From positions 1,426,001 through 1,490,000 of the forward strand of contig JAWPMN010000001.1 in assembly GCA_033344895.1 (NCBI GenBank): a stretch of DNA of 64,000 nt, in the 5' to 3' direction. Under the pieces are notes generated by a model. That model did not search any database. It was given only the letters and a program-made list of their open reading frames with translations, and was not told the DNA's origin. This DNA comes from Alphaproteobacteria bacterium (lineage in GTDB: Bacteria; Pseudomonadota; Alphaproteobacteria; UBA8366; Aestuariispiraceae). A program made the translations under genes and the position numbers. Shown here piece after piece: positions 1 through 64,000 of this stretch (positions are counted from its first letter, which is position 1; each line of letters begins with the position of its first letter).

Positions 1-79
1 CATCGAAGGTGAAGCGCATCGGCTCCCTTCGCTCGATACGCCCGAACCCGTCGAGGCGGTTGGGTTGTTCGCTGCCCAT
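1..79 (-). CDS. soxA: Sarcosine oxidase alpha subunit, 5' end only
   Basis: Only the first 26 codons lie in the window; the gene runs off the left edge. The N-terminus reads MGSEQPNRLDGFGRIER followed by PMRFTFD, the family's usual entry (arginine-rich stretch, then a (L/M)xFTFDG strand). Its ATG shares one base with the soxD stop (TGATG), so the two are translationally coupled. The alpha subunit binds NAD+ and takes part in oxidative demethylation of sarcosine to glycine with formaldehyde transfer to tetrahydrofolate. Identity rests on this short N-terminus plus its position behind soxB and soxD. Confidence 0.8.
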   Translation of the reverse strand, partial: MGSEQPNRLDGFGRIERREPMRFTFD

Positions 80-381
80 CACGCGCCCTCCCCGCCGGCT
101 TCGTCAGATCCGGTTTCATCGGGCATCGGCCCGGCCGCCGGCCCGCAGGCCAGGATTTCATGGGTCAGCGTATTCCGCTCGACGCGGATCCACCGCCGGC
201 AACCAGCGACGTGATGCCAGTATTCGACATGCGGACCGCGCGGGTTATCACGCTGGTAGACGGCGTCGAACCAGGCGTCCTGGCCAACGGTGATGTCCGG
301 CACGGCGACACTGGCATCGCCGCCATAGCTGAACTCGACGACATCGCGTTCGCCGCAATGGGGGCAGGTGAAGCGGAACAT
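79..381 (-). CDS. soxD: Sarcosine oxidase delta subunit
   Basis: 100 aa, the usual size for SoxD, the small zinc-binding subunit of heterotetrameric sarcosine oxidase. It begins MFRFTCPHCGERD with a CxxC pair; a later His-His and Cys (HHVAGC, about residues 56-61) complete a plausible zinc site. The start has a strong RBS (AAGGAGG) that overlaps the soxB stop region 15 bp upstream, and the stop overlaps soxA. The order soxB-soxD-soxA is the standard operon for using sarcosine from glycine betaine or creatine breakdown in the cytoplasm. Confidence 0.93.
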   Translation of the reverse strand: MFRFTCPHCGERDVVEFSYGGDASVAVPDITVGQDAWFDAVYQRDNPRGPHVEYWHHVAGCRRWIRVERNTLTHEILACGPAAGPMPDETGSDEAGGEGA

Positions 382-395
382 TCCGTCCGTCCTCC

Positions 396-1652
396 TTAAT
401 GGTGGCCCGGGATCGGCCCGGCCCCGCGCTCGTCGACCATCCGACCGTCACGGAAACGCGCCAGATCGAGATCGCGGTTGATCCAGTGGGGTTCGTCATG
501 GGCGATGGTATGGGCAAAGACCCATCCGGAACCCGGCGTCGCCTTGAACCCTCCATAGCACCAGCCGCCGTTGAGATAGAGGCCCTTCACCGGTGTCTTG
601 CCGATGATCGGGCTGCCATCCATCGACATGTCCATCACCCCGGCCCAATGGCGCAGCATCCGGATTCGCCCGATGGACGGCATCAGGGCCATCCCTTCCT
701 CTCCCAGATGTTCGACCAGCGGCAGGTTGCCGCGCTGCGCATAGGAATTGTAGCCGTCCAGGTCGCCACCGAAGACCAGCCCCCCCTTGTCGGACTGACT
801 GATGTAGAAATGTCCGGCGCCGAAGGTGACCACCCCGTCGATGAAAGGTTTCAGGGGCTCGGACACGAAGGCCTGCAGCAGATGGCTTTCGATCGGCAGC
901 GTCAGCCCGGCCAGCGCCGCGACCTGACTGGTATGTCCGGCAACCGCCATGCCGATCTTTTCCGCCTTGATCGGTCCGCGCGTCGTCTGAACCCCCTTCA
1001 CCGCACCGCCCTGGATGTCGAAACCGGTCACCTCGCAGTTCTGGATGATATCGACACCCAGGCTGTCGGCGGCCCGTGCAAACCCCCAGGCGACCGCGTC
1101 GTGGCGCGCCGTGCCCCCGCGCGGCTGCAGCAGGCCACCGACAATGGGAAAACGCGCATTGTCGGAAAAATCCAGCACCGGCGCGTAGCGACGAACCTGC
1201 TCGCGGTCCAGCAATTCGGCATCGATCCCGTTCAGCCGCATCGCATTGCCGCGCCGCGCATAGGCATCCATCTGCGCGTCGCTATGGGCCAGGTTCAGGA
1301 CCCCGCGCTGCGAGAACATTACGTTGTAGTTCAGATCGACCGACAGGCCTTCCCACAGTTTCAGCGAATGCTCATAGAAATGGGCGTTCGCCTCCAGCAT
1401 GTAGTTGGACCGCACAATGGTCGTGTTGCGGCCCGTATTGCCGCCGCCCAGCCAGCCCTTCTCCAGCACGGCGATGTTGGTCATGCCATGCAGTTTGGCC
1501 AGATAGTAGGCGGTCGCCAGGCCATGGCCGCCCCCGCCGATGATGATCGCGTCATATTCGGGCTTCGGCTCCGGGTCACGCCATGCGCGCACCCAATGCT
1601 TCTGCCCGGTCAGTCCGCCCTTGAGGACACTGAAAACGGAATACCGGGACAT
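396..1652 (-). CDS. soxB: Sarcosine oxidase beta subunit
   Basis: 418 aa, matching the family length when started at MSRYSVFSVLKGG; an in-frame extension to 1763 adds residues with no family character, so I chose 1652. An FAD-binding GGGGHGLATAYYLAK motif lies near residue 34 (DAO superfamily). The ARHDAVAWGFAR segment contains the histidine region that carries covalent FMN in this family. The enzyme oxidises sarcosine at this subunit's FAD and passes electrons to O2 through FMN. First gene of the operon; soxD starts 15 bp after its stop. Confidence 0.93.
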   Translation of the reverse strand: MSRYSVFSVLKGGLTGQKHWVRAWRDPEPKPEYDAIIIGGGGHGLATAYYLAKLHGMTNIAVLEKGWLGGGNTGRNTTIVRSNYMLEANAHFYEHSLKLWEGLSVDLNYNVMFSQRGVLNLAHSDAQMDAYARRGNAMRLNGIDAELLDREQVRRYAPVLDFSDNARFPIVGGLLQPRGGTARHDAVAWGFARAADSLGVDIIQNCEVTGFDIQGGAVKGVQTTRGPIKAEKIGMAVAGHTSQVAALAGLTLPIESHLLQAFVSEPLKPFIDGVVTFGAGHFYISQSDKGGLVFGGDLDGYNSYAQRGNLPLVEHLGEEGMALMPSIGRIRMLRHWAGVMDMSMDGSPIIGKTPVKGLYLNGGWCYGGFKATPGSGWVFAHTIAHDEPHWINRDLDLARFRDGRMVDERGAGPIPGHH

Positions 1653-1820
1653 GGCGAGTTCAATCACTCCTGAAACGGCGGCAGGGCTGAAGTCGCGGAT
1701 ACCCCAAGACTTAGACCAGCGCGAATGCAGGCTATCTAAATCGAATCGCGCGGCAAGCGACACGTTGGAATCCGTCCCGGATCATTCAAATCTCGCCATC
1801 TTTGGCCTGGAACCGACAGA

Positions 1821-2090
1821 TTACTCCACCAGCGCTCTGGCACCGCCATGTTGATCCCAGTCCGACCAGCCCGGAAACCGTATCGGCGGCAGAGTTTCCC
1901 GCTGGCGCAAATGCTCCGACCAGCCGGCGAGCTGATCGGCGCGCAGCGCCTCGGCGGCGCCCTCATCGCGATAGGAAAATCCATGCCCCTGCACACCATA
2001 GGCCGCAAAAGGCGGCAGGATCGTGAAGCCCAGATAGTGCAAGGAGTAATGAACCGGCCACAGGATCTGCGCAAGGTCGCCGCCGCCATC
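1821..2090 (-). pseudogene. C-terminal remnant of an NAD(P)H oxidoreductase (MdaB/YheR-like)
   Basis: Reading minus from about 2090, the frame gives GGGDLAQILWPVHYSLHYLG, then TILPPFAAYGVQGHG and PPIRFPGWSDWD, ending at a stop at 1821. This is the C-terminal third of flavodoxin-fold NAD(P)H quinone reductases of the Kef-ancillary/MdaB group. No start codon or flavodoxin N-terminal half exists upstream; the DNA there instead resembles the tail of a LysR gene on the other strand. I read it as a decayed gene that lost its 5' two thirds by deletion. Confidence 0.6.
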
Positions 2091-2197
2091 CGCGACGGGG
2101 CCGGCGCCGGAATTCTGCCCTGCTATCTGGCCGGCATGTCCGGCTGATCCTCGTCGCGCACCGCGACAGGAGCCGAGTGTGGGTCCTTCGGCTGTGA
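2085..2197 (+). pseudogene. C-terminal remnant of a LysR-family regulator (frameshifted)
   Basis: Plus-strand codons read AAIRDGAGAGILPCYLAG, the effector-domain signature seen near the end of LysR proteins (raGlGiailPcyla). The frame stops at 2147; a shift continues as LILVAHRDRSRVWVLRL, as expected for the family's final strands, and stops at 2197. There is no N-terminal HTH. It starts where the adjacent oxidoreductase remnant breaks off, so both are best explained as the surviving 3' ends of a formerly divergent regulator/target pair. Confidence is moderate because the fragment is short. Confidence 0.45.
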
Positions 2198-2249
2198 CGG
2201 CCGGGGCGACAGATCGCTGAAGGCCTAGGCCTCTCGAATCGCCCGGCGA

Positions 2250-3143
2250 TCAGGCATGGTTCGTCGGCCGGAAACTGCTTCGGACCAGGTCGCCGAGACG
2301 CGCGACCTGTGCCGGCAGGACGCGGGCTTTTCGCTGGATCAGCCAGAGGTCGCTGACCACCGGCTCGTCCAGTTCGACCACTTTCAACCGATCGCGGCGG
2401 TGAAATGCCTCATAACCGCTGCGCGGCAGGATCGTGTAGCCAATTCCTTGGGCGACGGGTTCCAGGATCTGCCCGATCTGATTGACATAGCTTCGTACCC
2501 TCAGGCTTTCCGCCCCCCGAAAATCCGCCGGATAGTTCGCCGCCAGAACCTGTTCGGCATAGCCCGCCCCGTCGGGATGGGCGATGAACCCAAGTTCCTG
2601 CAGCCGCGCAAAATCCGGCGCTGCCGGCGCCGAGTTGGGAAGGATCAGGCACAGTTCATCCTGACCAATCCGGGTACCGGTCAATCTGGCACCTGTCGGG
2701 GCAGTATCGACGATACCCAAGTCGAACGCGCCCTGTTGCACACCGTCGACAATGCGGCCCTGCGGCGCGGCCTCGAGCCGGATCTGCAAGCCTGGAGCGT
2801 CCCGCATCAATGTCAGGCACGACGGGTAGAGCAGCAGAGCCAGACTTCCCGAGCAGGCGAGCGTTGCCGCGCCGGTATCGGGGTCATCCCATGCCAATGC
2901 CGCGCGCAGCCGCCTTTCCTCCTCCCGCCGACTCCGCCCCAGGGCAAGAACCGCTTCGCCCGCCGGCGTCGGCACGAAGCTCTTTCCATCGCGGGACAGC
3001 AGCGCCTGGCCGACCTGCTGTTCAAGCTTTTGCAGATGCTGCGACACACCGGGCTGGGTCATGTTGAGACGCCGGGCGGCACGCGTGAAATGGCCTTCAT
3101 CGCAAAGCGTTACATAGGTTTCCAGCCAGGTGGCGTTCAACAT
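2250..3143 (-). CDS. LysR-family transcriptional regulator
   Basis: 297 aa, full family length. The N-terminal winged HTH (residues 3-62) includes FTRAARRLNMTQPGVSQHLQKLEQQ; a PBP2-like effector domain follows (about 90-290). It is divergent from the VOC-family gene at 3259 across a 115-bp gap holding an AT-rich inverted repeat, so it probably regulates itself and that gene. The inducer cannot be inferred. The regulator is intact and separate from the LysR fragment just downstream at 2085-2197. Confidence 0.9.
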   Translation of the reverse strand: MLNATWLETYVTLCDEGHFTRAARRLNMTQPGVSQHLQKLEQQVGQALLSRDGKSFVPTPAGEAVLALGRSRREEERRLRAALAWDDPDTGAATLACSGSLALLLYPSCLTLMRDAPGLQIRLEAAPQGRIVDGVQQGAFDLGIVDTAPTGARLTGTRIGQDELCLILPNSAPAAPDFARLQELGFIAHPDGAGYAEQVLAANYPADFRGAESLRVRSYVNQIGQILEPVAQGIGYTILPRSGYEAFHRRDRLKVVELDEPVVSDLWLIQRKARVLPAQVARLGDLVRSSFRPTNHA

Positions 3144-3158
3144 CGTTATTTCATTTTG

Positions 3159-3183
3159 TTATCATAATTAGTCATAATGATAA
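3159..3183. promoter_or_regulatory. Candidate LysR operator in the divergent promoter
   Basis: Arms TTATCATAAT (3159-3168) and ATAATGATAA (3174-3183) match at nine of ten positions with a 5-bp centre, in an AT-rich gap between divergent genes. LysR regulators typically bind interrupted dyads of this kind (T-N11-A type). It lies 16 bp upstream of the LysR start and about 75 bp upstream of the VOC start. Binding is inference. Confidence 0.5.
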
Positions 3184-3258
3184 TTTCATTATTCGACTTG
3201 GGCCGTCCAGATTCCTGTCATCGGTCAGGCGACAGAAATCACAGGAAAGGAATCAGCC

Positions 3259-3759
3259 ATGTCGAATGTCACCCCCCGCACCTTCTCTCATATCGGGCTT
3301 TCGGTTCCAGATCTGGACGCCGCCGTTGCCTTCTATCGCGACGTTCTGGGCTTCTACGTCATCATGGAACCGACGCGCATAACCGAGGATGACAGCCCGA
3401 TTGGCGTCATGTGCACGGACGTCTTCGGGCCCAACTGGGGGTCCTTCCGAATTGCGCATATGGCGACGGCGGACCGGATCGGGATCGAGTTGTTCGAATT
3501 TCCGGACAACTACCAACCGGAAGACAATCTGCAGCATCGGCAGATCGGCATGTTTCATTTTGCCGTCCAGGACCCGGATCTGGAGGGCCTGCTGCAGCGC
3601 ATCGTCGATGCCGGCGGCAGGCAGCGCATGCCGGTACGCGAGTATTTTCCCGGCGAGAAGCCCTATCGCATGGTCTATGTCGAGGATCCGTTCGGCATCG
3701 TCTTCGAAATCTACTCGCACAGTTACGAACTGACGTACTCCGCGGGCGCCTATAGTTGA
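3259..3759 (+). CDS. VOC-family (glyoxalase/bleomycin-resistance fold) protein
   Basis: 166 aa. An N-terminal module begins FSHIGLSVPDLDAAVAFYRD and a second half has QIGMFHFAVQDPDLEGLLQR and YVEDPFGIVFEIYSHSYE, the paired beta-alpha-beta-beta-beta units of vicinal-oxygen-chelate proteins. Metal ligands fit His11 and Glu in FEIYS. Likely a glyoxalase I-like lyase or extradiol dioxygenase-like enzyme; the substrate is unknown. RBS AGGAAAGGA precedes the ATG. Divergent from the LysR gene and followed by a strong terminator, so probably monocistronic and LysR-controlled. Confidence 0.85.
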   Translation: MSNVTPRTFSHIGLSVPDLDAAVAFYRDVLGFYVIMEPTRITEDDSPIGVMCTDVFGPNWGSFRIAHMATADRIGIELFEFPDNYQPEDNLQHRQIGMFHFAVQDPDLEGLLQRIVDAGGRQRMPVREYFPGEKPYRMVYVEDPFGIVFEIYSHSYELTYSAGAYS

Positions 3760-3789
3760 TCGGGCGCACCAGCCGGAAACAATGAAAGT

Positions 3790-3824
3790 GGCGGCGGGCG
3801 CGGGCCCGCCGCCGACTGGTTTTT
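3790..3824 (+). terminator. Rho-independent terminator after the VOC gene
   Basis: A perfect 10-bp stem, GGCGGCGGGC (3790-3799) with GCCCGCCGCC (3804-3813), closes on a 4-nt loop; TTTTT follows at 3820-3824. It lies between the convergent VOC gene and the S4 gene. Confidence 0.8.
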
Positions 3825-3857
3825 GCCGACTGGCTTTCCCCGTCTGGTTCTCGCCGC

Positions 3858-4232
3858 TTAGTCCTCGCCGCGTAGCCGGTCGATCTCGCGCCGTTCCTTC
3901 TTGGTCGGACGTCCGGCGCCTTCATCACGGACCGCGACCGGGGCCGGGCGGTCCACCTTGGGTTTGGGCTGCGGCGGCGACAGATCCGAATAGAGCGCCT
4001 GGGCTTCGGGCGCCGGTCCACGGCGTTCCGCCAGTCCCAGAATTTCGATCACGCGAACATGCGGGCCCTGGGGAAAGGTCAGAACATCGCCCGCTGTCAC
4101 CGAGTGGCTGGGCTTTCGGACCGGCTGGCGGTTGATCCGGACATGACCTGCCGAGACAACATCTGAGGCCAGGCTGCGCGTCTTGAAAAATCGCGCGTGC
4201 CAGAGCCATTTGTCGATACGCTGCTTGGTCAT
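3858..4232 (-). CDS. S4-domain RNA-binding protein (Hsp15/HslR-like)
   Basis: 124 aa from ATG 4232. Residues 4-62 are an S4 RNA-binding fold: RIDKWLWHARFFKTRSLASD, then GHVRINRQPVRKPSHSVTAGD. A basic, proline-rich tail ends GRPTKKERREIDRLRGED. Hsp15 binds stalled 50S subunits carrying nascent chains; the alphaproteobacterial members usually follow a Suv3-like helicase gene. Here that helicase (6227-8818) is on the same strand but separated by a three-gene cassette. In-frame sequence upstream of 4232 overlaps the next gene and is not needed. Confidence 0.85.
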   Translation of the reverse strand: MTKQRIDKWLWHARFFKTRSLASDVVSAGHVRINRQPVRKPSHSVTAGDVLTFPQGPHVRVIEILGLAERRGPAPEAQALYSDLSPPQPKPKVDRPAPVAVRDEGAGRPTKKERREIDRLRGED

Positions 4233-4324
4233 CGGTCGGCGGAACACCCGGCAGTGGGAAACGGATCGCACCCTTCGAACCCGCAACAAGTATCCCCGAT
4301 TCCCCTGGCGGAATGCGAGGGAAT

Positions 4325-4939
4325 TCAGACCAGAAGGCGCTTGCCGGCCGGCGTTTCGATTTCCGCGACCAGCCCGGCCTCCGCGGCATGCGCGAAGGAC
4401 AGCCGGTCGTCCGCCAGATAATCCTGTGCGAAGGAGTCGACCGGCGTTATGTCCGGGTGGCCAATGCGCAGCATGGCAAGACGGCACCCCAGATCGACCA
4501 TGGCCTCCGCCGGATGCGGTCCCGGCGGCCATTCGATCAGGGTAGGAAAGGCGCCATCCATCGGCAGAGACCCGTCCGGCGGGACTGAAATGCGCCAGTT
4601 CAAGGTTCCGCGCGTGATCGATTCCGCCCGACCCGCGACCGGATACCGGGTCAGCGCCGCGTCCAGATCGGTGACGCCGACCACCCAGGTCGCCAGCCGC
4701 GTCGACCCGGGTCGATCCAGACCGAACCAGCGCGGACGCCCCGGCGCGGGCGCATCCGGATCTGGCGCCACGATCTCCAGAAACAGTCCGGGGCCCAGTC
4801 GCATCAGGCAGTTATGGGTGCTCATCTGGACATGCGCGCCGCCGGCCGGGACAATCACGCCCAACGCGTTTTCGACATGGCGGACACCCGCGGCAAGGTC
4901 GGCTGAGACGACGGTGATGTGATCCAGACGATAGGTCAT
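4325..4939 (-). CDS. Glyoxalase-like (VOC superfamily) domain protein
   Basis: 204 aa from ATG 4939 with RBS AAGGA; the open frame extends to 5206 but overlaps the upstream hydrolase. The start MTYRLDHITVVSADLAAGV and the STHNCLMRLGP and GLFLEIVAPDPD segments are typical of the Glyoxalase_3 type of VOC protein. Function is unknown; these often accompany hydrolases in small catabolic cassettes. Third gene of the ArsR-dehalogenase-VOC set, 8 bp after the hydrolase stop. Confidence 0.8.
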   Translation of the reverse strand: MTYRLDHITVVSADLAAGVRHVENALGVIVPAGGAHVQMSTHNCLMRLGPGLFLEIVAPDPDAPAPGRPRWFGLDRPGSTRLATWVVGVTDLDAALTRYPVAGRAESITRGTLNWRISVPPDGSLPMDGAFPTLIEWPPGPHPAEAMVDLGCRLAMLRIGHPDITPVDSFAQDYLADDRLSFAHAAEAGLVAEIETPAGKRLLV

Positions 4940-4947
4940 GACGATCC

Positions 4948-5856
4948 TTACTGTTCGAAAAAATCCGATAGCGCCGCGAACGCGTCTTCTGGGGCCTCCT
5001 CGGGAATGAAGTGACCACCCGGTACCGGCGCCAATGTGAGATCCGGGGCCCAGCGTGCCCAAACCTCCCCCATGTCGAAATGGCGCCCCGCGACACCATC
5101 CGTGCCCCACATTACAAGGGTCGGGCACATAATCCGGCGCCCGGACCGGCGATCGGCGCGGTCGTGGTCGCGGTCGATCGTGAAGCCGGCCCGAAAGCAT
5201 TCGCACATGGCGGACACGGACGCCTCACTTGCAGCGGATTGCAGATAGAGCGACAGGGCCCGGTCGTGATAAGGCACCGGTCCGGGGGATAGCCCGGTCA
5301 GGATTTCCCGCATGAAGCCCTGCGGGTCGCCGGCAATCAGTCGCTCCGGGCCCGGACGGGGCTGGGTCAGAAAGAAAAAATAGTAGTAGTCCTGCGCCAG
5401 ATCGGCGGAAACGGCGTCATAGAAATCCAGGGCCGGTACAATGTCGAGAATCGCCAGCCGCGTTACCCGGTCGGGAAAGTCCAAGGCCAGGCGGCGGGCG
5501 ACCCGCCCACCGCGATCGTGCCCGACCAGACCAAACCGGTCATGTCCAAGTTCATGCATCACGGCTGCCTGTTCCGCCGCCATGGCCCGTTTTGAATAGG
5601 GCAGATGATCCGCACAGGCACCCGGTTTGTGGCTTTCGCCCCGACCCCGCAGATCGGTCAGAACCACGGAATACCGTTCCGCAAGACGCGGCGCGATGAG
5701 GTGCCAGCACAGATGCGTCTGCGGATCGCCGTGCAGCATCAGCAAGGGCGGCCCTTCCCCCGCCGTCAGGACTTGGACCGGGCCATCGCCGACATCGATC
5801 CGATGCCGCCGGAATTCCGGCAAAAGGGCCGCGTCAGCCTGTTCATAGGGAGTCAC
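4948..5856 (-). CDS. Alpha/beta hydrolase, haloacetate dehalogenase-like
   Basis: 302 aa from GTG 5856, preceded by GGGAGG at 7-bp spacing. An ATG at 5937 would overlap the ArsR gene much further, so I prefer the GTG, which overlaps the ArsR stop by 14 bp. Motifs: LLMLHGDPQTHLCWH (oxyanion loop), DLRGRGESHKP, nucleophile elbow VGHDRGGRVA with Asp rather than Ser, the YYYFFFLTQP segment, acid region MWGTDG and catalytic His in PGGHFIPEEAP. Asp nucleophile plus DRG is the signature of fluoroacetate/haloacetate dehalogenases and some epoxide hydrolases. The substrate is not proven. Confidence 0.83.
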   Translation of the reverse strand: MTPYEQADAALLPEFRRHRIDVGDGPVQVLTAGEGPPLLMLHGDPQTHLCWHLIAPRLAERYSVVLTDLRGRGESHKPGACADHLPYSKRAMAAEQAAVMHELGHDRFGLVGHDRGGRVARRLALDFPDRVTRLAILDIVPALDFYDAVSADLAQDYYYFFFLTQPRPGPERLIAGDPQGFMREILTGLSPGPVPYHDRALSLYLQSAASEASVSAMCECFRAGFTIDRDHDRADRRSGRRIMCPTLVMWGTDGVAGRHFDMGEVWARWAPDLTLAPVPGGHFIPEEAPEDAFAALSDFFEQ

Positions 5857-6148
5857 GGATCCACCTCCCGTATTCGGCCAATCCATCCTCGTTCCGCGAA
5901 AAGAAGGCCCATTGGCCAATGCGCCGAACCGTAACAAACCCCGCGCGACGCAAGAGATCGAGATGACGGCTGGCCGTCGGCTGGGCCATTTCCAGCTTTT
6001 CCGCGATCAGGGTGACGCAAACGCCGATCTCCGCCGGGTCGCCGGTCACCTGATGCGCGAAGTGCCGGTCCGGCTCTTTCAGCCAGGCCAGAATGTTCAT
6101 GCGGGCGTCGCTGGCCAAGGCTTTGGCCTGCTCAATTCGGTCAGCCAT
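5843..6148 (-). CDS. ArsR-family winged-helix regulator
   Basis: 101 aa. The HTH region is CVTLIAEKLEMAQPTASRHLDLLRRAG (residues 44-70), followed by the wing FVTVRRIGQWAFFSRNED. No obvious cysteine metal-binding pair is present (one Cys), so it is probably not a metal sensor. It heads the cassette with the dehalogenase-like hydrolase and the VOC protein, and its stop overlaps the hydrolase start, so it likely controls that operon in response to a small molecule. Confidence 0.88.
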   Translation of the reverse strand: MADRIEQAKALASDARMNILAWLKEPDRHFAHQVTGDPAEIGVCVTLIAEKLEMAQPTASRHLDLLRRAGFVTVRRIGQWAFFSRNEDGLAEYGRWIRDSL

Positions 6149-6157
6149 ACTTCTGTG

Positions 6158-6167
6158 TATAGCTATA
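6158..6167. promoter_or_regulatory. Possible ArsR operator
   Basis: The perfect palindrome TATAGCTATA lies 10 bp upstream of the ArsR start, within an AT-rich stretch (6150-6190) that also repeats GCTAT at 6170. ArsR-type proteins often autoregulate through short AT-rich dyads here. A site this short could arise by chance. Confidence 0.3.
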
Positions 6168-6226
6168 TTGCTATTTACGCAATCATGTAATGATTTCTCC
6201 GCTGAAATCGGGCCATTCGGTCGTGA

Positions 6227-8818
6227 TCAGCGGTTCCGGGCGGACTTCTTTTCGACGACGAGGTCCTGCAGGACCGCGAATGGGGAATCCGGATTGGGGC
6301 GTGCGGAGGCCGGTTTTGCCGCCTTCTGCTTCTTGTGCCCCTTCCTCTTGGCGCCGCGATTGCGCGAGACCGGCACAAAGACGGCACCGTTCGCGGCCGC
6401 CGTCTCGTCCGGCTTGAACCCCAGGGCGCGAAGGATGCCGGACAGGGCGGGGTCGCCTTCCGGCACACCGATCCGGGCGCAGAAGGCCGCATCGGGTTGA
6501 AGCGGCGTGCCCTTCTTGTGGTTCCGGATCTGGGCTGCCAATTGCTCCCAGCGGTCGAGCCGCAACGCGACCGGCCCCAGCGCCGCGTAGCCGAGAAGGG
6601 GCCAGACCTGTTCCGGCACGCGGTCGACCGGCAGGCTGGGGGCCGTGGCATTCGGGATTTCCGGCACGGGTCGACCGGCCGCCGCCGCCCACAGGATCGC
6701 CCGCGCGCGCACCGCCTTCACATCCAGAATGCCGGACAGATAGATCCAGTGGCGGCCAAGGCGCAGCCCGGCACGGGTCAACGCCGCACGGGCCGGTTCG
6801 CCCATCGCCTTGAGATTGTCCCGCGCCTCCCGCCGGGCGAGCGTCCCAAGCCCTTCACGCAGTTGGAACAGCAGCCCGCGGGCAGGCGAATCAAGCTCGT
6901 CCGCCGAAACCTTCGGCTCGTACAGAGCCGGCAGCCGACGGCGGAGATACCCGTCCAGAAATGCCTGGGCACGCAGCCGAACCCGTTCCGCAAGGGTCGA
7001 ATCGGCCAGCGAATGGGACAGGAGGACACAGCGCGGCGACAACAGGGAATCGCCCCGCTCCACCCGGGCGATCTCCCGCCCCTGCCAGGTGACGCGGCCC
7101 TCCGGTGTCATGCCGAATGCCTGGTCCTCCGACTGTTCGACCGCGCGGACCCGCAAAGGCGCGTCCGATGCCAGCGCCCGATGGGCGGCGGCCATCAGAG
7201 CCTTCGCCTCGCGCCGGTCCGCGGCATCGTGCGGCAGGAAACGCAGCCCCTCCATATGGCCGACGACATGACCTTCGACAATGACCTGACCCTTGGCGTT
7301 GACGGCGGACAGCATCTCGGCCCCGTCGGCGCCGCGCGATCGGCCGATGACCGTGGCGCGACGATCGACAAAGCGGTCGGTCAGCCGCTGATGCAGCGCA
7401 TCGGACAGGGAATCCTCGATCTGGCGGGTGCGCATCTGCCAGTCGGCCGCCCCGTCCAGCCAGTCCGCGCGGTGCGTGATGTAGGTCCAGGTGCGAATAT
7501 GGGCCAGCCGCGCGGTCAGCGTATCGATATCCCCGTCGGTGCGGTCCAGGCGTTCGATATGGCCGGCCACCCAATCCCTCGGCAGGCGCCCGTCGCAGTC
7601 GACCAAATGCGTGAACAGGTTCGCCACCAGTGTCGCGTGATGTTCCGGCATCGTCTTGCGGAAATCCGGCACCTGGCAGACGTCCCAGAGCAACTGAACC
7701 CGGTCGCGGCTGCCGGTACGCCCCTGCACCCCTTCGTCGCGCATCAAGGCGGCCAGAACCAGCTGATCGTCGGCGTCGCGCGCCCGGATCAGCTCGTCGC
7801 GGCCGGAATATTCGTTCAGGCTGGCGTAGAGCCGTTTCGGCGTCGCGAAATCGAGGGACCGGTTGCGCCAGAAGAGGTGCTTCACCGGCGGATAGTCATG
7901 ATCTTCGACGCGGCGCAGAATTTCCGGGTCCGGCGGCTTCATGTTGTTGGTGACGCCAAATGTGCCGTCATTCATGTGGCGCCCCGCCCGACCGGCGATC
8001 TGTCCGATCTCCGGTGCCGTCAACATCCGCCGCCGGGCGCCGTCGAACTTGCGCAACTGGGCGAAGGCGACATGGTCCACATCCATGTTCAGGCCCATCC
8101 CGATCGCATCGGTCGCCACCAGATAGTCGACTTCGCCTGCCTGGTACATCTCGACCTGGGCATTGCGGGTGCGCGGGCTCAACGCACCGAGCACGACCGC
8201 CGTTCCACCCCGCGTCTGACGCAATGCCTCCGCCAGTTCGTAGACCTGATCGACGGAGAAGGCGACGACCGCGCTGCGCCGTTTCAGGCGACTCAGCTTC
8301 TTTTCCCCGGCCCAGCTCAGGGTCGACAGCCGGTCCCGCCCCTCGATCATCGCATCGGGCACAAGAAGACGAATCATCTCCGTCATGCTGTCGGCGCCCA
8401 GGAACATGGTCTCCTGGCGTCCCCGGGCATGCAACAGCCGGTCGGTGAAGATGTGACCGCGTTCTGGATCGGCGCAGAGCTGGATTTCGTCGATGGCCAG
8501 GAAGTCGACGGACCGTTCCATCGGCATGGCTTCCACCGTGCAGACCAGGAAACGCGGATTCGGGGGGATGATCTTTTCCTCCCCGGTGATCAGCGCGACC
8601 GAGGCCCGTCCCACCCTGTCGACGATTCGGTCGTAATTCTCGCGCGCCAGAAGGCGCAGCGGAAACCCGATCATGCCGGTCGCGTGACCCAGCATCCGTT
8701 CCACGGCAAGGAAAGTTTTCCCGGTATTCGTCGGCCCCAGGACGGCGCGGATCGAGCCGCGGCGGTGCGATGACATCGCATGATGCGTTCCCGGACCGGG
8801 CACGTTTCGTCCTGTCAT
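6227..8818 (-). CDS. Suv3-like ATP-dependent RNA helicase
   Basis: 863 aa. Motif I is VLGPTNTGKTFLAVERM (about residue 27); motif II is the DEIQ form (FLAIDEIQLCADPERGH); motif V/VI region is VATDAIGMGLNMDVDHVAF and EIGQIAGRAGRHMNDG. This DEIQ plus GxTNTGKT combination marks Suv3-family superfamily 2 helicases, shared by mitochondria and alphaproteobacteria and associated with RNA turnover. A basic, Lys/Arg-rich tail follows (KRKGHKKQKAAKPASARP). The start could instead be ATG 8776 (MSSHRRG); neither has a convincing RBS. Usually followed by an S4-domain gene, here displaced to 3858. Confidence 0.9.
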   Translation of the reverse strand: MTGRNVPGPGTHHAMSSHRRGSIRAVLGPTNTGKTFLAVERMLGHATGMIGFPLRLLARENYDRIVDRVGRASVALITGEEKIIPPNPRFLVCTVEAMPMERSVDFLAIDEIQLCADPERGHIFTDRLLHARGRQETMFLGADSMTEMIRLLVPDAMIEGRDRLSTLSWAGEKKLSRLKRRSAVVAFSVDQVYELAEALRQTRGGTAVVLGALSPRTRNAQVEMYQAGEVDYLVATDAIGMGLNMDVDHVAFAQLRKFDGARRRMLTAPEIGQIAGRAGRHMNDGTFGVTNNMKPPDPEILRRVEDHDYPPVKHLFWRNRSLDFATPKRLYASLNEYSGRDELIRARDADDQLVLAALMRDEGVQGRTGSRDRVQLLWDVCQVPDFRKTMPEHHATLVANLFTHLVDCDGRLPRDWVAGHIERLDRTDGDIDTLTARLAHIRTWTYITHRADWLDGAADWQMRTRQIEDSLSDALHQRLTDRFVDRRATVIGRSRGADGAEMLSAVNAKGQVIVEGHVVGHMEGLRFLPHDAADRREAKALMAAAHRALASDAPLRVRAVEQSEDQAFGMTPEGRVTWQGREIARVERGDSLLSPRCVLLSHSLADSTLAERVRLRAQAFLDGYLRRRLPALYEPKVSADELDSPARGLLFQLREGLGTLARREARDNLKAMGEPARAALTRAGLRLGRHWIYLSGILDVKAVRARAILWAAAAGRPVPEIPNATAPSLPVDRVPEQVWPLLGYAALGPVALRLDRWEQLAAQIRNHKKGTPLQPDAAFCARIGVPEGDPALSGILRALGFKPDETAAANGAVFVPVSRNRGAKRKGHKKQKAAKPASARPNPDSPFAVLQDLVVEKKSARNR

Positions 8819-8908
8819 GTGGGTGAGCCTAGACGAATCTGGAGGACAGGTGAACCGGAACCCGTCGATTTCTGAACGGGTTCATTGATTTTTCATACGA
8901 ACAATAAG

Positions 8909-8936
8909 TTGAACGATCAATCAATAAATGGTTCAA
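8909..8936. promoter_or_regulatory. Candidate BetI operator upstream of the TetR/BetI-like gene
   Basis: TTGAACGATCAATCAA (8909-8924) is a near-palindrome with TTGA/TCAA ends and the TTGAACG half-site known from BetI boxes. A further GTTCAA at 8931-8936 is the exact inverse of TTGAAC at 8909-8914. It lies in the AT-rich divergent promoter region between the helicase and the regulator, fitting autoregulation. Assignment rests on resemblance to published bet operators. Confidence 0.55.
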
Positions 8937-8974
8937 TGATACAAGTATCTGATCTAAAGGGGATATGGGGTTCG

Positions 8975-9565
8975 GTGGCACGCCGCTCAATTGAAGAAAT
9001 CCGTCGTCAGGAGTTGATCGAAGCCTGTCTGGCCGTCGTTGCGGAAGAGGGCCATGACGCCGCGACGACCCAGCGGATCGCCGCGCGGGCCGAGACCTCC
9101 GCCGGGATCGTGCACCACTATTTCGGCGACAAGGCGAGCCTGCTTCATGCTGCCATGCGCGCTGTCCGCATGCCTGTCGTCACCGCCTATCGCGACCGGC
9201 TGGAATCCGCGGGCATCGCCGACGGATCGGGACGCGCGGCGCTGTCCGCCTGTATCGATGCCCATCTGGACCCCGCAATCCTGACGGTCCGGCGGGCGGC
9301 CTGCTGGCTGCAGTTCACGTCGCGTGTTGCCTACGAGCCGGAATATGCCCGTATCCATGCTGCCGTGCGGTGCCGCCAGGTCGCAGCCCTGCGCCGGTCG
9401 CTGCGCGCCATGGCCGCCGATCCGGGCGCCGCACCGATGCTGGCCCTGCGCCTGGCCGTGATCATCGATGGATACTGGACGGAATGCGCCACGCGGGAAG
9501 GCGGCCTGCAGCCCGGGGAGGCCCGAACCGCCATCGATGCCATTCTGTCGGATTCCGTTTTGTAA
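8975..9565 (+). CDS. betI: TetR-family regulator, BetI-like
   Basis: 196 aa from GTG 8975 (VARRSIEEIRRQELIEACL), close to BetI length; upstream starts at 8939 and 8885 are possible but run through the operator region. HTH: ATTQRIAARAETSAGIVHHYFGDKASLLHAAMRA (about residues 28-61), the BetI-type SxGIVxHYFxxKxxLL pattern. The C-terminal half has RAACWLQFTSRVAYEPEYARI, matching BetI's ligand domain. BetI represses choline-to-betaine genes and is released by choline. No betA/betB lies beside it here, so the target is uncertain; betC is 33 kb away. Confidence 0.75.
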   Translation: MARRSIEEIRRQELIEACLAVVAEEGHDAATTQRIAARAETSAGIVHHYFGDKASLLHAAMRAVRMPVVTAYRDRLESAGIADGSGRAALSACIDAHLDPAILTVRRAACWLQFTSRVAYEPEYARIHAAVRCRQVAALRRSLRAMAADPGAAPMLALRLAVIIDGYWTECATREGGLQPGEARTAIDAILSDSVL

Positions 9566-9595
9566 CCGACCGGATTGAGGGATAGGCTTCCTGCC

Positions 9596-10300
9596 ATGAT
9601 GCACCATTTGATCCGTTCATGCCTGCTGGCGCTGATTGTGGCGCTGACCGCGAGCTGCTACCTGCCCAACAAGTTCGAACTGACGATGCAGGTTGCCCCG
9701 GACGGGCGCTATTCGATCGCCTATGACGGCACGCTGACCCAGCTTCAGTTTCTGCAGCGGATCGGTACCGGCGAGTTGAAGGGTGACGCCATCGATGAGT
9801 ATGTCGGCATCTACGAGAACGAGATGCGGCGCAATTCCGGCTTCAAGGAAGTCTCGTATCAGGGCAATGCCGAGTATCAGGTGAAGTATGAGAAGCAGGG
9901 CAGTCTGGCAAAGGAGAAGCAGTTCAGCTTCCCCTCCCGTCGGGGCATCATGCTGGGTCTGCGCCGGTGGACCGCGGAAAGCGCCCAAGACTACGTTGCC
10001 CGTTTCGAGGCGACCGGTCACCCGGCATTGCAATCGCTGGCGGAGGCCGGCTTCGCCCGCGAACCCCATATCATGGAGCTGTTCGGCGACCGCCTGCCCG
10101 CAAAGATGCGGCAGGATCTGATTGCCAATGGCTTCTGGATTCAGGGCGAAATCCGCGTCTGGACCGACGCCAAGGTCGGGTATCACAACGCCAATCAGGT
10201 GGTCGAGGGCAGTCCCAGCCTGTATGTCTGGAGCATCGACGACCTGAACGATCCATCACCGCACATGATCCTCGCCTGGACGCCGCCGCCGGGCGAATAG
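9596..10300 (+). CDS. Putative lipoprotein of unknown function
   Basis: 234 aa from ATG 9596. The signal peptide ends in a lipobox, LIVALTASC, with the lipidated Cys near residue 21, so the mature protein should be anchored in a membrane facing the periplasm. The mature part (YLPNKFELTMQVAPDGRYSI onward) is soluble and mixed alpha/beta, with no domain I recognise. It starts 30 bp after the BetI-like gene and is followed 44 bp later by the DUF350 gene, suggesting a small co-transcribed envelope group. Confidence 0.7.
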   Translation: MMHHLIRSCLLALIVALTASCYLPNKFELTMQVAPDGRYSIAYDGTLTQLQFLQRIGTGELKGDAIDEYVGIYENEMRRNSGFKEVSYQGNAEYQVKYEKQGSLAKEKQFSFPSRRGIMLGLRRWTAESAQDYVARFEATGHPALQSLAEAGFAREPHIMELFGDRLPAKMRQDLIANGFWIQGEIRVWTDAKVGYHNANQVVEGSPSLYVWSIDDLNDPSPHMILAWTPPPGE

Positions 10301-10344
10301 GCCAGGCAGCGGACGGCCCCAGGGACCACGCAACAGGACATCTC

Positions 10345-10764
10345 ATGGAATTCACTCCCATTTTGCAGAGCCTGCTGGCCGGGTTCCCCTATCTGCTGCT
10401 GCATTTCGGGCTGACCCTGGCAATCTGGATCGCAGGCGTGCTGCTGTATGCCGTCTCGACGCCGTATCACGAGTTGGCACTGATCCGGCAGAACAATGTT
10501 GCGGCGGCGGTCACTCTGTCGGGGGCGATGCTGGGATTGGCAATTCCCCTGGCCTTTGCCATGGCGGCCAGCGTAAGCGCCGCCGACATCCTGGTCTGGG
10601 GCGCGGTGACGATCATCGTTCAGATTCTGGTCTACCGGGCCATCGACCTGGTGCTGCGCGGCCTGCCGAAACGTGTCGAAGCCGGCGAGATCGGCCCGGC
10701 GATTCTGGTTTCCGCCACCAAGCTGTCCGTCGCGGCATTCAACGCGGCGGCGGTGTCGGGATAG
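10345..10764 (+). CDS. DUF350 (YjfL-like) inner-membrane protein
   Basis: 139 aa from ATG 10345 with an AGGA RBS. Four hydrophobic segments: about 12-38 (PYLLLHFGLTLAIWIAGVLL), 50-75 (NNVAAAVTLSGAMLGLAIPL), 80-105 (DILVWGAVTIIVQILVYRA) and 120-138. The N-A-A-x-A-x-x-x-x-G pattern in TM2 is typical of the DUF350/YjfL family, whose biochemical role is unknown. It sits between a lipoprotein gene and a serine protease gene on the same strand. Confidence 0.75.
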   Translation: MEFTPILQSLLAGFPYLLLHFGLTLAIWIAGVLLYAVSTPYHELALIRQNNVAAAVTLSGAMLGLAIPLAFAMAASVSAADILVWGAVTIIVQILVYRAIDLVLRGLPKRVEAGEIGPAILVSATKLSVAAFNAAAVSG

Positions 10765-10779
10765 GCCGGACCCCGCCGC

Positions 10780-11613
10780 ATGCGTCCGATCGACATCATC
10801 GCCCTGCTGATCATGTTCGGGGTGCTGGCGGCCTCGCTGCTGGGGCTGTTCGATGACGGTTCCCAGCCGCGGGAAGAACGTCGGCGGCCGGCACCTGCCG
10901 GCCCGGCCCTGCCCGACCCCAGCCCCCGGGACCCGGTGGTAATGGTCCAGGAAAGCGACCGCCGGGGAAACAGCGTCGGCACAGCATTTTCCCTGGATTC
11001 CGAAGGCGTATGGATGACCGCGCGTCATGTCGTCGAAGGGTGCAGCAAGGTCGGAATCCTGCGCGACCGGGAAAATGCGGTGCGCGTCCACCGGATCTGG
11101 ATTCATCCGGATGCCGATCTGGCAATTCTGTCCGAGACCCTGAAGCGCCCCGCCCTGGCGTTTGCCGACCGCCTGCCGACACTCGGGGAAACCGGCTACG
11201 GAATCGGATATCCGCAGGGCAATCCGGGCGACGTGACCGGCACCCTGATCGGGCGCGCCGTTTCGGTCCGGAGCACCCGACAGGACAAGCGGGAGCCGAT
11301 CCTGACCTGGGCGGAAACCGCGCGCTTCCCGGATTTCGAGGGATCGCTGGGCGGGATCAGCGGCGGCCCCCTCTTCGTTTCGGAAGGCCTGGTTGCGGGC
11401 GTGGTGATCTCCGGCTCGCCACGCAGAGGCCGTTTCAACACGGCGGCCCCGCGCAGCTTTCCCGCGGCCCTGGCGGCGGCCGGCCTGAGAAGGCAGGCAG
11501 ATATTCGATTCTACCCCACCCCGGACGACATAAGCGAAAGCAGATTTGACGGGCTCGGAGACGCTCTGCGGAGTGCCGGCGCGGTCGCCCAGGTCTTTTG
11601 TCTGGTCGAATGA
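10780..11613 (+). CDS. Membrane-anchored trypsin-like serine protease
   Basis: 277 aa. The N-terminal hydrophobic anchor is residues 4-24 (IDIIALLIMFGVLAASLLGL), then a Pro/Arg-rich linker to about 50, then a trypsin/DegP-like fold. The triad is visible: His in WMTARHVVEG, Asp in HPDADLAIL and Ser in GGISGGPLFV. No PDZ domain follows. The protein is predicted to act in the periplasm as a small anchored protease or, if inactive, a binding protein. It follows the DUF350 gene by 15 bp. Confidence 0.8.
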   Translation: MRPIDIIALLIMFGVLAASLLGLFDDGSQPREERRRPAPAGPALPDPSPRDPVVMVQESDRRGNSVGTAFSLDSEGVWMTARHVVEGCSKVGILRDRENAVRVHRIWIHPDADLAILSETLKRPALAFADRLPTLGETGYGIGYPQGNPGDVTGTLIGRAVSVRSTRQDKREPILTWAETARFPDFEGSLGGISGGPLFVSEGLVAGVVISGSPRRGRFNTAAPRSFPAALAAAGLRRQADIRFYPTPDDISESRFDGLGDALRSAGAVAQVFCLVE

Positions 11614-11992
11614 GGTAACCTGACACCGTCGGATGCAGCGGAAACCGTCGCGTTTTTAACCAAAACAGAAGACGAAACGACCTCCCGGCGGAACTTTCGT
11701 ACGGGCTTATAAATTAATAAGGACAAAATTTTTTGCATTGTTTATCAATATTATCATACCGCAAATCAAAATATTGTGGTGTGACAACGACATGAACAAT
11801 ACAGTTAGATTTATCTAAATTTCGAAAATAATTTGAATTCCATTACAGAATAAATCCAACACTATTTCGATCATTATCCAATTCGATACTCATTGCTTTT
11901 CAAATCTGACTTTTTGAATGTCGACACCGGCAAACAGCCACCAAATCGGCAAGTCCGCCGAAATCGTGTCTTGCAGAGGTGAGGACAAAAAC
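11614..11992. promoter_or_regulatory. AT-rich noncoding region upstream of the pilin gene
   Basis: A 379-bp gap with no credible ORF, strikingly AT-rich (about 11700-11930) against a G+C-rich background. It carries the flp promoter and 5' UTR; the RBS AGGTGAGGA ends 7 bp before the pilin ATG. I could not assign a single -35/-10 pair with confidence because many AT-rich hexamers fit. Such upstream regions commonly bind nucleoid proteins or pilus regulators. Confidence 0.5.
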
Positions 11993-12235
11993 ATGCTGAC
12001 GAACAAACTGACAGAGTTCCTGAAAGACGAATCCGGGGCGACAGCCATCGAATACGGCCTGATCGCGGGTCTGGTCTCCGTCGCCGCCATCGGCGCGTTG
12101 CAGCTGATGGGCACGTCCCTGGTCGATATCTTCACGGTCGTCCAGACCGAGCTGGACAGCGCGGCGCAATCCGCGACCAGCAGTGGATCGGGCAGCGGCA
12201 CGGGCGACGGCTCGACCAGCGGTACAGGCGGCTGA
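11993..12235 (+). CDS. flp: Flp/Fap-type type IVb pilin
   Basis: 80 aa from ATG 11993 (MLTNKLTEFLKDESGATAIEYGLIAG), preferred over the in-frame GTG/ATG starts upstream because it has a clear RBS and canonical length. The leader is cleaved after Gly at ESG/ATAIEYGLIAG; the mature pilin starts ATAIEYGL with the conserved Glu5 and Tyr6 of Flp pilins. A hydrophobic helix follows (LIAGLVSVAAIGAL). The C-terminal 20 residues are a Ser/Gly repeat tail (SGSGSGTGDGSTSGTGG), an oddity that may be surface exposed. It heads the Tad locus. Confidence 0.95.
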   Translation: MLTNKLTEFLKDESGATAIEYGLIAGLVSVAAIGALQLMGTSLVDIFTVVQTELDSAAQSATSSGSGSGTGDGSTSGTGG

Positions 12236-12273
12236 TCGCATTTCCCTGGCCCTGTCGGGAATGGGGCGGGATT

Positions 12274-12299
12274 CGGCGCGGGGGATAATAGCGCCGTTT
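12274..12299 (+). terminator. Possible attenuator between flp and cpaA
   Basis: CGGCGC (12274-12279) pairs with GCGCCG (12291-12296) over an 11-nt loop, followed by TTT. A partial terminator after the pilin gene would allow far more pilin than machinery, as is common in tad loci. The stem is short and the U-tract poor. Confidence 0.35.
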
Positions 12300-12358
12300 C
12301 CCGCCTCCCGGCGGCCGGGTGACCTGCAATCAACCCGCACCGAGAGGGACCGGTAGCG

Positions 12359-12874
12359 ATGTTCGATCCACTTCTATCCTTGTGGCAGTCCGGGGATGCC
12401 CGGCACGCGGTTCTGATCGCCGGTATCGCACTGACGGTCTGGGCCGCGGCGACGGACCTCCGCCACTTCATCATTCCGAACAGAACGATTGTCGCGCTGT
12501 TTGCGGGCGGCGCGATTTGGATTCTGGTGTCCGGCGCCGCGCCCGGAACGCATCTTGCCGCATTCGCCACGGTACTGGCCCTCGGCTTTGCTGCCTATGC
12601 GCTCGGCTTCTTCGGCGCGGGGGATGCGAAACTGATGGCTGTCCTGGCCTTGTGGACCGGGCCTCAGGTCGCCGTCGCGCTGGTCCTGCAGACATTGCTG
12701 TTCGGCGCCATCCTGGCATTCGTGTGGATGCTGAGCCGCCCGGTCCGCACTCTGCTGATGGCGGCCGGCCTGCCGGTCGATCCCGACCCGCCCGCCCAGA
12801 TCCCCTACGCCGTCGCCATCGCGGCGGCCGCGCTTTTCGCCTTTGCAGGCCTCTGGCCGCCGCTCGGCGTCTGA
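12359..12874 (+). CDS. cpaA: Prepilin peptidase CpaA/TadV
   Basis: 171 aa, multi-pass membrane aspartic protease that cleaves the Flp leader. The two catalytic Asp are visible: D33 in AATDLRHFIIPN and D82 in GFFGAGDAKLMA, the latter being the GxGDxK hallmark. About five or six TM segments cover the rest. It lacks the N-methyltransferase domain of PilD-type enzymes, as expected for TadV. Confidence 0.93.
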   Translation: MFDPLLSLWQSGDARHAVLIAGIALTVWAAATDLRHFIIPNRTIVALFAGGAIWILVSGAAPGTHLAAFATVLALGFAAYALGFFGAGDAKLMAVLALWTGPQVAVALVLQTLLFGAILAFVWMLSRPVRTLLMAAGLPVDPDPPAQIPYAVAIAAAALFAFAGLWPPLGV

Positions 12875-12888
12875 GAAGGAGACGGGCC

Positions 12889-13800
12889 ATGCGTGTCAAA
12901 CTGCTTCTTCTTCTACTGGTCGCCGGGGGCGCCGCCTTCGGCGCGGTGACGGTCGCGCGCGGCTGGCTGGAGGACCGCCGGGCAGAGCTGCTGGCGTTGC
13001 AGACCAGCACGCCGGTCCAGGTCGAGACCATCGACACCGTCGAGGTTCTGGTCGCAAGGGAGGATCTGCCGAGCGGCACTTTCCTGCATATCGATCAATT
13101 CGTCTGGACCCCGTTCCCCAGCGAGAACCTGCCTGAAACCTATCTGACCCGCGCGACGATGGGCGAAGAGGGCCTGACCGGCGCGGTGATCCGCGGTGCG
13201 ATCACCTCCGGGGAGCCCCTGACCGTCGGCCGCGTGATCCGGCCGGGCGACCGCGGCTTCCTGGCGGCCGTGCTTCGGCCCGGGCTGCGTGCGGTTTCGG
13301 TGCCCGTCGACGCCACGACCGGCATCGCGGGCTTCGTCTTCCCCGGCGACAGGGTGGACCTGCTTCTGACCCATGAGGTCGAGCTGTCGCAGCGCATGAA
13401 GCGCTTGGCGACGGAGACCGTGCTGACCGACATCAGGGTGCTGGCCGTCGACCAGCGCACAGACGATACCGAGGGTGAACCGACCCTCGCCAAGACGGCC
13501 ACGCTGGAAGTCGATTCCAAGGCGGCCGAAGTGATCGCCGTCGCCCTCAGAATGGGGCGCCTGTCCCTCGCTCTGCGCTCTCTGGCGCAGGATTCCGACG
13601 CCCTGGCGACGGCGACCCCTTCCCCTGACGCACAGACCTACACCTGGGACAGCCAGGCCAGCCGTCTGCTGCCCCCGATCTCCGCCCCGGCGCAACCGGT
13701 GCGGAGTGCGCCGGCAAGACCAGCCCCGCCCAAGGTCACCGTCACGGTGATCCGGCGCGGTGAAACGGAGACCGTCGAGTTCAGGGATACGGGATCATGA
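12889..13800 (+). CDS. cpaB: Pilus assembly protein CpaB/RcpC
   Basis: 303 aa from ATG 12889 (RBS AAGGAGA); the open frame extends upstream across cpaA but those residues are not real. An N-terminal TM segment (residues 4-21) is followed by a SAF domain (VEVLVAREDLPSGTFLHIDQF) and the RcpC/CpaB core (RAVSVPVDATTGIAGFVFPGDRVDLLLTHE). A Pro/Ala-rich C-terminal tail follows. CpaB is a periplasmic component thought to stabilise or gate the secretin. Its stop overlaps the cpaC ATG (ATGA). Confidence 0.93.
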   Translation: MRVKLLLLLLVAGGAAFGAVTVARGWLEDRRAELLALQTSTPVQVETIDTVEVLVAREDLPSGTFLHIDQFVWTPFPSENLPETYLTRATMGEEGLTGAVIRGAITSGEPLTVGRVIRPGDRGFLAAVLRPGLRAVSVPVDATTGIAGFVFPGDRVDLLLTHEVELSQRMKRLATETVLTDIRVLAVDQRTDDTEGEPTLAKTATLEVDSKAAEVIAVALRMGRLSLALRSLAQDSDALATATPSPDAQTYTWDSQASRLLPPISAPAQPVRSAPARPAPPKVTVTVIRRGETETVEFRDTGS

Positions 13801-15206
13801 CCCCCGGCATTCGAACCCTGGCACTGGCCCTGGCCGCGGTCGCCGGCACGGGATGGGGCATCGCGGCGCCGCCGGTCGCGACCCCGGTCCTGGCCGACAC
13901 CCACACCGCCGACGCGCCGGGCCGCGCCGGACCGATCGCCCTCGATCTGGGGGCGGGCGAGATGCTGCAACTGGCCGGGCGCGCAACCGCCGTCTACGTC
14001 GCCAATGACGAGGTCGCGGATGTGCAGTTGCGGACGCCGATGCTGCTCTATGTGTTCGGCAAGGCTGCGGGTGAAACGACCCTGACCGTCATCGGCCAGA
14101 ACGACGAGGTGCTGCTGTCGCGTCGTGTTCAGGTGCGTCACAACACGGTGCGACTGCAGGAACTGATCGCCATCATTCAGCCGGATGCGCAGGTCGATCT
14201 GGAATCGATCCGGCAGTCGCTGGTGATCTCCGGCCATGTGCCCAGCGCCGAGGCCGCGGAAGACATCTTTCAACTGGCGCGGACCGTGATCGGTGAGGAC
14301 GGGCTGATCCTGAACCACATGCGCGTCGGGGCACCGAACCAGGTCAACCTGCGCGTCCGCATTGCCGAGGTCAGCCGCGAGACGACCAAGCGACTGGGCT
14401 TCAGCTGGGACATTCTGAAGACTGCCGGGGAATTCAGTTTCGGACTGGCGACCGGCGGCTTCATCTCCGGCGCGGTAGACGGATCCAGCATCCTGTCGCT
14501 GGCAAAGGACGGCAGCGGCTTCGACGTCAACGGCCTGATCGACGCGCTGGACGATCAGGGTTTGATTACCGTTCTGGCGGAACCGAACCTGACGGCGCTG
14601 AGCGGCGAATCGGCGAACTTCCTCGCCGGCGGCGAATTCCCGATTCCGGTCCCGGACGGCGACGACGGCGCGATCACCATCGTCTTCAAGAAATTCGGCG
14701 TCAGCCTGGCCTTCATGCCGGTGGTGATGGGCGACGGCCGCCTGCATATCAAGGTCAGCACGGAGGTCAGCCAGTTGGCGACGGCCGGGGCTGTTTCCTT
14801 CAACGGGTTCAACATTCCGGCCCTGACCGTCCGCCAGGCAACGACTACGGTGAACCTGAACAGCGGTCAGAGCTTCGCCATCGCGGGCCTGCTGCAGAAC
14901 ACCACCAATCAGGACGTGTCGGGGGTCACCGGGCTGGGCGACATCCCGATCCTGGGCGCCCTGTTCCGGTCCACCGATTTTCAGCGCGACGAGAGCGAGC
15001 TGGTGGTCATCGTGACGCCCTATGTGGTGCGCCCGACCTCCGGAAAGCTGGCACTGCCGACCGACGGTTTCGAGCCCGCATCCGACCGGGAACGGATGGC
15101 CAATGCCGCCGACCACAGCCCGCGCGTGCCGGATTCCCACAGAACCCCGCTGAACAGCGACGGAACCCAGGGCCTGAAAGGGCCCGGCGGATTCCTGTTG
15201 CGCTGA
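13797..15206 (+). CDS. cpaC: Outer-membrane secretin CpaC/RcpA
   Basis: 469 aa with a signal peptide (about residues 1-35). The N-terminal N0/BON-like part has DLGAGEMLQLAGRATAVYVAN and AGETTLTVIGQNDEVLLSRR; the C-terminal secretin domain has AEPNLTALSGESANFLAGGE, a SLAFMPVVMG strand and IPILGALFRS. It forms the multimeric outer-membrane pore for the Flp pilus. It starts inside the cpaB stop (ATGA overlap) and precedes cpaD by 12 bp. Confidence 0.94.
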   Translation: MTPGIRTLALALAAVAGTGWGIAAPPVATPVLADTHTADAPGRAGPIALDLGAGEMLQLAGRATAVYVANDEVADVQLRTPMLLYVFGKAAGETTLTVIGQNDEVLLSRRVQVRHNTVRLQELIAIIQPDAQVDLESIRQSLVISGHVPSAEAAEDIFQLARTVIGEDGLILNHMRVGAPNQVNLRVRIAEVSRETTKRLGFSWDILKTAGEFSFGLATGGFISGAVDGSSILSLAKDGSGFDVNGLIDALDDQGLITVLAEPNLTALSGESANFLAGGEFPIPVPDGDDGAITIVFKKFGVSLAFMPVVMGDGRLHIKVSTEVSQLATAGAVSFNGFNIPALTVRQATTTVNLNSGQSFAIAGLLQNTTNQDVSGVTGLGDIPILGALFRSTDFQRDESELVVIVTPYVVRPTSGKLALPTDGFEPASDRERMANAADHSPRVPDSHRTPLNSDGTQGLKGPGGFLLR

Positions 15207-15218
15207 GGACGCACTGCC

Positions 15219-15806
15219 ATGAGACCCATCACGCTTATCCTTCTTGTCGCCGGACTGCTGACCGCCTGCGGTCCCACCCAGACCCGCAGCGATGTGGAAC
15301 TGCGCCGGGAACCGATCTTCGACACGATCACGGACAGCGCGGAGATTGCACCGGGCCTTGCAGGCGATACAGCGCTGGACCTCCTGCTGGCCCGGAATGA
15401 CGCCCGCTATGGTGACCGACTGGTGGTGACCGCCCCGGCGGAAACCCGGGAGAGCCTGAGACGGCGTCTTGCCGCGACCGGGGTCCGGGTGCTGCCGGCA
15501 CCGGAAGGGGAAACCGGTCCGAACAAGCCCTACAGAGCCACCTTCGTGCGGCTGATCGTGACACCACCGAGTTGCGGCGACTGGTCCGACGAAGCGGATT
15601 TCGACAACAAACCCGACGCCCATTGGGGATGCTCCCAGACATCGAACCTGGCGCGAATGGTGGCCGATCCCAACGATCTGCTGGCCGGGCGGGAGACCAT
15701 AGGACCACAAGGCACCGCCGCCGACATTCTGGCGATCCGCGCCTATCGTCAGCGCACCATCAAATGGGTCCCCGATCCGGCTGATGCGGCCACCGTGGGT
15801 GATTGA
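15219..15806 (+). CDS. cpaD: Pilus assembly lipoprotein CpaD
   Basis: 195 aa. The lipobox LLTAC puts the lipidated Cys at residue 17, so the mature protein is tethered to the outer membrane. The family signature near the C-terminus is clear: PPSCGDWSD, then WGCSQTSNLARMVADPNDLL, the conserved Cys pair and (Q)xNLAxMVAxPxDL. CpaD is required for secretin assembly in Caulobacter. Between cpaC and cpaE in the standard order. Confidence 0.92.
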   Translation: MRPITLILLVAGLLTACGPTQTRSDVELRREPIFDTITDSAEIAPGLAGDTALDLLLARNDARYGDRLVVTAPAETRESLRRRLAATGVRVLPAPEGETGPNKPYRATFVRLIVTPPSCGDWSDEADFDNKPDAHWGCSQTSNLARMVADPNDLLAGRETIGPQGTAADILAIRAYRQRTIKWVPDPADAATVGD

Positions 15807-15816
15807 GGAAACGGCC

Positions 15817-17025
15817 ATGGAACACGCACAGACCCGAAAAACAGCCACTCGCCTGCCCGACCGCGTCGTCGCCTATATCGACGACGCCCGGATTTCCGAC
15901 GGGCTCGCCCGCCTGGCCGACGGTTGCGGCATCGCGATGGCCGAAGTGCTGCCCGGCGGCCTGACCGCCGCGCTGTCCGATGACGCCCCCGCCGCCGAGG
16001 TGATCCTTCTGGAAATCGACAACCCGGATGACGCGGTCGAAGCATTGTCCGTCCTGTCGGCACGCTGCACGGCCCGCCTGCTGGCGGTCGGTCGACGGGA
16101 CGATGTCCGGACCTATCGGCGCCTGCGCGAAGCCGGCGCCTCGGACTATCTGGTCGTCCCGTTGGAAGACGACGACCTGCTGGCCGCACTGCGCGTGCCG
16201 GCGAGCCGGCCGGCCCGGGAAAATTCCGACGACGCCGCGGTCGAACCGCGCGTCACGGTCTTCCTGGGCTGCCGCGGCGGTGTCGGTGCGACCACACTGG
16301 CGGTTTCCACGGCCTGGTGGGCAGCGGAGAAACTGAACACCCAGACCGCGCTGGTCGACCTGGACCTGATCTTCGGCACGGCCACACTGGCGCTGGACCT
16401 GTTGCCCGGACGCGGCCTGCGGGAGGCGCTTGAGCATCCCGAGCGGATCGATCCGCTATTCGTCGGCAGCGCCATGATCAATGCCACCGACAACCTGTTC
16501 GTGCTGGGGGCGGAGGAACATCCGGGACTGGAAACCGTCCCGGTGCCGGACGGCCCGGTGCGCCTGATCGAGGCTGTGGCGGAAAGCGTCCCGACCATCC
16601 TGGTCGATCTGCCGCGCGGCATGCTGCCCGCCGCCCGCGACCTGATCCGCAGGGCGGACGAGGTGGTTCTGGTCACCGATCTGAGCCTGGGAGGCCTGCG
16701 CGATTCGATCCGCCTTCGGACGCTGTGTCGGGAAAGCGCCCCGGACACGGCCGTGACACTGATCGGCACGGTTCCGCCCTCCGGTCCGCCGCCCATCGAA
16801 AGGCGGGAATTCGAGCGCGCCTGCGAATGCGCGGTTGACTGGCTTGTACCGTTGGACAGCCGGGCCGCAGCGGCGGCAGCTTCCGACGGCAAACCCGTCG
16901 TGTCGAAGCTGAGACCGAAACACGCCTATTCCCGCGCTGTCCGCAACATCGCGGAGCGGGCGGTCCCCGCCAGCCCGACGGATGGCGTCCGCAAGACTGG
17001 AGCGAAACGCAAATGGCTCTGGTAG
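15817..17025 (+). CDS. cpaE: CpaE/TadZ-type pilus localisation ATPase
   Basis: 402 aa from ATG 15817. An N-terminal receiver-like domain (about 10-135) lacks the phospho-acceptor pattern; a MinD/ParA-like domain follows (about 145-360). The P-loop is GCRGGVGATTLA: the signature lysines of the deviant Walker A are replaced by Arg and Ala, common in TadZ, which dimerises and directs the pilus to a pole. The Walker B-like strand TALVDLDLIFGTATLALDL is retained. The C-terminus overlaps cpaF by 13 bp. Confidence 0.9.
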   Translation: MEHAQTRKTATRLPDRVVAYIDDARISDGLARLADGCGIAMAEVLPGGLTAALSDDAPAAEVILLEIDNPDDAVEALSVLSARCTARLLAVGRRDDVRTYRRLREAGASDYLVVPLEDDDLLAALRVPASRPARENSDDAAVEPRVTVFLGCRGGVGATTLAVSTAWWAAEKLNTQTALVDLDLIFGTATLALDLLPGRGLREALEHPERIDPLFVGSAMINATDNLFVLGAEEHPGLETVPVPDGPVRLIEAVAESVPTILVDLPRGMLPAARDLIRRADEVVLVTDLSLGGLRDSIRLRTLCRESAPDTAVTLIGTVPPSGPPPIERREFERACECAVDWLVPLDSRAAAAAASDGKPVVSKLRPKHAYSRAVRNIAERAVPASPTDGVRKTGAKRKWLW

Positions 17026-18668
17026 ACGACATTGCCAGCCGGGCGGCGCGGCGCCATCCGCACGATGGCGGCCTGCCGGATCTGATGGAACTGCGCGACC
17101 GGCTGCAGGATCAGATTCGCGAACTCCTGAATGCCCAGACCGACGCCGGGACCGCCCCTGCGGACCGTCCGGATCAGGCCAATATGGTGCGGGCGCAAGT
17201 CGACCGATATCTCGACCAGACCGGTCTGGCGCTGAACGCCCTGCAGCGCCGCAACCTGACGACGGCACTGCTGAACGGGTATCTGGCCGGCAAGACCCCG
17301 ACATCTGATCCTGCATCGGGTCAGACATCGGCGATGGACATGCCGGCACCGACGGCCCAGCCGGCGCAAAGACCGGCCCCCGCCCGGCGCGACGAACTGA
17401 CGACCAGCCGCGAAGGCGTGGCGGAGGCGCTGGGGCGGCTGCGGGGGCCTTTCATGGAACGGATCGACCCCGCCGCGGCGGTGAAACTGCCCCGCCCGGA
17501 ACTGGCCCTGGAGGTCGGACGCATGCTGCCGGAACTCCTGCGGGAACTGGGGCTGCAGTTGAACGGCGCGGAACAGCGCGACGTGGTCACCCAACTGGTC
17601 AACGACATGCTGGGGCTGGGGCCGCTGGATCCGTTGCTGGACGACCCGTCGATCACCGACATTCTGGTGAACGGCCCGAAGCAGGTCTATGTCGAACGGC
17701 ACGGCAAGCTGATCCTGACCGATGTCGCCTTCCGCGACGGCAAGCACCTGCTGTCCATCGCCCAGCGCATCGTCAACCGCATCGGCCGGCGCGTCGATGA
17801 AAGTTCGCCGATGTGCGACGCGCGCCTGGAAGACGGCAGCCGCGTCAACATCATCGTGCCGCCCCTGGCCATCGACGGGGCGTCCATCTCGATCCGGAAA
17901 TTTGCCGAGAAGAAGATCACACTGGAAGTCATGGCGCGGCAGGCGAACCTGTCGGACGCCATGATGCGGGTCCTGCAGATCGCGTCGCGCGCGCGGCTGA
18001 ACATCCTGATCTCCGGCGGAACCGGGTCCGGCAAGACCACCCTGCTGAATGCGTTGAGCCGGATGATCGATACCGGCGAGCGGGTGGTGACGATCGAGGA
18101 CGCCGCCGAGCTTCAGTTGCAGCAACCCCATGTCGTGCGCCTGGAAACCCGTCCGCCGAATCTGGAGGGCAAGGGCGAGGTCACCATGCGCGGCCTGGTC
18201 AAGAACGCGCTGCGCATGCGACCGGACCGGATCATCCTGGGCGAGGTGCGCGGCGGCGAGGCGCTGGACATGCTGCAGGCCATGAATACCGGTCATGAAG
18301 GATCGATGTGCACCCTGCACGCCAACAATCCGCGCGAGGCGCTGACACGCCTGGAAAACATGGTCGGCATGTCCGGGGCGAGCCTGCCGCCCAAAGCGGT
18401 ACGGACCCAGATCGTCGCCGCCATCGACATGATCGTGCAGGTCAGCCGCATGCGCGACGGCGTACGCCGGGTCACCAGCATCACGGAAGTCGTCGGCATG
18501 GAAGGCGACATCATCACGACGCAGGAACTGTTCCGCTATCGTTATGAAGGCGAGGGCGCCGACGGCAAGCTGATCGGCACTTTCGAACCGGCCGGCCTGC
18601 GCCCGGCCTTCACCGACAAGGCCGGCTATTACGGTCTGGAACGTCCCTTGCTGGACGCGGTGATCTGA
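17013..18668 (+). CDS. cpaF: Tad secretion ATPase CpaF/TadA
   Basis: 551 aa, a little longer than typical because of a Pro/Ala-rich N-terminal region (about 90-130). The secretion-ATPase core shows Walker [15 protein letters not shown] (about residue 336), an Asp box ([13 protein letters not shown]), Walker [20 protein letters not shown] and the His box [12 protein letters not shown]. It powers Flp pilus assembly, and probably retraction, at the inner membrane with TadB/TadC. The start overlaps cpaE, implying coupled translation. Confidence 0.95.
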
Positions 18669-18670
18669 CC

Positions 18671-19654
18671 ATGTCGGCGGGCCTCTCCAGCGACTGGTTG
18701 GAACTGGGGCTGCTCGGCCTCGCCCTGGTCGCCGGGCTGGCCCTCGGGCTCGCCGTGATGACCGCCCTCGACCGAAGTCGGCGGGCCCGGAACCTTCGCC
18801 TGTCCCGCGTCGTGGCCCGCGCCGCGCCGGAATCCCGCGCCGCGGTGGAGGCCGTTCGCCTGACGCGGGACAAGCCGAGTTCCGGCGTCCTGTCCGGTCT
18901 GCTGCCGCGCCGCAGCCAGTTGGTGCGCCGCCTGTCCCGCGCCGGATACAAGCCCGATCCCAGGCGCTATATCGCCCTGTCCGTCACGGTCGGATGTGTC
19001 GCGGCGGCCGCGTTCTTGTTCTTTGGCATGCCGGTCGGGGTCATACTGCTGGGCGGGCTGGGCGCGGCGCTGCTGCTGCCGCACATGTTCCTGTCGAACC
19101 GGATCAGCAGCCGCGAGACCCGTTTCCTGACAAACCTGCCCGAAGGCATCGATATCGTGGTGCGCGGATTGAAGGCCGGCCTGCCGGTCAGCGAGTCGCT
19201 GTCCGCCGTCGGCCGGGAGGCGCCGGAACCCGTGGCCGGCATCTTCCGCGAGGTGGTCGACCTCGTGCGCATCGGCCATTCGGTCGAGGACGCCATCGCC
19301 AGGGTGTCGGAGAGCATGTCGGTGCCCGAACTGCGCTTTCTGGGGATCACCCTGTCGATCCAGAAGGAAACCGGCGGCAACCTGACCGAAACACTGCAGA
19401 ACCTGTCGGACATTCTGCGCAAGCGACGCCAGATGAAGCTGAAGATCCGCGCCGTCTCGTCGGAGGCCAGGGCCAGCGCCTATATCATCGGCTCTCTGCC
19501 CTTTGCCGTGTCCGCTGCGATCTACATCGTCAATCGCGACTACGTCATGCTGCTGTTCAGCGACCCGCGGGGCCTGATCATGGTCGCCTGCGGCCTGACC
19601 AGCATCGCGATCGGCGCGGCGGTGATGATGAAGATGGTCAAGTTCGACATCTGA
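18671..19654 (+). CDS. tadB: Tad inner-membrane platform protein TadB
   Basis: 327 aa, GspF-like. TM segments lie near residues 10-34, 98-135 and at the C-terminus (YIIGSLPFAVSAAIYIVN and GLIMVACGLTSIAIGAAVMM). The conserved cytoplasmic T2SSF domain includes FLTNLPEGIDIVVRGLKAGL and ITLSIQKETGGNLTETLQNL, the family hallmark. It forms the platform with TadC and couples the CpaF ATPase to pilin extraction. It begins 2 bp after the cpaF stop. Confidence 0.94.
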   Translation: MSAGLSSDWLELGLLGLALVAGLALGLAVMTALDRSRRARNLRLSRVVARAAPESRAAVEAVRLTRDKPSSGVLSGLLPRRSQLVRRLSRAGYKPDPRRYIALSVTVGCVAAAAFLFFGMPVGVILLGGLGAALLLPHMFLSNRISSRETRFLTNLPEGIDIVVRGLKAGLPVSESLSAVGREAPEPVAGIFREVVDLVRIGHSVEDAIARVSESMSVPELRFLGITLSIQKETGGNLTETLQNLSDILRKRRQMKLKIRAVSSEARASAYIIGSLPFAVSAAIYIVNRDYVMLLFSDPRGLIMVACGLTSIAIGAAVMMKMVKFDI

Positions 19655-19667
19655 AGGGGAACAGGCG

Positions 19668-20645
19668 ATGGCCATAGCGGAACAGATCATCGCGGCCGCC
19701 ACCGGCGAGACCGCCCTTCTGGCCGCCACCGGAACCGCCGCCGCCGCCGGGGTCGCGGCGCTCTGGATCTCCCTGACCGAGCGCGGGCCATCCAACCGGC
19801 GCGCCCGGGCGCTCCTGGAACGCCGGGCCGATCTGGGCCGCACCATCAAATCCCCGGAGCGCCGGGGCTTCGCCCCAACGGGGTTGAGCCTTGCCAAGAG
19901 CCTGGTGCACCGGTTCCGCCTGATGGGCAGCGCCCAGGCGCAGGAAGCGCAGTTGAAGCTGGAACGCGCGGGCATCCGGTCGCGTGACGCCATTGCCGTC
20001 TTTCTGGCCGCGAAGATGATCCTGCCCGCCGTCTTCGGTCTGATCGCCGCCTTTCTGGTCTATGTCCTGCAGATCGCCGGCGATCTGCCGCCCTTGCTGA
20101 AGCTGGCCCTGTCCTGCCTGGCGGTCGGTGCGGGCTACATCGCACCGGACACCTATTGCAAGAATCAGTCGGACCGCCGAAAGACCGTTCTGCGCCGTGC
20201 CCTGCCGGACGCGCTGGATCTGATGGTGATCTGTACGGAAGCGGGATTGAACCTGGATTCCGCCTTCCAGCGCGTCGCGCGGGAATTCCGATCCGGCTGC
20301 CCGGAACTGGCGGACGAGTTCGAACTGACGGCGGTCGAACTGGGTTTCCTGCCGGAGCGCCGCGCGGCGCTGGCCAATCTGGACCGGCGCACCGACCTGC
20401 CCGGCGTGTCGGCCCTGACCGGCACGCTGGCCCAGGCGGAACAGTATGGCACGCCGCTGGCCCAGTCGCTGCGTGTCCTGGCGGCGGAGATGCGCGATCA
20501 GCGTTTGATGAAGGCGGAGGAAAAGGCAGCGCGCCTGCCCGCCGTGCTGACGGTACCGATGGTGCTCTTCATACTGCCCGCCCTGTTCATCGTCCTGATC
20601 GGGCCGGGCATCCTGAAGACCATCGATGCCCTGATCACCCTGTGA
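19668..20645 (+). CDS. tadC: Tad inner-membrane platform protein TadC
   Basis: 325 aa, the second GspF-like platform component. It has an N-terminal TM, a pair of TM helices at about 105-165 and a C-terminal TM (VPMVLFILPALFIVLIGPGI). The T2SSF domain has ALPDALDLMVICTEAGLNLD and TLAQAEQYGTPLAQSLRVLA, typical of TadC. Its stop is one base from the stop of the convergent tadD gene, so the plus-strand pilus operon seems to end here; no tadE, tadF or tadG follows. Confidence 0.93.
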   Translation: MAIAEQIIAAATGETALLAATGTAAAAGVAALWISLTERGPSNRRARALLERRADLGRTIKSPERRGFAPTGLSLAKSLVHRFRLMGSAQAQEAQLKLERAGIRSRDAIAVFLAAKMILPAVFGLIAAFLVYVLQIAGDLPPLLKLALSCLAVGAGYIAPDTYCKNQSDRRKTVLRRALPDALDLMVICTEAGLNLDSAFQRVAREFRSGCPELADEFELTAVELGFLPERRAALANLDRRTDLPGVSALTGTLAQAEQYGTPLAQSLRVLAAEMRDQRLMKAEEKAARLPAVLTVPMVLFILPALFIVLIGPGILKTIDALITL

Positions 20646-20646
20646 G

Positions 20647-21453
20647 CTATCCCGAATAGACGGTCTGTATCGCCAGGGCCTTCCGGGCGTGGTCGGGCAA
20701 TGCGCGGACCATGCGCAGGACCGAGAGATTTCGAGTCACGGTCTCTGCCGTCTCGGTTTCACCCATCAGGCGCGCGGCCGCCTGTTCCTGCCCATCCAGG
20801 GCATAGGCGATGGCCAACGTACTGCGATAACGGGCATCGCGGTCATGCACCTGCATCAGCCCTTCCAGCAGGGGAACCGCGGCCTGCGTATCGCCTGCCA
20901 GCGCCTGGGAAAGCCCCAGATTGTTCATCAGATCCGGATTGTCCGGTGCCTTGGCAAGGCCGGCACGGTAGCGCGCCTGCGCCGCAGCGGGATCACCGGA
21001 AAGGTCATGCGCGACCCCCAGTCCGAGATCGGCACGCCAATCATCCGGCGCCCGCGCCAGGGCCTGCTCGAAATAAGGAATGGCCAAGGCCGGCTGACCC
21101 AGCCCGACCAGCGCGTTGGCAAGCCCCCGCATGGCGTTGTGGTCGTCGGGCGCCCGGAGCAGCGCGGCGCGGAACGCCTCCGCCGCATCCACATGCGCCC
21201 CGGCCGCAGATAGGGTCTCCCCCAGCCGGATCAGTGGCACGGCCTCATCGGGGCCGGCCTCATGGGCGCTGCGATAGAGCGCCGCCGCGCCCGGCAGGTC
21301 GCCGCTGACACGCCGGGAATCCCCCGCCTTCATCAGCGCCGGGACCGTCGGCGACCCGGCGGCCATCTTGGCTTCCATATCCGTCACGCATCCGGTCAAC
21401 AGCCCGAGGCTGAGCGCCACGGCCGTACCGCGCAGATATCCGAACTTTTTCAT
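20647..21453 (-). CDS. tadD: TPR lipoprotein TadD
   Basis: 268 aa from ATG 21453 (RBS GGAGGT at good spacing). Signal peptide with lipobox LLTGC (Cys near residue 22). TPR-like helical repeats cover about residues 40-215, for example AAALYRSAHEAGPDEAVPLI, AIPYFEQALARAPDDWRADL and AQARYRAGLAKAPDNPDLMN. TadD is an outer-membrane pilotin-like factor for secretin assembly. It is encoded on the opposite strand from the rest of the locus, tail to tail with tadC, so it must have its own promoter. Confidence 0.88.
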   Translation of the reverse strand: MKKFGYLRGTAVALSLGLLTGCVTDMEAKMAAGSPTVPALMKAGDSRRVSGDLPGAAALYRSAHEAGPDEAVPLIRLGETLSAAGAHVDAAEAFRAALLRAPDDHNAMRGLANALVGLGQPALAIPYFEQALARAPDDWRADLGLGVAHDLSGDPAAAQARYRAGLAKAPDNPDLMNNLGLSQALAGDTQAAVPLLEGLMQVHDRDARYRSTLAIAYALDGQEQAAARLMGETETAETVTRNLSVLRMVRALPDHARKALAIQTVYSG

Positions 21454-21556
21454 ACCGCGTACCTCCAGCAACCATTCTGGCCACGCAGCATGCATTCCCG
21501 TCAACGAATATCGCCCGGGAAGTATTTGGTATTTCAGCTAAAATCTCGGCTATCTG

Positions 21557-22729
21557 CTACAGATTCGCCAGTCCGGTTTCCAGCCTGTCGAAGGCCTGGG
21601 ACAGGCGATCCGGCGACAGTGCGAAACACAGCCGGTACCAGCCCTCCGCCCCAGGACCGAACGCGGTACCGGGCGCGATGCCGACCTTCGCTTCCCGGAC
21701 CAGCCGCTGACAGGTTTCCAGCGTGCGGTCGGCGGTTCCGTCGATCCGGAAGAAGCCATAGAAACTGGCATCCGGCTCCCGGTAGCCGCTGACATGGGGC
21801 AGGGTCGGCAGGCGCTGACTGCAGATCGCCCGTCCGGTCCGGCAATGATCGATCATCGTGGCAACAGCGCTCTCCCCCTGCTCGACCGCATGAACGCCGC
21901 CACGCTGCAGGAAGGTCGGGACGCAGGAATAGTTGAACTCGATCATGTTCCCCAGCAATTCGCCCAGCTGTGGGGGGTGGGTGATCCAGCCGATGCGCCA
22001 GCCGGTCATGGCCCAGCTCTTGGAGAAGCTGTTCACCGACAGGACCGGGTCATCCGGCTCGGCGATTTCCAGAAAGCTGGGCGCGGCGCGGCCGTCATAG
22101 ACCATGCGGGCATAGACCTCGTCCGACACGATCCAGATTCCCCGCTCCCGGGCGAATTCCAGCAGTTCGCGCATCTGGTCCAGCGGCATGACCCAGCCGG
22201 TCGGATTGTTCGGGGTGTTTACGAAAATTGCCCGGGTCCGGTCGTCGCATTGGGCATAGACCTTCTCCAGGTCGAGATGCCAGCCGCGCGCCTCGTCATT
22301 GTCCAGGACGGCGTAGCGCGGCTCCCCGGCCAGGGCGCGTACGACCGACTGTGCATTCGGCCAGACCGGGCCGACGATGACGGCGTTGTCACCCGGATCC
22401 AGGATGGTCTGGAAGATCATCATGATGGCCGACATGCCCGATTGGGTCACCGACACCCGGTCCGCGCCGATCGGGCGGTCGTACAGATCCGACATGTAGT
22501 CGGCCAGCGCCGTCTGGAATTCCGGCAGACCCCGCTTGTGGCCATAGAAGGTTTCCCCGGCATTCAGGGAATTGATCGCGACCTCCCGGATCCGGGTGTC
22601 GGTCGAGAGATCGCTTTCGCCATACCACATCGCTATGACCGAAGGGTCCCCCAGGGCCAGCTTGGAGACGGCGAGAATCTGCTGTTCCTCGATACCCGCG
22701 ACGGCGGGCCGGATGTGGCCGATCGGCAT
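21557..22729 (-). CDS. PLP-dependent aminotransferase, class I/II
   Basis: 390 aa from ATG 22729 (the open frame extends to 22855 without family character). Fold-type I features: NTPNNPTG (substrate/PLP Asn), VSDEVYARMVYDG (Asp-Glu-x-Tyr) and the Schiff-base Lys in SVNSFSKSWAMTGWRIGW. The C-terminal Arg in the WYRLCFA segment would hold the substrate carboxylate. Belongs to the aspartate-aminotransferase superfamily; the precise amino donor is not deducible. Next to the Nudix gene on the same strand, 75 bp apart. Confidence 0.88.
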   Translation of the reverse strand: MPIGHIRPAVAGIEEQQILAVSKLALGDPSVIAMWYGESDLSTDTRIREVAINSLNAGETFYGHKRGLPEFQTALADYMSDLYDRPIGADRVSVTQSGMSAIMMIFQTILDPGDNAVIVGPVWPNAQSVVRALAGEPRYAVLDNDEARGWHLDLEKVYAQCDDRTRAIFVNTPNNPTGWVMPLDQMRELLEFARERGIWIVSDEVYARMVYDGRAAPSFLEIAEPDDPVLSVNSFSKSWAMTGWRIGWITHPPQLGELLGNMIEFNYSCVPTFLQRGGVHAVEQGESAVATMIDHCRTGRAICSQRLPTLPHVSGYREPDASFYGFFRIDGTADRTLETCQRLVREAKVGIAPGTAFGPGAEGWYRLCFALSPDRLSQAFDRLETGLANL

Positions 22730-22803
22730 GACGTTATGTTCCCTGAATTGTATCGCGCGCGGGCGCCGGGATGCTGGCCCAGGTCGCCCCGCCTTGCAAG
22801 ACG

Positions 22804-23235
22804 TCAGTCGACCATCTCCAGCGCCCGCCGAACGATCCGGCGCGTCTCGTCCCATTCCAGCATGCCATCGACCTCCTCCGCCGCGACCCAGCGCGCTTCA
22901 TCGGCATCGTCTCCGGCCTGCAGGTACCCTCCGATCGGGCGGGCCACGAAATCAATCAGAGTATAGTGATGGGACAAGGTGCCGTCGGGGAGGGCGTTGA
23001 GCGCATCGATCACGTCGATCAGGGCGACAATCTCAACCTCGATTCCGGTTTCCTCCCGCACTTCACGCGCGGCCGCCTGACGGGCCGTCTCGCCCCATTC
23101 CTGCCGGCCACCCGGTATCGACCATTGCCCCTTGCGCGGCGCCTTGCCGCGCCGGACCAGTAGAATTTCGGGTCCGTCCGCAGCGTTGCGAATCACGACC
23201 GTGCCCACGCCAAGTGTTGGTAGTTTTTCCGGCAC
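22804..23235 (-). CDS. Nudix hydrolase
   Basis: 143 aa from GTG 23235, which has AGAGGT just upstream. A complete Nudix box GGRQEWGETARQAAAREVREE (Gx5Ex7REUxEExGU) sits at about residues 41-63, with the sandwich strands GVGTVVIRNA and LLVRRGKAPRKGQWSIP before it. These enzymes cleave nucleoside diphosphates linked to X; the ADP-ribose/8-oxo-dGTP type is most likely by length, but the substrate is unproven. Confidence 0.9.
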   Translation of the reverse strand: MPEKLPTLGVGTVVIRNAADGPEILLVRRGKAPRKGQWSIPGGRQEWGETARQAAAREVREETGIEVEIVALIDVIDALNALPDGTLSHHYTLIDFVARPIGGYLQAGDDADEARWVAAEEVDGMLEWDETRRIVRRALEMVD

Positions 23236-23402
23236 CGCGACCTCTCATTGTTTTCTTGCCGTTCTTCAGGCGGAATTTGACGGAAAAAGCTCAATACCCG
23301 ATTTCTGGGATATTTTTAGTCTTACCTTAACAGCTGTTGACTACTCTTATTTTGCCCGGGATTGCGCGCCTGCCAAATCGGCGCGCTCGGGGCGGGGATA
23401 TC

Positions 23403-25415
23403 ATGATGTATCGCGATCGGCGTTTTCGCCGAGTTTCGTGGAGCGTCTGGCTCATCACCACAGCGATCGTGTTGCTTCTGGGAAGCCTGATCGCAACCTT
23501 CTCCTATCACCAATTCATCTCTCTGACGGAAACCCGCCTAAAGCAGTTGCTGCAGGAAGTCACGCTTGCCACCGACGCCCATCTGAACGGCCATATCGCC
23601 GTTGCCCGGCTGGCCGCCGCAACGCAGCTCCGGATTTCCTGCTACGAGCTGTCCGGGGCCGATTGCCGCGCGGTAGCGATCCCAGAGGAAATGCAGGCCG
23701 ACCCGAAGGGCGGCGGTGCGCTGGCATCCTGCCCCAATCCGGACTGGCATCACAGGACCGCGCGCCTGGGAACGGCCCTGGGCCCGGCGGCGCCGTCCGG
23801 CACCGAAGGGGCGCTGCGGGCGGCCCTGACGGTACGGTTCGGCGCCATGGGATCGGCCCGTTTCGGCGGCCTGTGCATCGATGTCGACCAGATCCTGGGC
23901 TGGTGGCGCAATGCGGACTGGCCCGCGGGCGCCGAGGTCTCCATGGTCCGGGACAATGGCGATGTCTGGATGTCGATCGGCCCGAATACCGGCCTGCAAA
24001 CCCGCCTGAGCGACGCTGTCGCCGGCCGGCTGGAGCGGGCCGGAATCATGGTCACGCGGGACATGGACGGGCGGGCGCCTTCCATGGTCATTGCCTGGAA
24101 CCGGTCCCGGGTTGCCGATCTGACGCTGGTGGCCGGTTTCTCGTCCGAGGCCGGATTGGCGGCCTGGGTGAACCGGTCCCGGCCGCTGCTGATCGCCCTT
24201 GCGCTGTCCGTCCTGGTCTTCCCGCTGCCTCTGGCGCTGGTCTATGGGCGGCTCGCCCGGATCAATCGCGAGATCCGGCGTCATGCCCAACGCATGAACC
24301 TTGCGGTCGACAGCGGCGCGATCGGGGTCTGGGAATACGATCCCAAAACCCATGGTCTGGACTGGAACGATCAGATGTTCCGGATTTTCGGCGTCGATCC
24401 CGAAACATTCGGCAACCATATCGACGACTGGCGCGCGGTCTGTCATCCCGAAGACGTACAGCCGACGGAAGCCGCGCTCAATCTCAGTATCGAAAACGGC
24501 ACGCGCTTCCAGCGGTTGTTCCGCATCCGGCGCGGCAATGACGGCGCGCCGCGATGGATTCAGGCCTATGCCGAGCCAAGCCGGGACGATTCCGGCGCCG
24601 TGGCGTCCGTCATCGGTCTGAACTGGGACGTGACCCGCGACATCGAAAACAAGGCCGAACTGGGTCGCCGTCTGGCCGAGGCAAAGGAAGCCAACGCCGC
24701 GAAGGACCGGTTCCTCGCCACCCTCAGCCACGAATTGCGCACGCCGCTGAACGCGATCATCGGCTTCACCGATCTGATGCGCAGCAATGTCGTCCGCCTG
24801 ACGGCGGAAAAGCGCGATCAGTATCTGGAGGATGTCCACTACAGCGCCCGGCATCTGCTGGACCTGATCAACGACATGCTGGATCTGGCGCGGATCAACA
24901 ACGATGCCCTGGACCTGGCCAGCCTGCCGGTGGATCTGGGCGATGCGATCGAAACCCTGCCCAGCCTGACCGGCGCCCGAACCGGGAAAGGGGGCCCCGG
25001 GCCCCGCCTGGTCTGGGACGTGCCGGAACCGGCGCCGGTGGTGGTCGGCGACGAACGGGCGATCCAGCAGATCCTGATCAACATCGTCGGCAACGCGCTG
25101 AAGTTCACGCCGCCGGACGGCCGCGTCACGGTCACGACCGCGCCGGCCGCCGACGGCATGATCGCCATTTCGGTCAAGGATACCGGCATCGGCATCCCGC
25201 CGGACCGCCTGCCGCTGCTGGGCGAGCCCTTCGCCAAGGGCGACGCGGTCTATCAGGCCAACGAAGAAGGCGTCGGCCTCGGCCTCGCCATCACCAAGCG
25301 CCTCGCCGAGGCCATGGGCGGCCGCATCGCCTTCGAAAGCCAGATGGGCAAGGGCACCAGGGTCACCGTCACCCTGCCCGGCGCAACCCCGGTAGAGCCG
25401 ACAGCGGCGGAGTAA
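23403..25415 (+). CDS. Membrane sensor histidine kinase with PAS domain
   Basis: 670 aa from ATG 23403. TM1 is residues 14-34, a large periplasmic sensor region follows to about 255, and TM2 is about 260-283 (LLIALALSVLVFPLPLALVY). A PAS domain follows (VDSGAIGVWEYDPKTHGLDW onward, about 297-415), then HisKA with phospho-acceptor His443 in ATLSHELRTPLNAIIGF, then HATPase with N box NIVGNALKFTPP, G1 DTGIGIP and G2 GVGLGLAITK. No response regulator is adjacent (orphan kinase). The stimulus is unknown. Confidence 0.92.
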   Translation: MMYRDRRFRRVSWSVWLITTAIVLLLGSLIATFSYHQFISLTETRLKQLLQEVTLATDAHLNGHIAVARLAAATQLRISCYELSGADCRAVAIPEEMQADPKGGGALASCPNPDWHHRTARLGTALGPAAPSGTEGALRAALTVRFGAMGSARFGGLCIDVDQILGWWRNADWPAGAEVSMVRDNGDVWMSIGPNTGLQTRLSDAVAGRLERAGIMVTRDMDGRAPSMVIAWNRSRVADLTLVAGFSSEAGLAAWVNRSRPLLIALALSVLVFPLPLALVYGRLARINREIRRHAQRMNLAVDSGAIGVWEYDPKTHGLDWNDQMFRIFGVDPETFGNHIDDWRAVCHPEDVQPTEAALNLSIENGTRFQRLFRIRRGNDGAPRWIQAYAEPSRDDSGAVASVIGLNWDVTRDIENKAELGRRLAEAKEANAAKDRFLATLSHELRTPLNAIIGFTDLMRSNVVRLTAEKRDQYLEDVHYSARHLLDLINDMLDLARINNDALDLASLPVDLGDAIETLPSLTGARTGKGGPGPRLVWDVPEPAPVVVGDERAIQQILINIVGNALKFTPPDGRVTVTTAPAADGMIAISVKDTGIGIPPDRLPLLGEPFAKGDAVYQANEEGVGLGLAITKRLAEAMGGRIAFESQMGKGTRVTVTLPGATPVEPTAAE

Positions 25416-25455
25416 ATCCGCCGACCACAAACACCGTGACGTGCCTCAGAAACGA

Positions 25456-25485
25456 CGAAACCCCCCGGTTTCCCGGAGGGTTTCG
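25456..25485 (-). terminator. Displaced tRNA-Ala terminator at the left end
   Basis: CGAAACCC (25456-25463) pairs with GGGTTTCG (25478-25485); read on the minus strand it is followed by TCGTTTC. It resembles the hairpin at 31478-31507 and is probably the original tRNA-Ala terminator, now cut off from the gene by the inserted element. It also lies just past the sensor kinase stop. Confidence 0.55.
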
Positions 25486-25531
25486 ATGGTGGAGCCAAGC
25501 GGGATCGAACCGCTGACCTCTACACTGCCAG
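25481..25531. repeat. Left attachment-site repeat (attL), tRNA-Ala 3' fragment
   Basis: 51 bp identical to 31503-31553, covering the tRNA-Ala CCA end, T arm, variable region and the anticodon stem-loop to its middle. At 25532 the sequence diverges (ccgctc instead of tgtagc), so no complete tRNA exists here. Similarity to the right copy extends left through a terminator-like hairpin to about 25449 with a few mismatches. Confidence 0.93.
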
Positions 25532-25628
25532 CCGCTCAGAACAGCCCCTCAAAGAGCGACTTGGACCGCAAGTAACGACAACCGGCAACACCGGATTTCC
25601 GCACCTTACAACATGCCACGACAGCCAA

Positions 25629-25646
25629 TCGGGACCGCGGTCCCGA
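25629..25646. repeat. Left subterminal 18-bp palindrome
   Basis: TCGGGACC-GC-GGTCCCGA is a perfect 18-bp palindrome 98 bp inside the left repeat. It matches 31428-31445 except for the two central bases, and both copies continue into AAAC. Likely an integrase arm, Xis or repressor binding site. Confidence 0.6.
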
Positions 25647-25689
25647 AACGCGGCCGTGCGGCGCGCCTCCGAAACGGGAGGCCGCGACC

Positions 25690-26418
25690 ATGGTTGATCG
25701 GCTGACCAGCGAAGACTTCTCCCTCGAAATCGAAGAACACGGCAACGGCTGCCGCCTGTCCCTGGTCATGTCCTGGGAGGCCCTGGAAAGCCTGTTGTCG
25801 ACCGTCGCCTTACGGATCGATCCGCGATTGGCCGCGACGCGCGAAGAGCAGGGCCGGCGGCGGGAAATGGAAGCCAAGGCTGCGGCGAAGCGCACCGAGA
25901 ACCTGAAACTCGGCTGCGCGATCCTGGCGGAAGTGGACCGCCTCAAATTCGAGGGCCTGCCCGCGAATGTGGTCTGGTCTCGCGTCGCCTCGGAGCGAGG
26001 CCTGACCGCACCTGTCGCCCGCGCCCTCGGCCGGATCGCCAAGGCCGATTACCTGCGCGGCCGCGACCGTGAAATTCTCCGCCTCCATGGCATAGGCTAC
26101 TCGCTCCGCCAGATCGAGACATGCACCGGCGTTTCCAGATCGACGGTTGCCAACCGGCTCAAAAAGCTGATCCCCGCTCCAGGCGACGGAGGGGAGTCCA
26201 GACCCTCCTCGGGAGACCGCGCCGCCAAGGCGCGGCGGGAGGGTCTTGACGCCCCGGAGACGCCCCCACCGTCGCCACAGGGGTCAGGAAGTGAAGGGAG
26301 CGGCAACGCCGCCCCTTCTCTGCCTGTACCCCTGCCCGTCGGCGAGACGCGGGGGTGTGGGGGCAAGGCCCCCGCTTCCCCCTCTGGCGAGTGCTGCGAC
26401 AAAGGCAGCGTGTCATGA
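25690..26418 (+). CDS. Hypothetical protein with C-terminal-half helix-turn-helix
   Basis: 242 aa. Residues 50-90 are rich in charged helix; residues 120-158 contain REILRLHGIGYSLRQIETCT then GVSRSTVANRLKKL, a resolvase/Hin-like HTH. From about residue 160 the protein is low-complexity Gly/Pro/Ser, and its DNA includes a hairpin, GGGGGC-AAG-GCCCCC (26359-26373), typical of intergenic repeats, so the true functional end may be near residue 160. First gene at the left end of the element, on the same strand as rep. Function unknown; could be a replication or copy-control factor. Confidence 0.6.
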   Translation: MVDRLTSEDFSLEIEEHGNGCRLSLVMSWEALESLLSTVALRIDPRLAATREEQGRRREMEAKAAAKRTENLKLGCAILAEVDRLKFEGLPANVVWSRVASERGLTAPVARALGRIAKADYLRGRDREILRLHGIGYSLRQIETCTGVSRSTVANRLKKLIPAPGDGGESRPSSGDRAAKARREGLDAPETPPPSPQGSGSEGSGNAAPSLPVPLPVGETRGCGGKAPASPSGECCDKGSVS

Positions 26419-26462
26419 CTTCCAAATTTTTAGAGCGCGAAATCAAATTCAGAGCGGGACAC

Positions 26463-27104
26463 TCAATAAGACCTCTTATTGAGAAACTCCCTATACCAAT
26501 CCCCGTCACCCGTCTTATCCAAACTACTTTGAATAACGTTGCTTATTTTACCTTGAAGTCGCCTAGCATTATCTTCCATCGCGTCGATCATAGAGACGCC
26601 TTTTTCGCGCAACTCATCAGGTATGCTTCCTGTAATCACATCATTCATTACAAAAGCGTCTTCCACAAGAGCGCCAATACGGATTTGTATTTCTGGCTCT
26701 TGTGTTTTGATGACATCTCTATCTCTAAGTATTTCGGGGATTTTGAAACTTGTTCCGTCCCCCCCCTGTTCGGCGCGTTTTTTGTTAAAGGTAATTTCCC
26801 GGTAGAGTTCCGCGACCGCCACACGAATTCCACAAGCGTCGGCGGTCTCTGCAATTTGCTCGTCCCGAAGTTCCCTTGTCCGACGGGCTTCAAGCGGTGC
26901 CAAAGTCGTCCAAGCAACGGTAGCGGCTGTAAAGATTGCCGCAAACGCACCGTAAAGCCCTCCGATCAAAGTTTGATATCGGTCAACGGCTGCGTCGAAC
27001 GTCGCGGAGAATTGCCCCAGCAGGAGCAGGGAAACGAAGCCAGCAGCTGCCACGGCAAAGACCGCAAGAACAGAGAAGACGGCAATCAAGGACTTCCAAC
27101 GCAT
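26463..27104 (-). CDS. Two-TM membrane protein, likely element cargo
   Basis: 213 aa from ATG 27104 (MRWKSLIAVFSVLAV); an ATG at 27140 is possible but would collide with the divergent rep start. TM1 is about residues 5-30 and TM2 about 46-66 (LIGGLYGAFAAIFTAATVAW). A cytosolic helical domain follows, with LEARRTRELRDEQIAETADA then VAELYREI, ending YREFLNKRSY. It is the only gene of the element on the minus strand, and its DNA (26420-26900) is much more AT-rich than its surroundings, suggesting separate acquisition. I do not recognise the family. Confidence 0.6.
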   Translation of the reverse strand: MRWKSLIAVFSVLAVFAVAAAGFVSLLLLGQFSATFDAAVDRYQTLIGGLYGAFAAIFTAATVAWTTLAPLEARRTRELRDEQIAETADACGIRVAVAELYREITFNKKRAEQGGDGTSFKIPEILRDRDVIKTQEPEIQIRIGALVEDAFVMNDVITGSIPDELREKGVSMIDAMEDNARRLQGKISNVIQSSLDKTGDGDWYREFLNKRSY

Positions 27105-27138
27105 GATGTGAGTGCTCTTTGGGATCAGGAGATGAGCC

Positions 27139-28674
27139 ATGGCTTCATCGCTTGATTGTCTCGCAAGCGGCGTTTTGCCGTCAACGGCCTTTTGTCCACG
27201 TAGAGGGAGTCCCCAAGCTCTTCCCACTCCCAAAGCGATCACTAGTCGGGACGACTACGGTTGGAACGCCGGCCCGAAGGAAATCACCGCAAAGGAAATC
27301 GGTGAAGCGATGATCGGCCGCGAGGTCGCTCGCGATACCTTCCTCGATGGGCAGCGCCGCGAACGGCTTCTGAAAGAGCAGACCGAAGACCTGATCGCAC
27401 GTCTGGAGCGCGTCGGGATCGATGGCCGCACCTATGGCCGCCAGACGGCGATTGTTGGCCTGGTCACGGGCCAGGCCGTCCGCGTCCATCCCTTCCGAAA
27501 CTGCAACATGTTGCCGGCACCGCAGTCGCGGAACGTCCACGACATGCTGAAAAGCGTCCGCTACCTGTTCGACGTGACGAAGCGCGGCCGGCTGCGGATG
27601 CTGGTCGTATCCGGCGGGTGGGTGCCGCTGCGCCGCTATCGCGCATGCCACAAGGCGCATACCCGCCTCATGTCGAAATTCGCCGCGCATCCGAAGCTGA
27701 AAGGCCTCGGGATCGACGTTGAGTTCTACAACGTCGAGAACACCATTCAGCGGGATGACGACGACACGGCGATGCTGAACCTGCATAGCCATGTCTTGTT
27801 CAAATGCCGGCGTCACCTGGGCGCGAAACGCTGGCGGGAGTTCCTGGACTTCGCCCGGGGATACTTCCCCAAGGGCTACGTCCATGACAGCCCGGTCCAG
27901 AAGCCGGCGGAAGTGGTCAAATACGTCTTCAAGCCCCAGGAGTTCGAGGCACTGACCGACGAAGAGTTGGGCGAACTGTTCCTCCAGATCGCTGGTGGCC
28001 GGCCAAAAATCGATCCGGAGACGGGCGAGGTCGCAATGCGGATCGGCCCGGATGGTGAGCTGACCGAAATTCGGGAACGCGGCCTGAAGTTCTTCCACCC
28101 TCTCGGATCACTGCGCATCTTCCGCCGGAAGCTTCGGGAGAACCGTCAGAAGCTTGTCCTGGTGCCCACGGTCGACGACCGGTGGATATGGCGCGTGACG
28201 GAGCGCAAGGACGCCCAGGAGCGCCCGGAGCCGTCAGACAGCCTGCCGGAAGACAACCGGGTCCTGGCGATCACCCGCCCCATGCCGAAATTCACCCGGC
28301 GCATGGAGCCGTGCCTGATCGTCCAGAACTATGACGGCGACTTTGAAGACCTGATCCGCCGGAACCGCCTCCAGGACACCGTAACGGACGCCCGGGCCAT
28401 ATTCCGGACCCGCGTCGACACCGACCGGCGCGCCGCCGAAGGCGACGCCCCTATGAGGCACACTACAACGACAACTGTCCCGGAGAGGGACCGACCACCG
28501 GACCCAAATCCGTCCACGGGAGATCCGGACGGATGGGACTTCGGACAATCAGACCTGGATTCGCGAACACAAGGCCCCGGGAACTTCCCCGGGACCGCAG
28601 AAACGTGCCCGGGAATGAGCCCGGGACCGTACCCGGGAATGTCCCGGGGCAACTCCTCCGTATCCCTTAACTAA
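27139..28674 (+). CDS. Candidate HUH-endonuclease replication initiator (Rep)
   Basis: 511 aa from ATG 27139 with AGGAG 8 bp upstream. The core shows LNLHSHVLFKCRR (residues 213-225), an H-x-H metal site as in HUH Rep proteins, and 43 residues later AEVVKYVFKPQEFE (Tyr262), matching the EvxKYvxK nicking-tyrosine motif of rolling-circle plasmid initiators. The order HUH then KY and the spacing fit the Rep_1/pUB110-like group. The tail (about 455-511) is low-complexity and encoded by repeats. Residues 1-55 look unconserved, so ATG 27310 is an alternative start. An integrated element encoding a replication initiator is unusual. Confidence 0.65.
   Translation: MASSLDCLASGVLPSTAFCPRRGSPQALPTPKAITSRDDYGWNAGPKEITAKEIGEAMIGREVARDTFLDGQRRERLLKEQTEDLIARLERVGIDGRTYGRQTAIVGLVTGQAVRVHPFRNCNMLPAPQSRNVHDMLKSVRYLFDVTKRGRLRMLVVSGGWVPLRRYRACHKAHTRLMSKFAAHPKLKGLGIDVEFYNVENTIQRDDDDTAMLNLHSHVLFKCRRHLGAKRWREFLDFARGYFPKGYVHDSPVQKPAEVVKYVFKPQEFEALTDEELGELFLQIAGGRPKIDPETGEVAMRIGPDGELTEIRERGLKFFHPLGSLRIFRRKLRENRQKLVLVPTVDDRWIWRVTERKDAQERPEPSDSLPEDNRVLAITRPMPKFTRRMEPCLIVQNYDGDFEDLIRRNRLQDTVTDARAIFRTRVDTDRRAAEGDAPMRHTTTTTVPERDRPPDPNPSTGDPDGWDFGQSDLDSRTQGPGNFPGTAETCPGMSPGPYPGMSRGNSSVSLN
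28576..28648 (+). repeat. Six CCCGGG repeats at helical spacing in the 3' end of rep
   Basis: CCCGGG occurs at 28576, 28588, 28608, 28620, 28632 and 28643: spacings of 12, 20, 12, 12 and 11 bp. Flanks alternate between gaatgag/gaatgtc and gaccgca/gaccgta. They encode the PG-x-x-PG stretch of the protein tail but look like iterons or a binding array for the initiator. One face of the helix would be presented. Confidence 0.55.
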
Positions 28675-28722
28675 GGGTCGGGGAACCACCGGGGAAAGCG
28701 TTTCCCCTACGTACGTATACGT
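28664..28722 (+). promoter_or_regulatory. Hairpin cluster after rep, candidate nicking/double-strand origin
   Basis: CCCTTA-AC-TAAGGG (28664-28677) spans the rep stop; GGGGAAA-GCG-TTTCCCC (28691-28707) is a perfect 7-bp stem with a 3-nt loop; then alternating tacgtacgtatacgta (28707-28722) contains overlapping palindromes. No U-tract follows, so this is not a simple terminator. Tandem hairpins next to rep resemble rolling-circle origins; the function is inferred. The next gene starts at 28743. Confidence 0.45.
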
Positions 28723-28742
28723 AACGGAAAGGAAAATTCACC

Positions 28743-29501
28743 ATGACCGATATCGACACCCTGACGCCGGAGACGATCGGCAAGCGCATCAAGGATGCCC
28801 GGGACAGCGCCGGACTTTCTCGGGCGCGTCTCGGCGACCTGACCAAAATCAGCCCGCGCGTGATCGAGAAGATCGAGGCCGGCACACAGGAGGCTTCCGC
28901 AACGCGGCTCCGCGCCCTGTGTTCTGCCTTGAAAATCGATCCGGCCGAATTCCTGGGTACTGGCAAACCGGCCTCTGCCCAGACCGCCGAGGGGCACGAC
29001 TTGCTGGCGTTCGATCCGATGGACCGCGCGTCGCTGATCCTGGAAGAAATCGACGGCCTGCGGTCGGATGGCTTCGAAGGGAGCGCGCGGAAGGCCATGG
29101 CACTGGCGACGATGGCGAAGGATGCCTTGTCGCATCTGGAACCGGAGGATTTGAACAGGCTCGCTCGCCTGCGCGGACTTGCCCGGCACGACACGGTGGA
29201 CGGCCTGACAATCCTGGACCTCTTCGACGCAGACCCGTGCAAAGGTCACGATTACTGCGGATTTATCGAAGACCGGATCGTCGACACGGCTGTTATCGGT
29301 CTGGACCTTTTCGCCCTGGACGAAGCCCAGGCGCATGCTCTGGCCGGGGAACTGGCAGAAATGGACCGTCTGGAGCGTCCCGGCCTTCTCAGCGACTGGC
29401 CGGAAATGGAAAGGCTCTATCCGGGTATCCAGCCGATCATTCGGCGTATCGTGACGGCGGGAAAGACCCTCAAGCACCTGACGGACGATCCGCCGTTCTA
29501 A
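28743..29501 (+). CDS. XRE-family HTH regulator
   Basis: 252 aa. HTH_XRE at residues 11-68: IGKRIKDARDSAGLSRARLG, then DLTKISPRVIEKIEAG and RALCSALKIDPAEFLG. The C-terminal 170 residues are helical and acidic with no domain I recognise. RBS GGAAAGGA. It lies between the hairpin cluster and the second XRE gene. Probably a control protein of the element, either for copy number or for excision. Confidence 0.8.
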   Translation: MTDIDTLTPETIGKRIKDARDSAGLSRARLGDLTKISPRVIEKIEAGTQEASATRLRALCSALKIDPAEFLGTGKPASAQTAEGHDLLAFDPMDRASLILEEIDGLRSDGFEGSARKAMALATMAKDALSHLEPEDLNRLARLRGLARHDTVDGLTILDLFDADPCKGHDYCGFIEDRIVDTAVIGLDLFALDEAQAHALAGELAEMDRLERPGLLSDWPEMERLYPGIQPIIRRIVTAGKTLKHLTDDPPF

Positions 29502-29599
29502 GCTGTGGGTTCAATAACTGGCGGCGCCGAGACACAAGATGTGGCGGTGCCGCCAGTTACTCGACTAGATACAGACTTTTCTATTGCCCTATATGGTGA

Positions 29600-29622
29600 A
29601 ATGGGACTATGTTTGTCCCATT
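29600..29622. promoter_or_regulatory. Operator over the start of the second XRE gene
   Basis: AATGGGAC (29600-29607) and GTCCCATT (29615-29622) are perfect 8-bp inverted arms with a 7-bp spacer, ending immediately before the ATG at 29623. A dyad over the translation start is the classic layout of an autoregulated repressor. The GGGAC/GTCCC half-sites also occur in both end palindromes of the element, though at different spacing. Confidence 0.7.
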
Positions 29623-30192
29623 ATGAGCGACACTGACGTCTTCTACTATCACTATCGTGGCCTCGGCGGCATGCTGGAAAGAGAGCGGCTTTCTAGAAAG
29701 TTATCTCGGGCCAAATTGGCTGAACTAGCCGGCGTTAACCCGAATTCCCTGGCAAAATGGGAAAAGGCTGGCCTGGAGGATGGAAAGTACCCTCCGCTTC
29801 CGAAATTGACCCGACTTTGCAAAATTTTGGATATCGACCCTCGGGACGTTTTTGAGGTCGTCTATCGCGAAAGCGAGAAACAAGCACCGACTGACATTGA
29901 TCCTGAAACAGGTATCGCTTTCGAGGATCCCGACGCTTTCAGCTTCAAACGCCATTTCCAAGAAAAAGGTGCCGAGCGAGACTATGGATATCTCCATGGC
30001 AAGCTTGGATTGATCGAACACTATCTGGAGCAACTTTTCGAGAAAGTCGAGAAGGTCGACACGCGCCTTGGCGTTGTCACGGACCACAAAGAAAACGGCC
30101 CGGATCGCGATGATCCGGGCCGCCCTTCGCAAAACCCCTCAGCGGCTGTTAGCGCAGCCTCTGACCAACCAAAAGAGGAGGATCAGACGTGA
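29623..30192 (+). CDS. XRE-family repressor-like regulator
   Basis: 189 aa from ATG 29623 (MSDTDVFYYHYRGLGGMLER). HTH_XRE at about 18-70: LSRAKLAELAGVNPNSLAKW and LTRLCKILDIDPRDVFEV. A helical, probably coiled-coil stretch follows (GKLGLIEHYLEQLFEKVEKVDTRL split at residue 140) that could dimerise. An inverted repeat abuts the start. Its stop overlaps the xis-like GTG, so the repressor, xis-like and int genes form one operon. I chose the internal ATG over 29584 because the dyad lies between them. Confidence 0.8.
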   Translation: MSDTDVFYYHYRGLGGMLERERLSRKLSRAKLAELAGVNPNSLAKWEKAGLEDGKYPPLPKLTRLCKILDIDPRDVFEVVYRESEKQAPTDIDPETGIAFEDPDAFSFKRHFQEKGAERDYGYLHGKLGLIEHYLEQLFEKVEKVDTRLGVVTDHKENGPDRDDPGRPSQNPSAAVSAASDQPKEEDQT

Positions 30193-30557
30193 GTGATTTG
30201 TCCGAGGGAGAATATACACCCCCCTTCGAAATTCCACAACAAACCGGGCAACGTGTTCGGCGCGGCTATCTTAGCGTGGCGCAAGTCGCGACGATTGTCG
30301 GCGTCTGTGAGGAAACTGTCCTGCGGCGCATCCGCCAAGGTGTGCTGCCGGCAATCCGTTTCGGGAGATCAGGCCGAAGTCCGTATCGAATCAAGATATC
30401 GGACTTAGCTGAGACCCTGGAGGAAGGAACATGCCACGGCCCCGCCAACCGCCCCGGCTGCACCGCCGGCCCGGAAAGCGGTTCTGGTACGTCATCGACG
30501 GCCCGCACCGCTACTCGACTGAAACGGAAGATCGCCAGGAGGCGGAACGATGGCTAG
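30189..30557 (+). CDS. Xis-like HTH protein (excisionase family)
   Basis: 122 aa from GTG 30189 (AGGAGGATC upstream), overlapping the previous stop (GTGA). Residues 27-75 are a MerR/excisionase-type winged HTH: YLSVAQVATIVGVCEETVLR then IRQGVLPAIRFGRSGRSPYR and IKISDLAETLEE. The last 43 residues overlap the start of int by 127 bp in another frame and look non-conserved. It probably sets the direction of integrase action, favouring excision. Belongs to the operon XRE-xis-int. Confidence 0.75.
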   Translation: MSDLSEGEYTPPFEIPQQTGQRVRRGYLSVAQVATIVGVCEETVLRRIRQGVLPAIRFGRSGRSPYRIKISDLAETLEEGTCHGPANRPGCTAGPESGSGTSSTARTATRLKRKIARRRNDG

Positions 30558-31558
30558 CCGACTATGTGTCCGGCTTGTCCAAGCCGCCGCCCGATCCGAC
30601 GATACTGGACCTGTTCAACTGGCGTCGACGCCTTGCAGACGCCGCCGGACAGGCCCGGGCGCGTTCGGTCATGCAGGGCTATCACAAGATGCTGGAGGAG
30701 CACTTCGGTGCCCTCCGACCGGAACAAATTACGCCGGAGCAGGTCGCGCGGTATGTGCAGTACCGGCAATCCATCGGCCGGCAGGGACGGCACGAGTTGA
30801 TCGAACTCCGCTCGACGTTGAATGCGGCCGCGAAGGCGGAGCTGATCGCGAAGGCCCCATCGATCAGAATTCCGGCCGGGGGACGGCCCCGGGACGTGTT
30901 CCTGACGCGGGACGAATTCCGCCGGTTGCTGACGGTCGAAATGCCCCGGCATACATGGCTGTTCATCCTGATCGCCGGCAGTACCGGCGCACGGAAGGGT
31001 GCCATTCTGGATTTGACCTGGGACCGCGTTCACTTCGCGCGCGGCGTGGTCGACTTCAACCACCCGGACAAGGCCCCGAACAACAAGCGCCGGGCGGTCA
31101 TTCCCCTATCGCCATCGGTCATGGACGTGCTCAAGGCGGCGCATACCGAGGCGAAGGGCGAGACGGTCATAGAGGTCGACGGGAACCCGGTCCAGGATAT
31201 CAAGAACAGCTTCCGGCACGCCGTCACGCAGATCGGCCGGCCGGAGGTCACGCCGCATGCCCTGAAGCATTCGGTGATTTCCTGGCTGGCCCAGGAGGGA
31301 GTGCCGATAGACCGGATCGCGTATTTGACAGAGACCAGCCGCAAGACCGTGGAACGGGTCTATCGCAAGTACAATCCGGAACATTTCGCAGCCGAAGTGG
31401 CAATTTTGGGGAACGGATTGGAGGATATCGGGACCATGGTCCCGAAACAGCCTTCGGAAAGCGCCGCCCCGAAACGACGAAAACCCCCGGTTTCCCGAGG
31501 GTTTTCGATGGTGGAGCCAAGCGGGATCGAACCGCTGACCTCTACACTGCCAGTGTAG
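30431..31558 (+). CDS. int: Tyrosine-type site-specific integrase
   Basis: 375 aa from ATG 30431 (RBS GGAGGAAGGA). SAM-like core-binding domain at about 55-150; catalytic domain from about 155. Box I Arg in AGSTGARKGAILDLTW, beta-strand Lys in NKRRAVIPL, box II TPHALKHSVISWL (H-x-x-K rather than H-x-x-R), the usual LGH replaced by LTETS, and nucleophile Tyr in TVERVYRKYNPEH. These changes are seen in some alphaproteobacterial phage-type integrases. The C-terminus (MVEPSGIEPLTSTLPV) is encoded by the tRNA/att sequence. It catalyses integration at tRNA-Ala. Confidence 0.92.
   Translation: MPRPRQPPRLHRRPGKRFWYVIDGPHRYSTETEDRQEAERWLADYVSGLSKPPPDPTILDLFNWRRRLADAAGQARARSVMQGYHKMLEEHFGALRPEQITPEQVARYVQYRQSIGRQGRHELIELRSTLNAAAKAELIAKAPSIRIPAGGRPRDVFLTRDEFRRLLTVEMPRHTWLFILIAGSTGARKGAILDLTWDRVHFARGVVDFNHPDKAPNNKRRAVIPLSPSVMDVLKAAHTEAKGETVIEVDGNPVQDIKNSFRHAVTQIGRPEVTPHALKHSVISWLAQEGVPIDRIAYLTETSRKTVERVYRKYNPEHFAAEVAILGNGLEDIGTMVPKQPSESAAPKRRKPPVSRGFSMVEPSGIEPLTSTLPV
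31428..31445. repeat. Right subterminal 18-bp palindrome
   Basis: TCGGGACC-AT-GGTCCCGA, perfect and identical to the left copy except for the central two bases; both are followed by AAAC. It lies 57 bp inside the right 51-bp repeat, within the 3' end of int (codons for the GTMVPK region). Confidence 0.6.
31478..31507 (-). terminator. Hairpin downstream of tRNA-Ala (element copy)
   Basis: CGAAAACCC (31478-31486) pairs with GGGTTTTCG (31499-31507), a 9-bp stem read on the minus strand just after the tRNA 3' end and followed by TCGTTTC. It resembles the hairpin at 25456-25485 with a few substitutions, so the element brought a replacement terminator with its att copy. It also overlaps the int 3' end. 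Confidence 0.6.
31503..31553. repeat. Right attachment-site repeat (attR) within tRNA-Ala
   Basis: 51 bp identical to 25481-25531. It contains the tRNA-Ala 3' half and continues into the intact 5' half. Crossover must lie within this block, upstream of the anticodon-stem divergence point. Confidence 0.93.
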
Positions 31559-31584
31559 CGCTCTCCCAGCTGAGCTATGGCCCC
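31509..31584 (-). tRNA. tRNA-Ala, anticodon GGC
   Basis: 76 nt including an encoded CCA. The acceptor stem GGGGCCA/TGGCTCC contains the G3:U70 wobble that identifies alanine tRNAs. The anticodon stem CTACA/TGTAG closes loop CTGGCAG with anticodon GGC, and the T-arm has GGTTCGATCCC. Its 3' half serves as the integration target of the adjacent element and was restored by the element's own copy. Confidence 0.96.
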
Positions 31585-31682
31585 TTTGGGACGTCGCCGG
31601 TGGAGGCTGAGCCTCTATCCGGCGCGGCGGCATGCGTTATACACACAGCGCGCCGTCCCGCAAGTAGTTTTCCGACCCCCGG

Positions 31683-32024
31683 TCAGGAATCGTCGTCGTC
31701 TTCGCCCTTGCCGCCGACGACCGGCACATCGTCGTCGTCCAGATCGGACGTGTCTTCCAGGACGCCGTCATCGTCGTCGTCGCCCAGGTCATCGTCGAGA
31801 TCCGTATCCAGATCGTCGTCGTCCTTGGCCGCCGCCTTCTTCTCGGCTTCCTTCTTCGCCTTCTCGTCGGCAATCTGCTGGCGGCCGCGCTTCAGCTTGG
31901 TTGCCGCTTCCGGATCGAACACCGTCTCACAGGACGGGCAAACGATCGGGTCCTTTTTCATGTCGTAGAACTTCGCGCCGCAGCTAAGACATGTGCGTTT
32001 GAAGCCCCATTCCGGTTTCGCCAC
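31683..32024 (-). CDS. FYDLN-acid domain protein (TIGR02300 family)
   Basis: 113 aa. The N-terminus has a zinc-ribbon-like pair (RTCLSCGAKFYDMKKDPIVC then PSCETVF) with the family's FYDxxK signature; the second half is an acidic run of Asp/Glu between Lys-rich segments (KKAAAKDDDDLDTDLDDDLG and similar). A conserved alphaproteobacterial protein of unknown role, commonly near aroA and cmk as here. It lies 98 bp upstream of tRNA-Ala on the same strand. Confidence 0.9.
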   Translation of the reverse strand: MAKPEWGFKRTCLSCGAKFYDMKKDPIVCPSCETVFDPEAATKLKRGRQQIADEKAKKEAEKKAAAKDDDDLDTDLDDDLGDDDDDGVLEDTSDLDDDDVPVVGGKGEDDDDS

Positions 32025-32229
32025 GCCGTCGTCCTCCTTCGGGATTGGAACCGCGCCTTTCGCGCCGTTCCGGAAATCATCATTCGGGCCGCAAACGACC
32101 CATGGCGCGCGCCTTTGCCAAATTCAGGTCGCACTGTCAAAAGCTATTTCTCGAACAACCGGGATTTCCGCGAACGGCACGGGAATTGCTTTCGACCGCT
32201 CGACACAATTCCTGCGGGAGTACCCCCTC

Positions 32230-32889
32230 GTGTTCGATGCCATCTCCCCCCTGTTCGGCGGCGCCATGACCGGCGCCGGTGGCGTGCCCCAGGGCAAGAA
32301 GCCCTATGCTGGCGCGCAGGCGGCCCGGGCCACCGCCGCACCGGACGAAGCGAAGGCCGCCAATGTCGCGGCGGTCGAACGGATCAAGGAAATCGGGTTC
32401 GCCAAATGGGCGGAAGAGGAGCGCGCCCGAAAGCTTGAGGAGATGCGCGCCGAGATCCTGGCGGCCATGGGCCTCAGCGAGGCAGATCTTGCCGGTATGG
32501 ACAGCGCGTCCCGCGGCTCCATCGAACAAATGATCCAGAAGGAAATCCAGGAGCGCCTCGCCGCGTCCTCCCTGTCCGGCGAGGGCAAGCAGGCAGGTGC
32601 CGTCACGGGCCCGTTCCAACTGCCGAATGCCGCACAGACCGCAACGTCGCAACCCCCGTCCGCCGAAGGGTTCGCAATCGGTGGGGCCCCGGGGACCGGG
32701 GTGAGCATGGGCCCGGCCTCCATGGCCGTTCTGATCAGCGCCCAGGAAGGCCAAACACAGGAAATCCAGGCGCGGGAGCGCCTGTTCCGGAGCGCAGCGC
32801 AAGACATAGACCCGGCACGGGACGACGCCCGGAGCAAAGGGCTGCCGCGCGATCCGGACAGGGAACGCGGGTCGGCACTTTTTGCCTAG
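32230..32889 (+). CDS. Hypothetical protein
   Basis: 219 aa from GTG 32230, preceded by GGGAG at 9-bp spacing; ATG 32266 is the alternative, and the open frame back to 31993 overlaps the divergent gene. It opens FDAISPLFGGAMTGAGG, then a charged helical segment (AKWAEEERARKLEEMRAEIL and EADLAGMDSASRGSIEQMIQ, KEIQERLAAS) and a Gly/Ala/Pro-rich tail. No TM segment or signal peptide. I do not recognise it. It is upstream of aroA on the same strand, 152 bp apart. Confidence 0.6.
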   Translation: MFDAISPLFGGAMTGAGGVPQGKKPYAGAQAARATAAPDEAKAANVAAVERIKEIGFAKWAEEERARKLEEMRAEILAAMGLSEADLAGMDSASRGSIEQMIQKEIQERLAASSLSGEGKQAGAVTGPFQLPNAAQTATSQPPSAEGFAIGGAPGTGVSMGPASMAVLISAQEGQTQEIQARERLFRSAAQDIDPARDDARSKGLPRDPDRERGSALFA

Positions 32890-33041
32890 CCCCATGGCCG
32901 GGTGTTCCCGAACCGGCGGTCCGGACGTCGCAGGCCCCATAGAGCGGATTTTCACACCGGGGAGCGCGTGCTAAAAGCCGCACGCCCGCCGGACATTCGT
33001 CCCGGGTCTGCGCACTCCGTCCGTATCGAGGCCCGTTTTTC

Positions 33042-34388
33042 ATGAGCGCTTCCGCCAACGCCGTCGCCGAGCCGATTTCCGCCCGTGCCGAAGGGCCGCT
33101 GTCCGGAACCGCGCGGGTACCGGGCGACAAGTCGATTTCGCACCGTGCCGTCATGCTGGGCGGACTGGCCGTTGGCGAGACGCGCATTACCGGATTGCTG
33201 GAAGGCGAAGACGTTCTGGCCACCGCCTCCGCGCTGCGCCAGCTCGGCGCCATCGTGGAACGTGACGGCGACGGCACCTGGCGGGTCGCCGGCGTCGGAC
33301 TGGGCGCACTGGCCGAACCGCAGGACGTGCTGGACATGGGCAATTCGGGTACCGCCGCGCGTCTGCTGCTGGGCATCCTGGCCGGGCATCGCATCCGCTG
33401 CTTCATGACCGGCGACGCGTCGCTTCGCTCGCGCCCGATGAAGCGGGTTACCGACCCGCTCTGCGCCATGGGCGCGCGGATCGAGACCCGGGAGGGCGGA
33501 CGCCTGCCGCTGATGATCGAAGGGGCCGAACCCGTCCTGCCGATCACCTATGAACTGCCGGTTCCGTCGGCACAGGTTAAGTCCGCCGTGCTGATGGCCG
33601 GGCTGATGGCGCGCGGCGAGACGGCGGTAATCGAATCCGTTGACACCCGCGATCATACCGAGCGCATGCTGACCCATTTCGGCGGCACCTTGATCCGCGA
33701 GGACATGGAAGGCGGCGGCGCACGCATCGCGGTGAAGGGCGAACCGGAACTGATGGCGGCGGACATTCTGGTGCCGGCCGACCCGTCCTCTGCCGCATTC
33801 CCGATGGTCGCTGCGCTGATCGTGCCGGGATCGGAAGTGCGCCTGCCCAATATCGGCATGAACCCGACCCGCACCGGGCTGATCGCCACGCTGCGCGATA
33901 TGGGCGGCGACATCGAGATCGAGAACGAACGCATTGCGGGCGGCGAGCCGGTCGCCGACCTGACCGTCCGGCATTCAGCGCTGAAAGGCATCGACGTGCC
34001 GCCGGAACGCGCCGCCAGCATGATCGACGAATACCCGGTCCTTAGCGTTGCCGCCGCCTGTGCGGAAGGGCGCACCATGATGCGGGGTGTCGGCGAGTTG
34101 CGGGTCAAGGAATGCGACCGTATCGCGGTCATGAAGGACGGCCTGATCGCCAACGGCGTCACCGTCGAGGACGGCGAGGACTGGATGGCGGTCGAAGGCC
34201 GGCCCGGCGATATCGCCGGCGGCGCGACGGTCGCGACCCATCTGGACCACCGCATCGCCATGAGCTTCTTCGTCCTGAGCCTGGTGACGAAAAAGCCCGT
34301 TACCGTCGACGACGCCGCCCCGATCCGCACCAGTTTCCCGAATTTCCTCGACCTGATGCGCGGGCTGGGGGCGGAGACAGTCTCGTAA
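33042..34388 (+). CDS. aroA: 3-phosphoshikimate 1-carboxyvinyltransferase (EPSP synthase)
   Basis: 448 aa. The enzyme joins shikimate-3-phosphate and PEP in the sixth step of the shikimate pathway. Motifs: [20 protein letters not shown] (substrate Lys-Ser), [14 protein letters not shown] (PEP loop, in the form typical of class II enzymes), the [15 protein letters not shown] segment and the [15 protein letters not shown] signature near the C-terminus. The stop overlaps the methyltransferase ATG by one base (TAATG). Confidence 0.97.
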
Positions 34389-34984
34389 TGGCGGAATGGG
34401 ACGACTGGGCCGCGGGATGGGACGACAACCCGGCCGTGCGCATTTATGCCGACAAGGCCTTCGCCGCCCTGACGGCACGCCAGTCGGTCGACGGCCTTCG
34501 GGTGCTGGATTTCGGATGCGGCACCGGCACGCTGACCGAGAAACTGGCCGACCGGGCGGCGCATGTCGTGGCTGTGGACCTGTCGCCGAAGATGATCGCG
34601 CGCCTGACTGCGAAGGGACTCTCGCGGGTTACCGCCGTGACCGCCGATCTGACCGCCGCGACGGCACCGGAGCCGGCCGGTCTCGGAGCGCCTTTCGACC
34701 TGATCACGGCCTCGTCGGTCTGCGCCTTTCTGCCGGACTACGCGGCGGCACTGGGCAGGATGCGTCGCTTGCTCGCCCCAGGCGCAATCTTCGTGCAATG
34801 GGATTGGGAACTGGCGCCGGGCGATGCCGGAACCGGATTCTCGAAACCCGCCGTCGAACAGGCACTGCGCGAGGCGGGGTTCAACGCAATCGAGGTGACG
34901 ACCGCCTTTTCGATGACTATGGATGACGCCGATACGCCGGTCTTGATGGCGATCGCGAGGAACAATGCGAGGGACGGACGATGA
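34388..34984 (+). CDS. Class I SAM-dependent methyltransferase
   Basis: 198 aa from ATG 34388, coupled to aroA (TAATG) and to cmk (ATGA). SAM-binding motif I RVLDFGCGTGTLTEKLA at about residue 37, acidic loop VVAVDLSPKMIARL and motif post-I/II region PFDLITASSVCAFLPDY. UbiE/Methyltransf_11-like, with early DDWAAGWDDNPAVRIYA. The acceptor is unknown; the tight operon with aroA and cmk suggests housekeeping co-expression rather than a shared pathway. Confidence 0.88.
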   Translation: MAEWDDWAAGWDDNPAVRIYADKAFAALTARQSVDGLRVLDFGCGTGTLTEKLADRAAHVVAVDLSPKMIARLTAKGLSRVTAVTADLTAATAPEPAGLGAPFDLITASSVCAFLPDYAAALGRMRRLLAPGAIFVQWDWELAPGDAGTGFSKPAVEQALREAGFNAIEVTTAFSMTMDDADTPVLMAIARNNARDGR

Positions 34985-35709
34985 GTGACGGCGAGCTTGA
35001 TTCTGACGCAGTTCTGCCAACGTGCCCGGTGCTGGCCGTGGACGGCCCGGCGGCCAGCGGCAAGGGCACGCTGGCCCGGCGGCTGGCGACGCAGTTCGAC
35101 TTCGCCTATCTGGACACCGGCAAGCTGTACCGCGCCGTCGGGCTGAAGGTCCTGCGTACCGGCGGCGACCCGGAAGACGCGGAGGCGGCGGAAGCGGCCG
35201 CCCGCGCGCTGGACATGACGGAACTGGACGACCCCGCGTTGAGCGGCGACGAGGCCGCCTCCGCGGCGTCGAAAGTGGCCGCGATCGACGGTGTCCGACA
35301 GGCATTGCTGGAGTTCCAGCGCAGCTTTGCCGCCATGCCGCCGGAGGGCAAGAAGGGGGCTGTTCTGGACGGGCGCGACATCGGCACGGTGATCTGCCCG
35401 GCGGCGACGGCGAAGCTGTTTGTGACCGCAAACGTGGAAGTTCGGGCCGACCGACGCCACAAAGAGTTGCTCAATCGGGGCGAGACCAGTATATACCCCC
35501 GCGTTTTGGAGGAACTCAAAGCCCGGGATGCCCGCGACATGAACCGCGCGAGCGCCCCGCTGAAACCCGCTTCCGATGCGACGGTGCTCGACACCTCGGA
35601 GTTGGATGTGGAACAGGCTTTCGCCGAAGCCCTGAAGATCGTGGGCGGCAAGGTGCAGGAGGCTTTGGATGCGTTGGCGGAGGATTCGGGGGATCCCGAC
35701 CTTTTCTGA
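34981..35709 (+). CDS. cmk: Cytidylate kinase
   Basis: 242 aa. P-loop VLAVDGPAASGKGTLARRLA with the family's DGPAxSGKGT, then YLDTGKLYRAVGLK for CMP binding, DGRDIGTVICP, and the lid RRHKELLNRGE. It phosphorylates CMP/dCMP to the diphosphate. Slightly longer than average because of an acidic insertion (PEDAEAAEAAARALD). Overlaps the methyltransferase gene by 4 bp; rpsA lies 251 bp downstream in the common cmk-rpsA order. Confidence 0.96.
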   Translation: MSDGELDSDAVLPTCPVLAVDGPAASGKGTLARRLATQFDFAYLDTGKLYRAVGLKVLRTGGDPEDAEAAEAAARALDMTELDDPALSGDEAASAASKVAAIDGVRQALLEFQRSFAAMPPEGKKGAVLDGRDIGTVICPAATAKLFVTANVEVRADRRHKELLNRGETSIYPRVLEELKARDARDMNRASAPLKPASDATVLDTSELDVEQAFAEALKIVGGKVQEALDALAEDSGDPDLF

Positions 35710-35729
35710 CCGAACCGGAACGCAAGCGT

Positions 35730-35759
35730 ACCGATTGCGAAAGCACCGATTGCGAGAGC
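35730..35759 (+). repeat. Tandem 15-bp repeat between cmk and rpsA
   Basis: Two adjacent copies, accgattgcgaaagc (35730-35744) and accgattgcgagagc (35745-35759), differ by one base. Position in the cmk-rpsA spacer suggests a protein-binding site or simple slippage; nothing distinguishes these. Confidence 0.45.
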
Positions 35760-35859
35760 ACAGGGAGCGCCCCCCGACACTCGGCCGCGGCTGACGCCGC
35801 GAACCCTGGCGGAAAAGAAGGGCGACAGTAGTAAACATGTGCCGGCTGCCGCGCGATAA

Positions 35860-35897
35860 GCCCCAAGCGCGCGGCGGGCCGTTGTTCGTTTTGGGGC
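35860..35897 (+). promoter_or_regulatory. Hairpin in the rpsA leader
   Basis: GCCCCAA (35860-35866) pairs with TTGGGGC (35891-35897) across 24 nt, ending 63 bp before the rpsA ATG. S1 mRNAs are autoregulated through leader structure in other bacteria, so this may be a regulatory fold, but it has not been matched to any known element. Confidence 0.35.
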
Positions 35898-35960
35898 GAG
35901 ACCGCCGGAGACAACCGGACGGCCGGAAAACCGAACCAGACTGAAAGGAACATTTGAACC

Positions 35961-37649
35961 ATGGCAAAAGAGAGCTTTGCCGAGCTGTTGGAAGAATCCC
36001 TGGGCGAGCGCGACTCGCTCGAAGGTACGGTAGTCAAGGGGACCGTGATCTCCGTAGACAACGACATGGCGCTGATCGATGTCGGGCTGAAGGCTGAAGG
36101 CCGTGTGCCGGTGAAGGAATTCGCCGCCCCGGGTCAGCCGGCCGAAATCGCCGTCGGCGACACCGTCGAGGTCTATGTCGAGCGGATGGAAGACAAGAAC
36201 GGCGAGGCGATGCTGAGCCGCGAGAAGGCCCGCCGCGAAGAAAGCTGGATCAAGCTGGAAGAGCAGTTCAACAACAATGAACGCGTCAACGGCGTGATCT
36301 TCGGCCGCGTCAAGGGCGGCTTCACGGTCGACCTGAACGGCGCCGTGGCCTTCCTGCCGGGCAGCCAGGTGGACATTCGCCCTGTGCGCGACATCACCCC
36401 GCTGATGAACACGCCGCAGCCGTTCCAGATCCTGAAGATGGACCGCAGCCGCGGCAACATCGTCGTCTCCCGCCGTGCCGTCCTGGAAGAGACCCGCGCC
36501 GAACAGCGCGCCGAACTGGTCGAAAACCTCAAGGAAGGCCAGGTTCTGGAAGGCGTCGTCAAGAACATCACCGATTACGGTGCGTTCGTGGATCTGGGCG
36601 GTGTCGACGGGCTGCTGCACGTCACCGACATCTCCTGGCGCCGCATCAACCACCCGTCGGAAGAACTGTCCATCGGCCAGACGGTCAATGTTCAGGTCAT
36701 CCGCTTCAACAGCGAAACCCAGCGCATCTCGCTGGGCATGAAACAGCTGCTGGCGGATCCGTGGGAAGGCGTCGAAGCCAAATACCCGGTCAACGCGTCC
36801 TTCACGGGCCGCGTCACGAACATCACCGACTACGGTGCGTTCGTCGAACTGGAAGCCGGCATCGAAGGTCTGGTCCACGTTTCGGAAATGTCCTGGACCA
36901 AGAAGAACGTCCACCCCGGCAAGATCGTCTCGACCTCCCAGGAAGTCGAAGTCATGGTGCTGGACGTCGACCCGAACAAGCGCCGCATCTCGCTGGGCAT
37001 CAAGCAATGCCAGGAAAACCCGTGGGATACCTTCACCGAGAAGTATCCGGTGGGCGCCGAGATCGAAGGCGAGATCAAGAACATCACCGAATTCGGCATG
37101 TTCGTGGGTCTGACCGAAGAGATCGACGGCATGGTTCACATGTCCGACATCGACTGGCACACCGCCCCGGAAGAGGCGCTGGCCGGCTACAACAAGGGTG
37201 ACCGGGTCAAGGCGAAGGTTCTCGACGTCGATGTCGAGAAGGAACGCGTCTCGCTGGGCATCAAGCAGCTGGAAAGCGATCCGTTCGAGGAAGCCATGGA
37301 CGGCGTCCGCAAGGGCGACGTCGTGACCTGCACGGTCACCAAGGTTCAGGACAACGGCATCGAAGTGACGGTGAAGGACTCGCTGCCGGGCTTCATCCGC
37401 AAGGCGGAGCTGAGCCGCGATCGTTCGGAACAGCGTCCGGACCGCTTCGCCGAAGGCGAGAAGGTCGATGCGAAGATCACCGCCATCGACAAGTCCAGCC
37501 GCAAGCTGACCCTGTCGATTAAGGCCTTCGAAACGGCGGAAGAGAAAGAGGCCATGGCCAACTATGGCTCCTCGGATTCCGGTGCGTCCCTGGGCGATAT
37601 CCTGGGCGCCGCGCTGAAGAAGAAGGAAGAGCAGTCAGGCGACGAATAA
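35961..37649 (+). CDS. rpsA: 30S ribosomal protein S1
   Basis: 562 aa with six S1 RNA-binding repeats beginning near residues 20, 105, 190, 278, 365 and 450; repeats 3 and 4 each show the NITDYGAFVxL strand (GVVKNITDYGAFVDLGGVDG, GRVTNITDYGAFVELEAGIE). S1 delivers mRNA to the small subunit. Codon use is strongly biased to C/G-ending codons, as for an abundant protein. RBS AAAGGAACA precedes the ATG and a strong terminator follows the stop. Confidence 0.98.
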   Translation: MAKESFAELLEESLGERDSLEGTVVKGTVISVDNDMALIDVGLKAEGRVPVKEFAAPGQPAEIAVGDTVEVYVERMEDKNGEAMLSREKARREESWIKLEEQFNNNERVNGVIFGRVKGGFTVDLNGAVAFLPGSQVDIRPVRDITPLMNTPQPFQILKMDRSRGNIVVSRRAVLEETRAEQRAELVENLKEGQVLEGVVKNITDYGAFVDLGGVDGLLHVTDISWRRINHPSEELSIGQTVNVQVIRFNSETQRISLGMKQLLADPWEGVEAKYPVNASFTGRVTNITDYGAFVELEAGIEGLVHVSEMSWTKKNVHPGKIVSTSQEVEVMVLDVDPNKRRISLGIKQCQENPWDTFTEKYPVGAEIEGEIKNITEFGMFVGLTEEIDGMVHMSDIDWHTAPEEALAGYNKGDRVKAKVLDVDVEKERVSLGIKQLESDPFEEAMDGVRKGDVVTCTVTKVQDNGIEVTVKDSLPGFIRKAELSRDRSEQRPDRFAEGEKVDAKITAIDKSSRKLTLSIKAFETAEEKEAMANYGSSDSGASLGDILGAALKKKEEQSGDE

Positions 37650-37676
37650 TCGTCTCCGTCTGACGGAAAAACGTCT

Positions 37677-37712
37677 GGCCGGCCCTGCGCAAGCGGGCCG
37701 GCCTTTCGTTTT
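37677..37712 (+). terminator. rpsA terminator
   Basis: A perfect 9-bp stem, GGCCGGCCC (37677-37685) with GGGCCGGCC (37695-37703), is followed by TTTCGTTTT. Confidence 0.9.
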
Positions 37713-37891
37713 GTCGGCCTGTTGCCGTCGGAAATGCGGCGAAACCAATGACATGGCGGGTTTCGGACAAGTCTTTGTCCTTGACGGGAAAACGGCCCTT
37801 TGGCAGGGTCTGCAAGGGTTGAGAGTCGCGCCGGAGAAGAAACAACCGTTTCAGCGGGCGGCGCGCAGGTAAACAGGCGGGAGACATCCGA

Positions 37892-38173
37892 ATGACGCGA
37901 TCCGACTTGATCGCCCGTATCGCGCAGAATCGCGGGCTGTTCCAGCGCGACGTCGAAAGAGTCGTGGCAACCGTCTTTGACGAGGTCACCAGCGCGCTGT
38001 CCCGCGGGGACCGGGTCGAACTGCGTGGCTTCGGCGCCTTTTCCGTCAAGCAGCGCGACGCCCGAACCGGCCGCAACCCGCGCACCGGCGAAGCGGTCGA
38101 TGTCGACGCCAAGTCGGTCCCGTTCTTCAAGACCGGCAAACAATTGCGTGAGCGTCTGAACGAGTCGCAGTAA
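37892..38173 (+). CDS. ihfB: Integration host factor, beta subunit
   Basis: 93 aa HU/IHF fold. [20 protein letters not shown] forms the dimer helices; the DNA-bending arm has the family signature [21 protein letters not shown], with the intercalating Pro in NPRTG. It bends DNA as a heterodimer with IHF-alpha (ihfA not in the window). It lies behind rpsA, the usual place, 242 bp downstream with its own promoter likely in the gap. Confidence 0.95.
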
Positions 38174-38210
38174 ACTGGGTATCGCCGACGAAAAGCCTCG
38201 GAGGGACCCC

Positions 38211-38579
38211 ATGCGCGCCATCTCGAAAATCCTCGGTATCGTGATCGGTCTGCCGATCATCATCGTCGCCGTCGCCTTCGCCGTCGCCAATACGGGCCCG
38301 GTGGCGTTGGGCATCTATCCTTTCGAGACGGTGGTCGAATTGCCCATTGCGCTGCTTGTCTTTATCGTTCTTCTGATCGGGTTCACGATCGGCGCGATCT
38401 CCGCCTTTCTCGGGGCCGGGCGACTGCGCCGGCGTGTCCGGAACGCGGAGTTCCGGCTGCGGCAGATGGAAATGAACGCCGCGCGCGTCAAACGTGAGGA
38501 AGAGGCGATGGCGGCCCGGGAGCGCCAGGAAGCGGCGCTGCAGAAACCGTCAAACCGCGCCGCCCTGGCAGCGGAATAG
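38211..38579 (+). CDS. LapA-domain (DUF1049) membrane protein
   Basis: 122 aa. Two TM helices (about 5-28, ILGIVIGLPIIIVAVAFAVA, and 43-68, LPIALLVFIVLLIGFTIGAI) with the family's short loop NTGPVALGIYPFE between, followed by a cytosolic coiled coil (RLRQMEMNAARVKREEEAMA). LapA/YciS proteins take part in envelope or LPS-assembly control; this small protein usually follows ihfB. RBS GGAGGGA. Confidence 0.88.
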   Translation: MRAISKILGIVIGLPIIIVAVAFAVANTGPVALGIYPFETVVELPIALLVFIVLLIGFTIGAISAFLGAGRLRRRVRNAEFRLRQMEMNAARVKREEEAMAARERQEAALQKPSNRAALAAE

Positions 38580-38737
38580 TTTTCGGCGAACCCCGTCCAG
38601 AAATCGCCGCATTCATCTTCTTCACTACCCCGATAGGGCTAATCTGTCTGGCGTCGCCGACGAATCGGCGGCACTCTCCGCCCGTATCCGGGACCACAGG
38701 TCCCTTCCGGAAGCTGTATGCTTGAAGGGTCGAAGCG

Positions 38738-39361
38738 ATGAAAACCGACGGTATGACCGAAGAAGAGATCAACCGCCGCCATGCCGAGAAGATGGCCAAG
38801 AAAAAGGCAGCGCGCGACAAGATGCTCGCCGACAAGAATATCGAGAAGGGTCTGCTGATCGTTCATACCGGAAAGGGCAAGGGCAAGACGACAGCCGCCA
38901 TGGGCCTGGCCGCGCGCGCCGTCGGAAACGGCAAGAAGGTCTGCATCGTTCAGTTCGTCAAAGGTGTCTGGAACACCGGCGAGCGCGAAGTTTTGAAACA
39001 TTTTCCTGATTTATGCGTCATGAAGGCGATGGGCGAAGGCTTCACCTGGGATACCCAGGACCGCGCCCGGGACATCGCCGCGGCGCAGGCGGCATGGGAT
39101 TTCGCCAAGGAGGCCATGGCCGACCCCAGCTTCGACATGGTTATCCTGGACGAAATGAACATCGTCCTGCGCTACGACTACCTGGATCTGGCGGACGTCA
39201 TGGAGACGCTGAAGGGCAAACGGGAAATGCTGCACGTCGTGGTGACCGGCCGGAACGCAAAGGAGGAGCTGATCGAGGCAGCCGATCTGGTGACCGAAAT
39301 GACCCAGGTGAAACATCCGTTCCGCGCCGGTGTGAAGGCGCAGATCGGTATCGAATTCTGA
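38738..39361 (+). CDS. cobO: Cob(I)yrinic acid a,c-diamide adenosyltransferase
   Basis: 207 aa. P-loop LLIVHTGKGKGKTTAAMGLA near residue 38, then VQFVKGVWNTGERE and the acidic motif LDEMNIVLRYDYLD, VVTGRNAKEELIEAADLVTEM, all features of CobO/BtuR. It transfers the 5'-deoxyadenosyl group from ATP to the corrin cobalt. An N-terminal Lys-rich helix (EEEINRRHAEKMAKKKAARD) is typical. cobQ lies two genes downstream. No B12 riboswitch was recognisable upstream (38580-38737). Confidence 0.95.
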   Translation: MKTDGMTEEEINRRHAEKMAKKKAARDKMLADKNIEKGLLIVHTGKGKGKTTAAMGLAARAVGNGKKVCIVQFVKGVWNTGEREVLKHFPDLCVMKAMGEGFTWDTQDRARDIAAAQAAWDFAKEAMADPSFDMVILDEMNIVLRYDYLDLADVMETLKGKREMLHVVVTGRNAKEELIEAADLVTEMTQVKHPFRAGVKAQIGIEF

Positions 39362-39410
39362 ACCGCGCCCGGACGGGCAGCCGCGCGCCGGAACGAAAGG
39401 AAACGACATT

Positions 39411-40100
39411 ATGCGTATGATCGCCGCGTTTACCCTTGCACTCGCCTTGGCGACCGCGCTGCCCTTCGGCAATGCACGTGCCGACAAGCTGGATGCCGAA
39501 CAACTGGTCAATGATGCCGAATTCACCGTGAAGCGGATGTGGGATCATCCGGAGTTCAAGGAATACATCCGCACCTATCTGCGTCGCGCCAAGGGTGTCG
39601 TAGTCGTCCCGACCCTGCTGAAGGGTGGGTTCATCATTGGCGGCGAGGGCGGCTCCGGCGTGCTGCTGGCCCGGGCACAGAACAATGAATGGAGCTACCC
39701 GTCCTTCGTCTCCGTCGGATCCGCTTCGATCGGGCTGCAGATCGGGGGGCAGACATCCGAACTGATGCTGATCATCATGACGGGTCGCGGATTGCAGGCC
39801 ATCCTGGACGATCAGGTTCAGATCGGCGGCGAGTTGAGCGGCGCAATCGGCCCCTATGGCGGCAGCGCCGAGGCGTCGACCACGACCAATCTGGATGCCG
39901 ACATCATCGCCTATTCGATTTCCAAGGGTGCCTTTGTCGGAGTGAATATCGAGGGTACCGCCCTGGTGCCGCGTGGCGGCCTGATCCGGTCCTATTACGG
40001 CCAGAACGTGTCGCCGCACGGCGTCGTGCTGGAAGGGAAAGTCGGCAATCCACACGCGGATTCGCTGCGGAACACCCTGAAGAGCCTGATTTCCCAGTAG
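39411..40100 (+). CDS. SYLF-domain (Ysc84-like) lipid-binding protein, secreted
   Basis: 229 aa with a Sec signal peptide ([19 protein letters not shown], cleavage about residue 24). The mature protein is a SYLF/Ysc84 fold: [48 protein letters not shown], then [15 protein letters not shown] and [24 protein letters not shown] proteins bind phospholipids in eukaryotes; bacterial members are periplasmic and poorly understood. It sits between cobO and cobQ, without obvious link to cobamide synthesis. Confidence 0.88.
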
Positions 40101-40132
40101 TCCATCCCATTGGCCCAAGGGAGCCTGGCGGT

Positions 40133-41632
40133 ATGACGGCCGCACCCGATACCCCCGCAATCATGTTTCAGGGGACCGGTTCCGATGTCGGCAAGAGCCT
40201 GCTGGTCGCGGGCCTTGCGCGGGCCTTTACCCGGCGCGGCCTGAAGGTTGCGCCGTTCAAGCCGCAGAACATGTCGAACAATGCCGCCGTCACCCCCGAC
40301 GGCGGTGAAATCGGCCGCGCCCAGGCGCTTCAGGCCCGGGCCTGCGGCCGGCCGTCCGATACCGACATGAACCCGATCCTGCTGAAACCGCAGACCGATC
40401 TTGGGTCGCAGATCATCGTGCAGGGCAAGGTCTTCGGCACCGCCAAGGCACGGGATTACTACGGCCTGAAGCAGACCCTGCTGCCGAAGGCACTGGAAAG
40501 CTTCGACCGGCTGGCAGGGCATGCGGATCTGGTTCTGGTCGAAGGCGCGGGCAGTCCGGCCGAAATCAATCTGCGTGCCGGTGACATCGCCAATATGGGC
40601 TTCGCCGAAGCTGCGGACCTGCCCGTCATTCTGGTCGCCGATATCGACCGCGGCGGGGTCATCGCCAGCGTTGTCGGCACCCATGCCGTGCTGGATGCGG
40701 CCGAGCAGGAACGTTTGCGCGGATATCTGATCAACAAGTTCCGCGGCGACATCTCGCTGTTCGACGACGGGATAAGCGCCATCGGAAGCCGCACGGGCCT
40801 GGATTGCCTGGGGGTTCTGCCCTGGTTCCCGGACGCGGTTATGTTGCCCGCTGAAGATGCCGTCGCCATCGACCGGGGGGTCGTCGCAACCACCGGGACT
40901 GGTCAGAAGCCGATCAGGATCGTGGTCCCCCGCCTGTCCCGGATTGCCAATTTCGATGACCTGGACCCACTGCGCGGAGAGGCCGATGTATCGGTCGAGA
41001 TCGTGCCGGCCGGCAAGCCGCTGCCGGGCGACGCGGATCTGATCCTGCTTCCGGGGTCGAAGGCCACCATTGCCGACCTGGAGGATTTTCGCCGCAACGG
41101 CTGGGATATCGACCTGCTGGGCCATCTGCGGCGCGGCGGGCGGGTACTGGGGCTCTGCGCGGGCTATCAGATGCTGGGACGCACAATCGCCGACCCCCAG
41201 GGTATCGAAGGGCCGCCGGGCACAGTGGACGGCCTGTCTCTGCTGGATGTCGACACCGTCCTTCAGGGGCCGAAGCGCCTGGTCGAGGCAACCGGCCGCG
41301 ATCTGGCGACCGGACAGGCGATTTCAGGCTATGAGATGCATATGGGACGGACAACCGGCCCGGGCTGCGACACGCCCGCCGTGGAGATCGATGGGCGGCC
41401 GGACGGTGCCGTAAGCGCCAATGGACAGGTCTCCGGTTGCTATCTGCACGGCATCTTCGCCTCCGACGCGTTCCGCGCCGCCTATCTGGCCCAGTTCCGT
41501 CAGGGCCGGGATGCCGGGTCACAGTATGAGGCCACGGTCGAGCGTACACTGGACAGGCTGGCCGACCATCTGGAGCAGCATTGCGATCTGGACCGGATGC
41601 TGTTCATTGCACGGAGCCGCACGGCCCCCTGA
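40133..41632 (+). CDS. cobQ: Cobyric acid synthase (adenosylcobyric acid synthase)
   Basis: 499 aa from ATG 40133 (RBS AAGGGAG). The N-terminal ATP-binding domain has [20 protein letters not shown] and [11 protein letters not shown]; the C-terminal class I amidotransferase-like domain has the nucleophile Cys in [12 protein letters not shown] and a His near [10 protein letters not shown] and GCYLHGIF. It amidates side chains b, d, e and g of adenosylcobyrinic diamide. Follows cobO and the SYLF gene, consistent with a cobamide operon. Confidence 0.96.
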
Positions 41633-41659
41633 TCAAGACCGTTACGGGAGAGAAGCACG

Positions 41660-42346
41660 ATGTCCGGACCGGATTTCGAGACGCCGGTATTTGAGCCCCT
41701 TGAGGGCTATATCCGCTACCCGGAGGAAGAAATGCGCGCCCGGGCGGAAGCCTTCCGCGCCACGTTGAAGCGTCGACGCACGGTGCGCGATTACGAGGAC
41801 CGGCCGGTCCCGCATGCGGTCCTCGAAGCCTGTCTGGAGGCCGCGGCCTCCGCCCCGTCGGGCGCCAACATGCAGCCCTGGCATTTCACCGTGATCGAGG
41901 ACCCCGCGGTCAAGCGCCGGATCCGGATCGCTGCGGAAGAGGAAGAGCGTGACTTCTACGACGGTCGCGCACCGGAGGAATGGCTGCGCGCGCTGGCCCC
42001 GCTTGGCACCGACGCCGACAAGGGATTCCTGGAACGGGCAACGCTGATCGCGATCTTTGCCCAGCGCTATGGGAGCCTGCCCGACGGAACCCGGGTGAAG
42101 CACTATTACGTCCCCGAATCCGTCGGCATCGCGACCGGGTTTCTGATCGCCGCCCTGCACCATGCGGGGCTGGCCACCCTGACCCATACCCCCAGCCCCA
42201 TGGGATTCCTGTCCGAAATCTGTGGACGCCCGGAAAACGAGAAGCCCTACCTGCTTCTGGTCACGGGTTATCCCGCAGCCGACTGCACCGTTCCGGTCTT
42301 CGGCGGCACGCGTCGCCCGCCGGAAGACTACACCAGCTGGATCTGA
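41660..42346 (+). CDS. Nitroreductase-fold flavoprotein, iodotyrosine-deiodinase-like
   Basis: 228 aa. FMN-binding [20 protein letters not shown] and [16 protein letters not shown] (Arg/Ser/Gln contacts), the active-site lid [20 protein letters not shown], then [20 protein letters not shown] and [16 protein letters not shown]. The E-x-x-x-Y-x-x-x-K lid and THTPSPM are diagnostic of IYD homologues, which reductively remove halogen from tyrosine analogues. It follows cobQ by 27 bp; it is not BluB, which lacks this lid. The native bacterial substrate is uncertain. Confidence 0.85.
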
Positions 42347-42349
42347 CGG

Positions 42350-43903
42350 TTACTTCCAGCGCGGCTCGAACGGGACCGGTCGTGGATATCGCGATGCGAA
42401 ATCGTGCTGGGTCAGGTCCATATGACTGCGCGTGTATTCCTCCGTCGCGTCGCGTTTGGGCTGCCAGTCCCAGGCATGCTGCCGACCGATGCGAAGAGCG
42501 CCGGACAGGACCCGTCGGCGATTCTGACTGTCCAGCACCTGGTCGCGTATCGCGGCAGGATCCCAGTGATCGCCAGCCCAGCCCCTGAACATGGCGAGGC
42601 GGTCGGATTGATCAGGGTTCCCGGCGAGGTTGGTCAGTTCGTTCGGGTCGCTGGATAGATCGAACAATTGCTCCGGGTCGCCGGGACAGCAGGTGTACTT
42701 CCAGCTCCCTTCGCGCAGCAGGAGCATCGGCTGGCCGGTTCCCTCCGCCGTATATTCCGCGACGGTGCGGTTCCGTGCCGTCGTGCCGTCCGCGAAGTTG
42801 AGCAGGCTTTCGCCATCCAGCGGGTCGACCGGGTCCGGTATCGCCGCACCAGTTCCTTCGGCGGCCATCTGCATCAATGTCGGCGTTACATCGACCTGAC
42901 TGACCGGTTCCCGGACCACCATGCCCTGCGGCGTCCGACCCGGCACATGGAGGATCAGCGGTATCCGGCAGGACCATTCGAAGAAGCTCATCTTGTACCA
43001 CAGCCCGCGCTCACCCAGCATGTCGCCATGGTCGGCGACCACCATGATCGCGGTGTCGTCCGCCAGACCGCATTCGTCCAGCGCTTCACGCAGCCTTCCG
43101 AGCCAGTGATCGACATAGGAGACATTGGCCATATAGGCCCGCCGCGTCCGCCTGATGTCCTCCGGTCCGAAATCGACCGCGTCGATGGCCGAGACCTTCT
43201 CCAGCCGCAGGCTGTGCGGATCGTTTTCGTCGCGCGCGGGCCGCGGCACGGTCGGCATCGGAATATCCGTATCCTCGTACAGGTTCCAGAAGCTCGGCCG
43301 CGCGGCATAGGGGTCATGCGGATGGATGAAGCTGGAGACCAGACAGAAGGGCCGGCCGTCCTGGGAACGGGCGGCGTCGTAAATCGCCCTCAGGCTCGCC
43401 GCCCCGACCTCGTCATCATATTCCAGCTGGTTGGTGATCGCAGCCGGCCCCGACTGAATGATTGAGGACATGTTGTGATACCACAGGTCGATCCGCTCCT
43501 CCGGCTGGCGCCAATCCGGCACCCAGCCGAAATCTGCGGGATAGACGTCGGTTGTGTGCCGCTCCTCGAATCCGTGCAGTTGATCCGCGCCGACAAAGTG
43601 CATCTTGCCGGCCAGACCGGTGCGATATCCCATCATGCGCAGATAATGCGCGAAGGTCGGAACCGTCGACGGCAGATAGGCGGCATTGTCCCATCCGCCG
43701 AAGCGGGAAATGTACTGTCCCGTCATGAAGGCATAGCGGCCCGGTGTACACAGCGGGCTGTTGGTATAGGCGGCGTCGTAGCGGACGCCTTCGGATGCCA
43801 GCCGATCCATATGCGGGGTCCGAACAGCGTCGTTTCCATAGCAACCCACCATGAAAGGCGTCAGTTGATCGGCCATGAAGATGAGAATGTTGCGCGCGCC
43901 CAT
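42350..43903 (-). CDS. betC: Choline sulfatase
   Basis: 517 aa from ATG 43903 (RBS GGGGAG), a type I sulfatase. Formylglycine motif NSPLCTPGRYAFMTGQ with the modified Cys about residue 51; metal ligands in FMADQLTPFMVG and VVADHGDMLGERG; HPHDPY. The C-terminal choline-sulfatase domain is clear: RRRVLSGALRIGRQHAWDWQ and PKRDATEEYTRSH. It hydrolyses choline-O-sulfate to choline and sulfate; with BetI and sarcosine oxidase elsewhere it supports osmolyte catabolism. Convergent with the flavoprotein gene, 3 bp apart. Confidence 0.93.
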   Translation of the reverse strand: MGARNILIFMADQLTPFMVGCYGNDAVRTPHMDRLASEGVRYDAAYTNSPLCTPGRYAFMTGQYISRFGGWDNAAYLPSTVPTFAHYLRMMGYRTGLAGKMHFVGADQLHGFEERHTTDVYPADFGWVPDWRQPEERIDLWYHNMSSIIQSGPAAITNQLEYDDEVGAASLRAIYDAARSQDGRPFCLVSSFIHPHDPYAARPSFWNLYEDTDIPMPTVPRPARDENDPHSLRLEKVSAIDAVDFGPEDIRRTRRAYMANVSYVDHWLGRLREALDECGLADDTAIMVVADHGDMLGERGLWYKMSFFEWSCRIPLILHVPGRTPQGMVVREPVSQVDVTPTLMQMAAEGTGAAIPDPVDPLDGESLLNFADGTTARNRTVAEYTAEGTGQPMLLLREGSWKYTCCPGDPEQLFDLSSDPNELTNLAGNPDQSDRLAMFRGWAGDHWDPAAIRDQVLDSQNRRRVLSGALRIGRQHAWDWQPKRDATEEYTRSHMDLTQHDFASRYPRPVPFEPRWK

Positions 43904-44078
43904 GACGTGATCTCCCCGTATTTTCGGCGTGAACCCTTCTTGCCCTGTGGCAGCGAATGGGCGCCCCCGCAAGCGGAAAACCGGCGAAAACCGCGAAAAT
44001 CAGCCGATCCATAAACGGCATGGATGGCGCCCAGATACGGCGTGAATGACCGCCTGGACAAAGGTCGAAATTAATATT

Positions 44079-44097
44079 GAGAATGATTATCAATTGC
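44079..44097. promoter_or_regulatory. Fur-box-like operator
   Basis: GAGAATGATTATCAATTGC matches the 19-bp Fur consensus GATAATGATAATCATTATC at 14 of 19 positions, including AATGAT-ATCA. It stands 56 bp upstream of the small ORF at 44153 in an AT-rich spot between the divergent betC gene and that ORF. Iron control of the following genes is inferred. Confidence 0.65.
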
Positions 44098-44152
44098 GTT
44101 ATTGAGAGTTAAGCGGATCGCCAAGCCGATGCGCAACGGAAGGAGAAAGCTT

Positions 44153-44317
44153 ATGACACTGGCCTCAGGAACCGGCGCCCGCGCCGGCTGCAGATCGGAA
44201 AACGCGTCCCGCGCGATGACCTGTGGGTGGGCCGACAGCCTGTTTCTGCTGCGCGGTCGTCGCCTGTCGCGACGCCAGGCGGCAAACGGAACGATGGAGG
44301 TCGTGGCGGCATGCTGA
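44153..44317 (+). CDS. Small ORF, possible leader of a Fur-controlled pair
   Basis: 54 codons starting MTLASGTGARAGCRSENAS, with a strong RBS (AAGGAGAAAG, 44140-44149) 3-4 bp before ATG 44153. The protein is basic and Cys-containing (four Cys) without recognised domain; it does not match HemP. Its stop overlaps the next gene's ATG (ATGCTGA, 44311-44317), so its main role may be translational coupling. It could also be a real peptide. Preceded by a Fur-box-like site. Confidence 0.5.
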   Translation: MTLASGTGARAGCRSENASRAMTCGWADSLFLLRGRRLSRRQAANGTMEVVAAC

Positions 44318-44841
44318 TCCGAATGGCGGGACCCGGACCGATCGACGCGCTGTACCACGCGGTCCGCTTCGACGACCTGAAATTCGCCGAGCGGCTTGCG
44401 GTCTGGACTCTTCGCCTTTGGAATCAATCGGTCGCGCCGGACGGGTCTCACCGAAACATCCTGTCCATCGCCTATGAAAAGGCCGGCGCACCGGACGCCA
44501 TGCCCTCCATCGACGGAACGCTCTGGGCGTTCCAGATCGGCGGCCACAGGAAACTGTCCGTCGGATATCCCTGCACGGCAACGCTCTCGGAGGATGAGCG
44601 CCGCCTTCTACATCTGCTGGCCTGCTATCAGGCGGGGGCGGCCCCGGCCGCGCGACCGGTGCTGGACACCCTGGCGCCCGCCGCAACCGCCCGCGCCGTG
44701 CAGGCCCCCCTCTCCGTCTGGGCGGCGTGCCTGGAACGCGCCGGCCTGGTCCTGCCAATTCGCGATTGGGACCTGCCGGAGCTGCGCGGTCCGGTTCAGA
44801 TTGAATCGACCTCTACGCAACACCAGCGCGCGGTTCACTGA
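44311..44841 (+). CDS. Unknown protein coupled to the small ORF
   Basis: 176 aa from ATG 44311. It has the segments LYHAVRFDDLKFAERLAVWT, AYEKAGAPDAMPSIDGTLWA then FQIGGHRKLSVGYPCTATLS and EDERRLLHLLACYQAGAAPA, mixed helix and strand with no TM segment or signal peptide. I do not recognise the family. Its only RBS is inside the upstream small ORF, so it appears translated by reinitiation and likely responds to iron through the Fur-box-like site. It overlaps the convergent kinase gene by 7 bp at the 3' ends. Confidence 0.6.
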   Translation: MLIRMAGPGPIDALYHAVRFDDLKFAERLAVWTLRLWNQSVAPDGSHRNILSIAYEKAGAPDAMPSIDGTLWAFQIGGHRKLSVGYPCTATLSEDERRLLHLLACYQAGAAPAARPVLDTLAPAATARAVQAPLSVWAACLERAGLVLPIRDWDLPELRGPVQIESTSTQHQRAVH

Positions 44842-46751
44842 CTTTCCGCCGTCGCCTCCGCTTTCTGAGGCCCCTGCTTCGGCGGTACGATATGCCGGTT
44901 GAGAACGTCGAACAGGGCGTTGGGAACAACCGGCTTCGGCAGATAATCGTCGAAACCGTGTCCCAGATAGCGTTCCCGCGCCCGGTCCAGCGCATCCGCC
45001 GTCAATGCCACAATCGTTGCTGCCGCGTTCGGGCCGCCGGTGGACCGGATGGTCCTGGCCGCCTCGATCCCGTCCATGTTGGGCATCTGCGAATCCATCA
45101 GGATCAGATCGTAGCGCATGGCGCCGGCCTTCTGCACCGCGACGATGCCGTCTTCCGCGAAGTCGACAAGGCCGCACCCCAGAGCCGCCAATAGGGTGCC
45201 GATCAATTCGCGATTGGTCTCGTTGTCCTCCGCCACCAGCAGGCGGGCGGATGACCAGTCCGGCGCATCATCCCCCTCATCGGCGATGACCGACGGTTTC
45301 GGCGAGTCCCCCACAATCTCTGCACTGAGTTCCAACGGCACTTCGAAGGCAAAGGTCGCGCCGGCACCGGGACGTCCCTCGGCCCGGACGGTTCCGTCCA
45401 TCGCGTCGATGATCCGCTTGACGATGGCGAGGCCCAGCCCGGTACCACCGAAGCGGCGGGTCGTGGACTCGTCCTCCTGCGTGAAGGCCTCGAACAGCTG
45501 TTCCGCCGCAGCGGGGTCGAATCCGATCCCGGTGTCGACCACTTCGATACGGACCCGGATCCTGTTTTCCGTCACCTCGGTCCGCTGGGCCCGGATCGTG
45601 ACGCCGCCTTTCTTCGTGAACTTGAGGGCGTTGCTGATCAGGTTCGTCAGCACCTGCCGTATCCGCGTCGGATCCCCCAGAACGACGGTATCCAGCTCCG
45701 GCCGCAGGTCCAGAGACAGGTCCAGCCCCTTCTCCGAACAATCGCTGCCGAAAACCTCGGCAGCCTCCGTGATCAGGCGCGACAGGTTGAACGGCACCGC
45801 TTCGAGGACCAGCTGGTCGGCCTCCATCTTGCTGACATCCAGGATGTCGTTGAGAATCGACAGCAAGGACCGCGCGGAGCGTTGAACAATTTCCGCATAG
45901 CGTCGTTGCGTCGGCGCAAGCGGTCCGGATGCCAGAAGATCCGCCATGCCGATGATCCCGTTCATCGGCGTCCGGATTTCATGGCTCATGCTGGAGAGGA
46001 ACTGGGTCTTCGCCGCATTGGCCCGCTCTGCGTCGTATCGCGCTTCCTCCACCCGCGCCATGCTGTCGCGCACATGGCGGAGAGCCGGCCAGATCACGAA
46101 CACGCCGCAGATCAGCAGCGTGGCCAGCATGGCCAGCCACAGCACCAGTGTCACGACCGACAGCTTGGTCTGGGCGTCTTCGGCGGCCTTCTGATAGAGC
46201 AGGACGGCACCATCCAGTCCTTGCAGCAGGGGGTGCCGCGCCTCCCGCGCCAGCTGGTCCAGGTCGTTCTCCGACGCGACACCGGTACGTGTATCGCGCT
46301 CAACCCGTTCCGCCGCCTCCAGAAAGGAGCGGACCTGCATGTCCAGGGTGGGGTCACCCGCAAAATAGTATGCCGCCACGGTCTCGTCGGGCGGCGGCAT
46401 TCCCCAGACGGAATCACCATGGGCGAGGGCGGTATGCGCCGCCCGCATCTGATCCACTGCCGCATGCAGGTCGTCGCGCGTCCCTTCCCGCGCAGCACCG
46501 TGCCGCGCTGCCTCACGGGATGCCTCCACGGCAAGCGCCGCAATGCGCTGGCTCAGCATCCGCTGACGGCCGCTGACATTGATCAGTTGCGCATATGCAC
46601 TCTGGGAATCGACGACCTGCTTCGAGATCAGGAATTCGGTACTTGCCAACACGCCCACAAGCGCCAGGGCCAACACAACTCTCAGGGCGAGTTTCCGATA
46701 CACCAGCCGACTATCGGGCGAAGTTCCGGAATCGCGATTGCCCTCTGTCAT
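44835..46751 (-). CDS. Hybrid sensor histidine kinase with PilJ-type sensor
   Basis: 638 aa. TM1 about 24-44; the periplasmic sensor begins YAQLINVSGRQRMLSQRIAA, the P-box of PilJ/NarX-type nitrate or nitrite sensors; TM2 about 200-225. HisKA with His257 in SSMSHEIRTPMNGIIGM; HATPase with NLISNALKFTKKGG and GGTGLGLAIVK. A C-terminal receiver has LLVAEDNETNRELI and phospho-acceptor Asp553 in LILMDSQMPNMDG. A complete phosphorelay input; no Hpt or response regulator neighbours. The ligand is unproven. Confidence 0.9.
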   Translation of the reverse strand: MTEGNRDSGTSPDSRLVYRKLALRVVLALALVGVLASTEFLISKQVVDSQSAYAQLINVSGRQRMLSQRIAALAVEASREAARHGAAREGTRDDLHAAVDQMRAAHTALAHGDSVWGMPPPDETVAAYYFAGDPTLDMQVRSFLEAAERVERDTRTGVASENDLDQLAREARHPLLQGLDGAVLLYQKAAEDAQTKLSVVTLVLWLAMLATLLICGVFVIWPALRHVRDSMARVEEARYDAERANAAKTQFLSSMSHEIRTPMNGIIGMADLLASGPLAPTQRRYAEIVQRSARSLLSILNDILDVSKMEADQLVLEAVPFNLSRLITEAAEVFGSDCSEKGLDLSLDLRPELDTVVLGDPTRIRQVLTNLISNALKFTKKGGVTIRAQRTEVTENRIRVRIEVVDTGIGFDPAAAEQLFEAFTQEDESTTRRFGGTGLGLAIVKRIIDAMDGTVRAEGRPGAGATFAFEVPLELSAEIVGDSPKPSVIADEGDDAPDWSSARLLVAEDNETNRELIGTLLAALGCGLVDFAEDGIVAVQKAGAMRYDLILMDSQMPNMDGIEAARTIRSTGGPNAAATIVALTADALDRARERYLGHGFDDYLPKPVVPNALFDVLNRHIVPPKQGPQKAEATAESQ

Positions 46752-46973
46752 ATCACCCCTCGGGTCATCCGATACGCTGCGTTCAGGCTATCCTTCCTTG
46801 CGGCATCGCGAAAGGGGCCACCGTCTCCCCAACATGAAAATCCCCGCTTGCCAGCCCCGCTTGCCAAGGGCGCGCAGGCCCACTAGAACGCCGTGACAGG
46901 CGAGAAAACCGGCATCCCGTCATGGTTCTACCGCATCGAACACCACATTGCGTCAGCACAGGGAACAAGTGAG

Positions 46974-48188
46974 ATGACCAAATCCGTAAAGAAAGTCGTA
47001 TTGGCCTATTCCGGCGGTCTGGACACCTCGGTCATCCTGCGCTGGCTGCAGGACACCTATCAGTGTGAGGTCGTGACCTTCACCGCCGATCTGGGTCAGG
47101 GTGAGGAGCTGGAGCCGGCGCGGCAGAAGGCGGAAATGATGGGGATCAAGGAGATCTTCATCGACGATCTGCGCGAGGAATTCACCCGCGACTATGTCTT
47201 CCCGATGTTCCGGGCGAACGCGCTGTATGAAGGCACCTATCTGCTGGGCACCTCGATCGCGCGGCCGCTTATCGCCAAGCGCCAGATCGAGATTGCCGAA
47301 ATGACCGGGGCGGACGCAGTGGCCCACGGCGCGACCGGCAAGGGCAACGATCAGGTCCGCTTCGAGCTGGGCTATTACGCCCTGAAGCCGGATATCAAGA
47401 TCATCTCGCCGTGGCGCGAATGGGACCTGACCTCACGCACGAAGCTGATCGACTATGCCGAGAAGCATCAGATTCCGGTGCCCAAGGACAAACGCGGCGA
47501 AGCGCCTTTCTCGCAGGACGCCAACCTGCTGCACATCTCTTCCGAAGGAAAGATCCTGGAGGATCCGGCCCAACCCGCCGACATGGACCTGATCCTCAGC
47601 CGCATGGTCACGCCGGAGAACGCGCCGGACCAGGCCGAGGAGATCGTGATCGATTTCGTCAACGGCGACCCGGTTGCGGTGAACGACGAAACACTGAGCC
47701 CGGCCGCGCTGCTGGCGAAGCTGAACGAGCTGGGCGGCAAGCACGGCGTCGGCTGCATCGACATCGTCGAGAACCGTTTCATCGGCATGAAGTCGCGCGG
47801 CGTCTACGAGACCCCCGGCGGCACCATCCTGTTCGCCATGCGCCGGGCGGTGGAAAGCCTGACGCTCGACCGCGGTGCCATGCATCTGAAGGACGAGCTG
47901 ATGCCGCGTTATGCGGAACTTGTCTATAACGGTTTCTGGTTCTCGCCGGAACGCGAGATGCTGCAGGCGGCGATCGACCATGCCAGCCAGGCGGTCACAG
48001 GTCGCGTCACCGCCAAACTGTACAAGGGCAACGTCATCGTCACTGGCCGCAGCGCACCGAAGAGCCTGTACGACGCCGACATCGTCACCTTCGAGGAAGA
48101 CAGCGTCTACGACCAGCGTGACGCGGAGGGCTTTATCAAGTTGAACGCCCTGCGCCTGCGGCTGCGCGGTCGGCTGATGGGGCGGTAA
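46974..48188 (+). CDS. argG: Argininosuccinate synthase
   Basis: 404 aa from ATG 46974 ([20 protein letters not shown]), preferred over the upstream in-frame start at 46893. The PP-loop [15 protein letters not shown] binds [19 protein letters not shown] and the downstream citrulline/aspartate contacts are typical. It condenses citrulline and aspartate in arginine biosynthesis. Monocistronic by spacing. The C-terminal [14 protein letters not shown] is family-typical. Confidence 0.97.
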
Positions 48189-48306
48189 CGAAACCCTTTC
48201 CATTTCAACATCCTGAATTGTAGACTCCCGGCCGGGCGTTGGGGAGGCGCACCGGCACAGCGGCATTGGACGCTGACGCGGAATCGCTGGAGTCTGGGGG
48301 AGTGCC

Positions 48307-49785
48307 GTGCGTCGCAGCGCAAGGGCAAAATGCGGGATAGTGCGGGCGCGCCGATTGGCCGCCCTTTTTGTCTGTCTGCTGCTGCCTGTTTGCATATCCC
48401 AGGCCCAGGCCCAGAGCACGGGCAATTCGGCCGAGATCGAGGACCCCGATCGGACGCGCAGCGACGTCGATGCCGCCGAGGATGATATCGACGCGCTGAC
48501 CCAGGTGCGCCAGGCGCTGCAGGCGGAGAATGCCCGCAAGGTCTCCTACGCCGAGATACTGAAAGACCCCGACAATATCGCCCTGAACGTCGCCTATGCC
48601 CGCCAGCAGGTGGAACAGGGGCGCCTGAAATCCGCCGCCACGACCCTGGAGCGGGTCCTGCTGGTCGAACCGCAGCTTCATGAGGTGCGGCTGTTCTATG
48701 CCCTGGTGCTGATCCGGCTGGACAGTCTGCAATCGGCCGAACGCGAACTGGCGCAGTTGCAGCAGCTGGACATGCCGCCGGATCTGCGCGCGCAACTGGA
48801 TGGACTGATCGCCCAGATCAACAACAAGCGCCGGCGCTGGGAAGCGAGCCTGCTGAACGGGGTCGGCGTCAGCTACGACTGGAACATCACCGGCGTACCG
48901 GCCAACCGCCAGGTGGTCTTCGCCGGTGTCCCTGCCCGGCTGGACGATCAGTCCGACCGGACGGGCGACGTCGCCTATACCGCGTTCAGCCGCATCGACG
49001 TCGCCTATGACCTCGGCTTTCAGGCCCGCCACCAGTTGATCGCTTCCGCGACCGGCTATTTCAACGACAAGGTCAACGTCGACCGGCTGGATATCGGCTC
49101 CTATTCCGTCGACGGCGGCCTGCGCCTGCGGTTTCCGGGCGTCACGGTGACGCCGGAAGTTTTTCACAGCGTCCTGTGGCTGTCGCACGAACGCTATTAT
49201 GCGAATTTCGGGGGCCGGGTCGGAATCCGGGTGCCCCTGCCGCCGGACATGGCCCTGTTCGGTTCGGCCGGCTACACGAACGAAGCCTTCAACCGGATAT
49301 CGGAGACCACGGCCGCCGTTCAGGATTCCGGCTGGCGCCTGGACGGGCGGATCGGCCTGGAATGGGATCTGGACGCGCGCAACCGTCTGACCCTGAGCTA
49401 TGACGCGCGCTCGAAATACGGTGCCCGGAACTTCGATCACTACTGGCGGCACGGGGTCGAGGCAGACTATCTGCGCATCCTGGACAAGGGGGTTTTCGTC
49501 GGCGGCAACCTGCGGCTGGCCCGGCGGCAGGATTTTCGCGGCGATCCCTTCGTCGACCCGAACCGCCAGCGCCAGGACGATATCGTCCGGATGCGGGCGC
49601 GGGTCGGCGCCCCGATCAATTCGATGGTCGATCTCGACGGCCTGCCCGATCCGATCCGGCTCGGTCTGGGCAAGACCGTCGCTTCGGCCACGGGGGAAGT
49701 TTTTCGGTCGACGTCGAACATTCGGAACTTCCAGTACTGGAACCGGCGGGCCGAGGTGCTGCTGACCCGGAAATGGACATTCTGA
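48307..49785 (+). CDS. TPR plus outer-membrane barrel protein, surface lipoprotein assembly modifier-like
   Basis: 492 aa from GTG 48307 (GGGGGAG upstream). Signal peptide about 1-36 (AALFVCLLLPVCISQAQAQ). Residues 60-175 are TPR-like (NVAYARQQVEQGRLKSAATT then LERVLLVEP, VLIRLDSLQSAERELAQLQQ). From about 178 to the end, alternating aromatic strands form a beta-barrel, ending RRAEVLLTRKWTF with the terminal Phe of outer-membrane proteins. TPR plus 14-strand barrel is the SLAM/DUF560 layout (type XI secretion), which moves cargo to the surface. It precedes the FecR-domain gene by 94 bp. Confidence 0.75.
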   Translation: MRRSARAKCGIVRARRLAALFVCLLLPVCISQAQAQSTGNSAEIEDPDRTRSDVDAAEDDIDALTQVRQALQAENARKVSYAEILKDPDNIALNVAYARQQVEQGRLKSAATTLERVLLVEPQLHEVRLFYALVLIRLDSLQSAERELAQLQQLDMPPDLRAQLDGLIAQINNKRRRWEASLLNGVGVSYDWNITGVPANRQVVFAGVPARLDDQSDRTGDVAYTAFSRIDVAYDLGFQARHQLIASATGYFNDKVNVDRLDIGSYSVDGGLRLRFPGVTVTPEVFHSVLWLSHERYYANFGGRVGIRVPLPPDMALFGSAGYTNEAFNRISETTAAVQDSGWRLDGRIGLEWDLDARNRLTLSYDARSKYGARNFDHYWRHGVEADYLRILDKGVFVGGNLRLARRQDFRGDPFVDPNRQRQDDIVRMRARVGAPINSMVDLDGLPDPIRLGLGKTVASATGEVFRSTSNIRNFQYWNRRAEVLLTRKWTF

Positions 49786-49879
49786 GGTGGCTGTGACCGA
49801 TGTCACTTACCGGCGGCCGGTGCGGTGCGATAGGGTGCAGGGGTAGGACGCCGGGGCGGTGAAAGGCGGAGGACGAAGC

Positions 49880-51406
49880 ATGCGTTGCTGGAAATCGATG
49901 ACCGCGGCCCTCGTGCTGGCAGGGCTGACCGCCCTTCCGCCGGCGCAGGGCGCTGAAATGGCCGGGGTCGCCGCCGGGGTCACCGGCTCCATCCAGGTCG
50001 CCCGGCTGACCGACACGGTCGGCCGCGATGTGGTCAGCGGGGACGAGATCTTCCTCGGCGATTCGATCTCCTCTTCCGCCGACAGTCAGATGCAGGTTCT
50101 GCTGCTGGACGAGACCGTCTTCACCATCGGCCCCAATTCGGAACTGGTCATAGACGAATTCGTCTATGACCCCGAAACCAATGCCGGCAAGGTCGCTGCC
50201 CAGGTCCTGAAGGGCGCGTTCCGCTTTACCACCGGGTTGGTGGGCCAGGAAGATCCGGATGCCGTCTCCATCGGCACGCCGCTGGGCACCATCGGCATTC
50301 GCGGCACCATCGTCGCGGGCGTCGTGTCCGGGGATCGGGCGCTGGTCGTTCTGATCGGGCCGGGGGACGAGGGCGCGACCAAGGAGCGGGTCGGCCGCAT
50401 CGAAGTCGCCAATGATCAGGGCACCGTCTCTATCTCGCGCAGCGGCTACGGAACGGTCCTGGGCGCCGATGGCCCGCCCAGCCCGCCGGTCGCGATCCCC
50501 GTGGAAACCGTGAATGCCATTCTGGGCGCCGTCGGCACCGACCGCCAGGGCCGCCCGCGCCAGGCCTCGCAGAGTGCCGCTGCCGAAACGCAGGAAGAAG
50601 GCGGCGACGAGTCCGTATCCGAGGAGGATGGCGGCGAGGAATCCGGCGATACGCAATCGGCACAGTCCGGTTCCGGCAGTTCTGCGCCCTCCACCGCTTC
50701 GTCGTCACCGTCTTCGACCTCCGGCCAAACCGCGACCCGGCCCGCCTCAGCCTCCCCGGCGGCCACGCCTGTCGCTTCCACCAGCCTGTCCGGTAACATC
50801 GGCGGCGTGAACGTCGCCGCCCTTGCCGGGAGTCAGATCGACGTTGCGGTCGGCGGCAACGACATCGCCACCGGCAACACCGCCACCAGCAGCTCGAACA
50901 ACGACGAAACCGAGGAGGTCGCGACTTCGACCAATGTTGTCGATGGCGTCACCACGATTTCCGACCTCGTCAGCGTGACGACCGGCTCGGCCTCCATTTC
51001 GGGGAGCGGCAACATGCTCAACGGTGCAACGGATGTTGGCGATTTCAATTTCACCGGAACTTTCAACTTCGGCAATCAGACCGCCAAATTTTCAATGAGC
51101 GCATTTTGGGGTGCAAGCGAGGGCGGAGCCGGCGCGAACAGCGGACGTTTGAGTATCAATGCAGGACCGGAAGTCTATACCAAGATCTTCGAAAATGGCG
51201 GCGAACGCTTCAGCAGTTTCAGCGACGGAGACCTGAAACCCTTCACTGAAGCCGACGATGATGTCACTTTGGAGAACGCCACCAGCGCAACTGTTAATCT
51301 GCGCGTTCGCAACGTGAACGGTTTCGTTGCAGGCGCCCTGGATACCGACATTTCGGTCGTTGACGGCGGAGACACCATCACCGGCAGCGCCACGGCGACG
51401 CGTTGA
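49880..51406 (+). CDS. Secreted FecR-domain protein with beta-rich C-terminus
   Basis: 508 aa from ATG 49880 (RBS GGAGGA). Sec signal (MTAALVLAGLTALPPAQGAE, cleavage after AQG). FecR-like domain about 30-165: GDEIFLGDSISSSADSQMQV, FTIGPNSELVIDEFVYDPET and IGTPLGTIGIRGTIV. A Gln/Glu- and then Ser/Pro/Thr-rich linker (about 205-310) leads to a C-terminal region (about 330-508) of short Gly/Asn/Thr-rich strands, such as DFNFTGTFNFGNQTAKFSMS, ending TITGSATATR. It lacks the cytoplasmic N-terminus and TM of iron-signalling FecR, so it is periplasmic or exported; the SLAM-like neighbour makes it a cargo candidate. Confidence 0.8.
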   Translation: MRCWKSMTAALVLAGLTALPPAQGAEMAGVAAGVTGSIQVARLTDTVGRDVVSGDEIFLGDSISSSADSQMQVLLLDETVFTIGPNSELVIDEFVYDPETNAGKVAAQVLKGAFRFTTGLVGQEDPDAVSIGTPLGTIGIRGTIVAGVVSGDRALVVLIGPGDEGATKERVGRIEVANDQGTVSISRSGYGTVLGADGPPSPPVAIPVETVNAILGAVGTDRQGRPRQASQSAAAETQEEGGDESVSEEDGGEESGDTQSAQSGSGSSAPSTASSSPSSTSGQTATRPASASPAATPVASTSLSGNIGGVNVAALAGSQIDVAVGGNDIATGNTATSSSNNDETEEVATSTNVVDGVTTISDLVSVTTGSASISGSGNMLNGATDVGDFNFTGTFNFGNQTAKFSMSAFWGASEGGAGANSGRLSINAGPEVYTKIFENGGERFSSFSDGDLKPFTEADDDVTLENATSATVNLRVRNVNGFVAGALDTDISVVDGGDTITGSATATR

Positions 51407-51535
51407 TGGGGGCTCTTCGAGTATCGATGGCGCATGCGGCCCCGGATTCCAGCCTTAGCCGGAGGGTCGAGCCAGTCCCCACGCCTGTTCCTGCGGAAGC
51501 GGGAACCTTCGCGGGTCTCGCGCGGCGTCCCTGCC

Positions 51536-51988
51536 CTAGATCATGAAATCGAACTGGTTCTGGGAGTGGCTTTCGATGCCCGCTCGCTGGGCGGAGATGC
51601 AGAGGTCCTCGATGGTCGTCTTGGACAGGCGCTCCATGGCGTAGTCCTCGATCTCCTGCCAGATCGGGCGCAGGACGGTGTGGCCCAGCTCGCTGCCGGC
51701 TGGATCGGTCAACGGGTCCCGGCCGCCCTCCATGTCGTGAACGACCGTGGCGATGTCGGCAACGGTAATGCGGCGACGCTCCTTGGCCAGGCGATAGCCG
51801 CCGCGCGGACCACGCACGCCACGCAGGATTTCGGCATGGACCAGCTGCTGCAGCACCTGCTCCAGATAGCGGCGCGGGATGCCCTGACGGTCGGCGATCT
51901 CCTTCGACTGCACCGGCAGGTCGGAGGCGTGATAGGCGATATCGAGCACCGCCTCGATGGCGAACATCAGTTTCTTGGTCAGCCGCAT
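51536..51988 (-). CDS. Rrf2-family transcriptional regulator
   Basis: 150 aa. Winged HTH about 1-80: RLTKKLMFAIEAVLDIAYHA, then SKEIADRQGIPRRYLEQVLQ and RGVRGPRGGYRLAKERRRIT, the Rrf2 hallmark. IscR/NsrR sensors coordinate an Fe-S cluster through three cysteines near residues 90-105; this protein has one Cys (DLCISAQ), so it probably lacks a cluster and senses something else, as CymR does. It is transcribed toward dut; whether it controls neighbours is unknown. Confidence 0.88.
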   Translation of the reverse strand: MRLTKKLMFAIEAVLDIAYHASDLPVQSKEIADRQGIPRRYLEQVLQQLVHAEILRGVRGPRGGYRLAKERRRITVADIATVVHDMEGGRDPLTDPAGSELGHTVLRPIWQEIEDYAMERLSKTTIEDLCISAQRAGIESHSQNQFDFMI

Positions 51989-52034
51989 TGGTCCCTCGTC
52001 CCTTTCGCCTTTTCGTCGTCTAGTTCATGCCGGT

Positions 52035-52490
52035 TCAGTTCACACCCGTGGAGCCGAAGCCGCCGGCGCCGCGTGCCGTGTCGTCCAGATCCGCGGTTTC
52101 CTGCCAGGCCACCTGAAGCACCGGGGCGATCACCATCTGGGCGATGCGCATGCCGCGCTCCACCGCGAAATCGGCCTGGCCGTGGTTGATCAGAATGACC
52201 CCGACTTCGCCGCGATAGTCGCTGTCGACCGTGCCGGGGGTGTTCAGGACGGTAACGCCGTTCTTCGCCGCCAGGCCGGAACGCGGGCGAACCTGGGCTT
52301 CATAGCCGGGCGGCAGGGCGATCCTGAGGCCCGTCGGCACGATGGCGCTGCCCCCGGGGGGCAGGGTCACTGTCTCCGTCACGGCCGCCACAAGGTCGCA
52401 GCCGGCGGCTTCGGCGCTGCCATAGGCGGGCAGCGGCAGACCCTCGGCATGGGGCAGACGTTGGACGCGGACGGAAACGGTATCGGACAT
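52035..52490 (-). CDS. dut: dUTP diphosphatase
   Basis: 151 aa trimeric dUTPase with the five motifs: [14 protein letters not shown] (1), [12 protein letters not shown] (2), [18 protein letters not shown] (3), [13 protein letters not shown] (4) and the flexible C-terminal [10 protein letters not shown] (5). It hydrolyses dUTP to dUMP to keep uracil out of DNA. It starts 8 bp after the coaBC stop on the same strand, an order widely kept in alphaproteobacteria. Confidence 0.97.
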
Positions 52491-52498
52491 TGTGTGAA

Positions 52499-53749
52499 TT
52501 ACCCTTTGCTGACGAGTCGCATTGTGTCGGTTTCGGAGGCGAAATGCGCGGCGATACGGTCGGCCAGGCGCTCCGCGACCGCGGTCTTGGACAGGCGCGG
52601 CCAGGCTTCGTCGCCCTCACCGGTGATCAGATGGACCTGATTCTCGTCACCTCCGAAGGTACCGCTGCCGGTCGAAACATCATTGGCAACGATCCAATCG
52701 CAGCCCTTCCGGGCCCGTTTGGCGACGGCCTTTTCGACCACCGATCCCGTTTCGGCGGCGAAACCGACAACCAGGTCTGGACGGCCCTCCGGCAGTCCTG
52801 CGACGGTCTTCAGGATATCCGGATTTTCGGTCAGCGCGAGCGGTGGCGGGGCGCTGCCTTCCTGCTTCTTCAACTTGCTGTCGGCGGCCTGTTCGACCCG
52901 CCAGTCGGCGACCGCGGCGGCGAAAACCGCCACATCCACCGGTAGCGATCTGCGGCAGGCATTCAGCATGTCTTCGGCGCTTTCCACATGGATCGTTTCG
53001 ACCCCGTGGGGATCGTCCAGTCGGGTCGGACCGGAGACCAGCGTGACCCGGGCGCCCAGGGCCGAGAGGGCCGCCGCGATGGCATGGCCCTGCTTGCCGG
53101 AGGACCGGTTTGCAATGTATCGGACCGGATCGATCGGCTCATGGGTCGGGCCCGACGTGACCAGCGCGGACCGCCCGGCCAGCAAGGGCGGTTTCGATAT
53201 CGTTTCTTTTTTCAACGCATCCAGAATGGCCGTGGCGATGGTGTCCGGCTCGCTCAGCCGGCCGTATCCGAACTCGCCACAGGCCATCGGACCTTCCTCC
53301 GGCCCGATGAACGCGACGCCGCGTCGTTTCAGGGTCGCGAGGTTGTCCTGTGTCGCCGGATGATCCCACATTCGGACATTCATGGCGGGCGCTACCATGA
53401 CGGGTTTATCCGTCGCCAGCAGAACGGTCGTTGCGATGTCGTCCGCGAGGCCGGCGGCCATCTTCGCCAGGATGTCCGCGCTGGCCGGTGCGACCACAAT
53501 CAGGTCCGCCTGACGCGACAGCTGGATGTGTCCCATTTCGGCTTCGTCGGTCAGGGAGAACAGGTCCGTATAGACCTTGTCCTCGCTGAGCGCCGAAAGC
53601 GACAGGGGGGTTACAAATTCGGCGCCACCCCTGGTCAGGACACAGCGCACCGCGACCCCGCGTTCGCGCAGCCGCCGGATCAGCTCCAGCGACTTGTAGG
53701 CGGCGATCCCGCCTGAAACGATCAATACGATGCGATGCGACGCCGTCAT
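52499..53749 (-). CDS. coaBC: Bifunctional phosphopantothenoylcysteine decarboxylase/synthetase
   Basis: 416 aa from ATG 53749 (GGAGAGG). CoaC half: [38 protein letters not shown] with the catalytic His, [16 protein letters not shown] and [13 protein letters not shown]. CoaB half from about residue 190: [20 protein letters not shown] then SSGKQG, AAVADWR with the conserved Lys region SKLKKQE. It converts 4'-phosphopantothenate plus cysteine to 4'-phosphopantetheine in CoA synthesis. Followed by dut. Confidence 0.96.
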
Positions 53750-53972
53750 ATGGCCTCTCCGCCCAGCGGCTATAAAACAGGACATCTATGTAGATTAAAC
53801 CGGGCCGCCGGACAAGCGTGGGGAAAATTCGCCATTCCACACAAGGCAATCCGTTTGAGATCGAAATAGTTAAACGATGGTTAACGCCGGAATAACTTCA
53901 TTTGCAGTTTTTTCGACCACCCTCACGTCAAAATATTGCGGTCGGGCGCGTTTCGGACTGCAAATGTAGGAG

Positions 53973-55520
53973 TCAGCCATTGAAGACCGCAAAGGTCATG
54001 GCCGCCAGCACCGCCAGAACGGCCACGGGACCCCAAAAACCCACGTTTTCCCGGAGTCCGCCAGGTTCCCGCAGGCTGCCGTCCGGGTTCATGCCGGTCT
54101 TGGCGAGGCGGTCCAGCGTCTCCTCGGCCTTCTGCAGGGTACGGGGCAGGCGCTCCAGGCTTTCCATGGTATCGCGCACCGTTTCCACGATACGTGCCTC
54201 GGGCCCGCGGTTGGCGATCATCCATTCCTCGATCAGCGGACGGGCCAGAAGCCACATATTGACGTCGGGATTGAGTTTCCGACCGACCCCTTCCGCTACC
54301 AGCATGGTCTTCTGCAGCAGCAGAAGGTCCGGCTGTGTCGGCATGTCGAAGCGTTCCGTGGTCCGGAACATCTGCTCCAGCAGGCGACCGACGGAAATCT
54401 CGTTCAGGGATTTGTCCAGAACCGGCTCCCCGATCGCACGCAGGGCCTGGGTAAACAGTTCCCGCGACTGGGTCGGTGGGACATAGCCGATTTCGAAATG
54501 CGCATCGGCGACCCGCCGGTAATCCCGGCCCAGAAACCCGACCAAAGTATCGGCCATGAACAGCCGCTGGCGCCGGGTCACCCGTCCCATGATTCCGAAA
54601 TCCACCGGGCAGAGCCGGCCTTCCGCGTCGATGAACATGTTGCCGGGATGCATGTCTGCATGGAAGAAACCGTCGCGGAAGACCTGCAGGAAGAAGATCC
54701 GCGCAGACCGCGCCAGGATGTCTTCGATATCGTGCCCCGCGGCGCGCAGCGCATCGACATCGTCGATATTGATGCCCCGAATGCGCTCGGTCGTCAGAAC
54801 ACGCTGGCCGACGCGTTCCCAGTCGACATCGACGACATGGAAACCCTCGTCGCCCTCACAGTATTCCTTCAGTTCGGCGGCGGCGGCGCCTTCCAGCCGC
54901 AGATCCAGCTCGACCCGAATCCAGTCCTCGAAGGTATCGACCACCGCAACCGGCCGCAGACGCCGGATCGGCGGGTGTGCCTTTTCCGCCAGGCGCGCCA
55001 GGAAACGGAACAGACCGATATCGCGCTCCAGACGCTCCTCGATCCCGGGGCGCAGCACCTTGACCGCGACCTCACGCCCATCCGTCGTCGTCGCGAAGTG
55101 GACCTGCGCGATGGAGGCCGCGGCGACCGGTGTGCGATCGAACGCCGAAAACACCACGTCCAGCGGCCGCCCCAGGGTCGCCTCGATCGTTTCAATCGCC
55201 TTGTCCGTCGGAAACGGGTCCAGCCCGTCCTGCAACTGTTCCAGGTCGCGCGCGACCTCGTCACCGACCAGATCGGCACGGACCGACAGGGCCTGGCCCA
55301 GTTTCACGAAACTCGGCCCCAGATCCGCCAGCGCGACGGCGAGCCGCTCCCCCGGGCGCCCCGGACGATGGCGGCGGAACAGGACCTTCAGGCCCCAGAC
55401 GCATACGCGCAGCGGCGCCGCGCGGCGACTGACCTGTTCCAGCGGCCACAGCGCGTCATGCCGGGCGAGAGTCCGCGCGATCCCGACGAGCCGGGCGAGG
55501 TGAATGATGGGGGTAAACAT
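53973..55520 (-). CDS. ubiB: UbiB-family ubiquinone biosynthesis kinase-like protein
   Basis: 515 aa from ATG 55520 (MFTPIIHLARLVGIARTLAR). ABC1/ADCK atypical kinase features: LGPSFVKLGQALSVRADLV (KxGQ), the Ala-rich loop VAAASIAQVHFA, VKVLRPGI, DMHPGNMFI and the catalytic-loop DFGIMG. A C-terminal TM helix (about 490-512, FWGPVAVLAVLAAMTFAV) anchors it in the inner membrane. Required for ubiquinone synthesis; its precise step remains unclear. It lies 14 bp after ubiE, co-transcribed. Confidence 0.95.
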   Translation of the reverse strand: MFTPIIHLARLVGIARTLARHDALWPLEQVSRRAAPLRVCVWGLKVLFRRHRPGRPGERLAVALADLGPSFVKLGQALSVRADLVGDEVARDLEQLQDGLDPFPTDKAIETIEATLGRPLDVVFSAFDRTPVAAASIAQVHFATTTDGREVAVKVLRPGIEERLERDIGLFRFLARLAEKAHPPIRRLRPVAVVDTFEDWIRVELDLRLEGAAAAELKEYCEGDEGFHVVDVDWERVGQRVLTTERIRGINIDDVDALRAAGHDIEDILARSARIFFLQVFRDGFFHADMHPGNMFIDAEGRLCPVDFGIMGRVTRRQRLFMADTLVGFLGRDYRRVADAHFEIGYVPPTQSRELFTQALRAIGEPVLDKSLNEISVGRLLEQMFRTTERFDMPTQPDLLLLQKTMLVAEGVGRKLNPDVNMWLLARPLIEEWMIANRGPEARIVETVRDTMESLERLPRTLQKAEETLDRLAKTGMNPDGSLREPGGLRENVGFWGPVAVLAVLAAMTFAVFNG

Positions 55521-55534
55521 GATCCGCGCCGACC

Positions 55535-56284
55535 CTAGATCCGCCAGCCCTGATGGATCGCGGCGATGCCGCCCGACAGGTTGCGGTACCCGACGCGTTC
55601 CAGCCCCGCCGCCCGCATCTTGTCGCACAGCACGTCCTGCGGCGGAAAACGGCGGATCGATTCCGCCAGATAGCGGTAGCTCTCCTCATCCTTCGCGACC
55701 CAGCGGCCCAGCGCGGGCAGCACCCGGAAGGAATAGGTGTCATAGAGCCGGTCGAGGACCGGCAGGGCCACGGTGCTGAATTCGAGGCACAGGAACTTGC
55801 CGCCCGGGCGCAGCACACGGCGGGCCTCCCGGAGAACGGTCTCTATGTCGGTGACGTTGCGCAGGCCGAAGGCGATCGTATAGGCATCGACGCTGCCGTC
55901 GGCGATCGGCAGGCGCTGCGCGTCGCCCACGGTCCAATCCAGACCACTCAGCCGCGCCGCGTCGATCGCGCGGTCCCGCCCGACCCGGACCATGCCTTCG
56001 GTCAGGTCGCACACCGTCACCCGACCGCCGCCGGCTTCCAGAAAGCGGAAGGCGATGTCGCCGGTCCCGCCGGCGACATCCAGCAGGTGCTGTCCGGGAC
56101 GAGGACGAATCTGATCGATCAGCGTCGCCTTCCACAGTCGGTGGATTCCGCCGGACATCAGGTCGTTCATCAGGTCATAGCGCGACGCGACCGAGGAGAA
56201 GACCCCGCGCACCAGGCCGGGCTTTTCCTCCGCTTCCACGTCGCGATAGCCGAAGCTCGCGTTATCGCTGGAATTTTCGTTCAT
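55535..56284 (-). CDS. ubiE: Ubiquinone/menaquinone C-methyltransferase
   Basis: 249 aa. SAM-binding LLDVAGGTGDIAFRFL and the family motif YDLMNDLMSGGIHRLWK; later TIAFGLRNVTDIETVL and FLCLEFSTVALPVLDRLYD, GGIAAIHQGWRI at the C-terminus, all diagnostic of UbiE. It methylates the benzoquinol ring in ubiquinone synthesis and can act on demethylmenaquinol. First gene of ubiE-ubiB, divergent from mutM with a 49-bp shared promoter gap. Confidence 0.97.
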   Translation of the reverse strand: MNENSSDNASFGYRDVEAEEKPGLVRGVFSSVASRYDLMNDLMSGGIHRLWKATLIDQIRPRPGQHLLDVAGGTGDIAFRFLEAGGGRVTVCDLTEGMVRVGRDRAIDAARLSGLDWTVGDAQRLPIADGSVDAYTIAFGLRNVTDIETVLREARRVLRPGGKFLCLEFSTVALPVLDRLYDTYSFRVLPALGRWVAKDEESYRYLAESIRRFPPQDVLCDKMRAAGLERVGYRNLSGGIAAIHQGWRI

Positions 56285-56333
56285 GATGGGCGAGACAATA
56301 GCGCTGGCCCTCCACTAATCAAAGACTATCCGC

Positions 56334-57200
56334 ATGCCTGAATTGCCTGAAGTCGAGACCGTTTGTCGCGGGCTGCGTCCCGCCCTGGTCGGCAAGCGCC
56401 TGTTCCGGGTGGAACAGCGGCGGCCCGATCTGCGATTTCCCTTCCCCGAAGGTTTCGTTTCCCGGCTGGAGGGCGCGCGGGTCGCTGCGGTCGAACGGCG
56501 TGCGAAATACATCCTGATCCGGCTGGAGGACGGCTGGACCTGGCTCGTTCATCTCGGGATGTCGGGACGCTTCACGGTGACCCTGGGCGCCATCGCCTCC
56601 AGTGGTCAGGCCGGGCACAATTCCGGCTGGGCGATGGTTGAGAAGCACGATCACGTCCTGGTCGACGTCGAGGATGGCGGCAGGCTGGTATTCAACGACA
56701 CGCGCCGCTTCGGTTTCATGGACCTGATCCCGCCCGGCGGCGAGGAAGAAAGCCCCCATCTGGCGCATCTGGGGCCGGAACCCCTGTCCGACCGGTTCAG
56801 CGTCGCGCATTTCTCCGCAGCCATCGCCGGCAAGCGAACGCCGATCAAGGCGGCTCTGCTGGACCAGCGCCTGGTGGCCGGTCTGGGCAATATATATGTG
56901 TGCGAGGCCCTGTGGCGCGCCGGAATCAGCCCGCGCCGGTCCGCCCATACCGTCGCCGGCGCCAGGGCTGCGCGCCTGGTCCCCGCCGTGAAGGACGTGC
57001 TGGCCGCCGCCATAGAGGCCGGCGGGTCGTCGCTGCGGGACTATGTGCAGGCAACCGGAGAACTGGGCTATTTCCAGCATTCCTGGGACGCTTATGACCG
57101 CGAGGGACAGGTCTGCCGGCGACCGGAATGCGCGGGCGTCATTGCCCGCATCGTCCAATCCGGCCGGTCCAGTTTTTACTGTCCGCGCCATCAGCGCTGA
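56334..57200 (+). CDS. mutM: Formamidopyrimidine-DNA glycosylase
   Basis: 288 aa, beginning MPELPEVETVCRGL with the catalytic Pro1-Glu2. The helix-two-turn-helix has LLDQRLVAGLGNIYVCEALW; a zinc finger closes the protein. The finger reads CRRPEC...CPRHQR: the usual fourth Cys is His, which can still bind zinc. It removes 8-oxoguanine and Fapy lesions and nicks the strand. Divergent from ubiE. Confidence 0.96.
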   Translation: MPELPEVETVCRGLRPALVGKRLFRVEQRRPDLRFPFPEGFVSRLEGARVAAVERRAKYILIRLEDGWTWLVHLGMSGRFTVTLGAIASSGQAGHNSGWAMVEKHDHVLVDVEDGGRLVFNDTRRFGFMDLIPPGGEEESPHLAHLGPEPLSDRFSVAHFSAAIAGKRTPIKAALLDQRLVAGLGNIYVCEALWRAGISPRRSAHTVAGARAARLVPAVKDVLAAAIEAGGSSLRDYVQATGELGYFQHSWDAYDREGQVCRRPECAGVIARIVQSGRSSFYCPRHQR

Positions 57201-57285
57201 GACCCTGGCGGCGGTAAATCCAGTGAAATCAATCCGATCCAGATCGGGATTGTGCGGGGCACCAAAACGGGATAGCAAAACGGCC

Positions 57286-57648
57286 ATGGGAAGACGCCTT
57301 GCTCTGACGGCCCTGGCCGTCGCGACCGTGATCTCAGCCACGCTGGCCAATGCTGGCGCGCAGAGCTTCATAGAAGGCTCCGAGGATCTGCCGCTTGCTC
57401 CGGTACTGGAGGCGGTGGATGAGGCGGGCATGGTGTTCGATTCCCCGTCCGGACGGATCGTCGAGGCCTTTGCCACCGGCGACACCGACCGGCAGGAGGT
57501 ACTGGCCTTTTATGCCGAAACATTGCCCTCGCTGGGCTGGGAGAAGCTGGCCGCCGGCCGGTACCGGCGCGAGGGAGAACGCCTGGCCATCGACTTTTTC
57601 GGCACCGACGGCGCGCTGAGCGTAAGGTTCACGCTGGCGCCCGAATGA
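57286..57648 (+). CDS. Small secreted protein of unknown function
   Basis: 120 aa from ATG 57286. Sec signal ([20 protein letters not shown], cleavage near residue 25). The mature part contains [40 protein letters not shown] and [20 protein letters not shown], a pattern found in small alphaproteobacterial proteins that sit between mutM and enoyl-CoA hydratase. Predicted periplasmic; no known activity. Confidence 0.72.
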
Positions 57649-57686
57649 CCGGGCCGCAACTCAACGACATCTACGAGGAACACTCC

Positions 57687-58463
57687 ATGGGCTACGAATT
57701 CATTCAGACGGAGAAGAAGGATGCCGTCGGCATCGTCACCCTGAACCGTCCGAAGGCGCTGAACGCGCTCTGCGCCGGCCTGATCGAGGAACTGGGCCGC
57801 GCCCTCGACGACATGGAAGCCGACGATGCCATCGGCGCCGTCATTCTGACCGGCTCTGAGAAGGCCTTCGCCGCCGGTGCGGACATCAAGGAGATGTCCG
57901 ACAAGTCCTTCATGGACGTCTACCTGCAGGACTTCATCACCAACGGCTGGGAGCGGATCACGACCTGCCGCAAGCCGATCATCGCGGCGGTGGCCGGCTA
58001 TGCCCTGGGTGGCGGGTGCGAAGTTGCGATGATGTGCGACTTCATCATCGCCGCCGAGAACGCCAAGTTCGGCCAGCCGGAAATCACCATCGGCACCATT
58101 CCCGGCGCCGGCGGCACCCAGCGCCTGACCCGTTTCGTGGGCAAGTCCAAGGCCATGGAAATGTGCCTGACCGGCCGGCTGATGGACGCGGCCGAAGCGG
58201 AACGGTCCGGATTGGTCAGCCGCGTCGTCCCGAATGACGAGCTGATGAGCGACGCCCTCAAGACGGCGACGCAGATCGCCGGCCTGTCGCGCCCGGTCGT
58301 CATGATGGCGAAGGAATCCGTGAACCGCGCCTATGAGACGACGCTGACCGAGGGCATCCGCTTCGAACGTCGTCTCTTCCATTCGACCTTCGCCACCGAA
58401 GATCAGAAGGAAGGCATGGCCGCCTTTGCGGAAAAGCGCACGCCGAAATGGAAGAACCGCTGA
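57687..58463 (+). CDS. Enoyl-CoA hydratase
   Basis: 258 aa from ATG 57687 with GAGGAA upstream; starting at 57645 would overlap the previous gene. Crotonase signature [20 protein letters not shown] and the second loop [20 protein letters not shown] carry both catalytic Glu residues; oxyanion-hole AGADIKEM. It hydrates 2-enoyl-CoA in beta-oxidation. Short-chain type by similarity. It precedes rpsT, a recurrent alphaproteobacterial order. Confidence 0.93.
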
Positions 58464-58585
58464 TTGCGGACGTAAGGAACCAGTGCGGGGTTGACGGGCC
58501 GGTCCGGTATCCGTATAAGCGCCGCCGATCTGATACACGACTGGCCCGGCGCTGACCGGCGCCCTGGAAGGCAAGAGACAAAGCT

Positions 58586-58852
58586 ATGGCGAACCATGCA
58601 TCCGCGCTGAAGCGCATCCGCCAGACGAAAAAACGCACCGACCGCAACATGGCGCGTCGCAATCGCGTTCGCACCTTCGTGCGCCGCGTTGAAGAGGCGA
58701 TCGCCTCGGGCGACAAGGACGCCGCCGAAGCGGCCCTGAAGGCAGCCATGCCGGAACTGCACCGCAGCGCGTCGAAAGGCGTGATGCGCAAGGACACGGC
58801 GTCGCGCAAGATCAGCCGCCTGGCGCACCGCGTTAAGGCTGTCGGCGCCTGA
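58586..58852 (+). CDS. rpsT: 30S ribosomal protein S20
   Basis: 88 aa. A highly basic helical-hairpin protein, [20 protein letters not shown] then [20 protein letters not shown], ending [15 protein letters not shown]. Binds 16S rRNA early in assembly. RBS AAGGCAAGAG precedes the ATG. Confidence 0.97.
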
Positions 58853-58894
58853 TCGACCGCCCGCCGGAACTTCAGTTCCGCAGCGATGAATTCC

Positions 58895-58927
58895 GAAACC
58901 GCCGTCCGGATCCCGGGCGGCGGTTTC
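58895..58927 (+). terminator. rpsT terminator-like hairpin
   Basis: GAAACCGCCGTCC (58895-58907) pairs with GGGCGGCGGTTTC (58915-58927), about 12 of 13 bp including G-T pairs. The U-tract is weak. Confidence 0.65.
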
Positions 58928-59810
58928 GCTTGGCCGTTCATCGTTCTGTCGCCTTTCCGTCACACTCCGCCGCTCTCGAAACACGTCCCGTCAGCACGGG
59001 AATCCGGCGGCATTCCGGTGTTGATTTCGGCATCCCGCAGACTCGAAACGCTTTTTCGCGGCGCAATACATTTGTCCTGTTTTAGGGGTTTCGGGCGGAG
59101 TCAGAATGCGTTCAGAGTCAACAGATTTATTTTCCGAATCACCCTGGCAGACGGCTTGATCGGCAAATAGCGGCTGAGTAGGATTGCTTTCGGTGAGGTT
59201 GGTCACACCTACCCGGAACCAGAAGAACAGTAATTCTTTCAGAAAAATGAAAGATAAATCCCGAGGACAAGAAGCAATAAAAGGTCGTTCAGCTTAATCA
59301 CGCCTGATTTATGCTTTCTTCGGAACTGTTTCTACTGCCACTTGCCGGGCATCGGCGGGTTTGGACTTGTTTAGTCAGACCCTCCAGTGGGGAGTGCAAT
59401 TGAAATAAAGGGGTGCACAACGGTCTCGCCGTTGCCGACTTCCTTGTATTTGCATTCCAGTGATTGATCCCATCGGTCCGACCGGCACGGGGGCGCTGCG
59501 GGTCGGGCGTAGTCCGGTTCCGTTCCCGGTATTGTCCGGGCCGGCGGAGCAGGCGCCGAATTGGCTTAAGCGGGGTGCGGGACAATGCACCATATCCGAA
59601 AAGGCCATCGGCGGGGGTGGGCAGGTATTTAGGCAGGATCGCGACGCCGCCCTGGCGGAGGTCCGGCTCCTACCGGCAGCGGGCTGGCTGTCGGAGATTT
59701 GGAACGGGTCGCCGTCATCAGGCCTGATTTGGCGTTGGTGATTGACGATTGGTATAGGCGAAAGCGGGCCAAACTGGCCGCAACGAATTTGGCGGGGGTT
59801 ACGTCGGTCA
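58928..59810. other. Noncoding region between rpsT and dnaA
   Basis: About 880 bp with no credible gene; the open frames found here have no RBS or recognisable product. A sub-stretch at about 59090-59350 is AT-rich. I searched by eye for DnaA boxes (TTATCCACA and close variants) on both strands and found none convincing. It probably carries the dnaA promoter and may include part of the origin; I cannot show that. Confidence 0.5.
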
Positions 59811-61175
59811 ATGGACGGCACTACGACTGAGCAATGGGCGCGCGTGCGCGCTGCGCTGCGCGAAGAATTCGGCGAAAACGCATATCGCAGCTGGCTCAAA
59901 CCACTGACCTTTGAGGGGGTGGACGGAGACACGGTGCATCTGTCGGTCCCGACGCGGTTCATGCGCAACTGGATCGAATCCCAGTATGGCGAGCGGCTGA
60001 CGGCGCTCTGGGCGTCAGAATGTCACAGCATCCGGGCCGTCGCGGTCCGCCAGGCCAAGCAGCGACCGACGGCGCAGGGTCTGCCCGAGGAAGCCGTCTC
60101 CGTTCCGGAGGCGGAACTGGCCGAGTCTCCCGAAGATGTCGCCGCCGCCAATCTGTCGGCCCCGATCGACCCGCGCTTCACCTTTGAGACCTTCATCGTC
60201 GGCAAGCCGAACGAACTGGCCTTCGCCGCCGCGCGCCGTGTGGCCGAAGCCCCGAACGTTCCGTTCAATCCTCTATTCCTGTTCGGTGGGGTCGGCCTGG
60301 GCAAGACGCATCTGATGCATGCCATCGCCGGTCATATCCGGACCGCCGCGCCGCAGAAGAAGGTGCTTTATCTGTCGGCCGAAAAGTTCATGTACCAGTT
60401 CATCCGGGCGCTGCGCTACAAGGACACGATGGCGTTCAAGGAGATGTTCCGATCCGTCGATGTCCTGATGATCGACGACGTGCAGTTCATCGCCGGCAAG
60501 GAAAGCACCCAGGAAGAGTTCTTCCATACCTTCAACGCCCTCGTCGACCAGAACCGCCAGGTCGTGATTTCGGCCGACAAGTCGCCGGCCGAACTGGACG
60601 GTATCGAGGATCGTATGAAATCCCGCTTGGGCTGGGGCCTTGTCGCGGAGATCCATTCCACCACCTACGAGCTGCGCCTCGGCATCCTGCAGTCCAAGGC
60701 GGAGCAGATGCAGGTCGACGTGCCGGTCAAGGTCCTGGAGTTCCTGGCGCACCGCATTTCCTCCAATGTGCGGGAGCTGGAGGGCGCGCTGAACCGTCTG
60801 GTGGCCTATGCCAATCTGGTCGGCCGTCCGATCACGCTGGAGAATGCCCAGGACGTGCTGCACGACCTGCTGCGCGCCAATGACCGCAAGGCGACGATCG
60901 AAGAGATCCAGAAGCGTGTGGCCGAGCATTACAACATCAAGGTGTCGGAGATGCATTCCGCGCGGCGCAGCCGTGCCGTCGCGCGCCCGCGCCAGGTCGC
61001 GATGTATCTGTCCAAGCAGTTGACCGCCCGGTCGCTGCCGGAGATCGGCCGCAAGTTCGGCGGACGCGACCACACGACGGTCATGCATGCCGTCAAGAAG
61101 GTCGATGAACTGCGCCAGAACGATCACAGTTTTGCCGAAGACGTGGAGCTGCTGCGGCGCATGCTGGAAGGGTGA
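59811..61175 (+). CDS. dnaA: Chromosomal replication initiator DnaA
   Basis: 454 aa from ATG 59811 ([20 protein letters not shown]). Domain I about 1-85; short linker; domain III AAA+ with [20 protein letters not shown] and Walker [21 protein letters not shown]; domain IV HTH with the DnaA signature [17 protein letters not shown]. It opens oriC and regulates initiation. The open frame extends to 59742 but the ATG at 59811 matches family N-termini. Confidence 0.97.
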
Positions 61176-61658
61176 TTCGCGAAAATCGTCACGACGGTCC
61201 GAATCGACACCCGAGATGCCGATTCCCGCGCCGCGATCCGAATTTTCGACCCGCCGAGGCTCGAACCAAAAATTACCCTGATTTCAACCCCTTACAGAAC
61301 TTCACGATGCGCCTTGCCGAGACTGGACAAGGTCGTCGGGAATCGCCAAAAAAAACGCGGATTTCTTGGGCGCGCATGCTATAGTCCGGTCCCGTTCGGA
61401 CCCCTCGGCAAAAGCGTCGAAATCCTCGGTCCGGCGGGCGGAATCCGGTCTCGCGATTCGGCCCGGTCCATCCGCGAAACCACCCCCGTCCGATCCCGAT
61501 CCGTCGGGAAAGGATACGACCCTCAGAAGCCGGGGTCGTCAGGGTCAAGACAGACGAACAGGGAGTGCGCTCGCGGCGTTTTCGCCCGGAAATGCTGAAA
61601 TGACAGGGTCCCCGCGGACGCTCAGGTGCAACCAAACACGGAAACGATCTTCTAAGCC
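61176..61658. other. Noncoding spacer between dnaA and dnaN
   Basis: 483 bp without a credible ORF. It carries the dnaN leader and RBS region. No tRNA, hairpin terminator with U-tract, or DnaA box was evident. Confidence 0.5.
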
Positions 61659-62774
61659 ATGAAACTCACCATCGAACGGGCCGCGCTGCTTCGCGCATTG
61701 AACCATGTGCAGAGTGTCGTCGAGCGCCGCAATACCATCCCGATCCTTGCCAACGTCCTGATCGAGGCGCGCGACGGCATGTTGAGCCTGAACGCGACCG
61801 ATATGGACATTTCGATTGTCGAGCGCACCGCGGCCGAGGTCGGGACCCCCGGCTCGATCACCGCGCCGGCCCATACGCTCTACGACATCGTCCGCAAACT
61901 GCCGGATGGCGCTCAGGTCGACCTTGACGCGACCGGCGAGGGGGATCGCCTGATCCTGTCGTCGGGGCGGTCCCGTTTCACGCTGCAGACGCTGCCGACC
62001 GAGGACTTCCCGGTCATGACCGGCGGCGACATGCCGCACAGCTTCGATCTGGATGCCGGCGCGCTGCGCACCCTGATCGACCGCACCCGCTTCGCCATCT
62101 CCACGGAGGAGACGCGCTACTATCTGAACGGCATCTACCTGCACAGCGTCACCGAAAACGACGCCAAGCTGCGGGCCGTCGCCACCGACGGGCACCGTCT
62201 GGCACGGGTCGAAATCGACCTGCCGGAAGGCGCGGCAGGCATTCCGGGCGTCATCGTCCCGCGCAAGACCGTCGCCGAGCTGCGCAAGCTGATCGAGGAA
62301 ACCGACGGCGCGGTCACCGTGACCCTGTCGGACACCAAGGTCCGCTTCGCCTTCGACGAGGCCGTGCTGATCTCCAAGCTGATCGACGGGACCTTCCCGG
62401 ACTACGAGCGGGTCATTCCGACCGGCAACGACAAGATCCTGTCCGTCGATCGCAACAGCTTCTCCCAGGCCGTCGACCGCGTGTCGACCATCGCGACCGA
62501 AAAGCTGCGCGCGGTGAAGCTCAGCATCGATGCCGGGCAGCTCACGCTCAGCGCGTCGAGCCAGGAAAACGGCACGGCCGTCGAGGAGCTGCCGGTCGAC
62601 TATGACAAGGATTCCATCGAGATCGGCTTCAACGCCCGCTACCTGATGGACATCGCGGATCAGATCGAAAGCGTCCAGGCACAGTTCGTCCTGGCCGATG
62701 CCGCGTCCCCGACTATCGTCCGGGATTCGGAAGATCCGGGTGCGCTTTACGTGCTGATGCCGATGCGGGTGTGA
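61659..62774 (+). CDS. dnaN: DNA polymerase III beta sliding clamp
   Basis: 371 aa. The N-terminus MKLTIERAALLRALNHVQSV and the three clamp domains (about 1-120, 125-245, 250-371) are standard; NRYLMDI-type LMDIADQIESVQ and the C-terminal GALYVLMPMRV complete the family pattern. The dimer encircles DNA and binds the polymerase through the domain II/III pocket. Followed 7 bp later by recF. Confidence 0.97.
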   Translation: MKLTIERAALLRALNHVQSVVERRNTIPILANVLIEARDGMLSLNATDMDISIVERTAAEVGTPGSITAPAHTLYDIVRKLPDGAQVDLDATGEGDRLILSSGRSRFTLQTLPTEDFPVMTGGDMPHSFDLDAGALRTLIDRTRFAISTEETRYYLNGIYLHSVTENDAKLRAVATDGHRLARVEIDLPEGAAGIPGVIVPRKTVAELRKLIEETDGAVTVTLSDTKVRFAFDEAVLISKLIDGTFPDYERVIPTGNDKILSVDRNSFSQAVDRVSTIATEKLRAVKLSIDAGQLTLSASSQENGTAVEELPVDYDKDSIEIGFNARYLMDIADQIESVQAQFVLADAASPTIVRDSEDPGALYVLMPMRV

Positions 62775-62781
62775 CCGCTTC

Positions 62782-63987
62782 GTGTCCACCCTCGTCGCAG
62801 CGTCGGCCGAGACGCGAATGGCCATGGCAAAGACCGGGGCAGATACCGGACCCGGCCGGACATTGGCGGTACGCCGTCTGCGGCTGACCGCGTTCCGGAA
62901 CTATGAGACGGCGGCGCTGGAGCTCGATTCGCGCCCGGTGGTTCTGACCGGGCAGAACGGCGCCGGAAAAACGAACCTGCTGGAGGCGGTATCGATGCTG
63001 ACCCCCGGCCGGGGGTTGCGGCGGGCCCGGACGCAGGAACTGGACCGTGTCGTGCCCGGCAGCGCGGCGCCGGCAGGTGCCTGGGCCGTTGCCGGCACGG
63101 TCGACACGCCGACCGGGCCGGTGGATCTGGGCACGGGGCGCGATCCGGAAGGCGAGCGCCGCGTGGTCCGGATCGACGGAGAGGCCGGCCGCAGCCAGGC
63201 GGCACTGGGCGAGCATCTGTCGGTGGTCTGGCTGACGCCGCAGATGGACCGGCTGTTCCAGGAATCGTCGGGCGAACGCCGACGGTTCCTCGACCGGCTG
63301 ATCTATGGCTTCGATCCGGCCCATGCCGGACGGGTCACGGCCTATGACAAGGCGCTGCGGCAGCGGGCGCGCCTGCTGAAGGATGGTGGCGGCGACGCGG
63401 CGTGGCTCGGCGCGCTGGAAGCCCAGATGATCGAGCGCGGGATCGCCATCGCGGCGGCGCGGCTCGACATGGCCGATCGCCTGGCGCGGGCCTGCACGCA
63501 GCAGGACGGCCCCTTCCCCGGGGCGGCCATCGCGGTCGACGGCGATGTAGAGAACTGGCTGGCCGATCTGCCGGCGCTGGAGGCGGAAGAGCGGTTCGCG
63601 GAGGCGCTGCGCGACAGCAGACGGCGCGATTCCGAGGCCGGCGGCGCCGCGGTGGGGCCCCATCGGTCCGATCTGGCGGTGACGCATCTGGCCAAGGGCT
63701 TGCCCGCGGCCCAGTGCTCGACCGGGGAGCAGAAGGCGCTGCTGATCGCCATCGTCCTGGCCCATGCGCGGCTGCAGGGCGCGGAGCGCGGGGCTGGACC
63801 GGTCCTGCTGCTGGACGAGGTGGCGGCGCATCTGGACGCGGCCCGGCGCGACGCATTGTTCGACACGGTCTTGGGCCTGGGGCTCCAGGCCTGGATTACC
63901 GGCACGGATGCCGGCGTGTTCGACGCCCTGAGCGACAGGGCGCAGTATTTCGAGGTGGCGGCAGCGACGGTCCGCCCAGTGGTTTGA
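62782..63987 (+). CDS. recF: DNA replication and repair protein RecF
   Basis: 401 aa from GTG 62782; ATG 62818 is a reasonable alternative because neither has a clear RBS. ABC-type SMC-like ATPase: Walker A VVLTGQNGAGKTNLLEAVSM, the arm SSGERRRFLDRLIYGFDPAH, signature CSTGEQKALLIAIVLAHARL and Walker B PVLLLDEVAAHLD. It loads RecA at gaps with RecO and RecR. The dnaA-dnaN-recF order is typical; the gene ends 13 bp before the window edge. Confidence 0.96.
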   Translation: MSTLVAASAETRMAMAKTGADTGPGRTLAVRRLRLTAFRNYETAALELDSRPVVLTGQNGAGKTNLLEAVSMLTPGRGLRRARTQELDRVVPGSAAPAGAWAVAGTVDTPTGPVDLGTGRDPEGERRVVRIDGEAGRSQAALGEHLSVVWLTPQMDRLFQESSGERRRFLDRLIYGFDPAHAGRVTAYDKALRQRARLLKDGGGDAAWLGALEAQMIERGIAIAAARLDMADRLARACTQQDGPFPGAAIAVDGDVENWLADLPALEAEERFAEALRDSRRRDSEAGGAAVGPHRSDLAVTHLAKGLPAAQCSTGEQKALLIAIVLAHARLQGAERGAGPVLLLDEVAAHLDAARRDALFDTVLGLGLQAWITGTDAGVFDALSDRAQYFEVAAATVRPVV

Positions 63988-64000
63988 GCCGACGGGATAC

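Follow-up and report, generated by a model that had tools for sequence, protein, structure and literature searches.

Within the window, i.e. the whole stretch of 64,000 nucleotides that was analysed, a unit of 6,022 bp is integrated at a tRNA-Ala gene and bounded by two identical 51-bp copies (25481-25531 and 31503-31553) of the 3' half of that gene, as the initial annotation had reported. The unit contains orf1, the gene of a 511-aa protein (rep), two XRE regulators, an Xis-like gene and a tyrosine integrase gene, arranged with the other features as follows.

25481..25531, no strand: distal att copy, 51-bp tRNA-Ala 3'-half repeat
25690..26418, plus strand: orf1, weak HTH signal
26204..26376, plus strand: highly structured DNA between orf1 and rep, overlapping the annotated orf1 end
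26463..27242, minus strand: cargo, low-G+C gene of a protein that looks membrane-type by eye, its start placed by eye near 27104
27139..28674, plus strand: candidate rolling-circle initiator, 511 aa, with H216, E258 and Y262
27151..27180, plus strand: candidate double-strand origin / nick site CTTGATTGTCTCGCAAGCGGCGTTTTGCCG, within rep codons 5-14
28574..28650, plus strand: six CCCGGG palindromes, 11-20 bp start to start, at the rep 3' end just ahead of xre1
28743..29501, plus strand: XRE1, Cro/C1-type regulator
29584..30192, plus strand: XRE2, Cro/C1-type regulator
30189..30557, plus strand: Xis-like recombination directionality factor, excisionase-type HTH (TIGR01764, PF12728)
30431..31558, plus strand: tyrosine integrase, 3' end within the tRNA (PF00589, 48.2 bits; PHROG integrase, 1.5e-43)
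31503..31553, no strand: second att copy, in the intact tRNA-Ala
31509..31584, minus strand: tRNA-Ala(GGC), target gene, intact

Direct att repeats, one of which rebuilds the tRNA, together with PF00589 int and TIGR01764 xis genes, place the unit among the tyrosine-integrase elements of tRNA sites. The integrase ORF does read into the tRNA and ends inside it, and the Xis-like protein and two XRE regulators named initially were recovered as a TIGR01764/PF12728 HTH protein and two Cro/C1-type proteins. Similarity of the repeats runs on across the tRNA terminator (83 bp, 95%). The terminator at 25449-25480, beside the distal att copy, appears to be of the native chromosomal type, and that at 31471-31502, beside the tRNA copy, was probably brought in by the element. 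The absence of capsid, packaging and relaxase genes noted initially agrees with the scan of the seven element ORFs against Pfam, PHROGs and NCBIfam, which returned no family of capsid, large-terminase or relaxase proteins, and no FtsK/SpoIIIE-type Tra or coupling protein either. Weak small-terminase PHROG matches (one for orf1, E 0.0075; two for Xis, E 0.034 and 0.053) are unconvincing because they are located on the HTH of these proteins. The cargo ORF had no above-cut-off match in the same three collections, PADLOC gave nothing convincing on six proteins, and promoter and terminator scans stayed at about chance level. The CCCGGG cluster is a candidate operator or origin accessory; its reading as a proven origin was rejected.

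The 511-aa protein carries LHSH at residues 215-218 and VVKYVFK at 259-265, the two motifs on which the proposal of a rolling-circle Rep had been built. The invariant set of the family alignment reads H216 ... E258-x-V-K-Y262-x-x-K265; H216, E258 and Y262 are constant across the four aligned sequences (window included), and H218 is replaced by N in two. In Reps, the Tyr comes after the HUH motif, whereas it comes before it in relaxases, and the succession of HxH (H216/H218), E258 and catalytic Y262 is that of a Rep. No model of Pfam, PHROGs or NCBIfam matched the protein. Of the checks suggested initially, the profile search of 27139-28674 thus failed to give a Rep_1 match, whereas structure prediction did give, with moderate confidence, a Rep-like core that resembles viral Rep proteins. 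A Denitrobaculum relative (L013) reached 16.5 bits against Rep_1 (PF01446), under the Pfam gathering cut-off of 33.2 bits, and membership of PF01446 was rejected for the 511-aa protein, which does not reach this cut-off. Alignment of the initiator family with Rep_1 by hhalign was not significant, one run setting the HxH strands in register. Foldseek against the PDB was not significant, and a PDB sequence search with the family alignment returned only ribosomal proteins, at E values of at least 0.5.

A relative of the protein (27% identity over 67%) is encoded by the 5,561-bp Roseivivax marinus plasmid NZ_CP090159.1, which, like the element in the window, has an HTH_17 gene (PF12728) resembling that of Xis. 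Unlike that element, it is a free circular plasmid; it gave no tblastn match to the window Int, XRE1 or XRE2, and a search for the candidate nick block did not find it there. Its ORF 22-1071 was considered as MobV-type and dropped, with no above-cut-off family and no blastp match to the L074 plasmid recombination protein. Because of the plasmid-borne relative, the invariant motifs, the moderate-confidence Rep-like predicted fold and the replacement by Rep_1 with the same candidate nick site, the 511-aa protein is best read as a probable divergent HUH rolling-circle initiator, previously unclassified, in keeping with the original proposal. Neither a predicted structure devoid of an HUH fold nor membership of a known non-replication family, the two outcomes named at the outset as telling against a Rep, was encountered. 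An HUH-like protein with another function, e.g. a regulator or a transposase-type nuclease, would account for the lack of likeness to any Rep family in Pfam, PHROGs and NCBIfam, but it is very unlikely in view of the plasmid occurrence, the Rep_1 replacement, the shared nick-site block and the invariant catalytic-type residues.

This block comprises 30 bp at or near the rep 5' end and is common to elements with the 511-aa-type Rep or with Rep_1, in unrelated flanks, its DNA being conserved beyond the level of the encoded peptide. The conservation figure was 0/20,000, uncorrected for the fact that the block was picked after BLAST had pointed to it; the five sequences tested included the G011 remnant (L014) with its truncated rep, and the codon tables came from the neighbouring histidine-kinase gene for L014 and from 450 codons for L041. 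The nick site of the Rep_1 double-strand origin is CTTGATA, which lies within the block in L013, L028 and L041, with CTTGATT in the window and CTGATA in the L014 remnant. A block pattern, drawn from these same sequences and serving to show specificity, occurred in two of 284 genomes (G000 and G258; the draw did not include G374 and G418), in each case at a rep 5' end. The orf1-rep DNA had no match among plasmids, and a nick-site hairpin was dropped, good folding being found there only in the window sequence. The structured DNA at 26204..26376 (DNA fold z of -6.6 in the window and -5.0 in L041) matches the G418 Rep_1 element at 73.6% over 182 bp and may be a single-strand origin. The tblastn match of orf1 in L041 lands on this shared DNA, outside ORF 7140-7793; at the end equivalent to orf1, L013 and L028 have HTH genes and L041 has an ORF with sub-threshold HTH matches.

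A search for the same gene order, also suggested initially, found it in other alphaproteobacteria at several tRNAs, the rep slot holding either a 511-aa-type protein or a genuine Rep_1. Flanking repeats are tRNA-derived in all five Int-bearing elements of the module and an XRE1-family gene is present in all six aligned elements (window included in both counts); for the Sneathiella HT1-7 element, the repeats are tRNA-derived but an intact tRNA gene was not recognised. Such elements are indeed uncommon in alphaproteobacteria, as had been stated: the 511-aa-type Rep occurs in 4/385 genomes of the class, counting the element's own genome, in which one copy was found, and Rep_1 in 5/385, with XRE genes adjoining PF01446 only in G258 and G418 among these five. 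The Int search (E<=1e-40) retrieved 6/385 class genomes, own included, and within the stretches read, two of the remaining ones being only 4.0 and 6.4 kb, the XRE/Rep module lies beside Int only in the window, G374 and G258; the G258 integrase is a PF00589 protein. A class-wide A2-profile search, scoring at most 3 candidates per genome, hit three of 384 genomes (G374, G083 and G381), all already known. Order-level searches gave 1/61 for the order of G374 and 2/25 for that of G083, and a scan of genome contigs gave two loci, both in genomes already seen.

Some copies of the module are damaged. At the same tRNA in a same-genus genome (G011), L014 is a clearly decayed copy that lacks its left end, int and the C-terminus of rep; in the Sneathiella HT1-7 copy, rep is interrupted by a stop. 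The element in the window could likewise be a relic, still integrated but deprived of excision and replication, and its Int has HxxK where HxxR is usual. However, HxxK is common to three module Ints at three different tRNAs and therefore looks like a trait of the clade rather than damage; as the seven main ORFs remain open and the two 51-bp repeats do not differ, a relic appears improbable.

Because the rep slot is exchangeable with Rep_1 and the 30-bp block is shared, we are fairly confident that the unit is an integrative rolling-circle replicon, which would excise, copy itself through the 511-aa HUH Rep and reinsert at tRNA-Ala. The exchange for Rep_1 is directly visible in the sister elements, and their sequences suggest that the initiator has probably been swapped between elements at a conserved origin. 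In the cycle that we infer, from excision, nicking and replication to regulation and transfer, Int and Xis would excise the unit through recombination of the two tRNA-Ala repeats, and the circle would be copied by Rep acting as a divergent HUH endonuclease. The nick made by Rep would fall within a CTTGA(T/A) site at the 5' end of rep itself, Y262 becoming linked to the nicked 5' end. In pC194-type Reps, a Glu performs the terminating cleavage, and E258 would act in this manner. Single-stranded circles would then be released and filled in by host enzymes. XRE1/XRE2 would hold the unit silent until induction, and reinsertion at tRNA-Ala would restore the tRNA and its terminator.

The question of how the element moves arises because no transfer gene was recognised; carriage by a helper phage or a conjugative plasmid is possible. 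As a minimal phage satellite, it would excise upon helper infection and yield rolling-circle concatemers or ssDNA for packaging by the helper, without capsid genes of its own. The Rep_1 of the sister element in G418 matches 15 phage records, including the filamentous Propionibacterium phage B5, as well as PHROG 11698. In a same-genus genome, moreover, a dif-like site is occupied by a prophage-like insertion that combines Rep_1 with packaging-ATPase-like and endolysin genes; the dif-like pattern, taken from G418 itself and allowing 2 mismatches, was found in 7/7 genomes, its reversed control in 2/7 (G010 and G083). With 6.0 kb, int, Xis-type and replication genes, regulators and no recognised structural genes, the unit also recalls PICMI115 of Vibrio (6,110 bp; int, alpA, primase), whose concatemer is packaged by a virulent phage (PMC10803314, excerpt). 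On the other hand, no packaging or interference gene was recognised among the seven ORFs, searches of 50,697 phage records and of IMG/VR gave no match to the window Rep, the strict block pattern has none in IMG/VR, and the Rep relative lives on a plasmid, so that a satellite is unlikely. Slightly less likely still is an integrative mobilizable element whose Rep would also act as relaxase and which a co-resident conjugative system would carry: the Tyr follows the HUH motif in Rep order, not relaxase order, and the seven ORFs include no recognised relaxase family or coupling protein. Rep_1-type initiators can, however, act as relaxases in mobilization by ICEBs1, and MobT/Rep_trans proteins fulfil both functions (PMC5704250, PMC5714925, excerpts).

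Beyond the integrative rolling-circle replicon itself, we tentatively propose an undescribed alphaproteobacterial family of compact replicons of this kind, organised as orf1-rep-xre1-xre2-xis-int at a tRNA or int-less at a dif-like site. Their initiator, an unclassified HUH protein or Rep_1, would be swapped as a cassette with its breakpoint at the nick site in its own 5' coding part, and they may spread as PICMI-like satellites through packaged rolling-circle concatemers. The 511-aa protein adds an initiator family without match in Pfam, PHROGs and NCBIfam, the activity of which can be assayed directly, given that the origin block is apparently also used by sister elements that carry a known Rep_1. 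It also suggests a route for small replicons, namely to swap the initiator and keep the origin.

Among known initiators, the pC194/pUB110-type Rep_1 (PF01446) shares with the 511-aa protein the HxH followed by E-x-x-x-Y-x-x-K, the CTTGAT candidate nick site at the origin and, in sister elements, the same slot in the gene order, but the CxSxWxCPxC region kept in three aligned Rep_1 proteins is missing from the 511-aa protein. PICMIs of Vibrionaceae resemble the element in their size of about 6 kb, integrase, AlpA/Xis-type gene and own replication gene, whereas PICMI115 has a primase and PICMIs insert beside fis; rolling-circle concatemers belong to PICMI satellites and are only proposed here (PMC10803314, excerpt). 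The Charybdis elements, with archaeal hosts and no hallmark genes, were set aside (PMC12324425, excerpt). AICEs (pSAM2, RepSA) share tRNA integration, the rep-xis-int order, a rolling-circle initiator and the swapping of Rep subfamilies from one element to another (PMC3218068, excerpt). Assignment to AICEs was nevertheless rejected, as no Tra family was recognised among the seven ORFs beside Int and the candidate Rep; the element is, in addition, alphaproteobacterial, about 6 kb long and equipped with an initiator of another family. Streptococcal IMEs with Rep_trans/Rep_2-type initiator-relaxases likewise combine an integrase with a rolling-circle initiator in a compact unit (PMC5704250, excerpt), but their initiator is of another family, no coupling protein was recognised in the element, and a canonical IME was rejected for want of a recognised relaxase. 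The association of integrase and rolling-circle Rep, known in actinomycete AICEs and streptococcal IMEs, would extend to a minimal alphaproteobacterial element.

The 6-kb unit inserted at tRNA-Ala comprises the following features, with positions given on the window.

25481-25531: 51-bp copy of the tRNA-Ala 3' half
25690-26418, plus strand: orf1
26204-26376: structured stretch between orf1 and rep, partly overlapping the annotated end of orf1
26463-27242, minus strand: cargo gene, membrane-like by eye and of low G+C
27139-28674, plus strand: rep, encoding a 511-aa protein
28743-29501, plus strand: xre1
29584-30192, plus strand: xre2
30189-30557, plus strand: Xis-like gene
30431-31558, plus strand: int
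31509-31584, minus strand: tRNA-Ala(GGC)

That an element occupies this site, as proposed in the initial annotation, is confirmed by the 51-bp repeat of the tRNA 3' half, identical to its other copy 6,022 bp away, and by int, whose reading frame terminates within tRNA-Ala and would have another end in the circular form. The similarity of the repeats runs on through the terminator (83 bp, 95%). When compared with other genomes of the genus, the left terminator is like those of G011 and G013, and the stem of the right one, adjoining the intact tRNA-Ala, is identical to that of G009, G010 and G012. This comparison of few genomes, among them G011 with a remnant of its own, suggests that the native side is the left terminator and fits an element that would bring along a tRNA 3' half and a terminator of its own.

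Families for an integrase, an excisionase-type HTH protein and two Cro/C1-type regulators were found in Pfam, PHROGs and NCBIfam, in line with the genes first proposed. The orf1 product gave a weak HTH signal and nothing more, and the minus-strand gene had no above-cut-off match in Pfam, PHROGs, NCBIfam or PADLOC; a distant relative of it (29% identity) stands at the same place in the G011 remnant (L014 ~9102-9506). Relaxase and packaging genes had been described as not visible and, indeed, none of the seven element ORFs scanned against Pfam, PHROGs and NCBIfam could be recognised as encoding a relaxase, a Tra or, convincingly, a packaging protein. The Ints at tRNA-Ala, at tRNA-Pro in Denitrobaculum (L013 12717-13835) and at tRNA-Val in G258 (L028 1873-2928) display HxxK, and six other integrase relatives compared have HxxR instead, with an R that we take to be the catalytic Arg II.

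The 511-aa protein has no match at E<=1 in Pfam, PHROGs or NCBIfam. Its relatives are rare: with the source genome included each time, they occur in 2 of the 43 genomes searched from the order and in 4 of the 385 from the class. They were also found in one of 72,556 plasmid records, in none of 50,697 phage records and not in IMG/VR.

Relatives of the 511-aa protein
Sneathiella G083 (genus inferred from grouping with G381): 46% identity to the window protein
Sneathiella sp. HT1-7 (G381): 43% in the best segment, in-frame stop
Denitrobaculum tricleocarpae (G374): 24% identity to the window protein
Roseivivax marinus circular plasmid, 5,561 bp: 27% over 67%, E 1e-8
G011, same genus: truncated remnant at the same tRNA-Ala

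With the Denitrobaculum protein as query, the Roseivivax plasmid protein is matched at E 1e-34, and this plasmid shows that one family member lives on a free small circle. The G011 remnant (L014 8575-10070) is decayed: its left att and int are gone, and its rep is cut after ~134 codons and joined to the tRNA terminator.

Four aligned sequences, window included, share 30 invariant columns, six of which are H216, E258, V260, K261, Y262 and K265, with the E-x-x-x-Y arrangement that is also that of pC194 Rep (E210/Y214). The stretch around H216 reads NLHSHVL in the window, NMHSHVL in Sneathiella, FHVHSNVI in Denitrobaculum and YHLHANVL in Roseivivax, and the corresponding stretch of Rep_1 relatives is HPHLHIL; thus, in our reading of a register taken from weak alignments, each subfamily would keep a different pair of three histidines.

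The Int search of the class reached 6 of 385 genomes at E<=1e-40, own included, and the PF01446 search 5 of 385. In Denitrobaculum, at tRNA-Pro, the order is orf1-rep-xre1-xre2-xis-int with the unclassified Rep in the rep slot. The G258 element, at tRNA-Val, keeps the order of the window (int-xis-xre2-xre1), and its rep slot is filled by a PF01446 Rep_1 protein (42.8 bits, cut-off 33.2). In G418, an ORF with weak HTH hits is followed by Rep_1, xre1 and xre2. The Sneathiella elements include rep, xre1, xre2 and int interspersed with extra cargo, and XRE1 is alignable across all six of the elements, with 27-34% to the window XRE1. The xre1-xre2 spot differs between elements and is perhaps a cargo site; in HT1-7 it holds a DUF4062 protein (PF13271, 3.1e-29; L015 11255-12313).

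All five Int elements are flanked by direct repeats, of 51 bp in the window, 46 in Denitrobaculum, 50 and 47 in Sneathiella, and 19+14 in G258. In HT1-7 each repeat (L015 7236-7282 and 14982-15028) is a tRNA-Arg 3' half; neither end showed a recognisable intact tRNA gene, which suggests a possible rearrangement of the original target. The G418 element (L041, G418:C1:3900000-3918000, 7049-12040) is flanked by a 19-bp repeat resembling dif, and no integrase was found in it by tblastn with three Ints. Its dif-like sequence was recovered with <=2 mismatches in 7/7 genomes, exactly in G418 alone, and the dif reading is tentative since a reversed control also matched in 2/7; host XerCD is perhaps used in place of an integrase. 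The G418-type Rep_1 matched 156 plasmid records, with a 'protein rep' annotation in 25 of the 30 matches listed, and 15 phage records, one of them that of Propionibacterium phage B5. An insertion of ~10.6 kb at a dif-like site in G010, of the same genus (L038, G010:C18:7000-25000, 6103-16710; 20-bp repeat), encodes Rep_1 (phrog_11698, 1.2e-78), an endolysin and a protein resembling packaging ATPases (phrog_2666, 5.4e-26). It may be a small prophage of an unusual kind, for instance a tailless one.

When the elements were compared by BLASTN, a short common block emerged near the rep 5' end. In the ungapped alignment of window, Denitrobaculum, G258, G418 and G011 remnant, the 30 bp from window 27151 have a mean pairwise identity of 0.75, against 0.25-0.33 for five neighbouring 30-bp windows. 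In 20,000 synonymous-codon shuffles with local codon usage, the identity averaged 0.525, peaked at 0.650 and never reached the observed value, a test limited by the choice of the block after BLAST. The DNA is thus conserved beyond its encoded peptide, across genes of two initiators whose sequences are not significantly similar. In the window ORF the block begins with codon 5, and in G258 and G418 its start falls among the first 13 codons; in Denitrobaculum it lies ~98 codons into the ORF (in our reading of that ORF), yet upstream of the conserved core. It opens with CTTGATA in three elements and CTTGATT in the window, and one T is missing in the decayed G011 remnant. CTTGATA is described as the conserved dso nicking site recognised by Rep_1-like proteins (PMC10378824, in excerpt) and is contained in the pC194 origin as listed in PMC7072734 (in excerpt). 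Among 284 class genomes, the pattern CTTGATNNNCNCGCAANNNNNGTTT was present in 2, one copy each, both at the rep 5' end, and in 11 of 69 loci, all copies of the four elements. Both Sneathiella elements have CCTTGA alone at the matching place, and CTTGATA is absent from the Roseivivax plasmid.

Among 74 loci, the stretch at 26204-26376 has counterparts at E<=1e-4 in the G418 element (73.6%, E 3e-24) and in the G011 remnant, and in no other genome. It folds far above shuffles (z -6.6; G418 counterpart z -5.0) and is a candidate single-strand origin. Six CCCGGG copies are packed into 73 bp at the rep 3' end (28574-28650), out of 47 in the whole 64 kb; looser GC-palindrome clusters, weaker counterparts of this one, are seen at the rep 3' end in L013 (Denitrobaculum), L015 (HT1-7), L028 (G258) and L041 (G418). 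As the DNA upstream is similar between window and G418 and rep is dissimilar downstream of the block, the sequences fit a swap of initiator cassettes with its breakpoint at the nick site.

The function of rolling-circle Rep initially proposed for the 511-aa protein is supported by the plasmid relative, the conserved active-site residues, the replacement by Rep_1 and the shared nick-site block, and the simplest reading is that of an integrative replicon. Int and Xis would excise the element, Rep would copy it by rolling circle from an origin within its own gene, the XRE regulators would hold it silent, and it would reinsert at tRNA-Ala.

The kind of element is already known; what is new here lies in the initiator family, which is unclassified, in its interchange with Rep_1 and in the nick-site block that genes of both have in common. 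No description of this element type in alphaproteobacteria was found in the freely accessible literature searched. The rep-xis-int logic is common to AICEs, which also carry an FtsK-type Tra (PMC3218068, in excerpt), and IMEs can employ rolling-circle initiators as relaxases (PMC5704250 and PMC5714925, in excerpt). PICMI satellites, which match the element in size and carry int, alpA and primase, undergo packaging in the form of rolling-circle concatemers (PMC10803314, in excerpt).
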